A stretch of 64,000 bases of DNA from Candidatus Abyssobacteria bacterium SURF_5. Its GTDB lineage: Bacteria; Abyssobacteria; SURF-5. Shown here piece after piece: positions 1 to 64,000 of the stretch; within the stretch, counting starts at the first letter, position 1, and every line of letters starts with the position of its first letter. The position numbers were made by a program, and so were the translations under genes. The DNA is taken from positions 1 to 64,000 of the forward strand of contig QZKU01000145.1 of NCBI GenBank assembly GCA_003598085.1, given 5' to 3'. The notes below the pieces were generated by a model. The model searched no databases. It was not told the DNA's origin and saw nothing but the letters and a program-made list of their open reading frames with translations.

Positions 1-116
1 CATCTCCAAAACCACAAAGGAAACCCAACAGAGCCAATAAGAAGGAGCAGTCAGCAAAAATCCGCCCCCAAGGGCCGATTTAGATGCGTAAGCCCTATTG
101 GAACGCCGGAACTTCC

Positions 117-145
117 TTGAATTTACCCCCTGGTTTTGCTAAAAT
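117..145 (+). promoter_or_regulatory. Sigma-70-type promoter for secA
   Basis: A TTGAAT -35 element (117-122) is separated by 17 bp from a TAAAAT -10 element (140-145). Transcription would start near 152 and give a leader of about 100 nt before the secA ATG. The rest of 1-251 holds no gene I can recognise. Confidence 0.6.
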
Positions 146-251
146 TAAGGAGATTTCCTGATTTTTTTAATTACCAGGAAAGTGGCCCATTGGGGGAGAA
201 CTCCGGGTACCAGACTGTTCGCAGCCATTCCCGGCAGCCCTCCACTAAATC

Positions 252-3200
252 ATGATATTCAAGCTATTACAGAAAATCTTCGGAACGCAGCACGAGCGGG
301 ACATCAAGAAACTGCGACCGATCGCTGACGAGATCAAGGCGCACGAGCCCGCCCTGTTAGCGCTTTCCGACAAACAGCTCCGCGCCAAGACCTCCGAGTT
401 TCGCCGCCGCCTGGGCGCGGGCGAAACGCTGGACGATATCCTGCCCGAGGCATTTGCCCTGGTCAAAGAGGCCTGCCGCCGACTCTACGGCAAGAACTGG
501 TACGTGCGAGGGCACGAGATCACGTGGGACATGGTGCACTTCGACTGCCAGCTCATTGGCGGAGCGGTGCTGCACCAAGGCAAAATCGCCGAAATGGCCA
601 CGGGCGAAGGAAAAACGCTGGTGGCGACACTGCCCATTTATTTGAACGCGCTCGCCGGCAAAGGCGTGCACCTGATAACCGTGAACGATTATCTGGCCAG
701 CCGCGACCGTGAATGGATGGGTCCCGTATATGAATTCCTGGGGCTGAGCGCCGGCTGCTTGCAGCAGCGAATGGACTCCGACGAGCGTCAGGAGGAGTAC
801 CGGGCCGATATCACCTCCGGCACGAACAGCGAGTTCGGGTTCGACTACCTGCGCGACAACATGAGCATCCACAAAGAGCGCCAGGTGCAGCGCGGCCATC
901 ACTATGCGATCGTGGACGAAGTCGACAGCGTCCTCATCGATGAAGCGCGCACGCCGCTCATCATCTCCGGGCCGGTCGAGCAGTCCAACGAGCAGTATGA
1001 GGCGCTTGCGCCCGCGGTCGACCGCCTCTACCACCAGCAGCAACGCATCACAAAGAAACTGATGGACGAGGCCGAGCCGCTCATCGAGAACGGAAGCGAA
1101 TTCGAGGCCGGCAAAAAACTGCTCATGGTGAAGAAGGGCAGTCCCAAGGACAAGCGCTTCCTCGCGTTGATGGAAAATGCAAAGCTCCAGAGGTTGGTGC
1201 ATCGCACCGAACTCGACCTGATGGGCGACAAACTGATGGGCGGCAAAGAGGAATCCCCGATCATGAAGCTCGTCTCCGACCTGTACTTCACGATCGATGA
1301 GAAATCCAATGTGGCCGATCTGACCGAAAAAGGCAGACGCACCATTTCTTCCGGCAAGCTCGATATGTTCGTCCTGCCGGAGATTGACGAGGAAGAACAC
1401 GCACTCGATCGGGAACTTGAGGGCCTGCGGGCGGATAAGTCGCTCGATTACGATATCAAGCTCCAGCGCGAAATGGAACTCGAGGCCAAACGTTGGCAAC
1501 TGTACGACCGCATGAATACCGTCAGCCAGCGCATTCACGCCGTCTCGCAACTGCTGCGCGCGTATTCACTGTTCGAGCGCGACGTTGATTATATCGTCTC
1601 CGACAATAAAGTCGTTATCGTTGATGAGTTCACCGGCCGCCTGATGCCGAGCCGCCGCTTCAGCGACGGCCTGCACCAGGCGCTCGAGGCGAAGGAGCGC
1701 GTGAAAGTCGGCGAGGCAAACCAGACGCTCGCAACCATCACCCTCCAGAATTATTACAAAATGTACGACAAGCTGGCCGGAATGACCGGAACGGCCGACA
1801 CCGAGGCTCAGGAATTCCACGACATCTACAAGCTCGACGTCGTGGTTGTCCCGACGAACCGTCCGCTCATCCGCCACAATTTCTCGGACTGCATCTATAA
1901 GACCGAGCGGGAGAAATTCAAGGCGGTGATCAACGAGGTCAGGGAAATGCACAAGCTTGGCCGCCCGTCGCTCGTCGGCACGATTTCCGTGGAGAAGTCC
2001 GAGTTGCTCGGCAAGATGCTTCGTACCGAGCGCATCCCCCATCACATCCTTAACGCGAAATATCATGAGAAAGAAGCCGAGATCGTCGCGCGAGCGGGCC
2101 AGCGAGGCGCCGTCACCATTGCGACCAACATGGCCGGCCGCGGCACCGACATCAAGCTGGGCGAAGGCATCGCAAAGCTCGGCGGACTCCACATCATCGG
2201 CACGGAGCGTCACGAGAGCAGGCGCATCGACAATCAGCTCCGTGGTCGTGCGGGCCGGCAGGGCGATCCGGGTTCGTCGCGCTTTTATATCTCACTCGAA
2301 GACGACCTGATGCGCCTGTTCGGATCCGACCGCATCATGAAGATCATGGATCGCCTCGGCATTGAAGAGGACCAGCCGATCGAGCACTCGCTGGTCTCGC
2401 GCTCGATCGAGACGGCGCAGAAGCGGGTTGAGGCGCACAACCTCGAGATCCGCAAGCATCTGCTCAAGTACGACGACGTCATGAACAAGCAGCGCGAGAT
2501 CATTTACGCCGAGCGCCAGCGCTCGCTCGACGAAGATAACCTGAAAGAGCACATGCTCGAGATGGTCGACGACCTCCTTGAAGAGAAAATGGAGGAGTTC
2601 GTGCCGCCGGACACGCTGCCCGACGAGTGGAACCTGCGCGGTTTGTCCGATTGGCTGCGTCGCCACCTCGCGATCCTCGTCCGGTTCGACCACGTCGACC
2701 TTGAGACCGTCGAGGCCGAGCACATATTCGACCGGCTGCAGCAGGCGGTCCGGGCGGCATATGACGACCGCGAGCGGCGATTCGGACCCGAGACAATGCG
2801 CGAGATCGAGCGTGTCGCAATTCTGCGATCGGTTGATTCTCGATGGAAAGATCACCTGTACGCGATGGACCTGCTGAAAGAAGGCATCGGCCTGCGGGCC
2901 CACGGCGGCAAAGATCCGCTGGTCGAGTACAAGCACGAAGGTTACAACCTGTTCAGCGAAATGATCGCCGACGTCAAGCTGGGCGCCGCGGAATTCCTCT
3001 TCCGCGTGCAAGTCGGCGAACCGCAAAAAATCCAAAAGAAGCTCGAACCGAAGCCGCAACCGGCGGAGGCGACATTGACCTCGCACGATTCGTCATCGCC
3101 GGGCGCATTGAGCGAAGCGCCGAAACAGCCGGCGCGGCTTATCGCCGGCGACGGATCGAGCAAGCCGGCAAGAGTTCCCGTCAAGGTCGGCGATAAGATC

Positions 3201-3263
3201 GGCCGCAACGAGCCTTGCCCGTGCGGCAGCGGAAAGAAATACAAGAAATGCTGCGGCTCGTGA
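252..3263 (+). CDS. secA: Preprotein translocase ATPase SecA
   Basis: Motor ATPase that drives unfolded preproteins through the SecYEG channel at the inner membrane. Visible motifs are Walker A (MATGEGKT, about residues 115-122), the Walker B/DEAD-like block [11 protein letters not shown] (about 221-231), the helicase motif [13 protein letters not shown], the motif [13 protein letters not shown], and a C-terminal SEC-C zinc motif ([13 protein letters not shown]) that normally binds SecB and lipid. At 1003 residues it is about 100 longer than E. coli SecA. The surplus sits mainly between the first ATPase motifs and the '[18 protein letters not shown]' block, in a charged Lys/Glu-rich stretch (about 275-430). 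The start ATG has no clear Shine-Dalgarno sequence, but the N-terminus aligns well with the family. It stands alone, without other sec genes. Confidence 0.98.
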
Positions 3264-3363
3264 CTGCGGCAATCAGCACAAACCGTCCCCTACCACACCT
3301 TTCATGAAGCATCCGGCTCGGCCGGCGCATCGGACGGCCGTCCCGGCAACGAAACGAGGGAGC

Positions 3364-4896
3364 ATGCCAGTAGTAAAATCCGGAAGAAGCAAAGTATCCA
3401 TTGTTATCGCTGTCGTTATCTTTTGGGCGGTCATGAACGGGCAACTCGTGCGCAAGGAACTCTTCCTTACACGCCTGCCGACCGGCTCGACCAGCATCGC
3501 AGCTTCGCTCACGCCCGAGCTCTCCTTCAAGGAGCAGTGGATGGGCATCTACTACGAAGGCGAGAAGATCGGCTATTCCAATACCACGGTCAACCGAACT
3601 TACGGCTCGGAAAAACCCGGCTTCATCGTGCTCAATCGCACCTTCATGAAGCTCATGCTGATGGAACAGCCGCTGCAGGTAAATTTTGAGGGACTGCTCC
3701 ATACCGATGGCGACTTCCGCATGCGCGCGTTCACCTGCAAACTGAACTCAGCCGACCACGAAATCCAACTCGACGGCAGGCGCGATGGGAATAACCTGCT
3801 GCTTGACGTGCTCTCCGGCGGGCGCGTATTTCGCAAGACGGCGACGGTCAATGAAGACGTCAATATCTCCAACAGTCTGACACCGCTCCTTTACCTGCCC
3901 GACTTGAAGGTCGGCGTCACGTACTCTATCCAGATCCTCGACCCGTTCACGCTCTCAACCAACATGGCGAAAGTGACGGTTAGGGGGATGGAGCCGTATG
4001 AATTTGATGGCAAAGAGATCGATGTATACGTGGTGGACACAAAGTATCAGGGCCTGACTTTCACGGCGTGGGTGACCGAGAGCGGCGAAACCCTGAAGGA
4101 GAGCACTCCGCTTGGGTGGACGCTCATCCGGGAAGATCGTTCGGTCGCACAGGAGTTCCGCAACCAGGCGGGACCTCCTCTTCGCTATGACATCGCCAAG
4201 ATGATGGCCGTGCCGTCGGACGTCCGGATCGATACGCCCGAGCAGGCGCGCCGGCTCGAGGCTTTGATCACGGGCATCGATCTCGGCCAGTTCGAGCTTG
4301 ATGGCGCATACCAGACGCTCGCCGACGCAAAACAGGGACTGATCCGCGTCGAGATGGTGAAAGCCGATCCTGCGCAGTGCGTGGCTTTGCCGGTGAGCGG
4401 CGCCGAATTCGCAGAGACGCTTTCTCCCACCGTTTTCATCCAGTCCGACGACGAGGCCATCCGCGCGCTCGCCGCAGAAATAGCCAATGGCGAAACCAAC
4501 GGGCTTGTGGTGGCGGAGCGGATCAACCAGTGGCTGTTCGAGAACATCGACAAGAAAGTCACCTTCTCGCTGCCGTCGGCGGTCGAGGTGCTCGAGAAAC
4601 GCGAAGGCGACTGTAACGAGCACACGACGCTCTTTGTCGCGCTGGCGCGCTCGCTCGGCCTGCCGGCCAAGATCGCCATAGGACTCGTGTACCACAAGGG
4701 AAGCTTCTATTATCATGCGTGGCCGGAGGTCTACGTCGGCCGCTGGGTCGCAATGGACCCGACATTCGGGCAGTCCGTCGCCGACGCGACGCACATCAAG
4801 CTGCTCGAGGGCGACCTCGAACAGCAGGCCAGGCTGATGCAGATCATCGGCAAGATCAAACTCAGTATTCGGTCGGTCTCCTACGAGAAAGCATAA
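3364..4896 (+). CDS. Membrane-anchored transglutaminase-like protein
   Basis: Protein of about 510 residues with one N-terminal hydrophobic segment (about 10-27, signal anchor), a long beta-rich middle region and a C-terminal transglutaminase-like (papain-fold) domain. The Cys-His-Asp triad is visible: GDCNEHT (Cys about 417), YYHAWPEVYVG (His) and MDPTFG (Asp). Bacterial relatives are usually proteases or peptide-bond-modifying enzymes of unknown substrate. I prefer ATG 3364 because GAGGGAG lies just upstream. The in-frame ATG at 3304 would add 20 residues but has no ribosome-binding site. The gene follows secA by 100 bp and precedes a membrane protein, with which it may be co-transcribed. 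The exact role is unknown. Confidence 0.85.
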   Translation: MPVVKSGRSKVSIVIAVVIFWAVMNGQLVRKELFLTRLPTGSTSIAASLTPELSFKEQWMGIYYEGEKIGYSNTTVNRTYGSEKPGFIVLNRTFMKLMLMEQPLQVNFEGLLHTDGDFRMRAFTCKLNSADHEIQLDGRRDGNNLLLDVLSGGRVFRKTATVNEDVNISNSLTPLLYLPDLKVGVTYSIQILDPFTLSTNMAKVTVRGMEPYEFDGKEIDVYVVDTKYQGLTFTAWVTESGETLKESTPLGWTLIREDRSVAQEFRNQAGPPLRYDIAKMMAVPSDVRIDTPEQARRLEALITGIDLGQFELDGAYQTLADAKQGLIRVEMVKADPAQCVALPVSGAEFAETLSPTVFIQSDDEAIRALAAEIANGETNGLVVAERINQWLFENIDKKVTFSLPSAVEVLEKREGDCNEHTTLFVALARSLGLPAKIAIGLVYHKGSFYYHAWPEVYVGRWVAMDPTFGQSVADATHIKLLEGDLEQQARLMQIIGKIKLSIRSVSYEKA

Positions 4897-4959
4897 GGAG
4901 TCGGCCGGGTCGGCCTTGACCGCATAGGCGGATGAGGCCTTCCCGCTCCGCCTGATATC

Positions 4960-6642
4960 GTGAATTTTTTTATCGTCTATCTCGCCGCCAAAGCGCGCCT
5001 CGCGCGCAATGTGATTCGATCGCTTCGAAACGAATCGAAGCTCAAGCTGGTAGTCGTCTCGACGTGGATGTTCATCTTCCTGACGGTCGGCTGCTGGCTG
5101 TTCTATAAGGGCTTCGATTTCCTCTTTAATTTTCCGGTCGGCGATCTCCTCGCGGTGCGCGTGCTCGCGCTTTTTTTCCTCACTCTGTTCGCGATGCTGG
5201 TATTCAGCAACATTCTGGTTGCCTTCTCGACGCTCTACAGGTCGTCGGAGACCGAGTTCCTTTTTTCGCTGCCGATGGACAGTCAGGAAGTCTTCCTGTG
5301 CCGGTTTGCGGAAGCGCTGGCCTACAGCTCATGGGCGTTCATTTTTCTAGGGATGCCCCTGATGATAAGCTACGGCGTCGTTTTCCGGGTCAAGTGGTAT
5401 TTCTATCCGGCGCTCCCGTTGTTTTTCCTGCCGTTCGTCCTGATTGCCGGTCTCCTCGGCGCCCTCGTGATCATGGGACTGGTTCGCGTTTTCCCGCGGA
5501 TGAATTTCAAGCTGATCATTGCGGTCATCGCGCTGCTTGGGATAGGATTCCTCGTGTTCCTGTACCGCTCATTCGCGGTTAGCAACCTCAGCCAGCTTGA
5601 CGCCCTCGATAAGATTCTCTCCGCGCTCAGGACGACGCAGTCGCCGTTCTTCCCGAGCCATTGGCTGAATGAGGGCGTCCTCGCGGCGGGCGCCGGAAAC
5701 CTGCGCGAGGCGTCGTTCTATTTCGGATTGCTGCTCAGCAACGCGCTGATGCTGTTGGTGATTTCTCTCTGGCTTGCGGGGTTGGGCTACTATGGCGGCT
5801 GGGCCGGCCTGCGCGGGTTCAGCCTGAAGCGTTACTACCCCGCGGGCAGAGGCATCCTGAACAGGCTCGAGCGATTGCTGCCGCTGAACTCGCCGATACG
5901 GGCGCTCGCGATGAAGGACCTCCGCATGTTCTGGCGAGATCCGTCGCAGTGGACGCAGTTCATCGTATTCTTTGGGCTGCTGATCGTCTACGTCGGCAAT
6001 CTGCACAATTACGAGAAGTTCCTCGCTCCCGAGTGGCAGACGCGAATCGCGTTTCTGAATTTGGCGGCCGGCGCCCTCGTGCTCTCGGTTTTGACGACGC
6101 GCTTCGTCTTTCCGTTGTTCAGTCTGGAGGGAAAACGTTTTTGGATCGTCGGCCTCGCTCCGATCAAGCGCAGCCGGCTGCTCCTGCAGAAATTCTTCCT
6201 CAGCATCGCGATGACGCTGGTGTTCACCGAGGCGCTGATGGTCGTCTCGAGCATGGCCCTCAACTTGAGCGCTGTCGCGGTCGTCGTATGCTGCGCGACC
6301 ATGTTCCTGATGAATTTCGCGATGGCGGGGCTGGCGGTCGGCCTGGGCGCCATGTATCCAAACTTCAGGGAGGATAATCCGGCGCGTATCGTTTCGGGCC
6401 TCGGCGGCACGCTCAACTTCATTCTCAGCATGATTTACGTCGCGGTGGTCGTGCTGCTCGAAGGGATTGTCTTCTGGCAGTATACAGTGCGCGGAGGCGG
6501 AGGGGGCCTGCTCGCCTACCTGCACATGGATTTCCACGAGGCGATCCTGCTGGCATTTGGCCTGGTCGCCGTTATCAGCATCATCGCCGCCGGCCTGCCG
6601 ATGTACCTCGGCATCCGGAACGTCAATCGCCTGGAATTCTGA
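4960..6642 (+). CDS. ABC-2-like multispanning membrane protein
   Basis: A hydrophobic protein of 560 residues with roughly a dozen predicted transmembrane segments in two halves, joined by a soluble stretch containing 'LPLNSPIRALAMKDLRMFWRDPSQW'-type sequence, which is typical of ABC-2 exporter permeases. The start shown is GTG with a poor Shine-Dalgarno, so the true start may differ slightly. No ATPase gene adjoins it; the nearest ABC ATPases are at 19.4 and 38.4 kb. It lies 63 bp after the transglutaminase-like gene in the same direction, so the two may form an operon. The substrate cannot be inferred. Confidence 0.7.
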   Translation: MNFFIVYLAAKARLARNVIRSLRNESKLKLVVVSTWMFIFLTVGCWLFYKGFDFLFNFPVGDLLAVRVLALFFLTLFAMLVFSNILVAFSTLYRSSETEFLFSLPMDSQEVFLCRFAEALAYSSWAFIFLGMPLMISYGVVFRVKWYFYPALPLFFLPFVLIAGLLGALVIMGLVRVFPRMNFKLIIAVIALLGIGFLVFLYRSFAVSNLSQLDALDKILSALRTTQSPFFPSHWLNEGVLAAGAGNLREASFYFGLLLSNALMLLVISLWLAGLGYYGGWAGLRGFSLKRYYPAGRGILNRLERLLPLNSPIRALAMKDLRMFWRDPSQWTQFIVFFGLLIVYVGNLHNYEKFLAPEWQTRIAFLNLAAGALVLSVLTTRFVFPLFSLEGKRFWIVGLAPIKRSRLLLQKFFLSIAMTLVFTEALMVVSSMALNLSAVAVVVCCATMFLMNFAMAGLAVGLGAMYPNFREDNPARIVSGLGGTLNFILSMIYVAVVVLLEGIVFWQYTVRGGGGGLLAYLHMDFHEAILLAFGLVAVISIIAAGLPMYLGIRNVNRLEF

Positions 6643-6687
6643 GGGAAAAGCCCCAGGCGCCGCGGCGCTTAACGAGCCGCGGAAAGC

Positions 6688-6715
6688 TTGACTTTGCCCC
6701 CCGCGTTGCTATAAT
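6688..6715 (+). promoter_or_regulatory. Sigma-70 promoter of the tRNA-Val gene
   Basis: TTGACT (6688-6693), a 16-bp spacer and a perfect TATAAT (6710-6715) lie about 50 bp upstream of the tRNA. Transcription would begin near 6722. Confidence 0.8.
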
Positions 6716-6733
6716 AGACTTGGTTTCGGTTGC

Positions 6734-6754
6734 GCTCATGCGGGCCGCATGAGC
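6734..6754. repeat. 21-bp palindrome in the tRNA-Val leader
   Basis: Two 10-bp arms (GCTCATGCGG / CCGCATGAGC) flank a single central base. It lies between the -10 element and the mature tRNA. In RNA it would form a hairpin, possibly a processing signal in the precursor tRNA. In DNA it could be an operator just past the start site. Confidence 0.6.
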
Positions 6755-6764
6755 GGCTGAATAC

Positions 6765-6838
6765 GGGCGGTTAGCTCAGATGGCGAGAGCGCCTGCCTTA
6801 CAAGCAGGAGGTCACTGGTTCGAGCCCAGTACCGCCCA
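6765..6838 (+). tRNA. tRNA-Val (anticodon UAC)
   Basis: A full cloverleaf can be drawn. The acceptor stem is GGGCGGT/ACCGCCC and the D-arm is closed by GCTC/GAGC. The anticodon stem CCTGC/GCAGG carries loop CTTACAA (anticodon TAC). The T-arm is ACTGG-TTCGAGC-CCAGT, with discriminator A at 6838. CCA is not encoded. A strong promoter precedes it and an intrinsic terminator follows, so it is a monocistronic tRNA unit. Confidence 0.97.
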
Positions 6839-6844
6839 CGATAG

Positions 6845-6881
6845 GGATTGCAGGTCTATAGACTCACCTGCAATCCTTTTT
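6845..6881 (+). terminator. Intrinsic terminator of tRNA-Val
   Basis: An 11-bp perfect stem GGATTGCAGGT/ACCTGCAATCC (6845-6855 with 6866-6876) and a 10-nt loop are followed by TTTTT. It works only for plus-strand transcription. Its loop contains the stop codon of the convergent hisF (6856-6858), and its right arm encodes the last HisF codons. Confidence 0.9.
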
Positions 6882-7620
6882 CTTTTAGATATTGTTTCAC
6901 CTGCGGGATGGTGAAGGTGCGGTAGTGGAAAACGGAGGCCGCCAGAACGATCTGCGCGCCGCCCTCGACAACCGCCTGATAAAAATGCTCGAGCTTTCCC
7001 GCGCCGCCCGAGGCGACGACCGGAACTGTTACCGCGTCGGAAATGGCTCGAGTGAATTCAAGATCATACCCGTCACGCGTGCCGTCCGCATCCATGCTGG
7101 TCGGCAGGATCACGCCGGCCCCCAGCTTCTCGCATTCTTTGGCCCATGCGACGGCGTCCTTGCCCACCGGTTTCGTGCCGCCGGAAACCACCAACTCGAA
7201 TCCTGACGGCATTTTCTTGTTACGCCTGGCGTCAACCGCAACGGTGATCGTTTCCGATCCGAACTTTTTCGCGGCCTGAGAAACCAGCTTGGGATTCTTC
7301 ACCGCCGCACTATTCATTGATACCTTGCTGGCGCCGGCCTCAAGCACCATCTCGATGTCTTCAAGACTCGAGATGCCGCCGCCAACGGTGAGCGGAATGC
7401 TGATCACGGCGGAAACGTTCCTGACCCATTCGAGACGCGTCTGCCGGTTTTCGAGGGTGGCCGCGATATCGAGCATCGCGAGTTCATCTGCGCCCTCCTG
7501 CTGATAATAGCGCGCGTTCTCGACCGGATCGCCCGCATCCTTCAAGTCGACGAAATGCACTCCCTTGACAACCCTGCCGTCTTTCATATCGAGACAGGGC
7601 ATAATCTTGATCAATGACAT
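6856..7620 (-). CDS. hisF: HisF-like imidazole glycerol phosphate synthase cyclase subunit
   Basis: A (beta/alpha)8-barrel of 254 residues, normal for HisF, which converts PRFAR plus HisH-supplied ammonia to IGP and AICAR in histidine synthesis. The catalytic aspartates are recognisable in IMPCLDM (Asp about 11) and VAVDAR (Asp about 130), along with the phosphate-binding TVGGGI and SGGAG loops. AGAGGAA lies 6 nt before the ATG. No other his gene is nearby: the neighbours are tRNA-Val (convergent) and an acyl-CoA dehydrogenase 47 bp upstream on the same strand. It is therefore either a dispersed his gene or a HisF paralogue recruited elsewhere. The LDM variant of the usual LDV and the genomic context leave this open. 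Confidence 0.9.
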   Translation of the reverse strand: MSLIKIMPCLDMKDGRVVKGVHFVDLKDAGDPVENARYYQQEGADELAMLDIAATLENRQTRLEWVRNVSAVISIPLTVGGGISSLEDIEMVLEAGASKVSMNSAAVKNPKLVSQAAKKFGSETITVAVDARRNKKMPSGFELVVSGGTKPVGKDAVAWAKECEKLGAGVILPTSMDADGTRDGYDLEFTRAISDAVTVPVVASGGAGKLEHFYQAVVEGGAQIVLAASVFHYRTFTIPQVKQYLKEKGLQVSL

Positions 7621-7667
7621 ATTGCTTCCTCTCGGTGATTCTCCCTACGTTTCGAAATTTTCGGAGC

Positions 7668-8894
7668 TTATTCGTAGATTTTTTCTTCGACCTCTGCCGC
7701 GCCTACCGCATCCTGTTCGACGTCGCGCACCTGGCCGTCCGCCGCGGCCAGTTCTTTATAATATTCGTGCTGGATCAGCAGGTTCATGATCTCGTTGGTG
7801 CCGGTCCAGATCATCGAGAGCCTGCAATCGCGCAGGTACTTCTCGACCGGATAAATATTCGTGTATCCGATGCCGCCCATGATCTGCATCGCGTTATTGA
7901 TCACTTCCCATGCGGTCTCGGTGGCCACCTTCTTGGCCTGCGAAACGAGCCGGCGCGGGTTATCGCTTGTATCGGCCGCGCGCGCCGCAACATAATTCAG
8001 GCTGCGCGCCGCATCGAGTTTTGAGATGCTGTCGGCGACCATGAAATTGACGGCCTGGAACTTCATGATTTTCTGCCCGAATGCTTTGCGCTTGGTGCTG
8101 TAACGAGCGGCGATATCGATTGCCGCCTGCGCCATCCCGATCGAGCCGGCGGCGCTGGTCATGCGCTCGGGCACCATCATTCGATTGAAGATGAGGCCGC
8201 CCGCATTCAGCGGCCCGATAAGGTTCTTTGCCGGCACTCTTGAATCGTGAAACAACAGGCGTCCGGCGCCGCCGCCTCTCGTCCCCATCAGCCCGTACAC
8301 GTGTTTCACCAGCACGGTGTCGTCGCGATCGACGATGAAGAGGCTGATCGATTCGTGCGGATGGTTTTCGGGCGCCGTCTTCGCATAGACGGCAAAGAAA
8401 TCCGCGCCTTCCGCGCCGACCACAAATCGTTTCTGGCCGTTGAGGATGAAGCTGTCTCCGTCGCGCGTGGCGATTGTGGTCGCTCCGAAGAAGTCGCTGC
8501 CGCCGCGCGGTTCCGTCAGCGCCTCCGCACAAAAAATCTTGCCCTCGAGCATCGGGCGAAGATACTTGCGTTTCTGTTCGTCGGTGCCGAACTCGTTCAG
8601 CGCCTCGCCAACGATGCTGACCAGGGAATACAGGCAGGCGGGCGAAGCGCCGAGCATACCGATCTCCTCGATAGCCGCCATCTCGCCGACCCAGCCGAGC
8701 CCGCGGCCGCCCCACACCTCGGGGAAGCGAAGCCCGAGCAGCTTGCGCCGAGCAGCCTCCTGTGCTATCTCGCGCGGATACATTACTTTTCCTTCGTCCA
8801 TGTCTTTGAGCAATTGCGCAGGAATGCTCTTGACGAAATCCCTGACTTCCCGCTTTACCGCCTTCTCTTTTTCATTGAGCAGCATGTCAAACAT
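7668..8894 (-). CDS. Acyl-CoA dehydrogenase family protein
   Basis: FAD enzyme of 408 residues that would oxidise an acyl-CoA at the alpha-beta bond and pass electrons to ETF. The family layout is present: an N-terminal helical domain, a middle beta domain with the [11 protein letters not shown] flavin-binding block, and a C-terminal helical domain with [21 protein letters not shown] and [10 protein letters not shown], where the Glu of GTNE is the expected catalytic base. AAGGAG lies 6 nt before the ATG. It sits between hisF and an aminotransferase on the same strand. No ETF genes are in the window. Substrate chain length cannot be told. Confidence 0.93.
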
Positions 8895-8974
8895 GGAAAT
8901 CTCCTTTCTCAGGCCTTTGCCCGAAGAGGAAGACGCAGGTCGGAATCTCCTTGCGCATTGGCCGAATTCGGTGC

Positions 8975-10156
8975 CTACAGCTTGCTCTTCTTCGAAGCCG
9001 TGCGGTTCGCCGATTGTTTCCTGCCGTCACTCGACAGATACTCCTCGAGCCTCCGCATTCCCTCCTCAATATTGTCCAGTGAATTCGCGTACGAGAACCT
9101 GACGAAACCTTCAGCGTTCGAGCCGAAATCGATGCCGGGCGCGATCCCGACGCCGGCATTTTCGAGTACCTCAAAGGCAAACGCCAACGAATCCCGCGTG
9201 AATCGCCTCGCATTCGCCAACACATAGAATGCGCCGGTGGGCTCCTTCACCACCTTGAAACCAATTTCCCTGATTCGGCGGAGGATAAGCTTGCGGCGCT
9301 CATTGAAACATGCCACCATCCGGTCGACGTCCGGCTGAGCCTCCTTCAGAGCCGCAACGCCCGCCCACTGAACAAACGTATTCGCAGCGATGAAGAAATT
9401 CTGCTGCATCTTCTGGATCAGTCGCTGGTATTTCATGGGGGTGATGATATAACCGAGCCGCCAGCCGGTCATCGAGTACAATTTCGAGAAGCCGTTCAGA
9501 ACAAATGCGTCATCCGTGTATTCGAGCGCCGTGTGTTCTTTCCCCTTATAAACGAGGCCGTGGTATATCTCGTCGGAGACAACAACTGGCCCGACCGAAG
9601 CAAGCTGCCGGATCACCTCTCCGTCCATTACATGGCCTGTCGGGTTGGCCGGCGAATTGAGAAGAACGGCTCTGGTTTTGGGACGGACCCGCCGGCGCAC
9701 GAGTCCCGGCTCGAGCTCATAACCGGTCTCTTCTTTGACGTCGACGAAGGCGGGAGCGCCGCCAGCATACTTGATGAATTGCGGATAGCAGGCGTAATGG
9801 GGATTGGGGAGAATAACCTCATCGCGCTCTTGCAGGATGCAGGAAAGCACGAGCAGAAAGCCGGGAGACGTTCCCGAAGTGACGACGACGCGATCGGGAG
9901 AAATATCGACGCCATAGCGCGCACGATAGGATTCGCAGACTGCCTCACGCAGCGGCAGGATCCCCACGCTTGCCGAATAATGAGTCCTCTCGTCTCGCAA
10001 AGCTTTGACGGCGGCCTCTTTGATGCATTCCGGCGTCGGGAAATCCGGCTCGCCCACCTCAAGATGAATGATATGGCGTCCCTGTCGCTCGAGTTCCTGC
10101 GCGCGTTCGAGCACTTCCATCACCAGGAACGGCGGAATATCTATAGGACGTTTCAT
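8975..10156 (-). CDS. Pyridoxal-phosphate aminotransferase, class I/II
   Basis: Fold-type I aminotransferase of about 393 residues, similar to aspartate/aromatic or alanine aminotransferases. Visible features are the N-terminal GEPDFPTP motif, NSPANPTG (with the conserved Asn), SDEIYHG (cofactor-pyridine Asp) and [14 protein letters not shown], whose Lys forms the Schiff base. The longest frame opens at a GTG at 10195, but the family N-terminus fits ATG 10156 better ([10 protein letters not shown]). It is followed 80 bp later by the acyl-CoA dehydrogenase and preceded by the M50 protease, all on the minus strand. Substrate specificity is not determined. Confidence 0.92.
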
Positions 10157-10213
10157 GGAGTCACCGGAAAAACCGATTTCAGGGGAAGCGGGCACATCGC
10201 TACGGGTACGATA

Positions 10214-11137
10214 TTATACGACCGAAAACGGCATCGGCACGAATGTCACGATGAAAATCACGGCCGCGGCCGCGCCAATCAGTTTTCGCCTGCCGTCAAG
10301 TGGAACATGGGGATGAGTCGGCGGGGGATGACGCAGACCGAACGCCATATTGAGCATGCCCCATATGGCCCAGCCGAACCAGCCGTAAATGCCCATCACC
10401 AGTAAAACGACAACGACTGCGACCGAAATATGATAATGCCGCCTGCCAAACAATGCGTAGGAGATGTGGCCGCCGTCCATCATGCCAACCGGCAGCAGAT
10501 TCATCATCGTCACCAGCAAGCCGATCCATCCGGCAAGCGCTATCGGATGCAGATTTATCGCGTAGCCGTCCGGTATCGAGGAAAAGAAAATGCCGGCGAG
10601 AACCTCCAGCAGAATCGACGACCCAAAATTGATCCCGCCGGTGATATCCGGTACCGGATATGACAACTCGAACCCGATTACCAGCGCCGGAATCGAGAAC
10701 AGGAACCCGATGATTGGGCCGGAGGCCCCGATATCCAGAAGCGCGCGCCGGTCTGGAACATTCGAGTTCACCTTGATTACCGCCCCAAAGGTACCGACGA
10801 AGGTTGGAGCGGGGATGAAATACGGAAGAGTCGCATCGACGTTGTGGCGCCGCGACATGAGGTAATGGCCCAGCTCGTGTGAGAGCAAAATACCCATCAG
10901 AGTCAGCGAGAACGGGATCCCGCGGTAGAGCAGATGAGGATGAGTGACCGGATTGACTTCCGCAAGCATTGCGCCCGCAAAAATGGTGGTGAACAGCGTG
11001 GCGATAAACAGGATGATGTTCGTCGATATCTTTCGGCGCACCCGCGCCAGGGATGGGGCGTGCTCGTATCCATTAGCCGGACTAAAGACTTCCGGCTCTA
11101 TCCCCCCAGCAGACTCTATACGCCCATTATCATTCAT
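10214..11137 (-). CDS. Site-2-protease-like M50 zinc metalloprotease
   Basis: Polytopic membrane protein of about 307 residues in the M50 (site-2 protease) family. The zinc ligands are clear: HELGH at about 87-91 inside a transmembrane segment, and the third ligand in NLLPVGMMDGGH near the C-terminus. GASGPIIGF and several hydrophobic helices are also typical. It has no PDZ domain, unlike RseP, so it resembles the plant EGY/short bacterial group. ATG 11137 is chosen because AAGGAAT lies 8 nt upstream; a TTG at 11143 is less likely. Substrates are unknown; relatives cut membrane-anchored regulators. Confidence 0.9.
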   Translation of the reverse strand: MNDNGRIESAGGIEPEVFSPANGYEHAPSLARVRRKISTNIILFIATLFTTIFAGAMLAEVNPVTHPHLLYRGIPFSLTLMGILLSHELGHYLMSRRHNVDATLPYFIPAPTFVGTFGAVIKVNSNVPDRRALLDIGASGPIIGFLFSIPALVIGFELSYPVPDITGGINFGSSILLEVLAGIFFSSIPDGYAINLHPIALAGWIGLLVTMMNLLPVGMMDGGHISYALFGRRHYHISVAVVVVLLVMGIYGWFGWAIWGMLNMAFGLRHPPPTHPHVPLDGRRKLIGAAAAVIFIVTFVPMPFSVV

Positions 11138-11289
11138 TTGCAAAATTCCTTGCGACGAAGCATCTTTGAGCTAATTCTAGCATACAGGCGAGAAGGCCTG
11201 CAAGAACACCTCTGGAGGAAACCGATGGGGACGTGAGCAACTCGCCCGGCCTGCGCCAATGAGAAGCTATGACCCAGCACCCTCGGCAC

Positions 11290-11323
11290 AAAAAAAGCAG
11301 GCCCGGCATTTTACCAGGCCTGC
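11290..11323 (-). terminator. Intrinsic terminator, minus strand
   Basis: On the minus strand GCAGGCCTGG, a 7-nt loop and CCGGGCCTGC form a 10-bp stem with one G-U pair, followed by seven T. It lies 150 bp upstream of the M50 protease start, so it ends a separate transcript, not that gene. Confidence 0.85.
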
Positions 11324-11432
11324 GCCTGCTTGGGTCGGGCTGGTCAACGGCGGTCGGAGAGAGCCAGACCCTCTGGAAAAGAGACGCTGCGTCTTCGGCG
11401 ATACAGGCGTAACGTCCTTCTTGAAATCGCAG
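11290..11432 (-). ncRNA. Candidate sigma-54-dependent small RNA
   Basis: The minus strand carries a sigma-54-like promoter (11443-11458) and, about 140 nt on, a strong intrinsic terminator (11290-11323). Between them are small hairpins (AGACG-CAG-CGTCT and CCAGA-GGG-TCTGG) separated by a CTTTT single-stranded stretch, and no convincing reading frame. That arrangement suits a regulatory small RNA. It matches no family I can name: I could not fit 6S, SRP, RNase P or tmRNA signatures. The ends are predicted, not observed. Confidence 0.45.
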
Positions 11433-11442
11433 TCGCGCAACA

Positions 11443-11458
11443 TGCAAATTAGATGCCA
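11443..11458 (-). promoter_or_regulatory. Sigma-54-type promoter
   Basis: Read on the minus strand: TGGCATC, TAAT, TTGCA. This has the GG-N10-GC spacing and nearly the full -24/-12 consensus. The start site would be near 11432. It faces the structured stretch ending at the terminator 11290-11323. Confidence 0.55.
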
Positions 11459-11660
11459 GCTGACCGGAAATTGAATTGCATTGCATGGTGCGCTTATCGA
11501 GATGACCCATCATCGAACGGATGCTCCGCGTTTTCGGGACAAATCTGCGCGAACGAGCACGCGTTTTTCCCTCAAAAAGTTTTGGGCGATCCAACATCCG
11601 CGGTCGAAGCTCCAACAGGAATCCGGTCGACGCCCTTTTAGCTCCCTAAAAAGGACCGAT

Positions 11661-11774
11661 ATGGAGTTTTTTGAGAAAGAAGATATCCAGGCTCCGCCGC
11701 ACACGATTGTCTTTCTTGACAACAAACGCAAGCGCTTGATACGGTATTGCCGAATAGTTGGCGGCTTTATATAA
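11661..11774 (+). CDS. Possible 37-residue peptide
   Basis: An ATG at 11661 is preceded by AAAAAGGA at an ideal 5-nt spacing. The frame runs 37 codons (MEFFEKEDIQAP... to ...RIVGGFI) and ends at TAA 14 bp before the xylulokinase start. It has an acidic N-terminus and a basic-hydrophobic C-terminus. I recognise no family. It may be a leader peptide for the downstream gene or simply a chance frame. Elsewhere 11138-11757 holds only the candidate small RNA and its promoter. Confidence 0.35.
   Translation: MEFFEKEDIQAPPHTIVFLDNKRKRLIRYCRIVGGFI
11716..11745 (+). promoter_or_regulatory. Possible promoter/operator before xylulokinase gene
   Basis: A perfect TTGACA (11716-11721) is followed after 18 bp by a weak TACGGT (11740-11745). 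The spacer contains a perfect 10-bp palindrome CAAGCGCTTG (11729-11738) that could bind a sugar-responsive repressor. The weak -10 keeps confidence low. Confidence 0.35.
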
Positions 11775-11787
11775 AGGCATGTATTTT

Positions 11788-13311
11788 ATGGCATTAATGC
11801 TCGGACTGGATATTGGAACGACCGGAGTCAAAGCGCTTGCGGTCAGGCCGGATGGCGCGGTCGCGTTCGAAAGTTTTTCCAGTTGCGAGATATCTTCTCC
11901 TCAACCGAAATGGGCCGAACAGAATCCGGAGGACTGGTGGCGGGCTTTTTGCCGATCCACAAGCCAGCTCTTGGCCGCGGGGCTGAAACCCGGTGAAATC
12001 GCCGCCGTGGGCCTGTCCGGCCAAATGCATTCGTCCGTATTTCTGGATTCACAACTGCGGGTGTTCCGGCCGGCCATCCTGTGGTGCGACGTTCGCACCA
12101 CGCGGCAGTGCCGGGAGATAACCGAGCGGGCCGGTCTCGATCTTTTGCGAAATGAGGCCTCAAATCCGGCGCTCGAGGGATTCACCGCACCCAAAGTCCT
12201 CTGGCTGCGAGAGCACGAACCGGCGCATTTTGAGCAACTGCAACACCTTCTCCTGGCAAAGGATTACATCCGTTTTCGCTTGACCGGCGAACTCGCGACT
12301 GATTTTTCCGATGCGGCCGGAACACTATTGTTCGATGTGGGCGCGAGAAAATGGTCGCGTCGCATCCTGTCGGCGCTCAACCTTGATCCCGCCATCCTTC
12401 CACCCGTCATCGCTTCGCAACAGATTTCCGGCACAATCACGCATCACGCGGCGGAGGAGACCGGACTCCGCGCCGGAACCCCTGTTGTCGGCGGGGGCGC
12501 CGACAACGCGTGCGCCGCCGTCGGCGCAGGCATCGTCGAGGAGGGCGTAGCGCAGGCAAGCATCGGCTCCTCGGGGGTCTTCCTGGCAGCGTTGTCCTCT
12601 CATCGCGCGGACGAGCATATGCGGCTCCATTGCATGAATCACGCGGCCCCAGACATGTGGTACCTGATGGGGGTGATGCTGACGGCTGGCCTCTCGCTGA
12701 AATGGTTCAAGGAAGCTTTCTGCAACGAAGAAGCGGAGCAGGCGCGGCGCGAGGGCCGCGACGTCTATGATCTTCTTTCGGAATCAGCCGCTTCCGTGCC
12801 GGCAGGATCCGAAGGCCTGATCTTCCTGCCGTATCTCAACGGCGAGCGCACGCCGCATGCGGATTCGGGCGCGCGCGGCCTGCTGTGCGGCCTGACGCTC
12901 CGGCATCAGAAAGCCCACATGGTCCGGGCGATCATGGAGGGGATCGCGTTCGGCCTGCGCGACAGCCTGGAACTGGTGCGCCAACTCGGCATCGAGGTTC
13001 ACGAGATCATCCTTGCAGGCGGTGGAGCGAAAAGCCCTCTGTGGCGCCAAATCCAGGCCGACGTGTTCGGGCAACCAGTCCGCACGCTCAAGGTGTCGGA
13101 TGCCGCCCCCTTCGGAGCGGCGCTCTTGGCCGGGGTGGGCGCCGGCATCTTCGCGGATTGCGCGCAGGCGACGCTGGCCACTGTCCGAAAAGCCGAACAG
13201 GTCGCCCCTGTCCCTGAGCATGTGCGCGTATATAATGATCATTATCCCCTATATAAGAAACTCTATGCCCTAAACCGGGACGTTTTCCACCGCCTCGGGA
13301 CCATGACGTAG
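11788..13311 (+). CDS. xylB: Xylulokinase-type FGGY carbohydrate kinase
   Basis: ATP-dependent kinase of about 507 residues, most like xylulokinase (D-xylulose to D-xylulose 5-phosphate). The N-terminal FGGY motif DIGTTGVKALAV binds phosphate. GLSGQMH, the catalytic-base region GGGADNACAAVGAG (Asp) and the C-terminal ATP-binding GGGAKSPLWRQ follow in the family order. ATG 11788 is chosen because AAAGG lies about 10 nt upstream; ATG 11779 is too close to that site. It stands alone, with no xylA, transporter or regulator next to it, so the true sugar could be another pentulose. Confidence 0.88.
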   Translation: MALMLGLDIGTTGVKALAVRPDGAVAFESFSSCEISSPQPKWAEQNPEDWWRAFCRSTSQLLAAGLKPGEIAAVGLSGQMHSSVFLDSQLRVFRPAILWCDVRTTRQCREITERAGLDLLRNEASNPALEGFTAPKVLWLREHEPAHFEQLQHLLLAKDYIRFRLTGELATDFSDAAGTLLFDVGARKWSRRILSALNLDPAILPPVIASQQISGTITHHAAEETGLRAGTPVVGGGADNACAAVGAGIVEEGVAQASIGSSGVFLAALSSHRADEHMRLHCMNHAAPDMWYLMGVMLTAGLSLKWFKEAFCNEEAEQARREGRDVYDLLSESAASVPAGSEGLIFLPYLNGERTPHADSGARGLLCGLTLRHQKAHMVRAIMEGIAFGLRDSLELVRQLGIEVHEIILAGGGAKSPLWRQIQADVFGQPVRTLKVSDAAPFGAALLAGVGAGIFADCAQATLATVRKAEQVAPVPEHVRVYNDHYPLYKKLYALNRDVFHRLGTMT

Positions 13312-13438
13312 GGCGCGGCCACGAAATTTTCTTCCGGTTCTAAGACCCCAAGCACTCGCCCTTGTCTAATTGAATAATTCACCGGCGACAAACCCGAATT
13401 TGCGTGTTATATTTAAAGATAAAAGGGAGAAGGCTCTG

Positions 13439-13474
13439 TCCGACCTGTCCGACGCGTCCGATCTGTCCGACAAG
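13439..13474. repeat. Four-copy 9-bp tandem repeat
   Basis: Four consecutive 9-mers begin with TCCGA(C/T): TCCGACCTG, TCCGACGCG, TCCGATCTG, TCCGACAAG. They lie in the 315-bp intergenic space between the xylulokinase and the DRE-TIM enzyme gene. No stop-free coding context explains them. Apart from this repeat and the promoter at 13544, the space holds nothing I recognise. Confidence 0.8.
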
Positions 13475-13543
13475 TCACCGGCTCATTGGCAGTTGTTTTA
13501 TGCCCCCAAACCGGACAAAAAAGCTCTTATTTGGCGGCCGTTA

Positions 13544-13552
13544 TGATATAAT
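13544..13552 (+). promoter_or_regulatory. Extended -10 promoter for the DRE-TIM enzyme gene
   Basis: TGATATAAT is an extended -10 element (TG at 13544-13545, TATAAT at 13547-13552). The -35 region is poor, as usual for this class. It lies about 75 bp upstream of the start codon at 13627. Confidence 0.5.
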
Positions 13553-13626
13553 GAAGCACATGCTCTACAGCAAAAAGCGTATCTAATACGTATGTGGGCC
13601 CCTCGGGAAGGCGGGAGTGAAAGAAG

Positions 13627-15018
13627 ATGCCGAAGAAAAGAAGATTAAAGCTGAGCAAAAAAACGTATGTACTTGAGCAGGACTATTATCATTATGAGCT
13701 GCGCGATGTGACGGAGCCGAATCTTCATCGCACCATTTTCTCTTATGAAGATATTCCGAAAATCCCTTTTAATCACCGGCACGTTCCCATAGCAATGCCG
13801 AATGAAATCTGGATAACGGATACCACCTTCCGCGACGGACAACAAGCGCGGCCGCCGTACACGGTCGAGCAGATCGTTCAGCTTTACAAGTTTCTTCACC
13901 GCCTGGGCGGCGCCAAGGGGAAAATCCGGCAGACCGAGTTTTTCCTTTATACGGAGAAGGACCGCGAGGCCGTCCGCAGATGTCAGGAGCTTGATTACAA
14001 GTTTCCGGAGATAACCGGCTGGATTCGCGCAAACCGCAAAGATCTTGAACTTGTGAGAGAGATGGGCCTGAAAGAGACCGGCATCCTCACGTCCTGCTCG
14101 GATTACCACATTTTTCTCAAGCTCCACAAAACGCGGAAACAGGCGCTCGAGGATTATCTGGACGTCGTCAAGGCCACGCTCGACATGGGGATAATCCCGC
14201 GCTGCCATTTCGAGGATGCCACGCGCGCCGATTTCCTGGGGTTCGTGATCCCGTTTGCGCAGGAATTGATGAAGCTGTCGAAGCAGTACGGCATTCCGGT
14301 CAAGATCCGCATCTGCGACACGATGGGCTACGGCGTTCCCTACGACGGAGTATCGACGCCGCGCGGGGTTCAGCAGATTCTGTACAACATGCTCAACTAC
14401 GGCGGAATCCCGAGCGAGTATCTGGAGTGGCACGGTCACAACGATTTCCACAAGGTGCTCATCAACGCATCGACTGCCTGGCTATATGGCTGTGCCGCCG
14501 CTAATGGAACTCTGCTTGGGATTGGCGAACGCACGGGGAATCCGCCGCTCGAGGCGCTGGTGCTCGAGTATGCGGCGCTTCGCGGCGACCTCGACGGCAT
14601 GCACACACCGGTGATCACCGAGATCGGCCATTATTATCGTTCCGAACTTGGCTACAATATTCCGGCGAATTTCCCATTTGTCGGGGCCGAATTCAATACC
14701 ACGCGCGCGGGCATCCACGCCGACGGCGCCCTCAAGAACGAGGAAATATACAACATTTTCAATACCGAGAAGTTTCTGCACCGTCCGCTCGTCGTCGCGA
14801 TCAACGACAAGAGCGGGCTCGCCGGCGTCGCGTTCTGGGTCAACTCGATGCTCGATCTGAAGGGTGATAAACGGCTCGACAAACAGGATGAGGGTGTGAA
14901 GAAACTCTACGATTGGGTGATGGCGCAGTATGAGAACGGTCGCACCACCGAAATCTCCAGCGACGAAATGCTGCACGCCGCCCAGCAAATCATGCCCAAA
15001 AGGTTCAGGAAGTTCTGA
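13627..15018 (+). CDS. DRE-TIM metallolyase-family enzyme, candidate Re-citrate synthase
   Basis: Protein of 463 residues in the HMGL-like/isopropylmalate synthase superfamily. The metal- and acyl-CoA-site motif is WITDTTFRDGQQARPP (about 57-72), and the second metal site is the His pair of EWHGHNDFHK. The N-terminal extension and overall sequence resemble proteins often misnamed 'histone-lysine N-methyltransferase' or isopropylmalate synthase in Desulfobacterota, some of which are Re-citrate synthases (acetyl-CoA plus oxaloacetate to citrate). It lacks the LeuA C-terminal regulatory domain and no leu genes are near, which favours citrate or homocitrate synthesis over leucine synthesis. Family certain; reaction inferred from recalled similarity. 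Confidence 0.85.
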   Translation: MPKKRRLKLSKKTYVLEQDYYHYELRDVTEPNLHRTIFSYEDIPKIPFNHRHVPIAMPNEIWITDTTFRDGQQARPPYTVEQIVQLYKFLHRLGGAKGKIRQTEFFLYTEKDREAVRRCQELDYKFPEITGWIRANRKDLELVREMGLKETGILTSCSDYHIFLKLHKTRKQALEDYLDVVKATLDMGIIPRCHFEDATRADFLGFVIPFAQELMKLSKQYGIPVKIRICDTMGYGVPYDGVSTPRGVQQILYNMLNYGGIPSEYLEWHGHNDFHKVLINASTAWLYGCAAANGTLLGIGERTGNPPLEALVLEYAALRGDLDGMHTPVITEIGHYYRSELGYNIPANFPFVGAEFNTTRAGIHADGALKNEEIYNIFNTEKFLHRPLVVAINDKSGLAGVAFWVNSMLDLKGDKRLDKQDEGVKKLYDWVMAQYENGRTTEISSDEMLHAAQQIMPKRFRKF

Positions 15019-15054
15019 GTCTCGCGCTTTTCAATTGAACTGGCAGAGAAGTTC

Positions 15055-15810
15055 TCATCCCTCCTGGCCGGCTTTCAGATACTTCAACTGGAATTTGCCG
15101 TCGACATATTCGAGGTACGAGAACTGTTCCTGCATGTCGCCGACGTTGAAGTAGCGCCTGGCTTTTCCATCGATCGAGATGGTTTCGTCGTGCGGCATGT
15201 GCGAATGGCCGGCGATCACGATATCAAATCCTTCCTCAAGCTTCCGGCGCGCATATTGCTGAATGCCCTCATCCTCTCGCAGTTTGCCCGCAACCGACGT
15301 GCTTTGCCGGCTGAACCGCGAAAACCGCTTCGCAATCCGCAGCAGCAAGTCCGGGTGGACCCAGCGTACGAACCACAGGATCGCCCGATTTCTTATGATT
15401 GCCTTCAGCACCAAGTAGCCGCGGTCGTATTCGTTAAGGCCGTCGCCGTGACAAATAAAAATGCGCCGCCCGTCCAACTCGATCTCTATCGGCGCATAAT
15501 GTATCTTCATGCCGATGGTGTTTCTGAGAAAGTCGCCCGCCCAGTAGTCGTGGTTGCCGACGATCAGATGAACCTCGATTCCGCTCTTGACCGCTCCCGA
15601 AAGCGCAGTGAGGAAATGGAAATAGCGAGACAGAATGACCGACTCGTACTCGAACCAAAAATCGAAGAGGTCGCCGAGAATATAAAGCGTGGACACCCCC
15701 CTCTGGGGCATCCGATCGATGAAATCCGACAGCACCCTGCCTTTCAACTCCTCGTTTGTGCCGGAGCCCAGGTGTGCGTCACAGAGAAATAGAATCTTTT
15801 TTCCTCTCAT
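15055..15810 (-). CDS. lpxH: UDP-2,3-diacylglucosamine pyrophosphatase-like metallophosphoesterase
   Basis: Calcineurin-like phosphoesterase of about 251 residues, most like LpxH, which cleaves UDP-diacylglucosamine to lipid X in lipid A synthesis at the inner-membrane face. The five metal-binding blocks are in order: CDAHLG, LGDLFDFW, VGNHDYW, CHGDGL and GHSHMPH. ATG 15810 follows GGGAG closely; a GTG at 15819 has no ribosome-binding site. It ends convergently with the DRE-TIM enzyme gene and lies just downstream of glnE on the same strand. No other lpx gene is near, so a different phosphoesterase role cannot be excluded. Confidence 0.8.
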   Translation of the reverse strand: MRGKKILFLCDAHLGSGTNEELKGRVLSDFIDRMPQRGVSTLYILGDLFDFWFEYESVILSRYFHFLTALSGAVKSGIEVHLIVGNHDYWAGDFLRNTIGMKIHYAPIEIELDGRRIFICHGDGLNEYDRGYLVLKAIIRNRAILWFVRWVHPDLLLRIAKRFSRFSRQSTSVAGKLREDEGIQQYARRKLEEGFDIVIAGHSHMPHDETISIDGKARRYFNVGDMQEQFSYLEYVDGKFQLKYLKAGQEG

Positions 15811-15834
15811 GTCTCCCACAGGTTACCATGCATG

Positions 15835-18800
15835 TTACTTCGTTTCCTCAAGCTCCTTCATCATCTCGACGAACACGCGATGCGACCGCTGGACGTGCAA
15901 GTGCAGCGTATCCAGGAGCATTTCGGCCGGGTCCCGGTCGGCCGCGGCCCGAATCCCTAGTCGAAGCGCCAGCTTGTTCAGCGCGTCCACCTCCGCCGGC
16001 AGCTCCTTGAGCGGGCGGTCGTGCATCAGGCGCAAGCGGTTCTCGATGCGCCGGAGAAAAACCAGGCCGGCGATCAGGTCATCGTGTGCTTGCCGCGGGA
16101 TCCTGCCGGTGCGGGCGAGCCGATCGAGCGCCTCGAGCGTATTCGGCGTCCGCAGTTCCGGCAGACCGTCCCCATATTTGATCTGCAAGAGCTGAACGAG
16201 AAACTCGATTTCGATGATGCCGCCTTCTGCATTTTTTATTTGTACGCCCTCGTGCTCCTCTGTTCGCGCGTTCGCGAAGATCTTCGACAGCATTTGGGCG
16301 GCATCTCTCACAACATCCGCCGAAAAGAAACCAGGCTGATAGATGAGCGCTTGCACAAATTCCTTCAGGCGCTCGCCAAGGTGCGCATCGCCGGCCACCG
16401 GACGCAATTTTGTCATGGCCCTCTTTTCCCAGAGGGCGCTCTTTCGGCGATGGTATTCCATGAAAGCATCGGCCGAAACAGCCAGCAGTCCCTGCTCGCC
16501 ATCAGGTCTCAGCCGCGCATCCAGTTTATATAGATAGCCATAGGGATTCACTTCCGCCATCCTTTTCATTATACGCGCGGCCAGCGCATTAAAGAACTGC
16601 TGATTCGATATGGCGTCGGCAGTACCACCGCCAGTACCGCCGTCAGCCGAATAGACGAAAATAATATCAAGATCGGACGCATAGTTTATCTCGCCGCCGC
16701 CCAGCTTGCCTAATCCGAGAATCGCCAGCGTGGCAGGGCGGTTATCATCCGCTCGCGGCTGGCCGAAACGCGCCAACTCCTCCGCAAGACATTGCCGATA
16801 GACGCGTTCGAGCATGACTTCGGCGACCGAGGACAGCTCTCGGATCACCTCGGCGATATCCGCCAGCCCGAGAATATCGCGTAATCCGATCCGCAAAATT
16901 TCACCGTTCTTGAATCGCTGGATCGATTCGTAGAAGTTGGGGTTGATCTCCAGAAATTTTCCCAAGGCCCTGTCGATCAGCTCGCGCGAACTTTCTTCTT
17001 CCAGAATTCTCGTGCTCATGAGGAAATCGAGCACGCCGGGATCATTCACGAACAATCGGATGAGATAATCGCTATACGATGCAAGCGCCACGAACAATTC
17101 GATGGATTTCGGGCTGGTCGAGAGTACTTCATACAGATTCGACGGCGCCCCCATCGCCGTTATGCATTGCTGGAGATTGGTGAGTCCCATGTCGGGATCA
17201 GGCGATTGCGACAGATACTGGATCAAAAGGGGGGCGATACTCGAGAAGAAGGTGCGCGCGCGGGAGGTGTATGGCGATTGCGGCGGGCCATCCGCAAGAA
17301 ATCGCAGATTGACATATGCGACGGACGGATTGCGAAATCCATAGCGGGAAAGCGCGCTCCGAATTTCCTCCTGGTCAGGCTCGGGATTCATCATCAGATC
17401 GACCACAGGCGAGACATGTTCATCCGCTGAGAACAGCTTGCTGAAGAACTTGTTGAAAAGCTCGCGCACGCGGCCTGTCTGCCGCCGGTGTTCGTCGGCC
17501 AGCGCCTCGCCTGCCGATTTTGCCGGTTGATCCCGATACCCGAGGCTGCGTGCTATCACCTGAAGGGATTCGGCATCCGTTGGCAAAACGTGCAATTGCC
17601 GGTTCTGCATGATTTGCAGCCGATTCTCAAGCCGGCGCAAGAACTTGTAGGCATCCACGAGAGAGGAGAACTCGGCGGACGTCAGGTACCCGATCTGTTC
17701 CAGTTTTCTGAGAACCGTCAGCGTATTAACACCCCGCAGCTGTTCGTTCTTCCCGCCGTGCAACAATTGGAGGAACTGAACAATGAACTCGATATCCCGG
17801 ATCCCGCCTCGCCCGAGTTTTACCTCGGTCAGCGTCCGGCCGTGCTTGTCAACCTCGATCTCGCTCCGGCGCTTGAGATTCTGAATCTCGCGAATCCCGC
17901 GGTGGTCGAGGTATTTTGGATATACAAAAGGCCTGATCTCCGTGAGGAAGGCCTGCGCGAGCGCCAGGTCTCCCGCCACCGGCCGCGTCTTCAGGAGGGC
18001 CTGCCGCTCCCACGTCTCCCCGAAAATCTCATAATAATTCAGATGGCTTTCGAGCGAACTCACCAGCGGTCCTTTGCTTCCCATCGGGCGCAGGCGCATG
18101 TCCACTCGATACAGATGGCCCCGATCGGTCACGCGCGACAGCAAGTCGATGCACTTCTCGGCCACCTTCGAGAAGAACTGATGATTGGAAATCGGCTCGA
18201 TCCGTTGATCAGGCGCCCCGGCGCGGGTCTCGCCTTCGTTCGAATACATGAACATCAGATCGATGTCGGAACTATAATTCAATTCCTCGCCGCCGAGTTT
18301 TCCGAAGGCCAGTACGACGGCAGCAGCACGGCGGTTTGTTTCATTTTCTCCAGGAATTCCGTGCCGCCGCAACACTTCCGACTGCGCGCTCTCGAAGGCA
18401 GCCTCGATACAGATATCCGCGAGAGCGGTCGTTTCTTTCAAGATTGCCTCGACATCCACTTTTCCGCATATGTCTCGCGCCCCGATGTGGAGCATCTGTC
18501 GCTGGTTGAATTCGCGCAGCACATCCAGTTTCCCAAGATAATCGGGCGCATCCTCGAGGCGCTCGGATAATTCCGATCGCAAACTTTCACGATCTGCGGG
18601 CGTATCTGCGAAATCGTCCGAAAGAATGCTCAGAAAAAGATGCGGCTGGCGAATCAGAATATCGGAGAGGTATTGACTCGCGCCGAGAATTTTGAGCAGG
18701 ACGCCCAGCACCCGCGGTTTTGCCGCCAGATAATTGAAATGCGATTCCCGGTCGCGGATTACCTCCACAAGGCGCTCCCAGTTGTTCAACGCCATATCCG

Positions 18801-19017
18801 GATCGGCCGCTGAACTCAGCTCCTGCAGAACATCCGGCAGAATCCGGCAGAACAACTCGTAGCCGGGACCGTGGCCAGCCAAGAGCTTCAAATTCTTATC
18901 CGCCGTAACCGGATCGCGAATACCGGCGCCGGTCAGAACGCGGCGGACGGAGTCGAACGGAATCTTTTCAGTGAAGAAGATTTCCGCAAGTCGCTCGTGC
19001 TCTTGCAAATGAGACAA
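15835..19017 (-). CDS. glnE: Bifunctional glutamine synthetase adenylyltransferase/adenylyl-removing enzyme
   Basis: Protein of 1060 residues with two nucleotidyltransferase halves. The N-terminal half (GKLGGEELNYSSDIDLMFMY) should remove AMP from glutamine synthetase, and the C-terminal half (GKLGGGEINYASDLDIIFVY) should add it. Each active site keeps the G-S/A-D-x-D pattern. Each half is followed by its helical GlnE domain (GGIRDIEFIVQ and GGIIEIEFLVQ). The frame opens at TTG 19017, but AAAGG is better spaced (9 nt) for the TTG at 19008. No glnA, glnB or glnD lies nearby. An extended -10 promoter precedes it. Confidence 0.95.
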   Translation of the reverse strand: MSHLQEHERLAEIFFTEKIPFDSVRRVLTGAGIRDPVTADKNLKLLAGHGPGYELFCRILPDVLQELSSAADPDMALNNWERLVEVIRDRESHFNYLAAKPRVLGVLLKILGASQYLSDILIRQPHLFLSILSDDFADTPADRESLRSELSERLEDAPDYLGKLDVLREFNQRQMLHIGARDICGKVDVEAILKETTALADICIEAAFESAQSEVLRRHGIPGENETNRRAAAVVLAFGKLGGEELNYSSDIDLMFMYSNEGETRAGAPDQRIEPISNHQFFSKVAEKCIDLLSRVTDRGHLYRVDMRLRPMGSKGPLVSSLESHLNYYEIFGETWERQALLKTRPVAGDLALAQAFLTEIRPFVYPKYLDHRGIREIQNLKRRSEIEVDKHGRTLTEVKLGRGGIRDIEFIVQFLQLLHGGKNEQLRGVNTLTVLRKLEQIGYLTSAEFSSLVDAYKFLRRLENRLQIMQNRQLHVLPTDAESLQVIARSLGYRDQPAKSAGEALADEHRRQTGRVRELFNKFFSKLFSADEHVSPVVDLMMNPEPDQEEIRSALSRYGFRNPSVAYVNLRFLADGPPQSPYTSRARTFFSSIAPLLIQYLSQSPDPDMGLTNLQQCITAMGAPSNLYEVLSTSPKSIELFVALASYSDYLIRLFVNDPGVLDFLMSTRILEEESSRELIDRALGKFLEINPNFYESIQRFKNGEILRIGLRDILGLADIAEVIRELSSVAEVMLERVYRQCLAEELARFGQPRADDNRPATLAILGLGKLGGGEINYASDLDIIFVYSADGGTGGGTADAISNQQFFNALAARIMKRMAEVNPYGYLYKLDARLRPDGEQGLLAVSADAFMEYHRRKSALWEKRAMTKLRPVAGDAHLGERLKEFVQALIYQPGFFSADVVRDAAQMLSKIFANARTEEHEGVQIKNAEGGIIEIEFLVQLLQIKYGDGLPELRTPNTLEALDRLARTGRIPRQAHDDLIAGLVFLRRIENRLRLMHDRPLKELPAEVDALNKLALRLGIRAAADRDPAEMLLDTLHLHVQRSHRVFVEMMKELEETK

Positions 19018-19051
19018 CCTTTTCTTTTCCGGAAGTTGTTCAACCTGGCTT

Positions 19052-19060
19052 ATTATAACA
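19052..19060 (-). promoter_or_regulatory. Extended -10 promoter for glnE
   Basis: On the minus strand TGTTATAAT gives a perfect TATAAT (19052-19057) with the upstream TG. It lies about 35 bp before the glnE start. The -35 region is weak. Confidence 0.5.
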
Positions 19061-19274
19061 TGTTCGCCTCAAACGCCGGGGCGCAAAATGCCTTCGAGGA
19101 ATCGCCCGGTCTGCCGCGATGGCGGCTATCGGCTCGCTCGGCGAAACCCGCCGGCGAGCACCAAGCGCCCCTCCTTTTTTGAAAGTGAGAGGGGCTGTGT
19201 TTCGCAGTTTCGGCAAACCGCCGCCTGCAGTAAAGACAAGCGAGCAGAAGAGTTGCCGCACTGCACTCATTGGC

Positions 19275-19303
19275 TTGACTGCAAATTTTCCACACTGTAT
19301 AAT
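19275..19303 (+). promoter_or_regulatory. Sigma-70 promoter for the ABC exporter operon
   Basis: TTGACT (19275-19280), a 17-bp spacer and TATAAT (19298-19303) form a near-consensus promoter. The start site would be near 19310, about 110 nt before the ATPase gene. Apart from this and the glnE promoter, 19018-19419 holds only an inverted repeat without a T-tract. Confidence 0.75.
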
Positions 19304-19419
19304 GAGATATTCGATTATCGGGGGCCGCTTCTACATAGGCCGCCATTGGAGTATCCGCAGCTGTTATCCTGACAGGACCAGCGGGGAGCATCAATTGTCT
19401 ACAGGGGGAGAAGTTTTCT

Positions 19420-20382
19420 ATGCCGCCTGCCATTGAAATCAACGGTTTGACTAAAACGTACCGCACACTGTTCGGCCTCCGACAAGTGACCGCGGTTGAC
19501 GACCTGAACCTGACGGTTGAGGAAGGAGAAGTCTTCGGTTTTCTCGGTCCGAACGGGGCGGGCAAAACGACGACGATCAAAATCTTGCTCGGAATCATTT
19601 ATCCCACCGCCGGCGAGTGCAAGCTCTTTGGGGAACGGTTCGCCTCCAATTTTGCATTCGCTCCGGAATCCGCCAACAGCAGGTTGAAGGCCAACATTGG
19701 TTATCTTCCCGAAGGTCCGTATTTCCATGAGTTCCTTTCCGGCCGGGAGGTGCTCTCGTTCTACGGCAAGTTGTACGGCCTGCGCGGAAATCATTTGAAG
19801 AGCCGGATCGATGAGACGCTCGATATTGTGGGAATGCAGTACGCAGCCGACCGGCTTGTGCAGCATTACTCGAAGGGAATGCGCCAGCGAATTGGATTGG
19901 CGCAGGCTCTGCTGAGCGATCCAAAGCTGATGATCCTTGACGAGCCGACGGTCGGCCTCGACCCGATAGCTCGCCGCGAGATACGCGACCTGATGATCAA
20001 ATTGAGGAATCTGGGGAAGACGCTGTTCGTGTGTTCGCATGAATTGAGCGAAGTCGAGATGATCTGCAACAAGATTGCAATTATCAACCGCGGAAAGATG
20101 GTCACGCATGGAAAACTCCTCGATCTGATGCTGCAAGACCGCGCCGTGGAAATCGACGTGACCAATCTCCAGGAAGCTGTGTGGAAGAAACTGGAGACAG
20201 AAGGCTGTTTTGTCGGGAAGGCGGAGACCGGGCTGACTATGGTCCGCCTGCCCGAAAACCGCAGCCTTTACCAGATATTGGACATTCTAAAGGCTGACGC
20301 GACCGAGATAGTCGCGATCAGACCAAAAAAAGAATCTTTGGAGGATTTGTTCATTCGATCTGTGAAGGAGGAAGTCGCGTGA
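19420..20382 (+). CDS. ABC exporter ATP-binding protein
   Basis: ATPase of 320 residues of the ABC-2 (CcmA/NodI-like) type. Walker A GPNGAGKTT (about 47-55), the signature YSKGMRQRIGLAQALL, Walker B LMILDEPTVGLDP and the switch His (CSHEL) are all visible. A C-terminal extension of about 90 residues follows. The gene overlaps the next one by 4 bp, and together with the permease and TPR protein it forms an operon behind a strong promoter. Substrate unknown; related clusters export polymers, drugs or surface components. Confidence 0.93.
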   Translation: MPPAIEINGLTKTYRTLFGLRQVTAVDDLNLTVEEGEVFGFLGPNGAGKTTTIKILLGIIYPTAGECKLFGERFASNFAFAPESANSRLKANIGYLPEGPYFHEFLSGREVLSFYGKLYGLRGNHLKSRIDETLDIVGMQYAADRLVQHYSKGMRQRIGLAQALLSDPKLMILDEPTVGLDPIARREIRDLMIKLRNLGKTLFVCSHELSEVEMICNKIAIINRGKMVTHGKLLDLMLQDRAVEIDVTNLQEAVWKKLETEGCFVGKAETGLTMVRLPENRSLYQILDILKADATEIVAIRPKKESLEDLFIRSVKEEVA

Positions 20383-21176
20383 ATTCGCTGGTAATCGGGA
20401 TGAACGCATATCGGGAATCGATACGGCGCAAAACCCTCATCGCTTTCTTGTTGTTCGCCATGCTCGTCATCGGCAGTTCCACGTTTTTGACCGTGCTCTC
20501 GCCGGGCGAGGAAATCAAGATGGTCAAAGATGTCTGCCTGAGCTGCATCTCCTTTTTCGGCATGTTGATCGCGGTATTTTCCGCCGGCGCCCTGCTTCCG
20601 GGGGAGACCGATAACAGGACCATTCACACGATCCTGTCAAAACCGCTGAAGCGCGTGACTTATCTGGCGGGCAAGTACTTGGGAGCCCAGTTCACCATCC
20701 TGTTGAATATCGGATTAATGGCCGTCCTGTTCCTCGTCCTGCTGTATCTGCAATCCCGCAGATACGTTGACGAGACAGCGCCTTCGTTTTCCGTTACCGC
20801 GCTGGTCGCCTCAAAAGCCATGCTGCTGGTCTACTTCGAATTGCTCGTGCTCTCGGCGCTCGCGTTTGCCGTCTCCACCATGTCCACCTCGGCAACTCTT
20901 CCCGTGATCGGCGGCATCTTCATTTATATCGTCGGCCATTCGGTCAATTACCTGAAGAACCTGAGCGAGCACGCCTCCTCCGAGATGATGTCGTTCATCA
21001 TCAGGCAGTTTTACCTGATCCTGCCGAACTTCAGCAACTTCTACTTGAGAAATCAGTTGATCCATAACGACCCGTACGTGCCGCAGGGAATCGCAAAACT
21101 GTTTGTTTACGCCCTGCTCTATGCCGGGTTCGGAATGCTGATTGCCTACATCTTGTTCCGAAAGAAGGATGTGTAA
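20379..21176 (+). CDS. ABC-2 type exporter permease
   Basis: Hydrophobic protein of 265 residues with about six transmembrane segments, paired with the ATPase just upstream (start codon overlaps its stop). The N-terminal helix is followed by an extracytoplasmic loop and an 'ETDNRTIHTILSKPLKR' coupling segment typical of this permease group. It probably dimerises with two ATPase copies at the inner membrane. The TPR protein begins 4 bp after its stop. Confidence 0.88.
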   Translation: MNSLVIGMNAYRESIRRKTLIAFLLFAMLVIGSSTFLTVLSPGEEIKMVKDVCLSCISFFGMLIAVFSAGALLPGETDNRTIHTILSKPLKRVTYLAGKYLGAQFTILLNIGLMAVLFLVLLYLQSRRYVDETAPSFSVTALVASKAMLLVYFELLVLSALAFAVSTMSTSATLPVIGGIFIYIVGHSVNYLKNLSEHASSEMMSFIIRQFYLILPNFSNFYLRNQLIHNDPYVPQGIAKLFVYALLYAGFGMLIAYILFRKKDV

Positions 21177-21180
21177 GCGC

Positions 21181-22260
21181 ATGAGCAAGTTGAAGGAAAA
21201 AGCCATCTTCGGAGTTGTCGCCTTAGCTTTCCTGATTCCGATCTCGCTTGTCCAATCGGACATCGAGAGCGACACAGGAAGAATCACTTTCCTGCGATGG
21301 GTGGATAATCAAGAGGCTTACAGCCAGCAGGTGATCCAGCGCATCATCGTCGAACAGGACGAGCGCGACCCTGCGGAAACAGCCCTCTTTAATCAGGTAA
21401 CGGAGCTCGGCCGCTCGTTAAATCCCGATTTTTCGGAGCTTCCGGTGCCCGCTAAGTGGAAACTGATTAATCGGCCGGAATTCAACCCCTTATACATGCA
21501 ATTCGTTGAATTGATCAGGCAGTCCAAGGCCTCCCTGATCGAGGGTGGAATCGAGTGGAGCAATCCCGATGTCAGCGCAAATGTCGGCGCCCTCGTGCTG
21601 GGGTTCAGAAAACTGGTTGCCGATATGTTGTGGCTCAAGGTCGACGAGTACTGGCATCGCGGACAGGTGCAAAGAATGCTCCCAATGATGGAGACAGTGA
21701 CCACGCTCGACCCCCATTTCATCGAGGCGTACGCACTTGGGGCGTGGCACCTGGCCTATAACGTGACGGTCATGTTCCACTCCGCTGAAGAAAGAATGAA
21801 ATATATCGAGCAGGGGGTCAGTCTCCTCAAGAAGGGCATCAAGAACAATCCCCGGAGCTCCAAGCTGTATGCGGAAATGGGATTCACCATTTACTTCCGC
21901 AAGCTCTCCGATTGGGAAAAGGCCGCGTATTATCTGGGCGAAGCGACAAAGTACGAGCACGAACCCTGGGTGGAGCGGGCATACGCCCTCTCGCTCGAGC
22001 GCTTGCGAGAAGAAGAAAAGGCGTTTGCGCTCCTGGAAGATTACGACCGCAGGCATCCGGACTTCAAGATGCAGAAGCTCACTATGAAGCGTCTGGAAAA
22101 GAAGCTCGAGGCCCGCAAGTTGGAGCGCGAAGGCGATCTTGAGGCTGCTTTCGAATTATGGCGGTTCCTGAAGGATGACGATCCCTCTGATTTCATCGCC
22201 CCGCAGGAATACCTGCGACTAAAAATGGAATTAGAGAAGGCTAACGGCCTCACGTCGTGA
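21181..22260 (+). CDS. Membrane-anchored TPR protein of the ABC exporter operon
   Basis: Protein of about 359 residues. A short N-terminal hydrophobic segment (about 8-23) probably anchors it in the membrane. The rest is mostly helical, with repeats such as 'EAYALGAWHLAYNVTVMF', 'SKLYAEMGFTIYF' and 'EPWVERAYALSLERL' that fit tetratricopeptide repeats. ATG 21181 is preceded by AAGGA 10 nt upstream; the longer frame from 21142 would overlap the permease. It is the last gene of the operon, before a strong terminator. It may act as a scaffold for the exporter; no enzymatic motif is seen. Confidence 0.7.
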   Translation: MSKLKEKAIFGVVALAFLIPISLVQSDIESDTGRITFLRWVDNQEAYSQQVIQRIIVEQDERDPAETALFNQVTELGRSLNPDFSELPVPAKWKLINRPEFNPLYMQFVELIRQSKASLIEGGIEWSNPDVSANVGALVLGFRKLVADMLWLKVDEYWHRGQVQRMLPMMETVTTLDPHFIEAYALGAWHLAYNVTVMFHSAEERMKYIEQGVSLLKKGIKNNPRSSKLYAEMGFTIYFRKLSDWEKAAYYLGEATKYEHEPWVERAYALSLERLREEEKAFALLEDYDRRHPDFKMQKLTMKRLEKKLEARKLEREGDLEAAFELWRFLKDDDPSDFIAPQEYLRLKMELEKANGLTS

Positions 22261-22282
22261 ATCGCACCGAACAATTTTGAAG

Positions 22283-22331
22283 AACCCCCGGCCTCCTCAG
22301 CGCCGGTTGGAAGCCGGCAACGGGGGTTTTT
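22283..22331 (+). terminator. Intrinsic terminator after the ABC/TPR operon
   Basis: An outer stem AACCCCCG/CGGGGGTT (22283-22290 with 22321-22328) encloses a second GCCGG-containing hairpin, and a run of T follows to 22331. It separates this operon from the yggS-pheST cluster. Confidence 0.85.
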
Positions 22332-22381
22332 CCTCTTTCCACAGCCGGATCGGCTTCTGTTTTTACCGATATTAAGAGGAT

Positions 22382-23074
22382 ATGCGGTTCGTCATGAGCA
22401 TTCAGTCGAACCTGGAGAACCTCCGCCGGCGGATTTCCGACGCCGCTCAACGAGCAGGCCGCAACCCAGCCGATATCAAATTGTGCGTCGTAACAAAGAC
22501 TATTCCCGTTGCGAGAATACAAGAGGCAATCGCCTGCGGTGTCAGCATCATCGGAGAAAACCGCGTGCATGAGGCTACGCAAAAACAACCGGCGCTCGGG
22601 CGTTCGGTCGAGTGGCACATGATAGGCCACCTGCAGTCAAGAAAGGCCAGACAGGCGGTAGAATTGTTTGACATGGTGCAGTCGGTCGATTCCGTCTCAA
22701 CGGCGGCCGCGCTGGAGAAACGCTGTGCGGAAATCGATCGCCCAATGCGGGTTCTCATCGAGGTCAACACCTCTCATGAGGAACAAAAGTACGGAGCGCC
22801 GCCCGCCGATGCGGAACGCCTGGTGCGCCAATTAGGGAAAATGGGACATCTGCGAATCGAGGGGCTGATGACCATGGCGCCCCTCGTTTCAGATCCCGAA
22901 CTGGCGCGGCCCTGCTTCCGGGAACTGCGGCAAACCGCGCAACGGCTGCGGGAACAGGATTTTCCGGGCGCCTCGTTTGATGTCCTGTCAATGGGCATGA
23001 GCAATGACTTTGAAGTGGCTGTCGAAGAGGGGGCCACTCTGCTGAGAATAGGAAGCGCCGTATTCGCGAAATGA
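22382..23074 (+). CDS. yggS: YggS-family pyridoxal-phosphate homeostasis protein
   Basis: Single-domain PLP-binding TIM-barrel protein of 230 residues that helps control free PLP and amino-acid balance. The family markers are CVVTKTIP (the Lys that binds PLP), GENRVHEA, WHMIGHLQSRK, the EVN block, GLMTMAPL and LSMGMSNDFEVAVEEGATLLRIG near the C-terminus. GAGGA sits only a few bases before ATG 22382, so ATG 22394 four codons on is also possible. It lies 15 bp upstream of pheS and may be co-transcribed with it. Confidence 0.93.
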   Translation: MRFVMSIQSNLENLRRRISDAAQRAGRNPADIKLCVVTKTIPVARIQEAIACGVSIIGENRVHEATQKQPALGRSVEWHMIGHLQSRKARQAVELFDMVQSVDSVSTAAALEKRCAEIDRPMRVLIEVNTSHEEQKYGAPPADAERLVRQLGKMGHLRIEGLMTMAPLVSDPELARPCFRELRQTAQRLREQDFPGASFDVLSMGMSNDFEVAVEEGATLLRIGSAVFAK

Positions 23075-23089
23075 ACGAGAAAGAAAACC

Positions 23090-24106
23090 ATGGAACAGCA
23101 ACTTGAGAAACTTCGAGCGGATGCGCTCGAAAAAGTGGGACAGGCTTCTGATTTATCACAATTGTCGCAGGTCCAAACCGAGTTCCTGGGACGCAAGGGA
23201 GAGCTGACAAAACTGCTCCGCCTGATGGGCTCATTGCCACCCGACCAACGCCCTGCTTTCGGCCAGAGCGCCAACCGAGTCAAACAGGAAATCCAGGACG
23301 CGATCGATCACAAGAAGAGCCTCTTCGAGCGGGAAGAGCGCGAGAAAAAACTGAAAAAAGAAAGCATCGACGTCACTCTTCCGGGTCTCAGGCCACCCAT
23401 CGGCCATCTGCATCCGATCACGATCGTCTTTGAGGAAATCCGGAGAATTTTCGAGGGACTTGGCTTCCAGGTGGCTACTGGGCCGGAAGTGGAAACAGAT
23501 TATCATAATTTTGAGGCCCTCAATTTCCCGAAGGATCACCCGTCTCGCGATATGCAGGCCACCTTCTTCATCAATGATGACGTGCTGCTGCGCACGCACA
23601 CTTCTCCCGTTCAGATTCGCGCAATGACCGCACAGAGACCGCCGCTGAGAATTATTGCCCCCGGGAAAGTCTTCCGCCGCGACGACGATATCACGCACAG
23701 CCCCATGTTTCACCAGGTTGAGGGGCTTGTGGTGGACGAACAGATAACCCTCGGGGACCTGAAGGGCGTGCTTGAAGCCTTCATTCACCGCCTCTACGGC
23801 CCGCAGACCGCTCTGCGGTTCCGCCCCAGCTTCTTCCCGTTCACCGAACCGAGCGCGGAAGTCGATGTCCAGTGTGTCATCTGCGGCGGGAGCGGTTGCC
23901 GCACGTGCAAACAGTCAGGATGGCTCGAGGTATTAGGCTCTGGTATGGTGCATCCGAACGTTTTTCGCGCAGTCGGCTATGATCCCGAAGAGTATACCGG
24001 GTTTGCCTTCGGCCTGGGAGTCGACCGGCTCGCAATGCTGAAATACGGCATCGACGATATCCGCACATTATATGAGAACGACATCAGATTCCTCGAGCAA
24101 TTTTAG
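23090..24106 (+). CDS. pheS: Phenylalanyl-tRNA synthetase alpha subunit
   Basis: Class II aminoacyl-tRNA synthetase subunit of 338 residues. An N-terminal coiled coil (about 1-90) that contacts tRNA is followed by the catalytic core with HP(I)TIVFEEI, the motif 2 FRRDDDITHSPMFHQVEG and motif 3 GFAFGLGVDRLAML. A small zinc-ribbon-like insert, CVICGGSGCRTC, is present, as in many bacterial PheS. It forms the alpha2-beta2 enzyme with PheT, encoded 21 bp downstream. I see no leader-peptide attenuator before the cluster. Confidence 0.97.
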   Translation: MEQQLEKLRADALEKVGQASDLSQLSQVQTEFLGRKGELTKLLRLMGSLPPDQRPAFGQSANRVKQEIQDAIDHKKSLFEREEREKKLKKESIDVTLPGLRPPIGHLHPITIVFEEIRRIFEGLGFQVATGPEVETDYHNFEALNFPKDHPSRDMQATFFINDDVLLRTHTSPVQIRAMTAQRPPLRIIAPGKVFRRDDDITHSPMFHQVEGLVVDEQITLGDLKGVLEAFIHRLYGPQTALRFRPSFFPFTEPSAEVDVQCVICGGSGCRTCKQSGWLEVLGSGMVHPNVFRAVGYDPEEYTGFAFGLGVDRLAMLKYGIDDIRTLYENDIRFLEQF

Positions 24107-24127
24107 GTGGATTGGAGAATGTAACGC

Positions 24128-26527
24128 ATGCGCGTTTCACTGAATTGGCTCAAAGAATTCGTTGCCGTACGCCTCTCACCCGCCGATCTCGCTCACAAAT
24201 TGACTATGACCGGCACCGAGGTGGATAGCGTACAGATCATAAAGTCCGCCTTTGAAAAGGTAACCGTTGGGCGCATACTGAAGATTCGGCGGCATCCCAA
24301 CGCCGACAAGCTGGTCCTGTGCGAAGTCGACGTCGGCAATTCGTCACCGCTGAAGATCGTTTGCGGCGCACCCAATATCAAAGAGGGCGACATCGTGCCC
24401 GTCGCTGTATCCGGCGCGAAGCTGGCGGGCGGCTTCTCGGTGCATAAAACCAAAATCAGGGGCGAATCTTCGGAAGGAATGCTCTGCTCGGAGCGCGAGC
24501 TCGGCATCAGCGAGGACCACAGCGGCATCATGATTCTGCCGCCCGACCTGCCGACCGGCGTCCCTCTTGACGAAGCGCTCCAGCTTTCCGACGCGTTGCT
24601 CGAGCTCGGCGTGACGCCGAACCGGCCCGACTGCCTCAGCATATTCGGAACGGCTCGCGAGGTCGCCGCGATAACCGGCGAAAAGACAAGGCTGCCCGAC
24701 ATCCGGATGCGCGAAGCGGGCGCACAGATAGAATCCCTCACGTCGGTCACAATCGAAGACGAAAAAGGCTGCCCCCGCTATGCCGCGCGCGTCGTGTCCG
24801 GCGTCACGATCGGAGCATCCCCCGCATGGATGCAACAGCGGCTCCTGAAGGCGGGCCTGCGGCCGATTAATAATGTCGTCGACATAACGAATTATGTGCT
24901 GCTTGAACTCGGTCACCCGCTGCACGCGTTCGATTACCACAAGCTTTTCGAGAACAGAATCGTCGTCAGGCGCGCACTCCCGAAGGAGTCGATCGTGACC
25001 CTGGACGGAGCCAATCGCGGCCTGACCGAACAGATGCTGGTCATCGCCGACGCCGAAAAACCGGTTGCGATCGCCGGCGTCATGGGCGGAGCGAATTCAG
25101 AAGTGACCGAGCAGACGAAGACTGTCCTTATCGAATCCGCATATTTCGACCCCGTTACGATCAGGCGCACATCGAAAGCGCTCGGGTTGTCCACGGAAGC
25201 TTCGTTCCGATTTGAGCGTGGCGCCGACCCGCAAATGCTGACGGTCGCGCTCGACCGCGCCGCCGCACTCATGGCCGAAGTTGCGGGAGGCACTGTCGCC
25301 GCCGGAAGCGTCGACCAGTACCCGCACCCGTTCAGCCCGAAGGAAATCTCGGTGCGCCATGAGCGGATCAGACGGATTCTCGGCATCCGGGTTCCACCTG
25401 ACAAAGCGATATCCATTCTCGATGCGCTCGGATTCGAAATTGTTTCCACCACCGGCGAGTCGGTCCGCGTGCGCGTGCCGAGTTACCGGCCCGACGTGGG
25501 CGAGGAAATCGATCTAATCGAAGAGGTTGCGCGCGTCTACGGATATGAAAACATTATTGCGACGTATCCCGAGGACAGGGCGCTCATGACGCGAGGACTG
25601 CCGGCAAAGTCGGCCGAAGAGGAAGTGAAAGCCCTGTTGAAGGGATGCGGTTTCACCGAGATCATCACGTTCAGCTTCGGGGACCCGGAAGAGATGAAGG
25701 ATTTTTCGGGCGACGGCTATCCGGCTGCGCCGATCCGAATGAGGAATCCGCTGGCCGAGGACGAAAGCGTTTTGCGGACAACCCTTATGCCCGGACTGCT
25801 CGGAACAATCCGCAGCAATATCAATATCGGGAGGAAAAACCTGAAACTCTTCGAGGTCGGCAAGATTTTCTGGCCGGCTCCCGGAGAAACGCTGCCGGAT
25901 GAACACGTGTCCGCCTGCGGCGCGGCGACCGGGCTGAGGAACTCTCTCCACTGGAAAGAGCAGCCTGCCGAGGTCGATTTCTTCGACTTGAAAGGCGTAG
26001 TTGAGACGTTGCTCGATTCTCTCGGTTTCGACGCGAGAGCTGTCAAATCTGCAAGACCCGGATTTCATCCGGGCAAATGCGCCGATATCGAAGTGGCGGG
26101 AAAAACGGTCGGCCGGGTGGGAGAGATTCACCCCGATATCATTCAGAAATATGAATTAAAACAAAAGACCTTCCTTTTCGAATTGGACCTTTCAACGCTT
26201 CTCTCGTGCCCGAAAACGGAAAAGGAATACCTGAGCGTTTCCCGCTTCCCGTACTCCGATCGCGATATGGCTGTCGTGGTCGATGAGAACATCGAAGCAG
26301 CCAAGCTGGTTTCCGCCATCACAGAGGCCGGAGAAGAGATCTTGAGGCGGGTGCTCCTGTTCGACGTCTATCGAGGTGCGCAAGTGGAAAGCGGAAAGAA
26401 AAGCCTCGCTTTCAGCCTCAGGTTCCAAAGCGTTCAGCGAACACTGACCGATGAGGAAATCACCGCCGCGTTCAATAAAATCGTCCAGTCCGTCCAAACG
26501 CGCTTCGGCGCCCAATTGAGAAAGTAA
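24128..26527 (+). CDS. pheT: Phenylalanyl-tRNA synthetase beta subunit
   Basis: Protein of 799 residues, usual for PheT. Domains in order are the EMAP/OB-fold tRNA-binding domain (about 40-150), the B3/B4 editing domain (about 215-385, with the IADAEKPVAIAGVMGG block), B5, the catalytic-like domain (about 480-680) and the C-terminal FDX-ACB anticodon-binding domain (about 700-799, starting near VSRFPYSDRDMAVVVDE). It forms the heterotetramer with PheS and removes misacylated Tyr-tRNA(Phe). Two cell-division-type coiled-coil genes follow immediately. Confidence 0.97.
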   Translation: MRVSLNWLKEFVAVRLSPADLAHKLTMTGTEVDSVQIIKSAFEKVTVGRILKIRRHPNADKLVLCEVDVGNSSPLKIVCGAPNIKEGDIVPVAVSGAKLAGGFSVHKTKIRGESSEGMLCSERELGISEDHSGIMILPPDLPTGVPLDEALQLSDALLELGVTPNRPDCLSIFGTAREVAAITGEKTRLPDIRMREAGAQIESLTSVTIEDEKGCPRYAARVVSGVTIGASPAWMQQRLLKAGLRPINNVVDITNYVLLELGHPLHAFDYHKLFENRIVVRRALPKESIVTLDGANRGLTEQMLVIADAEKPVAIAGVMGGANSEVTEQTKTVLIESAYFDPVTIRRTSKALGLSTEASFRFERGADPQMLTVALDRAAALMAEVAGGTVAAGSVDQYPHPFSPKEISVRHERIRRILGIRVPPDKAISILDALGFEIVSTTGESVRVRVPSYRPDVGEEIDLIEEVARVYGYENIIATYPEDRALMTRGLPAKSAEEEVKALLKGCGFTEIITFSFGDPEEMKDFSGDGYPAAPIRMRNPLAEDESVLRTTLMPGLLGTIRSNINIGRKNLKLFEVGKIFWPAPGETLPDEHVSACGAATGLRNSLHWKEQPAEVDFFDLKGVVETLLDSLGFDARAVKSARPGFHPGKCADIEVAGKTVGRVGEIHPDIIQKYELKQKTFLFELDLSTLLSCPKTEKEYLSVSRFPYSDRDMAVVVDENIEAAKLVSAITEAGEEILRRVLLFDVYRGAQVESGKKSLAFSLRFQSVQRTLTDEEITAAFNKIVQSVQTRFGAQLRK

Positions 26528-26531
26528 TGAA

Positions 26532-26816
26532 ATGGACGAGAAGCTGGCCAGACTCGAAGAACAGATGAAGCGCTTGGTCAGCAGCTTCCGCGACGCCTGC
26601 GAGAAAAACGAGCACCTCCGGCGCCAGAACGAACGCCTGCTGAATGAGCTCCTGGAGAAAACGCGGCAGATGGAAGTGCTCGAAGAGCGCGGCGAACTGC
26701 TGCTTGAAGCGCAGGCGGAAAAGAAAAAGCTCGAAGCGCAGCGCGAACAGATCCGAAAAGAAATCAACGCCCTGCTCGAGCGAGTGCGTGCGCTGAAGGG
26801 CGAACAACACAGATAG
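26532..26816 (+). CDS. Small coiled-coil protein, ZapB-like
   Basis: Protein of 94 residues that is almost entirely charged heptad sequence, predicted as one long coiled coil. It begins 4 bp after pheT and is followed by zapA. The same pheT-coiled coil-zapA order occurs in other bacteria, where the small gene is a ZapB/DUF904-like protein that layers on the Z-ring through ZapA. Sequence alone would not identify it; the call rests on size, coiled coil and neighbourhood. Confidence 0.65.
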   Translation: MDEKLARLEEQMKRLVSSFRDACEKNEHLRRQNERLLNELLEKTRQMEVLEERGELLLEAQAEKKKLEAQREQIRKEINALLERVRALKGEQHR

Positions 26817-26926
26817 ACAAGATGGGGACGGAAAATCTTCCCCCAGTTGTGCAGACGTCTTGAAAAAACTGTACGGTCTCTGTTGTCTTTAAGTTCTCCT
26901 TTGGTTTTCGAAAGGCGAAGACGATC

Positions 26927-27238
26927 ATGAACCGACCCGCCGCCGTGACGGTCACCGTTCTCGGGACCGAGCTCAGTTTCAGAACCGAAGACCCCGAGTA
27001 CATCAAACAGTTAGCCGCTTTTGTTGAAAACGAAATCCGCACAGTCGTGGATTCCGGAAAAATATCATCACAGACCAAGGCGGTTATCCTCGCGGCCTTT
27101 ACCATGGCCGATGAATTGTTTCGGCTGCGCAAGGAAAAGGAACAGGTCTCCAAGCGAATCGAATCGATGCTTGAGATGGCATCAAATATGCACTGGGAGA
27201 CTCCGGCGGCGCCGCCACATCCGGCCACGGAAATCTGA
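26927..27238 (+). CDS. zapA: Cell division protein ZapA
   Basis: Protein of 103 residues with the ZapA layout: an N-terminal beta-strand head (VTVTVLGTELSFRTEDPEYIKQLAAFVE) and a C-terminal helix that forms an antiparallel coiled coil. ZapA bundles FtsZ filaments at mid-cell. It lies 110 bp after the ZapB-like gene; that gap shows no terminator. The usual E. coli neighbour, 6S RNA, is not recognisable downstream. Confidence 0.85.
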   Translation: MNRPAAVTVTVLGTELSFRTEDPEYIKQLAAFVENEIRTVVDSGKISSQTKAVILAAFTMADELFRLRKEKEQVSKRIESMLEMASNMHWETPAAPPHPATEI

Positions 27239-27364
27239 GGAACACGGGAGCGATTCCACTCCGGAATCTCTTGCCGTCGCCAATTCGTTCGTACGGAATT
27301 TCGCTTTTCTTGCACCGAAATGTTCAAACAAGACTTATTCGCTTCAACCAGTGCAGGGAGAAAC

Positions 27365-28255
27365 ATGATCGAGATCGCCGACCGCATCTACTTCATCGAG
27401 TCCGAAAACAGAGGGCGCTATCCGAACTCGCACTCGCTGTTTGTCGATGACGATTTGGGTATGGTTATCGACCCGGCCTGCCGCGAAGAATTGATGCTTG
27501 AACTGGCTGCGAGTCATAAGACGAGTATCATCCTCAACACTCACTACCACGAAGACCACAGGATCTACAATTACTGCTTCACCCGCGCACAGCTTTACAC
27601 ACATGAGCTCGATGCCCGCGGCTACGGCTCAATCGAGGACTTCATGCAGGATTTCTCGGTTGTCAACAGCGATACGCTCAAGAACTTCTGGCGCGATTTT
27701 CTGCTCGACAACTGCAAATACCGCCCCTATACAGTCGCTCAGACTTTTTCCGACGGCTTCCAGATCGACCTCGGACATACCGTTGTCAAAACGATTCATA
27801 CCCCCGGCCACTCCGCAGGCCACAGTTGCTTTTATTTCCCCAAGGAACAGGTGCTGTACCTGGGCGATATCGACCTCACCTCCTTCGGGCCATGGTACGC
27901 CAGCCGGAATTCCGATATCGACGCCTGGCTGACCTCGATCGAGCGCGTCCGCCGGTTGAAACCTAAAATCGTGGTTACCTCGCATGGCGACGGCCTGGTG
28001 ACTGAGAACCTCGACGCCCGAATCCAGACGTATGCTAATACAATTCATCAGCGCGATAACCGCATCCTCGAGTTCCTGCAGCGCCCCCGCACAAAAGAGG
28101 AGATTCTGGACCTCGAAATCGTCTACCGGCGCAATCATAAATCACCCGACTCTTTCTTCTACTGGGATGACCGTATGATGATAGAAATGCACATTTTTCG
28201 GCTGGAACGGCAGGGTCGATTGAAAAGACTTGACAGAAATTATGTTATAGGATAA
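27365..28255 (+). CDS. MBL-fold metallo-hydrolase with C-terminal winged-helix-like tail
   Basis: Protein of about 296 residues with a metallo-beta-lactamase fold. Metal ligands are HYHEDH (HxHxDH), the His of HTPGHSAGH and the Asp of LGDIDLT, with a further His in TSHGDG. The last 70 residues (RPRTKEEILDLEIVYRRN...RLERQGRLKRL) look like the LACTB2-type winged helix. ATG 27365 is chosen because GGGAG lies 5 nt upstream; the frame from 27320 has none. The substrate is unknown: relatives hydrolyse thioesters such as hydroxyacylglutathione, or RNA. A promoter for the next gene overlaps its stop codon. Confidence 0.85.
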   Translation: MIEIADRIYFIESENRGRYPNSHSLFVDDDLGMVIDPACREELMLELAASHKTSIILNTHYHEDHRIYNYCFTRAQLYTHELDARGYGSIEDFMQDFSVVNSDTLKNFWRDFLLDNCKYRPYTVAQTFSDGFQIDLGHTVVKTIHTPGHSAGHSCFYFPKEQVLYLGDIDLTSFGPWYASRNSDIDAWLTSIERVRRLKPKIVVTSHGDGLVTENLDARIQTYANTIHQRDNRILEFLQRPRTKEEILDLEIVYRRNHKSPDSFFYWDDRMMIEMHIFRLERQGRLKRLDRNYVIG

Positions 28256-28258
28256 AAT
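28230..28258 (+). promoter_or_regulatory. Sigma-70 promoter upstream of the ketosynthase-like gene (distal)
   Basis: A perfect TTGACA (28230-28235), 17 bp and TAAAAT (28253-28258). The -10 element starts with the TAA stop codon of the MBL-fold gene. It would give a leader of nearly 300 nt. Confidence 0.7.
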
Positions 28259-28320
28259 GTTCACTGATAACCTATATCCTGAGGCGGGGCTTCTTTCCTC
28301 GGTTACTCTCGGCAATTTTC

Positions 28321-28349
28321 TTGACATCGAATCAAAAAGGAAGTAAAAT
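28321..28349 (+). promoter_or_regulatory. Sigma-70 promoter upstream of the ketosynthase-like gene (proximal)
   Basis: A second TTGACA (28321-28326), 17 bp, TAAAAT (28344-28349), with the same boxes and spacing as the distal one 91 bp upstream. Its transcript would start near 28356 and carry a 200-nt leader. Confidence 0.7.
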
Positions 28350-28559
28350 GTCTCATAAAAGGGGAGGGACGTAAAGTTTGGCCGCTGGTCGGTAGCAAAG
28401 AGGTACTTGATTTTTTGATGTAATTACTTGCAGATACGCCACTTATAACCGGAGAATGTTTTCAGTCCCGCTGTCTAAGCACCCTCGCATGGAACAGCGG
28501 ATCGATCCGGACCCGGCGGACACATGGGACCGGGTAATCAGGGAGAAGGAGTAGGAGCG

Positions 28560-29852
28560 GTGAACAGGCGTTGCGTAGTGACAGGACTGGGCGTGGTTTC
28601 ATCGGTGGGGATCGGCAAGGAAGCGTTTTGGGATTCACTCGTTCATGGACGTTCGGGCGTTTCCTATATTACGCGCTTCGATACATCAAAACTGCCGGTT
28701 CATCATGGCGGCGAAGTAAAGAACTTCAATCCCACAGACTATATGGACGAACTCCGGGCGCAAATGTCCGGCCGTTACGTTCATTTTGCCGTTGCGGGCA
28801 CAAAATTGGCGCTCGAGGACGCCGGCATCGAGCCTGATATGTATGACCGGTCCAGAATGGTCATGTATGGCGGCTCGACCGCGCCGGCGGCTGATTCTAT
28901 CGAGAGCCACCTTCGAATCGCAATCACCGACGACCCGTTCAATGCGCCCCCCTATGCGCTTGCCTCTATCGCAATGCATTCCGCCATAGGAGAAGCCGCC
29001 CAGACCGCAAATGTTTTCGATTCCTCGACCACAATCTCCACACACTGCACTTCCGGCCTGAACGCCATAGGGTTCGGACTCGATGAGATTCGCAAGGGTC
29101 GAAAGGATATTGTGGTGGCCGGCGCAACCGATTGTACGCTCACCTACTACGCTTTCATCAGCTATATCCTCGCGGGTCTGCTGGTGCCGGAGGAAGGGGT
29201 TCCACCCGAGAAGATCATGCGCCCGTATGACAAGAACCGTCGCGGCGGCGTGATGGCGGAGGGAGCGGGATTCCTCGTGCTTGAGGACCTGGAACATGCG
29301 CGCGCTCGCGGGGCTCACATTTACGGCGAAATCATTGGACACGGGTATAAAGATAAAATCAACCTGTCGAAGTCGACAATGCTGACAATGTCCAGCGCCA
29401 TCAGGGCGGCGCTTGCCAACGCACGAGTAAGACCAACCGACGTGGACTACGTTCTGGCGAACGGCAATTCAACTATCGTGCAAGATAAGATGGAGACAAG
29501 GACCCTGAAGGAGGTATTCGGCGAGCACGCTTATCGATTGCCCGTGAGCGCCATAAAGTCAACGATTGGCATACCGAATTCAGCCATCGGTCCGATGCAG
29601 GTGATCGCTGCTTGCCTCGCGTTTGAATCCAACCTGATCCCTCCCACGATCAATTATGAAACCCCCGACCCCGAATGCGACCTCGACTACGTCCCAAATC
29701 ACGCGCGGTTCAATCGGGTGAATATGGCGGTTGTCAATAATTATGGCATGGACGGCGCCTGCGCCGCCGTACTCGTTAAGAGATACGGCAACGGGGAGGC
29801 CGTCTCATTTGGCGGCAGAGACGGCGCATGCAAAAGTGACGGCGACAGCTGA
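28560..29852 (+). CDS. Ketosynthase-like protein lacking both catalytic histidines
   Basis: Thiolase-fold protein of about 430 residues aligning with FabF-type beta-ketoacyl-ACP synthases. The nucleophile is kept (STHCTSGL, Cys163), as is the conserved Lys (Lys333 in AIKSTIG). The first His is Asn301 (LANGNST where AHGTST is usual), and the second is Ile338 (KSTIGI in place of KSMTGH). Canonical decarboxylative condensation needs both, so a normal elongating role is unlikely; acyl transfer, priming or a binding role is possible. GTG 28560 has AAGGAG 8 nt upstream; ATG 28524 has none. There is no acyl carrier protein, FabG or MCAT nearby. The stop codon abuts the ATG of the following sensor kinase, suggesting co-expression. 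Confidence 0.85.
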   Translation: MNRRCVVTGLGVVSSVGIGKEAFWDSLVHGRSGVSYITRFDTSKLPVHHGGEVKNFNPTDYMDELRAQMSGRYVHFAVAGTKLALEDAGIEPDMYDRSRMVMYGGSTAPAADSIESHLRIAITDDPFNAPPYALASIAMHSAIGEAAQTANVFDSSTTISTHCTSGLNAIGFGLDEIRKGRKDIVVAGATDCTLTYYAFISYILAGLLVPEEGVPPEKIMRPYDKNRRGGVMAEGAGFLVLEDLEHARARGAHIYGEIIGHGYKDKINLSKSTMLTMSSAIRAALANARVRPTDVDYVLANGNSTIVQDKMETRTLKEVFGEHAYRLPVSAIKSTIGIPNSAIGPMQVIAACLAFESNLIPPTINYETPDPECDLDYVPNHARFNRVNMAVVNNYGMDGACAAVLVKRYGNGEAVSFGGRDGACKSDGDS

Positions 29853-32399
29853 ATGGATCCGAAACCGATAAGCATTCTCGTTACTGCACTTTTCATTTTC
29901 ATTCTCGGCACCTATGTCTTCGCCAAGAATTCCAAAAAGATCATTAATATCTCCTTCCTTGGCCTCGCCTATAGCTGCGGCCTGTGGGCGCTCGCGCTGT
30001 TCACCATCAGTATCGAAACCCGCTATGAGGTGTTGAAGTTTGCGGGCCATATGGCATTCGCCACCGGCGCGCTCCTCACCTGCAATTTCCTTCTGTTCGC
30101 GTATGTGTTCCCGGATAAAAGAGATGAATTCCCGCCGCTGCGAACACTGCTCATCATCTGTGCGCCGGGCGCTCTCATGGCGCTGCTCAGTTTTACGCCT
30201 TTTATCATGAAAGATATTGCGTACGAAGGCGAGAAGGTCAGGCCGGTATACGGGGCCGGCATCTACATATTGATGTTGTACCACGTCGCCTGCGCCTTCA
30301 TCGGTTTTTTCCTGCTGGCGCGGAAATTCCTCAAAACGAAAGTCCGCTTTGAGAGGGTGCAACTGAAATACACCTTCTGGGGAACCCTGCTTTCGGCCAT
30401 CGGAATCGTCACGTTTGCGCTGCTTCTGCCCATTGCCGGCGTCTCTCAGTATTCGGGTCCCTTGAGCGCAGTCTTTATCGTGATTGCCAGCGCAAGCCTA
30501 TCATACGCCATCGTGCGGCACCGCCTGATGGATCTGGGCGTGGTTTTCAGAAATGTCCTCATCTATATCGGAACGGTCGCGGCGCTTGGCGCCGTTATGG
30601 GACTGGTGACTCTCTTCACCCCTGTCCTGCGCCTGCAGCTCGAAGCAGTTGCCTTCCTCTCGGTTCTGGCGGCTTCGCTCCTGGTGTATCCTGTGCGCAA
30701 CGGCATCGAGACGCTCGTGGACAGGTTCTTCTTTCACGGCCGCTACAATTATCAGGCCGCCCTGACCGAGTTCAGCCATTCGATGACGAAAATCCTGGAC
30801 CTCGAAGACCTGCAGAACCGGATCGTCCATGAGGTGGCCTCCATCCTGCAGGTAAAAAGCGCCACCATCTTGCTTCACGAGACGGGCGAGAAGAAATACA
30901 CGGTGAGAGCCGCGATACCCATAGAACTTGCTGATGCTCACCATGAGATCGGCGCAGACAGCCTCATTATCCGGCAGATGATGCAGGATCACACGCTGCT
31001 CGTGAAAGAGGAAATGAAACGCTCGCTTCCGGTCTCCCGATTTCAGCCGATCGAGAGCGAGTTCGACCAGATACACGCAGAGGTGATCATCCCGCTGTTC
31101 TATCGCGAAGATCTGCTCGGACTGCTCACATTGGGCGAGAAAATCTCGTCCGATATCTACTCGGTCGAGGACATCAATCTGCTCGTCACGCTCGGCAATC
31201 AGGCCGCCGTCGCGCTGGAGAACGCACTGCTGCACCACACCGTCATCATGCTCAAGAATCACAACGACAACATCCTCAAGTACATGAGCAGCGGAGTCGT
31301 CGCCATCGACAAGAACCGGATGATCAACACCTGCAACGACAAAGCCAGGGAAATTCTGCGACTCCCCCAGGACGGCGTCATCCATGGCAAGATCGATCTG
31401 CTTCCGTCTCCCCTGCGCGAGATGCTTTCCGACACCCTCGCCGGCAAGAACCGGTACTCGAATCAGGAGGTGCAGATATTATCACCCAAAGGCTCGATCT
31501 GTTATCTGAGCGCAAGCACATCGCTGATCAAGGAAGAGAAGGGCGTCGTGACCGGCGCACTGCTGGTGGTAAACGACCTGACCGAGATCAGGATTCTTGA
31601 GGGCGAGATGTGGCGGGCAGACAAGCTGGCCTCTCTGGGCACACTTGCCGCCGGCATGGCGCACGAAATCAAGAACCCGCTCGTCTCCATCAAGACCTTC
31701 GCCCAGTTGCTGCCCACCCGCTTCGAAGATACGGAATTCCGCGAAAAATTCTCATCCATAACGGTTGACGAGGTCGAGCGAATAAATTCTCTGGTGGAAA
31801 AACTCCTCGAATTCGCGCGACCGACGGCGCCGCTTTTTGAGACGGCTGACATCATCGACCTCATCGAAGAGGTCCTGCTCCTGCTCAGCAACGAGACGTC
31901 GAAGGTGGGCGTGACGGTCGTCCGTAATTTTGACGTCGATTCCGCTCCCATCGTCTGCGATAAGAGCCAGTTTAAGCAGGCCCTGCTCAATTTGTGCCTG
32001 AACGCGCTGCAGGCGATCGAGGCGTCCCGCAACAATTCCCATAAGGAATTGCGCGTCAGCGTCTCGCTCAGGAAAAGCAGATACTCCGGCGGGACTTCCC
32101 GCGACCAGGTCTCGGAGATGTTCTACGGCCTGGACATACCGGCCACCATCGATGACGCCCAGACCGTTGTCATCAAGGTGCGTGATTCAGGACAGGGCAT
32201 CAGTCGCAAGAACCTCGGCAGGATTTTCGATCCGTTCTTTACGACGAAAGAAAAAGGGCTGGGGCTGGGACTGGCCGTCGTTCACGGAATCATCAAGGAA
32301 CACTCGGGCAGCATCACCGTAGACAGCAAAGAGAATGTGGGGACCGAGTTCACCATCTCGCTGCCGGTGACACAGATATTCGCGAAGGAGAGGGCATGA
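29853..32399 (+). CDS. Membrane sensor histidine kinase (multi-TM, GAF, PAS)
   Basis: Protein of 848 residues. The first 280 contain about eight transmembrane segments. A GAF domain (about 300-460), a PAS domain (about 470-590), a HisKA domain with MAHEIKNPLVSIKTF (phospho-acceptor His604) and a HATPase domain (DSGQGI, GLGLGLAVV) follow. The architecture recalls PEP-CTERM PrsK-like kinases but with an added PAS, so I give no name. It is immediately followed by a kinase-like protein and a hybrid kinase, and preceded without a gap by the ketosynthase-like gene. The signal and target are unknown. Confidence 0.9.
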   Translation: MDPKPISILVTALFIFILGTYVFAKNSKKIINISFLGLAYSCGLWALALFTISIETRYEVLKFAGHMAFATGALLTCNFLLFAYVFPDKRDEFPPLRTLLIICAPGALMALLSFTPFIMKDIAYEGEKVRPVYGAGIYILMLYHVACAFIGFFLLARKFLKTKVRFERVQLKYTFWGTLLSAIGIVTFALLLPIAGVSQYSGPLSAVFIVIASASLSYAIVRHRLMDLGVVFRNVLIYIGTVAALGAVMGLVTLFTPVLRLQLEAVAFLSVLAASLLVYPVRNGIETLVDRFFFHGRYNYQAALTEFSHSMTKILDLEDLQNRIVHEVASILQVKSATILLHETGEKKYTVRAAIPIELADAHHEIGADSLIIRQMMQDHTLLVKEEMKRSLPVSRFQPIESEFDQIHAEVIIPLFYREDLLGLLTLGEKISSDIYSVEDINLLVTLGNQAAVALENALLHHTVIMLKNHNDNILKYMSSGVVAIDKNRMINTCNDKAREILRLPQDGVIHGKIDLLPSPLREMLSDTLAGKNRYSNQEVQILSPKGSICYLSASTSLIKEEKGVVTGALLVVNDLTEIRILEGEMWRADKLASLGTLAAGMAHEIKNPLVSIKTFAQLLPTRFEDTEFREKFSSITVDEVERINSLVEKLLEFARPTAPLFETADIIDLIEEVLLLLSNETSKVGVTVVRNFDVDSAPIVCDKSQFKQALLNLCLNALQAIEASRNNSHKELRVSVSLRKSRYSGGTSRDQVSEMFYGLDIPATIDDAQTVVIKVRDSGQGISRKNLGRIFDPFFTTKEKGLGLGLAVVHGIIKEHSGSITVDSKENVGTEFTISLPVTQIFAKERA

Positions 32400-32400
32400 T

Positions 32401-34410
32401 ATGGATGTAGTCGTCATTGCATCAAATGAAAACAGCATTCAGGAATCTCTCCGGATGCTGCTCGGCGAACGATACATGGTTCTGGTGGCGCGCTCGCTCC
32501 CGCAGCTCATCAATATCGTAAACGATCACCCGGTTGATGTGGTCATTCTCGATGAGTTCCTTGGGGCGGAGAACTGCGCCTGGGCGTTCGACCAACTGCG
32601 CTCGGTTTCGCCCGAGATTACCTGCATCGTGCTGGCGCTCCAGACCATATCCGAGGCGGCCAGCGAGCTGCGCGCCAAAGGCGCATACGATATCGTGAGC
32701 AAACCCTTTGACCGCGAGGTCCTCCTGACCGTTATCTCGCGGGCGGTCGAAAGATCGCGCCTGATGGCGCGGCTGGCGGCGGCAAAACAACCCGTCCGCA
32801 CCACCGAACCGCTCCCCTTCGACGCCGTCGAACCGTCGAGCGAGCGAAAGGAGATGCTCGATTCGCTGCGACGATTCCTGCGGGCCGTCACCGACGTGCT
32901 TGCGCCCGAGCGCCTGCATGCCCTCGTGCTCGATGCGGTCGTCGAGATGTTCTCGCTCAATAAGGCCGTCCTGCTCCTCTGGAACGAGGAAAAACAGCGG
33001 ATGGTGATGAAGGCGGCGGTGGGCCTCCAGGTGACCGGCCTCGAAGGGTACGAGGCGCCGTGGAAAAGCCTGATGCAGTGGCTCCACCGGCACGACCAGA
33101 TTCTCAATCTTGACGACCCGGCGCGGGAGGCCGAGCCGGGCGAGATGCTCGAAGTGCGGAAAGAAATGGCCCTGCTCCAAGGCCGCCTGTGCGTGCCGCT
33201 GACGGCAAAAGGAAAAATGAGCGGCGTGCTCGTGCTGGGCAGGAAGATAACCGGAAAACGCCTCTCGGACGTCGAGATCGAGTTCCTGTACCTGCTTTCC
33301 CAGCAGATCGCCGCAATCATCGAAAATGCCCGGCATCATCGCGCTGTCCTCGTACAGAAGGAACGATACAAAGACATCCTGCAGGGCGTTACTTCCGGCC
33401 TCATCGCGACCGATGCCGCCGGCAGGCTCCTTCTTCTGAATAAGGCGGCCGAGCAAATCCTGAAAGTAAAGGCGGCGGATGTCACCGGACATGACGTCCA
33501 GCGGATCGGCTCGATGTTCGCCGATATCGTCAATCGCACGTTGCGCGAAGGAAAATCGTTTTGCAGGCATGAGGTGACCGACCCGGCCACCAAAGCGCTC
33601 CTCGGCATCAGCACCTCGGTCTTGACCGACGACGCCGGGAAACCCGTCGGTGCGGTCGCGCTCTTCACCGATCTGTCCACCGTCAAGTCCCACGCCGGAA
33701 TGGATGTCGATGAAGCATGGCAACGCTGCGCGCTGTGCATGGCGCAGGAGATCAAGAACCCGCTGGTCGCCATCCGGACCTTCACCCAATTGTTTCCACA
33801 GAATTATGCGGACGAAAAATTCCGAACAGAATTTGCTCAAATTGCGCTCAAGGAGATAGATAAGCTCGATGCCGTCGTCGAGAAACTCCTTAAATTCTCT
33901 CAGCCGCTGCAACTTCGTCCGGAACAGGGCAACATCAATAACCTTATCGAAGAGGCCCTCAACCAGGCCCTGCAGGATGCGGACAAGCCAAACGTGGTGA
34001 TTAACAAAAATTTCGAGACGGCCAACGGCATTGGAATGTTCGACAGGAATCTGCTCGGCGAGGCTTTTGTCCAGGTATTCCGGAATGCGCTGGATTCGAT
34101 GCCTTCGGGCGGAACCCTGAACATCTCGGCTGCAACTCGAACCGGCGAGACCTCCGCCGCCGGCGCCCAGGGAAATGGGTCCTCGGTGCCGACCGTCACG
34201 GAAATTTGTATTTCCGACTCCGGCTCCGGAATCGCACCGGAGGATATGGGCAACCTGTTCAAGCCGTTCTATTCCAAGAAGGTCAAAGGGATGGGCCTCG
34301 GCCTGGCGATATCCCGGAAGATCATTCAGGGTCATAAAGGCGACATAAGCGTCTTGAGCGAACCGAACCGAGGGACGACCGTGAAGGTAGTTTTACCACA
34401 TGGAGCATAA
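32401..34410 (+). CDS. Kinase-like protein with degenerate receiver and no phospho-acceptor His
   Basis: Protein of 669 residues: an N-terminal receiver-like domain (1-120), GAF (about 160-310), PAS (about 320-430), a HisKA-like helix pair and HATPase. In the H-box the His is Gln449 (MAQEIKNPLVAIRTF; codon CAG at 33745-33747). The ATP site is kept (FRNALDSM, DSGSGI, GMGLGLAIS). The receiver keeps Asp51 and Lys101 but has Asn9-Glu10 in the acidic pocket and Ala79 where Thr/Ser is normal. It therefore cannot autophosphorylate in the usual way and may be a partner or scaffold for the kinases encoded on either side. It starts 2 bp after the previous gene. Confidence 0.9.
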   Translation: MDVVVIASNENSIQESLRMLLGERYMVLVARSLPQLINIVNDHPVDVVILDEFLGAENCAWAFDQLRSVSPEITCIVLALQTISEAASELRAKGAYDIVSKPFDREVLLTVISRAVERSRLMARLAAAKQPVRTTEPLPFDAVEPSSERKEMLDSLRRFLRAVTDVLAPERLHALVLDAVVEMFSLNKAVLLLWNEEKQRMVMKAAVGLQVTGLEGYEAPWKSLMQWLHRHDQILNLDDPAREAEPGEMLEVRKEMALLQGRLCVPLTAKGKMSGVLVLGRKITGKRLSDVEIEFLYLLSQQIAAIIENARHHRAVLVQKERYKDILQGVTSGLIATDAAGRLLLLNKAAEQILKVKAADVTGHDVQRIGSMFADIVNRTLREGKSFCRHEVTDPATKALLGISTSVLTDDAGKPVGAVALFTDLSTVKSHAGMDVDEAWQRCALCMAQEIKNPLVAIRTFTQLFPQNYADEKFRTEFAQIALKEIDKLDAVVEKLLKFSQPLQLRPEQGNINNLIEEALNQALQDADKPNVVINKNFETANGIGMFDRNLLGEAFVQVFRNALDSMPSGGTLNISAATRTGETSAAGAQGNGSSVPTVTEICISDSGSGIAPEDMGNLFKPFYSKKVKGMGLGLAISRKIIQGHKGDISVLSEPNRGTTVKVVLPHGA

Positions 34411-34411
34411 G

Positions 34412-36007
34412 ATGCATAAAATTCTTGTGGTCGATGACGAATTAAGCGTGCGCGAAGCGTTGCGCATCATCTTGAAGGACAACTTCGAGGTTATCCTGAA
34501 GGATTCCGCCGAAGCGGGACTCGAATACTTGAATTTCAATGAAGTGGATCTCGTGTTTCTCGATATCCTGATGCCGGGGATGTCGGGGCTCGAGGCGCTC
34601 AAGATCATCAAAACGCGGCCGCAGCCGCCGGAGGTAGTCATCGTTACGGCGACGCGTACCGTAAAGAACGCCGTCGAGGCGATGAAGCACGGCGCATTCG
34701 AATACGTAACCAAGCCCTTCGACGTCGATGAGATCAAGTTGATCGCCGAGCGCGGAATCGAAAATCATCACCTCGTCCTTGAGTGCTCATCGCTCAGGCA
34801 GCAGATGGAAAACGAGAAGGAGCGGTTTTACAAGGAGCTCGAGGGCAAGGTGCGCGAGCGGACGGCGGAGCTCGAGGAAGCCAACCGGAAACTGCGGGAG
34901 ACACATGAGCAGCTGGTGCGGTCGGAAAAACTGGCGTCTCTCGGCGAGTTGGTCGCAGGGGTCGCCCACGAACTCAACAATAAGCTGCTGCCCGTCCTCG
35001 CGTACGCGCAACTGCTGAAAGAGCAGAAATTCCCCGACGGCATCCTGCGCTACGTCGATACCATTGAGCGTTCGGCCTCGGCCGCGGCCTCGGTCGTCAG
35101 TTCGCTGCTGAATTTCTCGCGTCCCTCAAGCGCCACCAGAAACCCGGTGGACCTGAACGCGACCATGCGGGAAACCCTTTCTTTGCTCGATTACAAGATC
35201 AAGGCCGGCCGCGTGCGCGTCAAAGTCGAGCTCGAGGAAAGGATTCCGCTTACCATGGCGGATGAAAAGCAGATCGCCCAGGTGTTCCTCAACATCATCA
35301 ATAATGCGTTTCAGGCGATGGAGCCGAACGGAGGCGAACTGAACATTCGCTCCACGCGAAAAGGCGACAACATCTTCTTCACGTTCACCGATACCGGCTG
35401 CGGGATTTCCGAGGAACACATGCTGAAAATCTTCGACCCCTTCTTCTCAACGAAAGGCAGCGGAGGCACCGGCCTCGGCCTCAGCGTCTCGCACGGATTG
35501 ATTAGCGCCCACAAGGGCGAGATCACCGTAAAAAGCAAAGTGGGCAAGGGGACCACGTTCACCATTCGACTTCCCATCACGAGAGTCATGGAAGAAAGCG
35601 CTGTCAAGGAGGAACCGATCCGCTATACTCCTCAGAGGACAAAGCCCCGCGTTCTCGTCGCGGAGGATGATCCCGATTGCATGCTGGCGATCACCGATAT
35701 TCTGAAGGCCGAACATGAGGTTATTTCGGTGTGCAATGGCCAGGAGGCGGTGAAAAACCTGAAGAAGGAGAATTTCGACCTCCTGATTGTGGATTGCAGA
35801 ATGCCGGGCTTGAACGGGGTGGAATTGTATCGGTGGCTCATCGAGAACAAGAGCGAGCTCCAGCGGCGCGTCATCTTCATGACCGGCGATATTTTCGTGC
35901 CCGAAATCAAGTCCTTCCTAGAGAAATCCGGCTGTCCGTACATCACGAAACCGTTCGTTATGGATGACTTCAAGCGAACGATTACCGCCGCTCTCACGGC
36001 GCCATAG
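34412..36007 (+). CDS. Hybrid histidine kinase (receiver-kinase-receiver)
   Basis: Protein of about 532 residues with no transmembrane segment. An N-terminal receiver (VVDDE acidic pocket, Asp51 in FLDILMPG, Lys in VTKPFD) is followed by a coiled coil (about 125-170). Then come HisKA with GVAHELNNKLLPVLAYAQLL (His186), HATPase (NIINNAFQAM, DTGCGI, GTGLGLSVS) and a C-terminal receiver (about 412-530, VAEDD, IVDCRMPG, ITKPF). All catalytic residues look intact. ATG 34412 has GGAG 6 nt upstream; ATG 34400 lies inside the preceding gene. With the two genes before it this makes a three-protein signalling cassette, with no DNA-binding output domain in the set. Confidence 0.92.
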   Translation: MHKILVVDDELSVREALRIILKDNFEVILKDSAEAGLEYLNFNEVDLVFLDILMPGMSGLEALKIIKTRPQPPEVVIVTATRTVKNAVEAMKHGAFEYVTKPFDVDEIKLIAERGIENHHLVLECSSLRQQMENEKERFYKELEGKVRERTAELEEANRKLRETHEQLVRSEKLASLGELVAGVAHELNNKLLPVLAYAQLLKEQKFPDGILRYVDTIERSASAAASVVSSLLNFSRPSSATRNPVDLNATMRETLSLLDYKIKAGRVRVKVELEERIPLTMADEKQIAQVFLNIINNAFQAMEPNGGELNIRSTRKGDNIFFTFTDTGCGISEEHMLKIFDPFFSTKGSGGTGLGLSVSHGLISAHKGEITVKSKVGKGTTFTIRLPITRVMEESAVKEEPIRYTPQRTKPRVLVAEDDPDCMLAITDILKAEHEVISVCNGQEAVKNLKKENFDLLIVDCRMPGLNGVELYRWLIENKSELQRRVIFMTGDIFVPEIKSFLEKSGCPYITKPFVMDDFKRTITAALTAP

Positions 36008-36012
36008 GCGGA

Positions 36013-38346
36013 ATGCGACCTGCACATATGATTGCAAACCTCGTCAGCAAGCGCCCGTGGTATATCCTCATGTTTTCCGTTCTTGTCACTCTTGTGCTCG
36101 CAGTCGGAATACCCCGCCTCAAAATGCGCCCTTTCTTCGAGGGAGATCTCCCGGCCACCGATCCCGTCCTCGTCGCCAACGAGCACTATAGCTCCATATT
36201 CGGCAAGGACGAGGTGGCTTATCTGGCGCTGGTGAGGGATGATTCCATTTATCACGCCGACACGCTCGAAAAAATCGCCGCAATTACAGAAGAATTGAAT
36301 TCGCTCGATCATGTGCTGGCCGAGCAAACGCTCAGCCTGGCCACCGCACGGAAAGTGACCTGGCGCGATTGGGGGCTCGACGTGCGAAAACACCTGTCGC
36401 CGCCGCCCGAATCGTCCGATGACATCGAGCGCCTGCGCCAGGACGTGCGACACGATCCCGATATCTACGACCGGCTCGTTTCGAAGGACGAAAAGGCGAC
36501 GCTCCTTATCATCAGGCTCCAGCCGGGCTATAACCAGCGGCAGTTGTATCGGTCGCTTCATGCAATCGCAGATGAGTATGCCGGACCCGAGCGGATTTAT
36601 CCTTTCGGACACCAGGTTATGAATGAAGAGGCGAATCTGGGAATCCTCCACGATGCCCGCGTCCTCGGTCCTGCGGCGCTGCTGCTCATGGCGGTCGGCA
36701 TCTCGATTTTCTTCCGGTCGCCCCGCCTGGCGATCGGACCGGTGCTGATGGTGACCATGAGCATCGTGTGGACGATCGGCTTCATGCATTACATCCGCTT
36801 CCCCATGTCGGTGCTCAGCTCTTCGATACCTGCAATGCTGATAGCGATCGGCAGTTCTTACATGATCCACGTGATTTACAGCTACATCGAGCAGTCATCG
36901 AAGGGAAACGCGGCGGAAGCGATGGCGCAGGGGATTCGAAAGGTGGGTCCGCCGATCCTGCTTGCAGCCGTAACCTCAATGGTCGGCTTCCTCACCTTGA
37001 TCGTTTTCAAGATTCTCACCATACGCGAGTTTGGGGTCACGGTGGCGATCGGCGTGGGGTTTTGCGCGCTCCTCGCCCTCATGGTGCTGCCGTCGATTAT
37101 TATCTTGCAGAAGAAGTCCGTTCCACCTCGATCCATTAAGAACATGGATGTTCTCGATAGATTTCTGGCGTGGATCGGGCACGTCGGGGTGAACCATCGA
37201 TACCGGGTGGCGATCGCGGGGTTGGCGCTTTTGATAGTATCCGGCCTGGGCGTATCTCGCATCAAGATCGGATACGCTCCCGAGGAGATTTTCCCGGAGA
37301 ATCACCCGGCGCGCACCGTCGTCTCCCTCTTCATCAACGAGTTCAACGGGCCGTACTCGATCAACGTGATGTTTTCGACTACCGAAGTCGACGGGCTGAA
37401 GTCGCCCGACGTTCTGCGGCGGATTGACGATTTTCAGGCGTTCGCCGAGAGCCTGTCGAAGGTCAAACATTCGACCTCGATCGTCAATATCGTGAAAAAG
37501 ATGAACCGCATCCTCAACGAGGATGATCCTGCTCACGACAAGGTTCCTGAAAGCAGAGAAATGGTGGCGCAGTTGTTGCTGCTCCACTCGATGACACAGG
37601 ACCCCGTGCAATTCGAGAACCTGGTGGACTACGATATTCAGCGCTGCAAAGTCGCAATTGCCACGACCGCCATCGACAGCATGCAGCTCGAAGCCATCTT
37701 TGATCGGCTTGCCGAATATTGCAGCACGCACTTCGGCGAAGATGTAACGGTCTCTTTCGGCGGACGCAGCCTGATCTGGATGGCGATGAACGATTACATC
37801 ATCCGCGGCAAGATCATGAATATCATCATGAATACCGTGCTCATCTGGATCATCTGCGCAGTCGCCTTCCGTTCGGTCCGATTTGGACTTGTCGGAATCA
37901 TGCCGCTCACGCTGGCGACTCTCGCAACTTTTGGGCTGATGGGGCATCTTGGAATCAGGCTCGATACGGCCACCGCGGTTTTAACCGGCATCTCGGTTGG
38001 TGTCGGAGTTGATTTCGCCATCCATTTCATTTCTCGCCTGCGAAGCGAGGCGCGCACAGCTCAAACACTGAATGACGCGGTCGGGGTTACCGTTATCAAA
38101 AGCGGACGCGCCATCGTCTTTGACGCTGCTTCTAATATCCTCGGGTTCATGACGTTCATCTTTTCCGGCTTTGGGCCGGTGCGCAACCTGGGCATCCTGA
38201 TGTGCTTCACCATGGTGGCGTGCCTCCTGCTCACCCTCCTCCTTATTCCAACCCTCCTTGCGCTCTTCCCGATACCGTTCCGCCGTTTACGGGAAGAAAC
38301 GCTCTTTCTCCGGCCCGTCTCCGTCGAAGCAACACGGCCTGATTGA
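36013..38346 (+). CDS. RND-superfamily exporter, MMPL/HAE3 type
   Basis: Protein of 777 residues with the RND pattern: an N-terminal transmembrane helix, a large periplasmic loop (about 40-215), a bundle of about five helices with the sterol-sensing-like 'SSSIPAMLIAIGSSYMIHVIYSY', a second periplasmic loop (about 410-590) and another helix bundle with GISVGVGVDFAIHFISR. It resembles predicted lipid or hydrophobe exporters (MMPL, HpnN). The start is close to the stop of the hybrid kinase (5 bp). ATG 36028, five codons in, is an alternative. The link with a signalling cassette and a ketosynthase-like protein suggests a lipid-related cargo, but that is inference. Confidence 0.88.
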   Translation: MRPAHMIANLVSKRPWYILMFSVLVTLVLAVGIPRLKMRPFFEGDLPATDPVLVANEHYSSIFGKDEVAYLALVRDDSIYHADTLEKIAAITEELNSLDHVLAEQTLSLATARKVTWRDWGLDVRKHLSPPPESSDDIERLRQDVRHDPDIYDRLVSKDEKATLLIIRLQPGYNQRQLYRSLHAIADEYAGPERIYPFGHQVMNEEANLGILHDARVLGPAALLLMAVGISIFFRSPRLAIGPVLMVTMSIVWTIGFMHYIRFPMSVLSSSIPAMLIAIGSSYMIHVIYSYIEQSSKGNAAEAMAQGIRKVGPPILLAAVTSMVGFLTLIVFKILTIREFGVTVAIGVGFCALLALMVLPSIIILQKKSVPPRSIKNMDVLDRFLAWIGHVGVNHRYRVAIAGLALLIVSGLGVSRIKIGYAPEEIFPENHPARTVVSLFINEFNGPYSINVMFSTTEVDGLKSPDVLRRIDDFQAFAESLSKVKHSTSIVNIVKKMNRILNEDDPAHDKVPESREMVAQLLLLHSMTQDPVQFENLVDYDIQRCKVAIATTAIDSMQLEAIFDRLAEYCSTHFGEDVTVSFGGRSLIWMAMNDYIIRGKIMNIIMNTVLIWIICAVAFRSVRFGLVGIMPLTLATLATFGLMGHLGIRLDTATAVLTGISVGVGVDFAIHFISRLRSEARTAQTLNDAVGVTVIKSGRAIVFDAASNILGFMTFIFSGFGPVRNLGILMCFTMVACLLLTLLLIPTLLALFPIPFRRLREETLFLRPVSVEATRPD

Positions 38347-38447
38347 TTGTTCTACAGCTATTGCGGAATTGGATCAAGATCTTCCTGAAAAGTACGGGTA
38401 TGAAGGGGCGTGCGGGAGAGTGCTATCTCCAGATGGCGGAATGAAAT

Positions 38448-39548
38448 CTAAGATATGTTTTGACTGCCGATCCTTTTACCCGTGCCTTCCTCGAACAGGA
38501 GCAGCTTATCTTGTGGAATCGAATAGGCAACGCGACTGCCCGGCGCCAAATCCAGGAACCCGAGCGACCTCGCGCAAAAGCTAATGCTCCCATCTTCGAG
38601 GTGAATGACTGTCTCGCCGGCCATTGGTTCTATCAAATGCACCAGCGCCGTCCCTGACAACGAAGCATTTTCTCCGGCGTTGCCAAGCAAAACATCTTCC
38701 GGCCGGAAGGCAAGACTGATGCGAGGCGGCACCGGCGAAACGTCCAATTGGAACTTCTTTCCTTCGTCATTTCCGCAGACAAGCTCGGTGCGGCCGTTCT
38801 TCATTTCGGCGCGGCACTCGACGAAATTGATCGGCGGGGTTCCCAGAAAGCCGGCAACAAACAGGTTCCCGGGGCGGCAGTACAAATCGGACGGCGTCCC
38901 CACTTGTTCCAGCACGCCCGCTCGCAAAATTGCGACGCGCCGCCCGATGAGCATGGCCTCGTGCTGGTCGTGCGTAACATAAACGACTGTCGCTCCGAGC
39001 GCGTCATGAATCTGCTTGATCTCCTGGCGCAGCTGCACCCGCAGGGCCGGATCGAGATTGCTCAGCGGCTCATCGAAAAGAAACACCTTCGGCTTTCGCA
39101 CCAGCGCCCGTCCGAGCGCCACCCGCTGGCGCTGGCCGCCCGATAATTCTTTTGGTTTGCGTTCGAGCAGCCCATCGATCCCCAGCATCCGCGCGGTCTC
39201 CAGAACACGGGCCTGAATCTCGCTCTTGGGAACGCGGCGCATTTTCAGGCCGAACCCGAGATTTTGCGCAACGTTGAAGTGCGGGTACAGCGCGTAGTCC
39301 TGGAACACCATCGCGATGTCGCGCTCGCGCGGCGGCGTGTGCGTTGCCGGTTTTCCGCCGATAAAGATTTCGCCTGAACTCGGTTTGTCGAGGCCGGCGA
39401 TCAGGCGCAATATCGTGGATTTTCCGCTGCCCGACGGCCCAAGAATGACCAACAGTTCGCCCTCATCGACTTCAAGACAGACTCTGTCGAGGGCGACAAC
39501 TTTATTATCGAACACTTTGGTCAGACTTTTTAGCACCAGCGCAGACAT
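38448..39548 (-). CDS. MalK/UgpC-type ABC ATPase
   Basis: ATPase of 366 residues with the importer arrangement. Walker A is GPSGSGKST (about 37-45), the Q-loop VFQDYALYPH, the signature LSGGQRQRVALGRAL, Walker B VFLFDEPLSNLDP and the switch His THDQHE. A C-terminal regulatory TOBE/OB region covers about 235-366. This subfamily usually energises sugar, glycerol-phosphate or polyamine uptake. No binding protein or permease gene adjoins it, so it may serve unlinked permeases. A small membrane protein gene lies 4 bp upstream on the same strand. Confidence 0.9.
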   Translation of the reverse strand: MSALVLKSLTKVFDNKVVALDRVCLEVDEGELLVILGPSGSGKSTILRLIAGLDKPSSGEIFIGGKPATHTPPRERDIAMVFQDYALYPHFNVAQNLGFGLKMRRVPKSEIQARVLETARMLGIDGLLERKPKELSGGQRQRVALGRALVRKPKVFLFDEPLSNLDPALRVQLRQEIKQIHDALGATVVYVTHDQHEAMLIGRRVAILRAGVLEQVGTPSDLYCRPGNLFVAGFLGTPPINFVECRAEMKNGRTELVCGNDEGKKFQLDVSPVPPRISLAFRPEDVLLGNAGENASLSGTALVHLIEPMAGETVIHLEDGSISFCARSLGFLDLAPGSRVAYSIPQDKLLLFEEGTGKRIGSQNIS

Positions 39549-39552
39549 CGAT

Positions 39553-40071
39553 TCATCCCATCAATTCCGAAATCTTTTTGTTCAGCTTCCGCCGGCGGCG
39601 CACGTTTGAGCCGAGAAGAACAGTCCACCGCAACACGTAGTAAGCGACGATTCCCAGAAACGCGCCATAGAGCGCTCCCCACATGATGTCCGGCGTCGCG
39701 CCCACGAGCGCGCCCGTCACCTTGAAGGCGGTATTCGCATCATCGACTCGCTTCGACAGGTCCTCGCCGAGCACGATCCTGAGGGAATCGCCCAACCGCT
39801 GCTCTTCGCCGATCAGCGGATATAACGCCTTTGCGGCCTGATATTCAGCGCCGGCTATCAAGCCTATGAAGGGCGCTCCATAGCGCAGGACGAATCCGCT
39901 CGCTCCCGAAAACAGCCTGCCGGCCAACGAGCGCCTCCGCAATGGACCGTAGCGGCGGGCCATCTCACGCACCTCGTCACGGTCGATTGTGGCAGGAAGA
40001 TAATCAAGCTCCCGGTCGAGCAACTGGTTCCGCGCAATGTTCCGCTTCAATCGCTTTCCAACCGTCCCCAT
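39553..40071 (-). CDS. Small membrane protein of unknown function
   Basis: Protein of 172 residues with a basic N-terminus (KRLKRNIARNQ), two or three hydrophobic segments (about 60-80, 115-145) including a Gly-rich stretch (GALVGATPDIMWGALYGAFLG), and a strongly basic C-terminus (RRRRKLNKK). GGAGGGAG lies 5 nt before the ATG. It is placed directly before the MalK-type ATPase gene and is probably co-transcribed. I do not recognise a family. Confidence 0.7.
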   Translation of the reverse strand: MGTVGKRLKRNIARNQLLDRELDYLPATIDRDEVREMARRYGPLRRRSLAGRLFSGASGFVLRYGAPFIGLIAGAEYQAAKALYPLIGEEQRLGDSLRIVLGEDLSKRVDDANTAFKVTGALVGATPDIMWGALYGAFLGIVAYYVLRWTVLLGSNVRRRRKLNKKISELMG

Positions 40072-40188
40072 TACTTCTCCCTCCGATCAAAGATGCAGCG
40101 GCCTTTGGAGGATCTCTCTAGTTATGGTAGTTTAACCGACCGCTTCTGTCAACCCGCTCAGCCAGAGCGATCCGGGCACCTGCGATTC

Positions 40189-40216
40189 TTGACTTGTCGC
40201 CTCCGCCGACTTTATA
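40189..40216 (+). promoter_or_regulatory. Possible promoter for the crotonase-family gene
   Basis: TTGACT (40189-40194), 16 bp, TTTATA (40211-40216); the -10 box is weak. It lies in the 375-bp gap 40072-40446, which otherwise holds nothing I recognise. Confidence 0.35.
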
Positions 40217-40446
40217 GTGACAGTGAATTTGTCCAACGGTCGCGATGAGAACTGCCCAATGCAGTGGGGACTGACACCACATACGGAAGTGCGAAGGGAC
40301 CGGCTCCGGGAAGTGATGCCTTTTTGAATTCGCAGGATGGCGCCTGTCCCCAAAGCAAGAACAGCCGTCCAACCGTCGGACAGTCTCGCAGTCACACTTC
40401 GGCGGATTAACGAGGCGCATCAGACAGAGAGGAAAGGAGCGGCTAC

Positions 40447-41181
40447 ATGGACTACAGCCATTACAAGGATATTGCCGTCGAGCGCAAAGGCCGGATTTTG
40501 TCGTTGACCCTGAATCGACCCGAAAGTCTTAACGCCGTTACGCCCGCCATGCATGCGGAGCTTGCCGCTATTTTCAGCGACATTCGAAAGGACGATGAGG
40601 CTGACGTGGTGACGCTGACCGGCGCGGGCAGGGGCTTTTGCGCAGGAGCCGATCTGAAGCATCCGATCCCCGACAAGGAAACCGCCGACCGGATATTCGT
40701 TGAAGGAAAGGAAATCATTCTGAATATCCTCGAGATCGACAAGCCGATCATCACCGGCGTGAACGGCCCGGCGGCCGGCCTCGGCGCCACGCTTGCCGTG
40801 TTCGGCGATATCGTCATAGCGTCTGATCGCGCCCGCATCGGCGACACGCACGTGAAAGTCGGGCTGGCAGCCGGTGACGGAGGCGCCGTCATCTGGCCGA
40901 TTCTGGTCGGCGTGAACAAAGCGAAGGAGCTGCTGATGACCGGCGAGGTGATCGACGCTCAGGAAGCCCTGCGGATCGGGCTCGTCAATCATGTGGTTCC
41001 GCACGAGAAACTGAATGAGACCGTCATGGAGATGGCGCAACGGCTCGCTTCCGGCGATACCATGGCCATCCGTAACACCAAGAAAGCGGTCAACCTGTAC
41101 GTGAAATGGATGATGAACCAGGTATTCGAGTATTCGCTCCTTCTGGAATACCAATGCGCAATGAGAGTTTTCGGGCGCTGA
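40447..41181 (+). CDS. Crotonase-family protein without the hydratase glutamates
   Basis: Protein of 244 residues with the enoyl-CoA hydratase/isomerase fold. The oxyanion-hole segments are present (GRGFCAGADL and NGPAAGLGATLA). In classical hydratases a Glu follows GGGC and a second lies in QPE. Here the aligned residues are Thr115 and His135 (GDTHVKVGLAAGDGG), so simple hydration of crotonyl-CoA is unlikely. Related sequences with GDTHVKVGL are annotated broadly as enoyl-CoA hydratases without proof. AAAGGAG lies 8 nt before the ATG. It converges with a radical SAM gene only 4 bp away. Confidence 0.88.
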   Translation: MDYSHYKDIAVERKGRILSLTLNRPESLNAVTPAMHAELAAIFSDIRKDDEADVVTLTGAGRGFCAGADLKHPIPDKETADRIFVEGKEIILNILEIDKPIITGVNGPAAGLGATLAVFGDIVIASDRARIGDTHVKVGLAAGDGGAVIWPILVGVNKAKELLMTGEVIDAQEALRIGLVNHVVPHEKLNETVMEMAQRLASGDTMAIRNTKKAVNLYVKWMMNQVFEYSLLLEYQCAMRVFGR

Positions 41182-41185
41182 ACTG

Positions 41186-42136
41186 CTATTCGTGCGTTAC
41201 GCTCGATTTGACCTGGTAATAAAGAACTCCATCCCGAAGGACTTGGTGCAGGAGATTTTCTTCGAGGAGTTTCTGCAGATGTTTCACTGCTTCATTTCGG
41301 TGAATTCCGAGCCCTTTCGAGATGTCTTCGAGCGTGCATGGACGGCGTCGCAACAGAGCAAGCACTTCCTCAGTCACCCTTTGCTGCTCCGGCTCGGCCG
41401 GATGCCGGCCATATGGCGTTATTACCTCAGCATTCTCAAAAAAATCGCAGATACGCGCCATTTCAGCGTCGGGCACCCTCTCGGCCCAGCCTTCCGCGGG
41501 CGGACGGATCACCGTGTTCAGTTGGAGCTTGTCCGCAACAATTCGCTCCGCACATTTTTTTATTCGATCAAGGGCGGGTGCGGACGTGTTGATGTTATTG
41601 ACCAGAAACACTTCAAGCCATAGTTGTCCGGAATATTCCTTTCGGAAGAGAGAAAGTCCTTCAACGACCTGATCGAATTTCAATTCGGGAGCGGGCCGAT
41701 TGATCTTCTGGAAAAGAGCTTCGTCGCCCGCATCGAGCGAGGGCACCACAAGGTCGGCCGGCAGAAGGTCCGCCCGCACCGCCTCATCCCATAAGAGCGA
41801 TCCGTTCGTGAGGACGGCAACAGGAATCGCGCTCTTGTGCTTGATCGCTTTGATGAGCTTGCCGATTTCCGAGTGAAGCGTCGGTTCTCCCGAACCCGAA
41901 AGCGTTATATAGTCCGGCCGCTCGCCTCCTTCAAGCTTCCGCCAGAGCTGGCTCAAGATGTCCGAAAGCGGAACGTATTCTTTACGAGCAATGGTTCGAC
42001 AAGTTGTCCGGCCTAGCTGACAGTATATGCAATCGAAGCTGCATGTCTTGAAGGGAACCAGATCAAGCCCCAGAGAGCGCCCCAACCGCCTCGAGGGAAC
42101 CGGCCCAAAAACGTACCTGCAGTTTGGCTTCGTCAT
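41186..42136 (-). CDS. Radical SAM protein with C-terminal winged helix
   Basis: Protein of about 316 residues. The [4Fe-4S] cluster motif is CSFDCIYC (Cys32, 36, 39), preceded by the subfamily mark FGPVPSRRLGRSLGLD. SAM-binding features such as LSGSGEPTLH follow. The C-terminal 70 residues (RRRPCTLEDISKGLGIHRNEAVKHLQKLLEE) form a winged helix. ATG 42136 has GGAG upstream; ATG 42160 would add eight residues without one. Members of this group are uncharacterised; the C-terminal domain suggests nucleic-acid binding or self-regulation. Confidence 0.85.
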   Translation of the reverse strand: MTKPNCRYVFGPVPSRRLGRSLGLDLVPFKTCSFDCIYCQLGRTTCRTIARKEYVPLSDILSQLWRKLEGGERPDYITLSGSGEPTLHSEIGKLIKAIKHKSAIPVAVLTNGSLLWDEAVRADLLPADLVVPSLDAGDEALFQKINRPAPELKFDQVVEGLSLFRKEYSGQLWLEVFLVNNINTSAPALDRIKKCAERIVADKLQLNTVIRPPAEGWAERVPDAEMARICDFFENAEVITPYGRHPAEPEQQRVTEEVLALLRRRPCTLEDISKGLGIHRNEAVKHLQKLLEENLLHQVLRDGVLYYQVKSSVTHE

Positions 42137-42206
42137 CTCTCTCCGTAGTTGGGTGACCACCGACTATGAAATGGCCGCCTGAGCACAAGCGGCGCCCTCA
42201 CCAGCC

Positions 42207-42223
42207 GGTTGGCTTCGCCAACC
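42207..42223. repeat. Perfect hairpin between two minus-strand genes
   Basis: GGTTGGC, TTC, GCCAACC: 7-bp perfect arms around a 3-nt loop. No T-tract follows on either strand. It lies between the small zinc-ribbon gene and the radical SAM gene and may stabilise or separate their transcripts. Confidence 0.6.
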
Positions 42224-42235
42224 CTGCCCCCTCGC

Positions 42236-42436
42236 TTACTGCTCCCTCGCCATAACCGAGCCGCACTTCGGACATTTGACCTGATAGCATGGCACTCCCC
42301 GCTCGTGAGTCGCTTTATGGCCGCAGTTGGGGCACACGCAATTGCCGCCGGGTCCCAGCCGGAAACCGCCGCCTCTTCCCATCCCGCCGCCCATCCCGCC
42401 GCCGCCTCCGCGGCGTCCCGAACCTGTTCCAGTCAT
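42236..42436 (-). CDS. Glycine-rich small zinc-ribbon protein
   Basis: Protein of about 66 residues. The N-terminal half is Gly/Arg/Met-rich (GRRGGGGGMGGGMGRGGG). The C-terminal half carries two CxxC pairs (CVCPNC and CPKC, with another Cys between), a likely zinc ribbon or rubredoxin-like knuckle. ATG 42436 has GGAGGAA 6 nt upstream; the in-frame ATG at 42469 is less likely. Similar proteins often sit near NifX-like/DUF1847 genes and radical SAM genes in anaerobes, as here. Function unknown. Confidence 0.75.
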   Translation of the reverse strand: MTGTGSGRRGGGGGMGGGMGRGGGFRLGPGGNCVCPNCGHKATHERGVPCYQVKCPKCGSVMAREQ

Positions 42437-42456
42437 CTCAGTTCCTCCTCGCATAC

Positions 42457-42469
42457 TTGGGTAACCCAA
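42457..42469. promoter_or_regulatory. Palindromic operator-like site before the zinc-ribbon gene
   Basis: TTGGGT, A, ACCCAA: a perfect 13-bp palindrome ending 20 bp upstream of the start codon at 42436. Position and symmetry fit a dimeric repressor site. Confidence 0.4.
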
Positions 42470-42508
42470 ATGCTTGTTTAAAAGTTGCCGAGGCGTCCCT
42501 ATATCAGC

Positions 42509-42670
42509 TTAACCTTCCCATCCAAAATTGAATAACGCCTCAGTCCGGCACATCGTTCTCCACTCACTCTCGTTCTGAGCATCAATAATGCCAACGAAAA
42601 AGACTCTCCGCTTGCCAAGTCGCAAGGCATTGACAACACGTGCTTTAAATCCTTGCCTGTTGAGCTTTTG
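42509..42670 (-). pseudogene. Possible coding remnant without a start codon
   Basis: One minus-strand frame reads 53 codons between stops and looks protein-like (for example KRRVFFVGIIDAQNESEW and TEALFNFGW), but it has no start codon and no ribosome-binding site. It may be the 3' end of a decayed gene. The rest of 42470-42987 (518 bp) shows no other feature I can support. Confidence 0.2.
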
Positions 42671-42987
42671 TCAACGCCACGAGGAATGGGGATTGCAGCC
42701 GCGCAAAACAATGTCTCTTCTCAATTGCACTCTTGCAAAAGAATTGGGCGATCTCGCTCACAACGAACTGCGGGAATGTATCCGTGCGGATATGTAGAGG
42801 ATATGGATTGGATGGTGCGGAACAACGCGCTCGATATATTTTCCACCGCATTGGCGGCCGTATGATCATAAAACGAGCAGGATTGTCCATCGGAAACGTC
42901 TCTTCCGTTGATTCGGGTGGAGCGACCACCGATAGGGGAAGCCTCTATCGCGCGCGTGTTTCGCTGTCAGCGCAGGACGAATAAAGT

Positions 42988-43380
42988 TTAGGAAGCCTCC
43001 TCACGAGGACATGCCAGCGCTTCCTCTACCGCCGCGAGAAATTTATCCGGATCGACGGGCTTATCAAACACCGCGGCCGGTTTTCTGACGGCGAGGTCGC
43101 GCCCGGCAAGGCCGCTGACCACGATGATGGGCGTATGCTTCAGCTCCTTGTCTCTGGATAACTTGCGCGCGAAATCCGTGCCGGTCCTCTTCGGCATCAG
43201 AAGGTCGAGAATCACAAGATCCGGCTTTTCGCGGCGAGCCGCTTCGTAGGCCTCCTCCACGTTGTACGTCGGAATCGGTTGGTAGCCGTTCTTTCGCAAG
43301 AGCGTCTCGAAGAAGACCACTACGTGTTTCTCGTCATCCAGAATCAGAATCTTCTTCTTTTCTTGATCGCCGTTCTTCAT
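42988..43380 (-). CDS. Single-domain response regulator
   Basis: CheY-like receiver of 130 residues with no output domain: ILDDEKH acidic pocket, phospho-acceptor Asp in VILDLLMPKRTG, Ser in VVSG and Lys in VFDKPVDP. It lies 156 bp downstream of the NifX/DUF1847 gene on the same strand and may share its sigma-54 promoter. It probably acts by protein-protein contact, perhaps with the PAS kinase encoded at 55.7 kb. Confidence 0.9.
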   Translation of the reverse strand: MKNGDQEKKKILILDDEKHVVVFFETLLRKNGYQPIPTYNVEEAYEAARREKPDLVILDLLMPKRTGTDFARKLSRDKELKHTPIIVVSGLAGRDLAVRKPAAVFDKPVDPDKFLAAVEEALACPREEAS

Positions 43381-43536
43381 TCGTTTATCCTTTCGTATGA
43401 CCGGCAGCTCAGACCGGTTGATGCCGAGTGATGATCTTTTGTCATGTTGCTCCTCCTCGAAGCCTTCCTTTCGCTGATCTCATGCCGATTCGTTTGCGAT
43501 TGGGCGCACGGCGGAAATCCCGCCAGTTCTTGGATG

Positions 43537-44526
43537 TCACACTTCTTTCAGAATATCGTTTATGTAGTACTTGGAGTACAGAGCGCTCACCGGATTGTTT
43601 GCGAGCGACTTGTCTTTTACGAACAGGGTGGACATGGGCGCCTCGCTGTATCGCGCGAAAATGCAGTCGCATCCCACGCACAGTCCCACCGCCGCGTTGA
43701 TATCCGTCTTCAGGCTGTTCAGTACGCGCGCCTGCCCGATCGGATTGCAGCACATCCCTTCGACGGCCGTTATGGCATCATGCTGCGTCTGCCCCCCGAT
43801 TCTGCAGCACACAGTGCTCACCTTGAAAAAGCGCCGGAGCAGGCGCGTGAGTATCTCGACTTCCTGAAACATCTCCACGCAGAAAGCGATCCCGATATGT
43901 TTGTATTCCATGCCGAGGCAGTAATAAATAAACTCGGCAATGCGACACAGCTTCCTGTCTGTCTCCGCGGATATATCCGCAGTGACTTCCATCGAATGCC
44001 GAAGGTCAGAGTACTCGTCCGCCAAGAAAAGGTCCTTCGTGTCATTCGTGCAACTCTTGTTCTCCATGCACGGACGATCGATACATTCCACACAATCGAT
44101 CCTGTCCTTCTTCTGCGCGGATTCTTCTACCGGCTCCCTGTCGAGCAGGATCGCCCTCACGCTCGAAGCAAGCGCGCCGGCCTGGTTCGATAATCCGAAC
44201 CCTGTCTCCAAACGGCCGCTGAGAAGGGCGGAAAGGATATCCTCTACTTCAGCCGCCACGTTGTAAATGACTCTTATCCCGAATGAATCCGCCCTCTCGA
44301 TAAAATCCTCTTCTATTGCGCCGCAGATGAAGAGATCGATGCGCAGATTTACCAGTTGCGCGAGCCGTTCTTCATCACTCATGCCGCCTGTATCTATGAT
44401 TTTCCTCGAGACCACTTCATTGTCTTTAATGCTGACGAGCAACATCTGGTCCGAATAGATACACCGGGGAGATACCCGCGTGCCGAATAAGGGGATTGCA
44501 ACTCTCACAATCTGGTTCCTGTTCAT
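43537..44526 (-). CDS. NifX-like domain fused to DUF1847
   Basis: Protein of 329 residues. The first about 115 residues (VRVAIPLFGTRVSPRCIYSDQMLLV...) resemble the dinitrogenase Fe-Mo cofactor (NifX/NifB C-terminal) fold, which binds metal clusters. A Cys-rich linker (DCVECIDRPCMENKSC, about 144-160) opens a DUF1847 domain, recognised by IGIAFCVEMFQE, the MCCNPIGQA block, VGLCVGCDCIFARYSEAP and NPVSALYSKYY. Many cysteines suggest an Fe-S or metal site. A strong sigma-54 promoter lies about 100 bp upstream, divergent to the Hdr operon. Function unknown; a metallocluster-binding regulator or chaperone is a guess. Confidence 0.85.
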   Translation of the reverse strand: MNRNQIVRVAIPLFGTRVSPRCIYSDQMLLVSIKDNEVVSRKIIDTGGMSDEERLAQLVNLRIDLFICGAIEEDFIERADSFGIRVIYNVAAEVEDILSALLSGRLETGFGLSNQAGALASSVRAILLDREPVEESAQKKDRIDCVECIDRPCMENKSCTNDTKDLFLADEYSDLRHSMEVTADISAETDRKLCRIAEFIYYCLGMEYKHIGIAFCVEMFQEVEILTRLLRRFFKVSTVCCRIGGQTQHDAITAVEGMCCNPIGQARVLNSLKTDINAAVGLCVGCDCIFARYSEAPMSTLFVKDKSLANNPVSALYSKYYINDILKEV

Positions 44527-44621
44527 TCCCTCAGCGCGCGAAGCGCATGTCCTCCAACCGAATGAATTGCCGGCGCACTCGCTCTTCTCTTGCCCGCCGG
44601 AATTCCTTCCAAAAACAATTC

Positions 44622-44637
44622 GGGCAATAACTGTGCC
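44622..44637 (-). promoter_or_regulatory. Sigma-54 promoter for the NifX/DUF1847 gene
   Basis: On the minus strand: TGGCACA, GTTA, TTGCC, an almost perfect -24/-12 promoter with GG-N10-GC spacing. Transcription would start near 44611, giving an 85-nt leader before the ATG at 44526. Confidence 0.8.
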
Positions 44638-44888
44638 AAACCCCCGCGCCGTTGTTTCCGTCGCGGACGGAGCGGCAACATGCCCCCTTTATCGACGTTC
44701 ACTGCATCTTCTCCGCAAAAAGCGGAGCGCTCGGGGACGCCGCCGGTGTTACATCGGGTGCTGCATGCAGCGCTGCACCGCAATAGTTCTTGATCGCGCG
44801 CTGCCCGCCCGCCCGTAAGACTGCGGCAACCCGTAAGCCGCCTTCGAAAAATTTTCTTTAGCGGAGCGACAGCCAGTGTCGATGTATT

Positions 44889-44909
44889 CCGCGGCATGAC
44901 CTGCCGCGG
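44889..44909. promoter_or_regulatory. Inverted repeat, candidate activator-binding site
   Basis: CCGCGGCA, TGACC, TGCCGCGG: perfect 8-bp arms with a 5-bp spacer, 20 bp upstream of the sigma-54 -24 box and between the two divergent sigma-54 promoters. Size and place fit a dimeric enhancer-binding protein. Other half-site-like GCGGCAAC copies occur at 44672-44679 and 44823-44830. A perfect 12-bp palindrome GCTGCATGCAGC (44760-44771) and CTCCGC-N5-GCGGAG (44711-44727) also lie in the 290-bp space. No gene is present there. Confidence 0.5.
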
Positions 44910-44929
44910 CCGTGCGGAGCATTTGACGG

Positions 44930-44945
44930 TGGCATAGTTTTTGCC
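44930..44945 (+). promoter_or_regulatory. Sigma-54 promoter of the Hdr operon
   Basis: TGGCATA, GTTT, TTGCC with the GG-N10-GC spacing. Transcription would begin near 44956, about 90 nt before the first Hdr gene, whose ATG (45044) has AGGAGG 8 nt upstream. Confidence 0.75.
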
Positions 44946-45043
44946 CAACTAAAAGACGGTGGTGGCATCCGACGCCATGAGGAAACGGCGAGCGAGCATT
45001 GAGCCGCCCCGCAAATGGAGCTTGAGAACAGGAGGTTCTTCAT

Positions 45044-46183
45044 ATGGCTTCTGTTTCCCCGATGCTTGAAATAACCGACGCCATCATGGAGGTCGGCGGC
45101 AAGACTCTGAAGGTATGCATGCAGTGCGGCACGTGCACGGGAGTATGTCCCTGGAATCTGGTGGACGAATTCAGCCCGAGGCTCTTGATCCGGCTGGTCA
45201 GCCTGGGCATCGAAGGATATGAACAGGACAGCCTGTGGAATTGCGTCACCTGCGCCACGTGCGTCACCCGGTGCCCCCGTGGAATCGATATCATCGATGT
45301 CATCAGATCGACGCGGAGCGTCATGCTCGAGAGCGGAATCGTGCCGCCGGCCTATCGCGTGCCTCTCGCAAGCCTGCGCAATGAGGGGAATCCGTGGAGC
45401 TCTCCCCGCTCGGAACGCGCGGATTGGGCGGCAAAATTGAATATTCCCGAGTTCTCCGAGGCGACCGAACATCTGCTTTTCGCCTGCTGCACCCATGCGT
45501 ATGACGCCCGAAACAGGAAGGTCCTGAAGGAGACGGCCGAACTGCTTCTAAAAGGAGGCGCCTCCGTCGGCATTATCGGAACCGAGGAAAGCTGCTGCGG
45601 CGACCAGGCGCATAAATGCGGCGCTCTGGAAACATATACGGCGCTGCAGGAAGCCAATACCGAGCTTTTTGCCGCTCGCGGAGTCAGAAAGATCATCACC
45701 ACGTCTCCTCATTGCCTGAATCTGTTCATCAAGGAGTATAAAGGCGAGTTCGATGCAGTCCATTACACGCAAGTCTTCGCGAAGCTCATCAAGGAGAAAA
45801 AGCTTGTTCCTGCAAAACCGGTCCCATTGAAGGTCGCCTATCACGATCCCTGCTACCTGGGCCGCCACAACAACATTTATGATGAGCCGAGAGACGTTCT
45901 CCGCAGCATTCCCGCACTGGAGTACGTGGAACTTCCCCGATGCAAGCAAAGGAGCCTGTGCTGCGGCGGAGGCGGAGGCGGCATCTGGTCTGAAATCGAA
46001 GTCGAAAAACGTTTCAGCGTGCTGCGCATACGGGAGGCGAAGGAAGCCGGCGCAAACGTGATAGCCACCGCGTGCCCGTTCTGCATGATCATGCTCGAGG
46101 ACGGCCTGAAGGCTTCAGGCATCGATGAGAGCGAGATGAAGATTCTCGATGTGAGCGAGTTACTCTATGAATCGGTCGAATAA
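45044..46183 (+). CDS. HdrD-like iron-sulfur protein (HdrC-HdrB fusion type)
   Basis: Protein of 379 residues. An N-terminal bis-[4Fe-4S] domain (CMQCGTCTGVCP and CVTCATCVTRCP, about 25-85) is fused to two CCG domains. The CCG cysteines appear in LFACCTHAYD...ESCCGDQAHK and CYLGRHN...SLCCGGGGGG...CPFCM, where HdrB/HdrD holds non-cubane clusters that reduce a heterodisulfide. The protein resembles HdrD, TmcB and DsrK, which pass electrons to or from a disulfide or membrane partner. No membrane anchor is visible. It is the first gene of a sigma-54-controlled nine-gene operon. Confidence 0.9.
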   Translation: MASVSPMLEITDAIMEVGGKTLKVCMQCGTCTGVCPWNLVDEFSPRLLIRLVSLGIEGYEQDSLWNCVTCATCVTRCPRGIDIIDVIRSTRSVMLESGIVPPAYRVPLASLRNEGNPWSSPRSERADWAAKLNIPEFSEATEHLLFACCTHAYDARNRKVLKETAELLLKGGASVGIIGTEESCCGDQAHKCGALETYTALQEANTELFAARGVRKIITTSPHCLNLFIKEYKGEFDAVHYTQVFAKLIKEKKLVPAKPVPLKVAYHDPCYLGRHNNIYDEPRDVLRSIPALEYVELPRCKQRSLCCGGGGGGIWSEIEVEKRFSVLRIREAKEAGANVIATACPFCMIMLEDGLKASGIDESEMKILDVSELLYESVE

Positions 46184-46198
46184 AACGGCGGGGAAATC

Positions 46199-49100
46199 AT
46201 GAGCAGAGAATTTCCATTAAGAGAGGAACGAATCGGTTTCTATATCTGTCATTGCGGTATCAATATCGCATTCAAGGTCAGATGCGCTGAAGTAGCCGAG
46301 TATATCGGAACATTGCCCGGCGTCGCCGTCTCGCGCGATTACCTGTTCATGTGCTCTGATCCCGGGCAGGAGATTATCGAGAAAGACATCAGGGAGCTCG
46401 ACCTGACGCGCGTGGTGGTCGCTTCCTGCTCCCCCCGCATGCACGAGCATACCTTCAGGGCGGCATGCGCGCGAGCCGGCCTCAACCCCTTCCGGGCATT
46501 TCATCATGTCTGCGTCCGGGAGCATGTATCCTGGGTCACTCTCGACGAAGACCAGGCCACCGAGAAAGCAAAACTGCTCGCTCGCGCCGGCATCAGGCGC
46601 GTGCGATATCAATCCGACCTCTTTCCCAAAACCTTCCCCGTCAATCCCAACACGCTCGTGGTCGGCGGCGGAATCACCGGAATGCAAGCGTCGCTTGACG
46701 TCGCAAAGGCAGGTTACAAGGTGTATCTCGTCGAGCGGCAGGCCACTATCGGCGGCCACATGCTCCAATACGACAAGACCTTCCCGACCATGGACTGCGC
46801 CGCCTGCATCGGTACGCCCAAGATGGTCGCCGTCGGCCAGAATCCGAACATCGAAATTCTCTCCCTGAGCGAGGTCGAAGAGATCAGCGGTTTCGTCGGC
46901 AACTTCAAGGTCAAAGTGAGAAAGCACGCCCGCTACGTGAAAGCTGACAAGTGCACAGGCTGCGCCGAATGCACCAAGTATTGTCCCATCATCGTGCCGA
47001 ATGAATGGGATGTGAACACGAAGCAGCGCAACGCCGTGTACCGGCCGTTCCCGCAAGCGGTCCCCATCACGTTCGCCATCGATAAAAAGGACAGGGGCCC
47101 CTGCGTCCAGACGTGTCCCGCCGGCACCAATGTGCAAGGCTACGTCACGATGATCCGAGAGGGCAAATACAAGGAAGCCCTCAAGATAATCATGGAAAAC
47201 CTCCCGCTCCCGGGCGTGCTCGGCAGAGTCTGTCCGGCCCCATGCGAAAAAGAGTGCAGGAGAGGCGAAGTCGATGAGCCGGTTTCAATCCGGAACCTGA
47301 AGCGCTTCGCCGCCGACCAGGCGGATTGGGAAACGCTCGAACTGCCCGAAATCGATATGAAGCCGCCTGAGGAAAAGGTGGCGATCGTGGGATCGGGCCC
47401 GGCAGGCCTTGCCTGCGCGTATTTCCTCGCCCGAAAAGGATATCATCCGACCGTCTTCGAGGCCTTGCCGGAGGTCGGCGGCATGCTGCGGGCCGGCATC
47501 CCCGATTACCGCCTGCCGCCCGAGGTGCTCAATCGCGAAGTGAATTATATCCGCCGCCTGGGAGTCGAGATCAAGACCAACGCTCCCATCGGCGGAGAAA
47601 CAACAATCGAGAGCCTCCTCGCCAATGGCTTCAAGGCAGTGTTCTTGTCGACCGGCGCCCACAACGAATTCAAACTCGGTGTCGAGGGCGAAGACGCCGC
47701 AGGCGTGCTGAAAGGAATCTCGTTCCTGCGCGACGTGAATTTCTGCGCGAATGGAGAGGTGGGCAAGAAGGCCGTCGTTATCGGCGGCGGCGCGGTCGCC
47801 ATGGACGTGGCCCGCGTCGCTCGGCGCAAGGGCGCCTCGGAAGTGCACGTCTATTGCCTTGAGAAGCGACACGAAATGCCCGCGTGGGTCGAGGAGATCG
47901 AAGCCGCCGAGGCCGAAGGAATCGAGATTCATAATGCATGGGGCGTCAAACGGATATTGACGAACGACGCGAAAGTCAAGGGCATCGAGTTCAAGCGATG
48001 TACCGCGGTATTTGACGAAAACAAGAGATTCAGTCCGCAGTACGATGATTCTGAAACCATAACCGAAAACTGCAATACGGTTCTGGTTGCAATCGGCCAG
48101 AGACCTGATCTGTCCTGCCTCAACGGCTCGAAGGATGTCCAGCTTACCCGAAGAGGCCTTATTGCCGCCGATCCGGTCACCTTGCAGACCAGCAAGCCCG
48201 GCGTTTTTGCGGGCGGCGAAATGTATTCCGGGCCCTCGCTTGTGGTGCAGGCGGTGGCGACCGGCAAGGAGGCCGCCATTTCCATCGAGCGCTACTTGAA
48301 GAGCGAAGACCTTGTTCTCGACAGGCCCGAGCGTCCAAAGGGCGAGAACTGGGCCCCCATCCCTGAAGACGTCCAGAAGGCCGCTCGTGCGAAAATGCCC
48401 GAACTCGCGCCCGCTGACAGAGTGAACGGCTTCGTCGAAGTCGAGACGGGCTTCACCGAGGAGCAAGCCAGAGCCGAAGCCGCCCGCTGTCTCTCGTGCG
48501 GCGTGTGCTGCGAGTGCAAGCAGTGCGTGCCCGCTTGCGAGGCGAAGGCAATCGACCACGATGCCAAGGACGAAATCGTCACGCTCGACGTGGGCTCAAT
48601 TATCCTGGCCACCGGCTTCGACATCATGGACCCGACGCCGATGCAGGAGTACGGCTACGGCAAATACCGCAATGTTCTGACAAGCTTGGAATTCGAGCGC
48701 CTCTCCAACGCCACGGGTCCCACCTCCGGCAAAATCCTTCTCCGGGACCCGAACGACAGGTGGAACCACACCCGGCCCCCCAAGAGCGTCGCATTCCTGC
48801 ACTGCGTCGGCAGCCGCGACAAAAACTATCACGACTATTGCTCGCGAACCTGCTGTATGTACGCGCTGAAAATGGCGCACCTGGTTAAGGACAAGTGCGG
48901 CCATGACACGCAGGTGTTCAATTTCTACATCGATATGCGGTGCTTCGGAAAAGGACAGGAGGAGTTTTACCGCCGCATCCAGGATGAGGGCGTGAGGATG
49001 GTCCGGGGCAAGGCCGTCGAGGTGACCGATAAGGCGGAGGACCCGAGCGAAGAAGGAATGCTCATCGTACGGGCGGAAGACTCGCTGATCGGCAAAATGC

Positions 49101-49630
49101 TGAGGGTGCCGGTCGAGATGGTGGTTCTGTGCACGGCCATGGAACCGCGGCCGGACGCCCTGGAGGTGGCCAGAATCTTCGGCCTATCACTCAGCGCCGA
49201 CGGCTTCTTCATGGAAGAACATCCGAAGCTCGAGCCGGTCTCGACCCCAACCTCCGGCGTCTTCCTCGCCGGCGCTTGCCAGGGTCCGAAGGACATAACT
49301 GATTCAGTCGCGCAGGCAAAAGCGGCCGCCAGCGAAGCGCAGGCGCTTTCCACCCTGGGGAAAGTGATCGTCCCGCCGATGATAAGCCATATCGACGAAG
49401 ACATCTGCATCGGCTGTCAAGTCTGCATCGGGTTGTGCCCGTACTCTGCGATCGAATTCGACGAATTCAAAAAGGTTAGCGTGGTGAATGAGGCTGTTTG
49501 TAAAGGATGCGGGAGCTGCGCCGCCTACTGCCCGAGCGGCGCCGCCGACATACGCCATTTCACCCAAAAACAGATTTTCGGTGAAATCGAGGGAATCCTC
49601 GTAGGAGCCAAGGAGACACGCGATGAGTAA
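46199..49630 (+). CDS. hdrA: HdrA with inserted GltD-type NAD(P)H:flavin domain
   Basis: Protein of 1143 residues. It starts as HdrA: CHCGINIA, an FAD site LVVGGGITGMQASL (about 154), FPTMDCAACIGTPKM, and a ferredoxin-like CTGCAECTKYCP (about 251). From about 300 to 760 the sequence is that of the GltD/NfnB small-subunit family: Cys-rich CVQTCPAG...CPAPCEKEC, an FAD site VAIVGSGPAGLACAY (about 394) and a nucleotide site VVIGGGAVAMDVAR (about 525). HdrA then resumes (CVGSRDKNYHDYCSRTCCMYALK) and ends with two [4Fe-4S] motifs (about 1070-1115). The inserted domain suggests NAD(P)H enters the complex here. It overlaps the MvhD gene by 8 bp. Confidence 0.92.
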   Translation: MSREFPLREERIGFYICHCGINIAFKVRCAEVAEYIGTLPGVAVSRDYLFMCSDPGQEIIEKDIRELDLTRVVVASCSPRMHEHTFRAACARAGLNPFRAFHHVCVREHVSWVTLDEDQATEKAKLLARAGIRRVRYQSDLFPKTFPVNPNTLVVGGGITGMQASLDVAKAGYKVYLVERQATIGGHMLQYDKTFPTMDCAACIGTPKMVAVGQNPNIEILSLSEVEEISGFVGNFKVKVRKHARYVKADKCTGCAECTKYCPIIVPNEWDVNTKQRNAVYRPFPQAVPITFAIDKKDRGPCVQTCPAGTNVQGYVTMIREGKYKEALKIIMENLPLPGVLGRVCPAPCEKECRRGEVDEPVSIRNLKRFAADQADWETLELPEIDMKPPEEKVAIVGSGPAGLACAYFLARKGYHPTVFEALPEVGGMLRAGIPDYRLPPEVLNREVNYIRRLGVEIKTNAPIGGETTIESLLANGFKAVFLSTGAHNEFKLGVEGEDAAGVLKGISFLRDVNFCANGEVGKKAVVIGGGAVAMDVARVARRKGASEVHVYCLEKRHEMPAWVEEIEAAEAEGIEIHNAWGVKRILTNDAKVKGIEFKRCTAVFDENKRFSPQYDDSETITENCNTVLVAIGQRPDLSCLNGSKDVQLTRRGLIAADPVTLQTSKPGVFAGGEMYSGPSLVVQAVATGKEAAISIERYLKSEDLVLDRPERPKGENWAPIPEDVQKAARAKMPELAPADRVNGFVEVETGFTEEQARAEAARCLSCGVCCECKQCVPACEAKAIDHDAKDEIVTLDVGSIILATGFDIMDPTPMQEYGYGKYRNVLTSLEFERLSNATGPTSGKILLRDPNDRWNHTRPPKSVAFLHCVGSRDKNYHDYCSRTCCMYALKMAHLVKDKCGHDTQVFNFYIDMRCFGKGQEEFYRRIQDEGVRMVRGKAVEVTDKAEDPSEEGMLIVRAEDSLIGKMLRVPVEMVVLCTAMEPRPDALEVARIFGLSLSADGFFMEEHPKLEPVSTPTSGVFLAGACQGPKDITDSVAQAKAAASEAQALSTLGKVIVPPMISHIDEDICIGCQVCIGLCPYSAIEFDEFKKVSVVNEAVCKGCGSCAAYCPSGAADIRHFTQKQIFGEIEGILVGAKETRDE

Positions 49631-50051
49631 GGAGTTCGAACCCACAATTGTTGCTTTCCTCTGCAACTGGTGCACGTTCACCGCTGCGGACCTCGCCGGC
49701 ACGTCGCGCCTCAGTTATCCCGAGAACGTCAAGATAATCCGCATGATGTGCAGCGGCATGGTCGATCCGCTCTATGTTCTCAAAGCCTTCATGGAGGGGG
49801 CGGACGGCGTTTTCATCGGAGGATGCTGGCCCGGCGACTGCCATTATATCAACGGCAACCTGAAGGCGCGCCGGCGAGTGGCGTTGCTTACGGAAATTCT
49901 GAAGCAGTTCGGAATCGAGGAGGACAGGTTCTGGCTGCGCTGGGTTGCCGCCAGCGACGGCGTCATGTTCCAGGAGTTCTCCAAACAGATGACTGAAAAG
50001 CTCCGACAAATGGGGCCGAGCCCGCTCAGTGTCAATCAAACAATCGCGTGA
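49623..50051 (+). CDS. mvhD: MvhD/FrhD-like [2Fe-2S] electron-transfer subunit
   Basis: Protein of 142 residues in the MvhD family, which relays electrons between HdrA and a hydrogenase or dehydrogenase. The family cysteines are seen in FLCNWC (about 14-17), MMCSGM and GGCWPGDCHY. It starts inside the end of the HdrA-GltD gene and precedes an FrhB-like gene. With no hydrogenase subunits encoded here, it likely bridges the Hdr core to the FrhB-like or GltD module. Confidence 0.92.
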   Translation: MSKEFEPTIVAFLCNWCTFTAADLAGTSRLSYPENVKIIRMMCSGMVDPLYVLKAFMEGADGVFIGGCWPGDCHYINGNLKARRRVALLTEILKQFGIEEDRFWLRWVAASDGVMFQEFSKQMTEKLRQMGPSPLSVNQTIA

Positions 50052-50073
50052 GGATTCGCTGAGGAGAATTGAG

Positions 50074-51210
50074 ATGACGGAATACAGCAAACTGGTTGCT
50101 CAAGATGGTTCGATAAACAAATCGCTGGCCTCTTTTTTCAGGACCATGCTCGAGAAGAATGTCGTGGACGCCGTCCTCGTGCCGGCCCACCAGAATCCAA
50201 AGGGAGTCATGCAGACGCTGATTACCGCCCCGGAAGCGCTCGATGCCGTTGACCCCTTCGCGCCTGTAGCGCCGACGAATTCGGCAAGACTCGTGACCCG
50301 GCTCACGAACGTCCCCTCCGGGAGGCCGGTGGCGGTGGTGATGCGGTCGTGCGAGATACGGGCGCTCCTCGAACTGGTCAAACTCAAGCAGGCGAACGTC
50401 GACGACCTCCTTTTGATCGGAATTGACTGTCTCGGCAGATACGAAAATGCCGATTACTTGAAATACGAACAAGGCGGCGCCACGACCGAGGACTTCCTCA
50501 AAGCCGCTTGCGGAGACAAAGGAACCAAAAGCGCCGACGGGTTCGACGTTGCCGTCGCCTGCCGGATCTGCGAATATCCGGCGGCAGACAATGCGGATGT
50601 CCGCCTCTGCGTCATTGGCGCCTCTCCGGGCGAGGTCTTTGTCGAGTGGGCCACGGAGAAAGGGCTGAATGCACGCAAGGCGATGGGACTCGAAGCGGAA
50701 GCAGGCCCGGCCGGCCGCGACGCGGCGGTGCAACAGATCAAGAAAACGAGAACCGCGCAACGAGACAAGGTGTTCTCCGATATGTATGAGCACGTCGGGA
50801 GCATGGAGAAGCTGCGGGATCATCTGGCTGGTTGCATAAATTGCTATAACTGCCGCGCGGCCTGCCCCGTCTGTTATTGCAAAGAATGCGTCTTCGTCAC
50901 CGATACCTTCCGCCACCCCGGCGACCAATACCTCTCATGGGGCGATAAGCGCGGCTTCATGAAGATGCCAACCGAGACAGTGCTGTTCCACCTGACTCGC
51001 ATGACTCACATGAGCGCGCTGTGCGTGGGCTGCGGCCAGTGCTCGAGCGCGTGCCCGAATGATATCCATGTGACCGAGCTTTTCAGGTCGGTCGCCAACA
51101 GGACTCAGGCCAGATTCGACTACCATCCGGGCAGATCGCTCGATGAGCCTCAGCCGCTGGCGGTGTTCTATGCGGAAGAGCTTACGGAAGTAACCGGACA
51201 AGTTAAGTAG
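50074..51210 (+). CDS. FrhB/FdhB-like flavin iron-sulfur protein
   Basis: Protein of about 378 residues (from ATG 50074, which has AGGAGA 8 nt upstream). It resembles the beta subunit of F420-reducing hydrogenase and of formate dehydrogenase: a flavin-binding core with RSCEIRALLELVKLKQ and LLLIGIDCLG, plus two cluster motifs, CINCYNCRAACPVCYC (about 261) and CVGCGQCSSACP (about 320). In FrhB the core binds FAD and reduces F420; bacterial homologues may use NAD(P)H, ferredoxin or an unknown partner. No catalytic formate dehydrogenase or hydrogenase subunit is encoded in the window. Confidence 0.85.
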   Translation: MTEYSKLVAQDGSINKSLASFFRTMLEKNVVDAVLVPAHQNPKGVMQTLITAPEALDAVDPFAPVAPTNSARLVTRLTNVPSGRPVAVVMRSCEIRALLELVKLKQANVDDLLLIGIDCLGRYENADYLKYEQGGATTEDFLKAACGDKGTKSADGFDVAVACRICEYPAADNADVRLCVIGASPGEVFVEWATEKGLNARKAMGLEAEAGPAGRDAAVQQIKKTRTAQRDKVFSDMYEHVGSMEKLRDHLAGCINCYNCRAACPVCYCKECVFVTDTFRHPGDQYLSWGDKRGFMKMPTETVLFHLTRMTHMSALCVGCGQCSSACPNDIHVTELFRSVANRTQARFDYHPGRSLDEPQPLAVFYAEELTEVTGQVK

Positions 51211-51219
51211 GAGAAACCA

Positions 51220-54200
51220 ATGACTGAGGAAAACGCTGTCGGAACAGTGCTCGTCGTGGGCGCCGGCATCGCCGGAATCAAATCCGCCCTCGAATTGGCC
51301 GAGACGGGTTATAAAGTTATCCTTACCGACAATTCGCCTTCTGTCGGCGGCATCCTGCAAAAGCTCGACCATCAGTTCCCAACCGACCACTGCGGAATGT
51401 GCAGGATGCTGCCGCTGGTCGGACGCGAACACGCGTCGCAGCACTGCATGCGCAAAAGCCTGTTCCATGACAACATCGAGATTCTTCCGTTCACCGAGAT
51501 CACATCCGTTAAAGGAGACGCAGGCGCCTACACAGTGGAGCTGCTCAGACGGGCGCGGCATGTCAATACCGATATCTGCAACGGACTCGGCAAGTGCATC
51601 GACGTGTGCCCGGTGGAAGCGCCCGACGAATTCAATCAGGGCCTTACCCGGCGCAAAGCCATCTACAAGCCTGTCCCTCATAATGTCCCCCAAATGCTGC
51701 TCATAGATATGCAAGCCTGCACCAGGTGCGGCGAGTGCGTGAAGGCGTGTCCGGTGAACGCGATCGACCTGGAGGCGCAGGACGAAGCGAGCCTGGTCGA
51801 GGTGAATGCAATAATACTCGCGGCCGGCGCGACTCTCTATGATCCCGCCACAGATGATGACGCGAAAGCATATGCGGTCTCGCCCGACGTCGTCAGCTCG
51901 TTGGCCTTCGAGCGCATCTTGAGCGGATCGGGCCTCTACGACGGGACGATCCGCCGCCCGTCGGATGGCAAGCCCGCCAAACGCATTGCCTGGATTCAAT
52001 GCGTCGGCTCCCGCAACCGCAGGAAGGGCCGAGATTATTGCTCGTCCATTTGCTGCATGTTCGCGCTCAAAGAGGCGGTGCTCGCCCATGAAAAGGGAGG
52101 GCCGGACACCGAGACAACCATCTTTTACATGGATATGCGCACCTTCGGGAAGGAGTTTTATCAGTACCGCGAGCGGGCCGAACGCGAATACGGCGTGCGC
52201 CTTGTTCGCTGCCGCGTTCAGAGCGTGTTGCGGGAGGCCGACGGCTCGCTGCTGGTCCGATACCTCGATCAGAAAACCGGAGAATTTGTCGAAGACTCCT
52301 ATGACATGGTGGTGCTTTCGACCGGTCAGGCGCCTTTCGAAGACCATCGCAGGCTCGCCGAATTGCTCGGCTTGGATCGCGCGCCCTCGGGACTGCTCCC
52401 CCTGCTCGACTTCGAGAAAGTGAAGCTGGTGAAGCCGGGAATCTTTATCTGCGGCTCGCTGATGGGGCTCACCGACATCAGCGAGGCCATCACCAGCGGG
52501 ATCGCAGCGGCAGGTGAAACATCGAAAATGCTTCTTGCCTCCGGGATCAAAAGGCTGGAAGACGAGCCGGCTCCGGAACGGCCGGTGGACAAACAGGCTC
52601 CGCTTGTATCGGTCGTTCTGTGCAGTTGTAAAGGAGTCAAGGCGCCCGAAGGGCTCGACCTCGAGCCGCTGATCTCGACCATCAAGAAATATCCCGGAGT
52701 GGGTGAAGCTCATCTCGTGGAGGCGCTGTGCCGGGAAGAGGGAGAGCAGGAGCTTAAGGAAATCCTCGAGCAGACAAAATGCAACCGGCTCATCATCGGA
52801 GCCTGCCTCCCGTACGTGTACCGGCAGCGGTTCAGGAAGCTGGCTCAAACCGCAGGTTTCAATCCGGCCCTGGTGGAGATATTTGATCTGTTGAGCGCGG
52901 CGAGACATGGCCTGCCGGAGACAAACGGGACCGATTGGGTGCAGTTGGCTTTAGAGGAAATGAGCGCGCTGCTCGAAAAACTTAAGCTGGCGCAGGCGCT
53001 TCACTCTCATGCTCTGCCCATCCATCAGACGGCGCTCGTGGTCGGCGGCGGCGTCGCAGGTATGCGAGCCGCCCTCTCCCTTGCCGATCGAGGGATCAAA
53101 ACACACCTGGTGGAAAAATCCGACCGGCTCGGCGGGCATGCGGCCAATGGATTGCATTACACGATTGACGGATTAGACCCCGCCGGCCTGGTCTCCGAAC
53201 TGAACCGGAAAATCGAGGAGCAGCGGAACCTGACAGTCCATTTGAACAGCGAGATTATTGGCTCCAAGGGTGCGCTCGGACGCTTCACTACCGAAATCCG
53301 CAGCAGCGACAGCAACCAAAAACTCGAGCACGGCGCGGTGATCATAGCCACCGGCGGTCATGAAGCCAAAACCACTGAATACGCCTACGGCCAGAGCGAG
53401 CGCGTTGTGACCCAGGTTGAACTGGAGGAGCGACTGACAGCCGGGGAACTCGATGCGGCAACTCTGGAGAACGTGGTGATGATTCAATGCGTCGGCTCGC
53501 GGGAGAAAGGCGCGCGCGAGTACTGCAGCCGCATCTGCTGCGCGGCCGCATTGAAGAACGCATTCAAGATCCTTGAGAAGAATCCTGCGGCCCGCATCTA
53601 CATCCTCAATCGGGACATGATGACCTACGGCTTCCTCGAGAAATACTATACCAGGGCGCGAGGCGAAGGGATCATGTTCATCAATTATGAACTCGATCAG
53701 AAGCCGCAGGTGGAGATCGTTGACGACAAGCCGCTCGTGAAATTCACCGATCCGGTCCTCCAGATGCCGCTCGAGGTGACCGCCGATCTGCTGGCGCTCG
53801 CCACCGGCATACAGCCCCCTTCATCCAACGAACAGCTTGCCCAAAGCTTCGGCTTGCCGCTCACGTCGGAAGGCTTCTTTCAGGAGGCCGATTCGAAATG
53901 GCGGCCGGTCGAATTCAAGAAGCTGGGCGTCTTTCTCGCGGGCACGGCGCACAGCCCGCTGCCACTGAACGAATCGCTCATGCAGGCTGAGGCCGCGGCG
54001 CAGAAAGCCTACGCCCATATCTCCCGACGCACGATTCAAACGGCACGAGCCGTATCCAAAGTGCACGACGCCATCTGCGCCCGCTGCCAAATATGCGTGG
54101 AAATCTGCCCGTACAATGCGCGCGCGTTTGATCCTGAACAGAACTGCATCGTCGTCGACTCGGCAGCATGCCAGGCCTGCGGCCTGTGCGCGGTCGCTTG

Positions 54201-54321
54201 CCCGAACAAAGCCGCGGAAGTGCAGGGCTGGAGCGAGAAACAGACGCTGGCGATAATCGACGCGAAGCTGAGAAGCACCGGCCATTCGCGGCGGCGGGCC
54301 GGCAAGGAGGTAACAACGTGA
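51220..54321 (+). CDS. hdrA: Tandem double HdrA
   Basis: Protein of 1033 residues carrying two HdrA units. Unit one has an FAD site VLVVGAGIAGIKSAL (about 10), FPTDHCGMCRMLP, CNGLGKCIDVCP (about 120) and CTRCGECVKACP (about 167). A linker resembling the HdrA N-terminal domain (VVLCSCKGVKAPEG..., about 465-580) leads into unit two with its own FAD site ALVVGGGVAGMRAAL (about 605). Unit two lacks the FPTxxC cysteine loop. Two C-terminal ferredoxin motifs follow (CARCQICVEICP, CQACGLCAVACP, about 953-1000). HdrA is the bifurcating flavoprotein of HdrABC. SD AGGAGA lies 6 nt before the ATG. Confidence 0.92.
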   Translation: MTEENAVGTVLVVGAGIAGIKSALELAETGYKVILTDNSPSVGGILQKLDHQFPTDHCGMCRMLPLVGREHASQHCMRKSLFHDNIEILPFTEITSVKGDAGAYTVELLRRARHVNTDICNGLGKCIDVCPVEAPDEFNQGLTRRKAIYKPVPHNVPQMLLIDMQACTRCGECVKACPVNAIDLEAQDEASLVEVNAIILAAGATLYDPATDDDAKAYAVSPDVVSSLAFERILSGSGLYDGTIRRPSDGKPAKRIAWIQCVGSRNRRKGRDYCSSICCMFALKEAVLAHEKGGPDTETTIFYMDMRTFGKEFYQYRERAEREYGVRLVRCRVQSVLREADGSLLVRYLDQKTGEFVEDSYDMVVLSTGQAPFEDHRRLAELLGLDRAPSGLLPLLDFEKVKLVKPGIFICGSLMGLTDISEAITSGIAAAGETSKMLLASGIKRLEDEPAPERPVDKQAPLVSVVLCSCKGVKAPEGLDLEPLISTIKKYPGVGEAHLVEALCREEGEQELKEILEQTKCNRLIIGACLPYVYRQRFRKLAQTAGFNPALVEIFDLLSAARHGLPETNGTDWVQLALEEMSALLEKLKLAQALHSHALPIHQTALVVGGGVAGMRAALSLADRGIKTHLVEKSDRLGGHAANGLHYTIDGLDPAGLVSELNRKIEEQRNLTVHLNSEIIGSKGALGRFTTEIRSSDSNQKLEHGAVIIATGGHEAKTTEYAYGQSERVVTQVELEERLTAGELDAATLENVVMIQCVGSREKGAREYCSRICCAAALKNAFKILEKNPAARIYILNRDMMTYGFLEKYYTRARGEGIMFINYELDQKPQVEIVDDKPLVKFTDPVLQMPLEVTADLLALATGIQPPSSNEQLAQSFGLPLTSEGFFQEADSKWRPVEFKKLGVFLAGTAHSPLPLNESLMQAEAAAQKAYAHISRRTIQTARAVSKVHDAICARCQICVEICPYNARAFDPEQNCIVVDSAACQACGLCAVACPNKAAEVQGWSEKQTLAIIDAKLRSTGHSRRRAGKEVTT

Positions 54322-54827
54322 CTGATCTTGCGACAGCGAATAAGGACCTGTGGCGGGACGTCTTCGACAGCGAAGACCTGCGCTATTGCTTCAATTGCAG
54401 CACCTGCATCTCCGGCTGTCCCGCATCCAATGCGAACCCGCCGCTTCTGATCAGGAGCCTTGTTCGCATGGTAATCCTCGGGCTGGAAGACGAATTGCTC
54501 GAGCAGGACACGCCGTGGACCTGTGTCACCTGTTCGCGGTGCGAGGAGTTCTGTCCCATGGATGTGAAACCGTTTGAGCTGTGCCTCGCGGTGCGCCGGT
54601 GGCAAAGCCGCAACGACGAGACGCGCATCCCGCCGTCGATCGTCGAGATTTACAGCCGGGGCTACACGCAGGCGGTGGAACGAAACACTGAACAGAGAAA
54701 ATCACTCGGTTTGCCCGAAAAACTGCCGGTAATCACCGAATATCCGGAACTGCTGGAAAAGTTCCGGCAAATGCTCATGCAAACCAAGGTGATCAGCGAT
54801 AACGCCTATATGTTCGAAGGGGTGTGA
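54318..54827 (+). CDS. hdrC: Heterodisulfide reductase subunit C
   Basis: Protein of 169 residues with two [4Fe-4S] motifs, CFNCSTCISGCP and CVTCSRCEEFCP, the HdrC electron relay between HdrA and HdrB. The start is GTG 54318, overlapping the hdrA stop (GTGA), with AAGGAGG 7 nt upstream inside hdrA. An open frame extends further upstream but only within hdrA. HdrB follows after 1 bp. Confidence 0.93.
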   Translation: MTDLATANKDLWRDVFDSEDLRYCFNCSTCISGCPASNANPPLLIRSLVRMVILGLEDELLEQDTPWTCVTCSRCEEFCPMDVKPFELCLAVRRWQSRNDETRIPPSIVEIYSRGYTQAVERNTEQRKSLGLPEKLPVITEYPELLEKFRQMLMQTKVISDNAYMFEGV

Positions 54828-54828
54828 A

Positions 54829-55707
54829 ATGGAATTCGGACTCTTTCTCGGATGTAATACCCCCGCAATCAGGCCGGACGTCGAGCGCGCAATCCGGCTC
54901 ACCATGCCGAAGCTCGGAGTCGATCTGATAGACCTCGAGGGCTACGTCTGCTGCCCGGCTTTCGGCACGTTTCCCTCAGCCGATGAAGACTCCCACCTGG
55001 CGGTCAGCGGTTGGAATCTCTCGCTCGCCGAGCAGAAGGGGCTCGATCTGCTGGTCGAATGCGGCTCGTGCTACAGCTCATTGCGGATGGGGAGGGAACA
55101 CATCCTCCATGATGAAAAGAAAAGGGCGCGCGTGAACGAACTGCTGCAGCCGGTGGGGAGGACGGTCGAGGGCAAAACGAAGGTGCGCCATATCAGCGAC
55201 GTTCTCTACAACGACGTAGGCCTGGAGAAGATCGCCGCCAGCATCGACAAGAAACTCGAAGGATTGCACGCCGTCGTGCAATACCCCTGCCACACTCTGT
55301 TTCCCAGCGAACACGTGGGTTTTGACAGCCCGCCGGCGCGGCCCCATATCATGCGTGACCTCGTCGAGGCGCTGGGAGCGAAAGTCGACGCCTTCAGCCG
55401 CGAGTACCAATGCTGCGGCGGCGCTGGCGGCTTCCATGGAACTTCTTCCGCTGAAGCGCGCGCTTTTGCGCAAAGCAAATTCGACGCCATTAAAAAAGAG
55501 ACGCAGGCGGATTTTATTGTCGTCTCCTGCATTACCTGCCTCATGTTCCTCGATAATGTTCAAAAAGAGTTGAATGAAGGCAACGGTAAATACAATCTTC
55601 CCGTTTTTGATTACAACCAGATACTGGCGCTCTGCATGGGCTTCGATCCGAAACAGGTGGCTCCCATCTGCAGCGTTCCAAGAGACACAATCATTAGCAG
55701 GCTCTGA
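54829..55707 (+). CDS. hdrB: Heterodisulfide reductase subunit B
   Basis: Protein of 292 residues with the two CCG domains of HdrB. The first has LFLGCNTP...YVCCPAFG...CGSCYSS, the second QYPCHTLF...YQCCGGAGG...SCITCLMF. These cysteines hold the two non-cubane [4Fe-4S] clusters where a disulfide is reduced in methanogens; in bacteria the true acceptor is unknown. Translationally linked to hdrC. Its stop codon TGA lies in the loop of a perfect hairpin (55696-55715). Confidence 0.93.
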   Translation: MEFGLFLGCNTPAIRPDVERAIRLTMPKLGVDLIDLEGYVCCPAFGTFPSADEDSHLAVSGWNLSLAEQKGLDLLVECGSCYSSLRMGREHILHDEKKRARVNELLQPVGRTVEGKTKVRHISDVLYNDVGLEKIAASIDKKLEGLHAVVQYPCHTLFPSEHVGFDSPPARPHIMRDLVEALGAKVDAFSREYQCCGGAGGFHGTSSAEARAFAQSKFDAIKKETQADFIVVSCITCLMFLDNVQKELNEGNGKYNLPVFDYNQILALCMGFDPKQVAPICSVPRDTIISRL

Positions 55708-55715
55708 AGCCTGCT
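55696..55715 (+). other. Hairpin enclosing the hdrB stop codon
   Basis: AGCAGGCT, CTGA, AGCCTGCT: a perfect 8-bp stem with a 4-nt loop that contains the TGA stop. No T-tract follows, so it is not a simple terminator. It may set the ratio between the Hdr genes and the signalling genes downstream, by mRNA processing or translational blocking. Confidence 0.55.
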
Positions 55716-55740
55716 TGAGATTCATGGGAAACGTGATTTT

Positions 55741-57207
55741 ATGGTTGAAAGAGATTTTACGCAGTGGCTTCACGCCGAGCTTTTTGATCGGGTCCCGAGC
55801 AACGTCGCGATAATTAATCGAAAGTATCACATCATCGATGCCAACCAAAACTTCTCCGCCGAGTTCGGTGAGTGGAACGGCAAGTTCTGCTATGAGGTTT
55901 TCAGGGGACGCAAGACTCCGTGCCTCTCCTGCAAGGCGGACTTGACGTTCGCCGACGGCAAGGGGCGCGTGAGCGAAGAGCGGCGCCTGAACCGCAACGG
56001 CAAATATTCCTACTATGTCGTATATTTTGAGCCGATCAAGAACAGCGCGGGCGACATCCTGTACGTGATCGAGATGTCCTCCGATATCACCGAGACGCGC
56101 CTGCTCCAGAGAGAGCACGACATCATCTTTGACCGCGTCCCCTGTTATGTGGCCGTCATCGACAACGACATGACAATCTCCCGCAACAACGAGCTGTTCC
56201 GCAAGACCTTCGGCGAATCCATCGGGAGAAAATGCTATGATATCTATCAGCACCGATCCGAGCCGTGCGAGGATTGCCCCGCCATGCAAACATTCACCGA
56301 CGGTCAGACGCACGTCGCCAGCAAAACGGGTTTGGATAAAACCGGCCAGCCGGTTTATTATCACGTGACCACTGCTCCTCTCTCGCGGGAAGGTCGTGAG
56401 CCTTCGCACGTGATCGAAATGGCCCTGGACATCACCGAGGTAAAGCAACTGGAACGGGAAGTGCTCGAGGCCGAGCGGCTCGCGGCGGTCGGAGAGACAG
56501 TGGCCGGCCTGGCGCATGGCATAAAAAACGTGCTCCAGGGCCTCGAGGGCGGCGTCTACGTGCTGAAGACCGCCATGGAAACCGATGACAAGGACCTCAC
56601 AGGGCAAGGCTGGGACATGCTGGAGGAAAATGTCGACCGCATCAGCGCCTACGTGAAAGACTTCCTGAATTTCGCCAAAGGACACGCGCCGCACGTGGAG
56701 CGGGTCGATCCGGTGCAGGTGGCAAAAGCGGTTTATGACCTCTACAAGGATGTGGCCGACCGGAGCGGCGTAAAGCTGCTGTTCGACCCTCAGGAAGGCA
56801 TCGATCCCGCCAACCTCGACCACGAAGGTATTCACGTGTGCCTCTCGAACCTGATCTCCAACGCCGTCGACGCCTGTGAAATGAGCGACAATCCGCATTG
56901 CGAGGTTCGGCTCTCGGTGTTCGAGCGAAACGGCAGTCTGATCTATGAGGTCGCCGACGACGGCTGCGGAATGGACTACGAAGTCAAAAAAAAGGTGTTT
57001 ACGACCTTCTTTTCCACCAAAGGAACCGCCAGGGGAACGGGTCTGGGATTGCTCGTCACCCGCAGGATCACCCAGCAGCACGGGGGGAAGGTCGTCTTCG
57101 AATCAATCGAGGGTGAAGGCTCCATTTTCCGACTGAAGTTCCCGCGAAATCGGCTGCCCGAATTGTCCCAGCCGCAGCCGGACAACGGGGAAGCCGCTGA
57201 TCAATGA
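55741..57207 (+). CDS. Soluble double-PAS histidine kinase with cysteine signatures
   Basis: Protein of 488 residues without transmembrane segments. PAS1 (about 10-120) and PAS2 (about 130-245) both carry C-x10-C-x2-C (CYEVFRGRKTPCLSC with Cys50, 61, 64; CYDIYQHRSEPCEDC), suited to a redox or metal sensor. The H-box is LAHGIKNVLQGLEGG with His259, where Gly replaces the acidic residue usually following His. HATPase (NLISNAVDAC, DDGCGM, GTGLGLLV) is intact. It lies 34 bp after hdrB and 10 bp before a receiver gene, so sensor and electron-transfer genes are in one operon. Confidence 0.9.
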   Translation: MVERDFTQWLHAELFDRVPSNVAIINRKYHIIDANQNFSAEFGEWNGKFCYEVFRGRKTPCLSCKADLTFADGKGRVSEERRLNRNGKYSYYVVYFEPIKNSAGDILYVIEMSSDITETRLLQREHDIIFDRVPCYVAVIDNDMTISRNNELFRKTFGESIGRKCYDIYQHRSEPCEDCPAMQTFTDGQTHVASKTGLDKTGQPVYYHVTTAPLSREGREPSHVIEMALDITEVKQLEREVLEAERLAAVGETVAGLAHGIKNVLQGLEGGVYVLKTAMETDDKDLTGQGWDMLEENVDRISAYVKDFLNFAKGHAPHVERVDPVQVAKAVYDLYKDVADRSGVKLLFDPQEGIDPANLDHEGIHVCLSNLISNAVDACEMSDNPHCEVRLSVFERNGSLIYEVADDGCGMDYEVKKKVFTTFFSTKGTARGTGLGLLVTRRITQQHGGKVVFESIEGEGSIFRLKFPRNRLPELSQPQPDNGEAADQ

Positions 57208-57217
57208 AAAGGAGGGT

Positions 57218-57781
57218 ATGCCGGTGACGCAACCTTCGGAAAAAACCGTTCTCGTGGTTGATGATGAAAAAAACGTGAGGCTCTTTCTGAAGACCGTTCT
57301 CGAGAAGGCCGGTTTCAGAGTCGAGACCGCCGCCGACGGTCTCGAGGCGCTGGAAAAGGTGAAGGCGAATCCTCCGGATGTGATTTCGCTTGACCTCGTG
57401 ATGCCAAAGAAATCGGGAGCCACATTTCTGCTCGAAATCCGCAAAGACAAGGAACTGCAGAACATCCCGGTAGTCTTGGTCACCGCCCACGCAAAGGATG
57501 CCTTAGGCAAGGAAGATTTTGATACGATCATGTCCGGCGAAACGATCCGAAGCCCGGAGTCGTACCTGACAAAACCGGTCAAGGCCGAAACCTATCTCAA
57601 CAGCATAAAGCGCGCGCTCGACACCAAACACATCAAGACGCTGGTGACCGCCGGAGTCACCGGGTCAACATCAAAGAATATCAAAGATGAAATCAAAGAA
57701 CTGCTCGATGAAGCGGATCCGGCCAAACTGCAAGAGGCGCTTCGCATCCTGAAGGAAAGAAAACAAGGCGAAGAAAAGTAA
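57218..57781 (+). CDS. Response regulator receiver protein
   Basis: Protein of 187 residues: a receiver (VVDDEKN, Asp in ISLDLVMPKKSG, Thr in LVTAH, Lys in LTKPVK) and a short helical charged tail (STSKNIKDEIKELLDEA...ILKERK) with no DNA-binding domain. An insert of about 15 residues (GKEDFDTIMSGETIR) lies before the conserved Lys. GGAGGG is very close to ATG 57218; GTG 57224 two codons later has better spacing. It is probably phosphorylated by the kinase just upstream and acts through protein contact. Confidence 0.9.
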   Translation: MPVTQPSEKTVLVVDDEKNVRLFLKTVLEKAGFRVETAADGLEALEKVKANPPDVISLDLVMPKKSGATFLLEIRKDKELQNIPVVLVTAHAKDALGKEDFDTIMSGETIRSPESYLTKPVKAETYLNSIKRALDTKHIKTLVTAGVTGSTSKNIKDEIKELLDEADPAKLQEALRILKERKQGEEK

Positions 57782-57893
57782 CGGCTTCCTCATCGCGCCG
57801 GCCTCATGTGCTCCGCCCGGCAAAAGCAACACGACCATCGCTTCCCCCGATTCAGCTAACGCGCCCCCCATGGCGCAAGCGCTCGAACCACTC

Positions 57894-59273
57894 TTAAGAT
57901 GGGGGCATACTCTCTGCGGTTTCGCCGTTATTGGCCAGAATGCCGTACTTCGACATTTTCCTCCAGAGCGTAACGCGATGCATGCCGAGCTCGCGGGCTG
58001 ACCTGCTGCAGTTGCCTCCGTTCCGAATCAGCGCCTCTCGAATGATTGCTTCTTCTGAACTGTTCCCATTGAACGAGCCATTATGGCCGTTCTCGACGTT
58101 TTGCACCGCCTCCAGTATCCTCTGAGGGAGGTGCTCTGCCTCTATCACATTCCCCTCGCAAATCACAAACGCGTGCTCGATGGCGTTCTCCAGTTCCCGC
58201 ACGTTTCCCGGGAAATCGTGCTTTCTCAGAAGATTCAATGCTCCATCGGATACCCGGCGGATGTCCTTCTTGCGCTTCCCCCGAAATTTCCTGATGAAGT
58301 GCTCAATGAGAATCGGCAAATCCTCCAGCCGCTCCCGGAGCGGAGGAACCACGATACTGATGACGTTAATACGATAATACAGATCCTCCCGAAACGCGCC
58401 CTGCTCGACCATGTGCTTGATATCCTGATTTGTGGACGTGATTATCCGGGCGTCCGCCTGCAGCATGCGCGTCGATCCCAGGGGTTGGTATTCCCCGTTA
58501 TTCAACACCCTCAGCAGCTTCACCTGCAGCGAAAGCGGCATATCTCCGATCTCATCCAGAAGCAGCGTGCCGCCTTGAGCCAAATAAAACATTCCCGGCT
58601 TGTCCCGCTTCGCATCGGTGAAAGCTCCCCGCGCATACCCGAACAGCTCCGATTCCAGCAACGTCTCCGGCAGCGCGGCGCAGTTGATGCGGATGTACGC
58701 GTTATGTTTGCGCGGACTCATGTTATGAAGCGCCTGCGCCAACAGCTCCTTCCCCGACCCGCTGGGGCCCTGGATCACCACGTTGCATTCCGACTCGGCA
58801 ATGTTGGGCAACAGCTTGAAGATGTGTTGCATCTTCTCATTGCAACTGACGATGTTCTCCAACCCCCGCAGCTTGCTGATCCTGTTCTGCAGGTTCTCGA
58901 TTTCCGAAAGATCGCGAAAAAATTCCACCGCGCCGACACAACGATCGGAACCGTCCCGCAACAGCGTCGTGCTGACACTGACCGGAAGCTTGCGACCATC
59001 CCGCCTGATGATGGTCACGCGTACGTTGCTCGCGGACTTCCCGTTCTCCAGCGTGCTCCGCAACGCGCAGCCTCTCTGACACAGGTCCGTCCTGAATATG
59101 TCAAAACAGTACTTCCCAATGACCTCCTCCCGCGTGAATCCCGATATCCTTTCCGCCGACCGGTTCAGCGATGTGATTCGGCACTCCTTGTCCGTCGTGA
59201 ATACGCCCTCATCGATGCTGTCAAAGATAATCTGCGAAATGCCCTTCTGTTCACGGTCTTCTATTGTTGTCAT
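57894..59273 (-). CDS. Sigma-54-dependent activator (PAS-AAA+-Fis)
   Basis: Enhancer-binding protein of 459 residues. An N-terminal PAS domain (about 12-125) carries Cys56, Cys65 and Cys69. The AAA+ domain follows: Walker A GPSGSGKE (169-176), GAFTDA (216-221) where GAFTGA is usual, Walker B GGTLLLDE (234-241), and the arginine-finger region. The C-terminal Fis-type helix-turn-helix (about 413-452) includes NCSRSARELGMHRVTLWRKM. It has no receiver domain, so the PAS domain probably senses the signal directly. GAGG lies just before the ATG. A sigma-54-type promoter precedes it, and the convergent Hdr operon ends 112 bp away. It is the natural candidate to drive the sigma-54 promoters in this window. 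Confidence 0.95.
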   Translation of the reverse strand: MTTIEDREQKGISQIIFDSIDEGVFTTDKECRITSLNRSAERISGFTREEVIGKYCFDIFRTDLCQRGCALRSTLENGKSASNVRVTIIRRDGRKLPVSVSTTLLRDGSDRCVGAVEFFRDLSEIENLQNRISKLRGLENIVSCNEKMQHIFKLLPNIAESECNVVIQGPSGSGKELLAQALHNMSPRKHNAYIRINCAALPETLLESELFGYARGAFTDAKRDKPGMFYLAQGGTLLLDEIGDMPLSLQVKLLRVLNNGEYQPLGSTRMLQADARIITSTNQDIKHMVEQGAFREDLYYRINVISIVVPPLRERLEDLPILIEHFIRKFRGKRKKDIRRVSDGALNLLRKHDFPGNVRELENAIEHAFVICEGNVIEAEHLPQRILEAVQNVENGHNGSFNGNSSEEAIIREALIRNGGNCSRSARELGMHRVTLWRKMSKYGILANNGETAESMPPS

Positions 59274-59320
59274 TGCTCCTCACCAAAAATATCTCTCCTT
59301 GCCTCTTTCAGAAAGATAAC

Positions 59321-59336
59321 TGCATCGATCGTGCCA
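59321..59336 (-). promoter_or_regulatory. Sigma-54 promoter of the activator gene
   Basis: On the minus strand: TGGCACG, ATCG, ATGCA, with a perfect -24 box and GG-N10-GC spacing. The start site would be near 59310, about 37 nt before the ATG at 59273, suggesting autoregulation. Confidence 0.7.
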
Positions 59337-59349
59337 TGTTGGACCAACA
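59337..59349. promoter_or_regulatory. Palindrome abutting the activator promoter
   Basis: TGTTGG, A, CCAACA: a perfect 13-bp palindrome directly next to the -24 box of the activator promoter. It could be a repressor or autoregulatory site. The remaining stretch to 59644 (about 295 bp) holds small inverted repeats (for example GGAAG-N6-CTTCC near 59508) but no gene I recognise. Confidence 0.4.
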
Positions 59350-59644
59350 ATGGACAGCCTCCTCTAACTCATTCGTAATCAATACGATACGGATGACAAC
59401 AGCACAGCTCAGTAACAAGTCCGCAACCCGCAAATAGTAGAAATGCAATAGTCGGTGTAACACGGCTGTTGCATCCCTGCAGCATTCTGCTCCAGCGGAA
59501 GGCATTGCTTCCCTCCGACCTGCCCGACGGAAACCTTGTTTCGCGGTCGACTTTCAGCGGGAAATCAGAGAGGACGAGAAACGGCAACTGGAGGGTTTGC
59601 ATCCTGCAGAAAAGCACGCAACGGCTGAATATTCGACCACCAGC

Positions 59645-60970
59645 CTACGCGCCGAGCTTGAGGAGATATCTCAACACGAACAGGAACGCAAAAGTATAGA
59701 CGAACGCATTTACTTCCCTGCCGCGCCCGCTCATCAGCTTCAGCAGGGCATAGGCGATGAAGCCGAAGGCGATTCCGTCGGTAATGCTGAAAGTCAGCGG
59801 CATGACGATCAGCGTCAGGAACGCGGGCAGCGACTCGGTGTAGTCCTCCCATTTGATCGATCTCACGCTGGTCATCATCATGCTGCCGACGATAATCAGC
59901 GGGGGAGCTATGACCGGGTAAAGGGGAATGCCTCCATACTCGACCGCGCCTCCAACCATCCGGGTCAGCGGATAAAAGAAAAGGGCGAGCAGGAAGAGGC
60001 CCGCCGTCACCATGTTGGCCAGCCCGGTGCGCGCCCCCGCCGTGACTCCCGCAGCGCTCTCGATATAGCTGGTGACAGTCGACGTGCCGAGCAGCGTTCC
60101 GCTGACCGTTCCGATTGCGTCCGACAACAGCGCCTGCCCCGCCCGCGGCAGTTTCCCATTGACCAGGAAACCGGCCCGTTCGCTGATACCGATAAGGGTG
60201 CCGACCGTGTCGAACAGATCGAGGAAGAAGAACACGAAAATGATCGCCAGCAGATTCGACAGCCCTTGATCCCTGAATAATCCAAGGATATCCAGCTTCA
60301 AAAAGGTCGGCGCAATCGATGGCGGACGTCCGATGATCCCCTGAAATTCTATCAGGTGAAAAATCCATCCGAGCAGGGTGGTCACGAGGATTCCAATCAG
60401 AATGGCGCCGCGCACACGAAGCGCAAGAAGACCCGAGATAACCAGAATCCCGAACAGCGACAACAGGACTGGCGGGCTATGCAGATCGCCCAGCCCCACC
60501 AGTGTCCCTTCCCGCGCCACGACCAGGCCCGACCACTCCATCCCCACCATCGCGATCAGGAGCCCGATTCCGACAGCTATCGCGCTCTTGAGCGACTGCG
60601 GAATCGCCTCCATGATCCGGACGCGGAACTTGACAGTGGATAAGATGATGAACAACGTGCCCGAAATGCAATTCGCGGCGAGCGCTTGCTGCCAGGTGTA
60701 ACCCATGAATTGGCATACGGTGAAGACAAAGAAGAAGTTGTGACCCATTGCCGGCGCGAGCGCGACGGGATAGCCGGCCAGCACCCCCATCAGAAAGGTG
60801 GCCAATGCGCTCGAGAGACAGGTCGCGGCGAGGACGGCTCCGTGGTCCATCCCGCAGATGCTCAGCACCGTCGGTTGAACGAACACGATATAGGACATCG
60901 TCATGAAGGTGGTGGCGCCGCCCACAACTTCCGTCCGAATGTCGGCGCCTCTGAGCTGGAGGTTGAACAT
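59645..60970 (-). CDS. NCS2-family (AzgA-like) purine permease
   Basis: Inner-membrane transporter of 441 residues with about 12-14 transmembrane segments. It resembles the AzgA/GhxP adenine-guanine-hypoxanthine group: an N-terminal DIRTEVVGGATTFMTMSYIVFVQP, ALAPAMGHNFFF, a helix with FFFLDLFDTVGTLIG, and STVTSYIESAAGVTAGARTGLANM. The FDTxGTLIG and SYIES blocks line the substrate site in this family. The gene lies 65 bp downstream of coaD on the same strand. No purine riboswitch is visible in the short gap. Exact base specificity not determined. Confidence 0.92.
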   Translation of the reverse strand: MFNLQLRGADIRTEVVGGATTFMTMSYIVFVQPTVLSICGMDHGAVLAATCLSSALATFLMGVLAGYPVALAPAMGHNFFFVFTVCQFMGYTWQQALAANCISGTLFIILSTVKFRVRIMEAIPQSLKSAIAVGIGLLIAMVGMEWSGLVVAREGTLVGLGDLHSPPVLLSLFGILVISGLLALRVRGAILIGILVTTLLGWIFHLIEFQGIIGRPPSIAPTFLKLDILGLFRDQGLSNLLAIIFVFFFLDLFDTVGTLIGISERAGFLVNGKLPRAGQALLSDAIGTVSGTLLGTSTVTSYIESAAGVTAGARTGLANMVTAGLFLLALFFYPLTRMVGGAVEYGGIPLYPVIAPPLIIVGSMMMTSVRSIKWEDYTESLPAFLTLIVMPLTFSITDGIAFGFIAYALLKLMSGRGREVNAFVYTFAFLFVLRYLLKLGA

Positions 60971-61035
60971 GAGGAGTCTCCTCTGTTCATAAAAGGGAGA
61001 GCGTCACATCAGCGAGCGTAACGGGCGTTGAGGGT

Positions 61036-61530
61036 TTACTGTTCTCGCTGAACGTAGAATTTCTCTTTCAGCCTGCGCTCGACCACCTCGGGAACGAACG
61101 CGCTGATATCTCCGCCGAACTCTATCAGTTCTTTCACCAGGCTCGAGCTGATGAACGAATAGTTTTCATGTGTCATCAAGAAAATCGTCTCAAAGTTGTC
61201 ATTCAATTTCCGATTCGTCAAGGCCATCTGGAATTCGAATTCAAAATCGGAAAATGCGCGCAGGCCCCGCACGACGCAGCACGCACCACATCTGCGCACG
61301 TAATCGACGAGCAGGCCGTCAAACGAATCGACGCGCACCGTCGGATATTCCATGGTCAACTCGCGGATCATCTTCAGCCTTTCCTGAATCGAGAACAAGC
61401 CGGCTTTGCGAATATTATGGGCAACGGCGACAATAAGTTCGTCGAACAGACCCACGGCGCGCTCGATAAGATCGATATGGCCGTAGGTGATAGGGTCAAA
61501 ACTGCCAGGATAGATAGCCGTTCGCTTCAT
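61036..61530 (-). CDS. coaD: Phosphopantetheine adenylyltransferase
   Basis: Protein of 164 residues, normal for CoaD, which transfers AMP from ATP to 4'-phosphopantetheine in coenzyme A synthesis. The nucleotidyltransferase motif GSFDPITYGH (about 8-17) and the ISSSLVKEL segment near the C-terminus are characteristic. Its ATG overlaps the larC stop (ATGA), so it is translationally coupled to larC. Confidence 0.96.
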   Translation of the reverse strand: MKRTAIYPGSFDPITYGHIDLIERAVGLFDELIVAVAHNIRKAGLFSIQERLKMIRELTMEYPTVRVDSFDGLLVDYVRRCGACCVVRGLRAFSDFEFEFQMALTNRKLNDNFETIFLMTHENYSFISSSLVKELIEFGGDISAFVPEVVERRLKEKFYVQREQ

Positions 61531-62714
61531 GCCAAATCTCCTAAATCCCTTCTTGCCGCATATTTTGCCGCGTCATAAACCGCCTTCAGAGGTATGTTCC
61601 GATTCCGGGCAAGCGCCTTGCAATCTTCGAATTCCGGCGACACCGAAAGCGTCCGTTCCTGTCCCGTTCCGATCTTCACCCTCACCTTCCCCCATTCGGT
61701 CTCCACCTCGATCACCCGCCGGTGCAGTTTCAGCCGCGCCTCACGATGATAGCGGATGCCGAAGGTTGTGGATTCGGAAAAAATGATCTCGGCCATCGCA
61801 GCGGTTCGGGACGGCTCGCACAATATGGTGAGCAGCGTACCCGGTCGCGTCTTTTTCGACTGCGTCCCGGAAAGATAAACCTCGAGGGCTCCGTTCTCGA
61901 ACAGCCGCTCCATGAGGTATTCGAAATTTTCAGGATTCATGTCGTCTATGGTGGTGTTCATGACCACAATGTCATCCGCGGCGTACGCATCCGCCGGCTC
62001 GGCAATGAGAGCGCGCAACAGGTTCGGCCAATCCGGGAAATCATTCTTGCCGGCGCCATAACCCTGTGCGAGCACCGTCTGCGGAGGAATCGGGCCGAAG
62101 CCGGACGCCAGCGATCGCAAAAGGACCGCCCCCGTCGGCGTCGCCAACTCCGCCTGTGGTCCTCTGGAATAGATAGGTATTCCCTCGAGCAGTTTCATTG
62201 TCGCCGGAGCGGGAACCGGCAGAACGCCGTGCCTGCACTCCACGAAACCGCCGCCGACGTTCACCGGCGAGGCCTGTACCTCCTGGATCCCCAATTTGTC
62301 CAGGGCAATCAGAGTGCCGACCACGTCCACAATAGCGTCTATGGCGCCGACTTCATGAAAATGGATTTTATCCGGAGTAGTGGCATGAAGCGCCGCTTCC
62401 GTTTCGGCCAGGAACGAGAAAATCCGCTTTGCCTTCTCCACAATCGGCTCGGCAAGCGAGCTGCGATCGAGAAGGCTCTGAATCTGGTGGAGTCCGCGCT
62501 CGCCCGGCCGTTCTTCGTCCACGTGAACGAAGAAGTTGGTAGCGCTTAGATGTCGCCGCATCGTCTTCTCGGCATGCAGATGATATCCTTCAAGCGGCAC
62601 GAGCCGAAGGCCTTCGCGCAGGGCATCGAGTTCCAGACCGGCATCGATCAACGAGCCGAGAATCATGTCTCCGCTGACGCCGGAAAAACAGTCAAGGTAC
62701 AGGCAGCGGCGCAC
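61527..62714 (-). CDS. larC: Nickel-pincer cofactor cyclometallase LarC
   Basis: Protein of 395 residues that inserts nickel into the pyridinium dithiocarboxylate cofactor of lactate racemase-type enzymes, using CTP. Family marks are LDCFSGVSGDMILGSLIDAG at the N-terminus, HFHEVGAIDAIVDVVG, ELATPTGAVLL and NTTIDDMNPENFEYLMERLF. In several lactobacilli larC is split and joined by frameshifting; here it is one open frame. It lies between larB and coaD; larE and larA are not in the window. Confidence 0.94.
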   Translation of the reverse strand: MRRCLYLDCFSGVSGDMILGSLIDAGLELDALREGLRLVPLEGYHLHAEKTMRRHLSATNFFVHVDEERPGERGLHQIQSLLDRSSLAEPIVEKAKRIFSFLAETEAALHATTPDKIHFHEVGAIDAIVDVVGTLIALDKLGIQEVQASPVNVGGGFVECRHGVLPVPAPATMKLLEGIPIYSRGPQAELATPTGAVLLRSLASGFGPIPPQTVLAQGYGAGKNDFPDWPNLLRALIAEPADAYAADDIVVMNTTIDDMNPENFEYLMERLFENGALEVYLSGTQSKKTRPGTLLTILCEPSRTAAMAEIIFSESTTFGIRYHREARLKLHRRVIEVETEWGKVRVKIGTGQERTLSVSPEFEDCKALARNRNIPLKAVYDAAKYAARRDLGDLA

Positions 62715-62745
62715 GTGTTACATTCTCCGTGAGGTCACACGACCC

Positions 62746-63495
62746 CTATTTTTGCCGGGCGATAAGGCTGGCGAAGTAACCGGCGCCAAACCCGTTGTCG
62801 ATGTTCACCACCGCAACGCCGGGCGAACAGGTATTCAGCATTCCCAGGAGCGCGGCCAGCCCATCAAAACTCGCGCCGTACCCAACGCTCGTGGGAACGG
62901 CGACTACAGGGCATTCTACCAGACCGCCCACCACGCTTGCAAGCGCGCCCTCCATTCCGGCCGCCACCACCAACGCGTCCGCCTTCGCTATCTCTTTCCT
63001 GCGGTCGAAAAGCCGGTGGATGCCGGCCACGCCCACGTCGAAGATGCGCCTGACGCGGCAGCCCATCATCTCAGAGGTCAAGGCAGCCTCCTCGGCGACC
63101 GGAATGTCCGAGGTGCCCGCCGTTATGACCGTGACTGCCCCCTTTTTCCGCTTGATCGGATGCAGAATGATGGTCATCACGCGCGCGTCCTGATGGTAAA
63201 CCGCCGTGGGGTGCACCTGGCGGACCGCCTCATAGATTTCGCGCGAAACCCGTGTCGCCAGCACGTTTCCATCGCGTTCGATCATCTTCCCCGTGATCGC
63301 CACCACCTGCTCCTTGGTTTTCCTTTCGCACAAGATGACTTCCGGAAAGCCCCTTCTCAAATGGCGGTGATGGTCGAGCTTGGCGAAACCGAGGTCCTCA
63401 TACGGGAGCGACTTCAACGCGGAAACCGCCTCTTCAACGCTCACCTCGCCGCGTGACACTGCGGCAATAAGAGAGCGCAGTTTATCTGGATGCAT
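62746..63495 (-). CDS. larB: Pyridinium biscarboxylate synthase LarB
   Basis: Protein of 249 residues that carboxylates and hydrolyses nicotinic acid adenine dinucleotide to start nickel-pincer cofactor synthesis. It has the PurE-like C-terminal core: TAGTSDIPVAEEA, AGMEGALASVVGGL, VGYGASFDGLAALLGMLNTCSPGVAVVNIDNGFGAG, written here in pieces of the conserved region. GGAGAGGG precedes the ATG. It is encoded 31 bp upstream of larC on the same strand. Confidence 0.94.
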   Translation of the reverse strand: MHPDKLRSLIAAVSRGEVSVEEAVSALKSLPYEDLGFAKLDHHRHLRRGFPEVILCERKTKEQVVAITGKMIERDGNVLATRVSREIYEAVRQVHPTAVYHQDARVMTIILHPIKRKKGAVTVITAGTSDIPVAEEAALTSEMMGCRVRRIFDVGVAGIHRLFDRRKEIAKADALVVAAGMEGALASVVGGLVECPVVAVPTSVGYGASFDGLAALLGMLNTCSPGVAVVNIDNGFGAGYFASLIARQK

Positions 63496-63510
63496 GTATG
63501 GCCCTCTCCG

Positions 63511-64000
63511 TCAGATTTTCTTTTTGCTGGCTCTTTTGACGGCGGCGCCGAAGATCGGCTCCTTTTTGTACTTCTTCGACATACCGATCATCAGCAGGAT
63601 ATCCCGCCCCAGAACCTCATCTATTATAGCGCGAAGATATCCGAATGTGGAAGAGGGCAGTTTGGTGACGCTGTCGCAGTCGTCGATGAGGATCACATGC
63701 GACTTGATCAGCCGGTTCAGCAGGCCGTTCCAGTCGAACGCCTGCTTTTTCGAGAGAACCGTCACAAGCCGCTCGATCGAGAGGGAGGAAACCGGCCCGG
63801 TGAATACGCCTTGCAGCCGGTGGGCCAACGCATTGAAGAAGTGGTTGCGGCGCTGGCGGTCGTCTTCCATGACCAGCAAAGGAAACTTGTTGCGCCAGCG
63901 CTTGTTGGGGTTCTTGAAAATCTCCTCGAATTCCTCGAACAGCTCTTTCCCCTGGAAATTGGCGCTTGTCAACGCGGTATTCGCCTGCAGGAACTCCTCG
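63511..64000 (-). CDS. ATPase-like protein, 5' end outside the window
   Basis: Partial gene: the frame is open to the window edge and no ATG lies inside. The 160 visible residues include LLVMEDDRQRRNHFFNALAHRL, a Walker B-like HVILIDDCDSV and LLMIGMSKKYKK, which recall the DnaA/AAA+ core. The Walker A and any N-terminal domain would lie beyond 64000. The C-terminus is basic. It is followed 15 bp later by larB. Identity uncertain. Confidence 0.55.
   Translation of the reverse strand, partial: EEFLQANTALTSANFQGKELFEEFEEIFKNPNKRWRNKFPLLVMEDDRQRRNHFFNALAHRLQGVFTGPVSSLSIERLVTVLSKKQAFDWNGLLNRLIKSHVILIDDCDSVTKLPSSTFGYLRAIIDEVLGRDILLMIGMSKKYKKEPIFGAAVKRASKKKI

Follow-up and report, generated by a model that had tools for sequence, protein, structure and literature searches.

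Several σ54-dependent systems of D. vulgaris resemble the locus described here. The orp1 and orp2 operons are divergent, depend on σ54, and are served by a cognate one-component enhancer-binding protein (EBP), DVU2106 (PMC3897727; PMC4641369). A σ54 activator, DVU2394, regulates the adh-hdr genes (DVU2405-2397) (PMC3333781; PMC4641369), and a one-component EBP, DVU3142, controls the Ohc complex (PMC4641369). Both domains of MrpORP bind Fe-S clusters, one of them being of the NifX/NifB type (PMC6345978). QrcABCD is a menaquinone reductase (PMC6303296); Qrc is unmentioned in the Abyssubacteria genome paper (PMC6121073).

The window analyzed, which is the whole 64,000-nt stretch at positions 1 to 64,000 of contig QZKU01000145.1 from Candidatus Abyssobacteria bacterium SURF_5, contains a gene for a NifX-like/DUF1847 protein that lies divergently from an operon for homologues of heterodisulfide reductase (Hdr). 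The original prediction saw here a self-contained regulon for an electron-bifurcating complex and knew it as no described system. As a statement about the general scheme, the latter does not stand, since orp1/orp2, ohc, and adh-hdr, all under σ54/EBP control, provide precedents. Taken as a whole, the locus is very probably best explained if the spacer between the two transcription units is a bidirectional σ54 control region, worked by a dedicated activator of PAS-AAA+-HTH architecture.

Within the 517-bp spacer, two -24/-12 boxes face outward and are separated by 291 bp. One, TGGCACAGTTATTGCC (minus strand, 44623-44638), is the predicted promoter of the NifX-like/DUF1847 gene, and the other, TGGCATAGTTTTTGCC (plus strand, 44930-44945), that of the Hdr operon. 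Both match exactly a strict σ54 pattern, TGGCAY-N5-TTGC, and the 10-bp spacing of the GG and GC dinucleotides is exact on both strands. The divergent pair had been noted before, with minus-strand coordinates one base too low. Of 20,000 dinucleotide-preserving shuffles of the spacer, 39 produced a strict box on one strand or the other, and none produced one on both (0/20,000). A search of the genome (5,103,455 bases, 145 contigs) finds the strict box 23 times versus 6 times for a reversed control pattern, indicating that most of the genome-wide matches are probably real. One of these precedes what visual inspection of the sequence suggests are flgBC-like genes. The genome contains rpoN, on which the prediction depended, as well as an AAA+ activator gene, and the spacer contains a conserved candidate activator site.

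The space between the boxes had been described as free of genes and as holding several inverted repeats. The first description holds: the ORFs overlapping it are closed in relatives and have no codon-position bias. One short ORF that spans part of this region (44480-44818) appeared conserved by tblastn and was rejected, having no codon-position signal and a stop in the related genome G002. An Rfam scan of the window returned nothing but a tRNA. The inverted repeats are mostly 7-10 nt matches at chance level; the box pair and the palindromes at 44760-44777, which sit within the enhancer-like site, are the meaningful part.

The minus operon begins with the NifX-like/DUF1847 gene (43537-44526), whose product of 329 residues matches PF08901 at 109.9 bits against a gathering cut-off of 25. 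Its match to PF02579 (NifX / Nitro_FeMo-Co) is 19.0 bits, below the cut-off of 26.3, and the protein is therefore called NifX-like only. A profile of the MrpORP C-terminus gives 19.4 bits, and a PDB sequence search yields weak, sub-threshold matches of residues 6-107 to NifX/NifB-fold proteins, including 1rdu and 1o13. AlphaFold models of the NifX-like/DUF1847 protein, made from four sequences, are poor (pLDDT 39.8). The second gene (42988-43380, minus) encodes a receiver-only response regulator (PF00072); G002 has its counterpart, at 75% identity, in the corresponding position. Farther along the minus strand lies a gene for a radical SAM protein that ends in an ArsR-like HTH domain (41186-42160), with a weak σ54-like sequence upstream (42578-42593, minus). 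The larC- and larB-like genes (Ni-pincer cofactor synthesis) at 61527-63495 (minus) were recognized from their translations only.

The tightly packed Hdr operon, on the plus strand, starts with an HdrC-HdrB-like fusion having 4Fe-4S dicluster and CCG domains (45044-46183; PF13183/PF02754) and an HdrA into which a pyridine-nucleotide oxidoreductase domain of the GltD/NfnB-like kind is inserted (46199-49630; PF14691, PF07992, Fer4), each 86% identical to its counterpart in G002. An MvhD/FlpD-like subunit follows (49623-50051; PF02662, 173 bits), and then a weakly matched FrhB/FdhB-like Fe-S flavoprotein (50029-51210; PF04432 at 21.8 bits, just under the cut-off, plus Fer4), a tandem HdrA-like protein (51220-54321), HdrC (54318-54827, with a probable GTG start within a longer ORF, 54168-54827), and HdrB (54829-55707; PF02754, and NCBIfam TIGR03288 at 233 bits, under its cut-off). 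Downstream are a PAS-PAS histidine kinase (55741-57207), whose PAS domains contain Cys, and a receiver-only response regulator (57218-57781; PF00072). Thus, of the predicted pairing of a NifX/DUF1847 gene with an Hdr operon, the DUF1847 assignment is above its cut-off, the NifX domain is sub-threshold, and homologues of HdrA, HdrB, and HdrC do share one operon, as family-level assignments that all fall short of the methanogen equivalog cut-offs. Electron bifurcation by this complex may be surmised from its HdrA, MvhD, FrhB-like, and GltD-like domains. Elsewhere, HdrA-like frames are interrupted by a single TGA, the pattern that an HdrA with selenocysteine should show, at G000:C48:37505-38368 (G000 being the genome under study) and in G001:C5, G002:C113, G008:C209, and G295:C395.

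The strict-box search of the genome also revealed that contig C15 carries another divergent pair. There, a NifX-like/DUF1847 paralog (62% identity) faces an operon for a Qrc menaquinone reductase, and an activator gene whose product is 78% identical to the window activator adjoins. QrcA (200 bits against 180), QrcB (453 against 440), and QrcD (577 against 570) all score above their NCBIfam cut-offs, and the Qrc genes are followed by genes for NarI-like, HdrD-like, and multihaem cytochrome proteins. The span 262-10608 of this locus (L033), which holds a beta-propeller gene as well and whose multihaem cytochrome exceeds 500 residues, has the look of a Qrc/Hmc-like hybrid.

The same gene set was sought in other genomes, as had been proposed. 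The Hdr-type (A) module of the window recurs in G002, and the Qrc-type (B) module is present in G000, G001, and G002. These five Abyssubacterial modules span three genera, with gene-by-gene identities of 49-90%. All five keep the box on the NifX side, and that of the Hdr operon has the same sequence in G002. G001, which is 92% complete, has no A-type NifX-like/DUF1847 gene or Hdr operon; its best match to the module HdrA is partial (48%), with no comparable full-length match. Thus, the switch and its cargo are missing together, and where there is no A module, there is no A-type activator either. In the activator tree the A copies split off with a support of 100; in the NifX tree A and B are not cleanly resolved (support 73-90).

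Among 386 genomes sampled, three from other phyla encode a full-length NifX-like/DUF1847 protein, with 38-44% identity. These three modules belong to two unrelated candidate phyla, and in every one an HdrD-like/NarI-like operon that includes cytochrome or NrfD-type subunits runs divergently from the gene. Outward boxes are present in 3/3 spacers, in looser form in two (GGCAT-N5-TTGC and TTGGTAC-N5-TTGC), and the NifX-side box is looser in all three modules than in Abyssubacteria. Box conservation, proposed as a check, is therefore seen in three genera and in two further phyla. No further full-length members were found in the phyla of G258 and G295. In G295, a gene for a 57%-identical activator lies downstream of the NifX-like gene in the same direction. 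A 186-residue protein of no family, with faint Usp similarity, is encoded after the NifX-like/DUF1847 gene in B-type modules, G295, and G008 (L033 11907-12467; L084 7338-7874); A-type modules have the receiver protein in its place.

A C-x2-C-x4-C-x5-C motif is invariant in all eight NifX-like/DUF1847 proteins. Together with the binding of Fe-S clusters by the MrpORP domains, this favors the idea that the protein is an accessory that would bind an Fe-S or other metal cluster and, most likely, either mature the complex or report its state. The leading alternative is that it acts as a redox or cluster sensor controlling the activator, in the manner of a NifL-like partner rather than a maturation factor, so that the minus operon would be a sensing arm. 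The many invariant cysteines would suit such a role, as would the constant position of the gene opposite the complex, its co-occurrence, in Abyssubacteria as in G295, with one and the same type of activator, and the gene order in G295, where the NifX-like gene, the gene for the 186-residue type of protein, and the activator gene run in one direction. However, the activator has a PAS domain of its own, the NifX/ORP-like relatives bind clusters, and MrpORP works in Fe-S biogenesis (PMC6345978). A sensor is thus a serious possibility, though one judged somewhat less probable than its opposite.

The candidate enhancer, or upstream activating sequence (UAS), lies between the boxes on the plus strand at 44748-44782 (center about 44766) and reads GTTACA-N6-GCTGCATGCAGCG-N4-ACCGCA. 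Its position is conserved in 5/5 Abyssubacterial modules, whose aligned sites give GTYRCR-N6-GYTRCRYGCARCG. When three whole genomes were searched with this 25-nt pattern, allowing one mismatch at most, only those 5 places were found, all with 0 mismatches; since the pattern was built from the same five sites, the informative part is that there are no other occurrences. An independent search for ungapped 25-mers recovered the same site, with 67 matches where the best of 300 shuffles reached 65. Furthermore, once the boxes are removed, GTTGCA/TGCAAC is the top hexamer of all in the eight spacers, with 26 occurrences (in 7 spacers) where 3.5 are expected and no shuffle exceeds 11. Of these sites, the one in the window is the most degenerate; it lacks any exact GTTGCA half-site, and its identification therefore depends on alignment with relatives.

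In all eight modules, the five Abyssubacterial and the three from other phyla, the outward boxes flank a central GTTGCA/TGCAAC cluster. In 7/8 modules, 174-186 bp lie between this site and the complex-side box, the exception being the B module of G000 (157 bp). Measured from the UAS center to the end of that box, four Abyssubacterial modules have distances of 180, 179, 178, and 180 bp; in the other phyla, where half-site positions were used, the distances are about 186, 175, and 177 bp. Looping by a bound activator would be expected to keep such a spacing constant while the spacer around it diverged. The distance on the NifX side is 142-145 bp in four modules and variable in the other phyla. 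It is 234 bp in G001, where an inserted hairpin, CCCTTAATCGGGGACACCATGCAGCATGGTGTCCCCGATTAAGGG, perfect and REP/MITE-like, separates the UAS from the NifX-side promoter (L056, around 10270-10330).

The likely occupant of the UAS is a one-component σ54 activator (57894-59273, minus) with PAS, AAA+, and Fis-type HTH domains; its Pfam matches are PF00158 (220 bits), PF25601, and PF02954. Its GAFTDA loop deviates from GAFTGA. Related activators are 75-86% identical across genera, including an 86% ortholog in G002. A σ54 activator had been placed at the far end of the operon; the activator is real, and its gene, on the opposite strand and convergent with the Hdr operon, is a separate one that lies outside it. 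The stretch separating the receiver gene from the activator gene yielded no terminator-like site.

The activator gene is itself preceded by a σ54-like box, TGGCACGATCGATGCA (59321-59336, minus). A box of the form TGGCAY-N5-RTGC is present 47-63 nt before the start codon in 5/5 Abyssubacterial activator genes, versus ≤1/5 regions in shuffled sets; these boxes are off consensus at -12, with RTGC rather than TTGC. UAS-like half-sites lie farther upstream, degenerate in the window (59444-59483, minus) and in clear clusters in the other copies. The regions before the five activator genes hold 19 half-sites, where 2.1 would be expected, and most of them precede the box by 110-170 bp; the window copy has one exact half-site (P = 0.24). 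Boxes and half-sites together make positive autoregulation the simplest reading, and a probable one.

Could a different activator be responsible? In principle, the histidine kinase and receiver-only regulators of the operon could work with another activator, of the NtrC type, to drive the promoters, while the neighboring PAS activator regulates something else. The kinase is indeed kept behind the complex in A_G000 (the window module), A_G002, B_G002, and G258, with receiver-only regulators alongside in all of these except B_G002, and the genome has >30 PF00158 matches from which such a partner might come. Nevertheless, both receivers are devoid of AAA+ and DNA-binding domains, the PAS activator is found together with the UAS and its own gene is preceded by half-sites of that type, and a genome without the A module has no A-type activator, all of which makes this arrangement distinctly unlikely. 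Least credible, and very improbable indeed, is the idea that the boxes are chance or vestigial and that σ70 transcribes the genes: this is a metagenome-assembled genome from a phylum whose σ70 promoters are not reliably predictable, yet box orientation and spacing are kept across genera and phyla while the remaining spacer has diverged, and the genome has both rpoN and the linked activator.

The best reading of the sequences, then, is that a cassette of a one-component PAS-EBP and σ54 co-induces an Fe-S-rich redox complex and a cysteine-rich accessory protein. The activator would bind the GTTGCA/TGCAAC-type site and loop to σ54 RNA polymerase at both outward boxes. A minus transcript carrying the NifX-like/DUF1847 and receiver genes would start near 44611, and a plus transcript carrying the Hdr, kinase, and receiver genes near 44956. 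The activator would probably also drive its own gene from the weaker σ54-like promoter, providing positive feedback. The probable inducer is a redox or metabolic state. Conserved cysteines in the PAS domains of kinase and activator make a redox signal, read by a Cys-containing PAS domain, plausible. A paralogous copy of the whole switch would govern the Qrc operon. The predicted dedicated regulon is thus upheld by the boxes, the UAS, the travelling activator, rpoN, and the probable autoregulation, but not as one exclusive to Hdr, since a paralog goes with Qrc and the modules of other phyla with HdrD, NarI, NrfD, or cytochrome proteins.

A bolder reading, tentative and rather unlikely as a whole, takes the cassette for a self-reinforcing, portable σ54 redox switch that was duplicated in Abyssubacteria onto a cytosolic Hdr and a membrane Qrc complex, with DUF1847 as a cluster-bearing sensor; because both copies would still recognize one common DNA code, the Hdr and Qrc complexes would be switched together. 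Co-regulation of these two complexes is, in any case, a prediction of this work. The analysis also provides a testable regulatory logic, with a defined predicted binding site, for electron-transfer complexes of uncultured deep-subsurface bacteria, and it ties DUF1847, a domain of unknown function, to the control or assembly of Fe-S-rich redox complexes in three phyla.

In the open-licence literature, no description was found of the NifX-like/DUF1847 pairing, the GTTGCA code and UAS, the apparent positive loop, the architecture, or the twin Hdr/Qrc wiring. The same literature yielded no mention of DUF1847 and, for control of Qrc by σ54 (RpoN, enhancer-binding proteins), only an unrelated Leptospira match. 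Of the described systems, orp shares with the module its divergent σ54 operons, palindromic EBP sites between them, a one-component EBP co-activating both, a clustered gene for a protein with a NifX/NifB-type (Di-Nase) domain, and even the GAFTDA variant, which is present in DVU2106 (PMC4641369). However, orp encodes Mrp-type proteins (MrpORP, with suggested roles in Fe-S biogenesis and cell division) rather than Hdr or Qrc, and an Mrp/MrpORP ATPase domain is absent from the module genes. In addition, the orp EBP gene is driven by σ70 and negatively autoregulated, and orp requires IHF, whereas the eight spacers here contain no exact IHF consensus of the E. coli type, a scan that a degenerate site could escape. 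The adh-hdr system resembles the module in that a σ54 activator governs a heterodisulfide-reductase operon. Unlike the module EBP, which has a PAS domain and no receiver, DVU2394 is a two-component response regulator acting on a direct repeat; adh-hdr contains an alcohol dehydrogenase, a gene absent from the module, and a NifX/DUF1847 arm is not described there. Ohc is similar in its one-component EBP, its operon for membrane electron transfer by cytochrome and FeS proteins, and its conserved sites recognized through comparative genomics; its divergent partner, though, is the EBP gene itself, and it has neither a NifX-like/DUF1847 arm nor an Hdr twin. Thus, the module does not have the gene content that defines the orp, adh-hdr, or Ohc systems. 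Its twin on C15, in turn, is like QrcABCD in having QrcA, QrcB, and QrcD, and differs from it in being extended by the NarI-like, HdrD-like, and multihaem cytochrome genes and in lying under a σ54 cassette.
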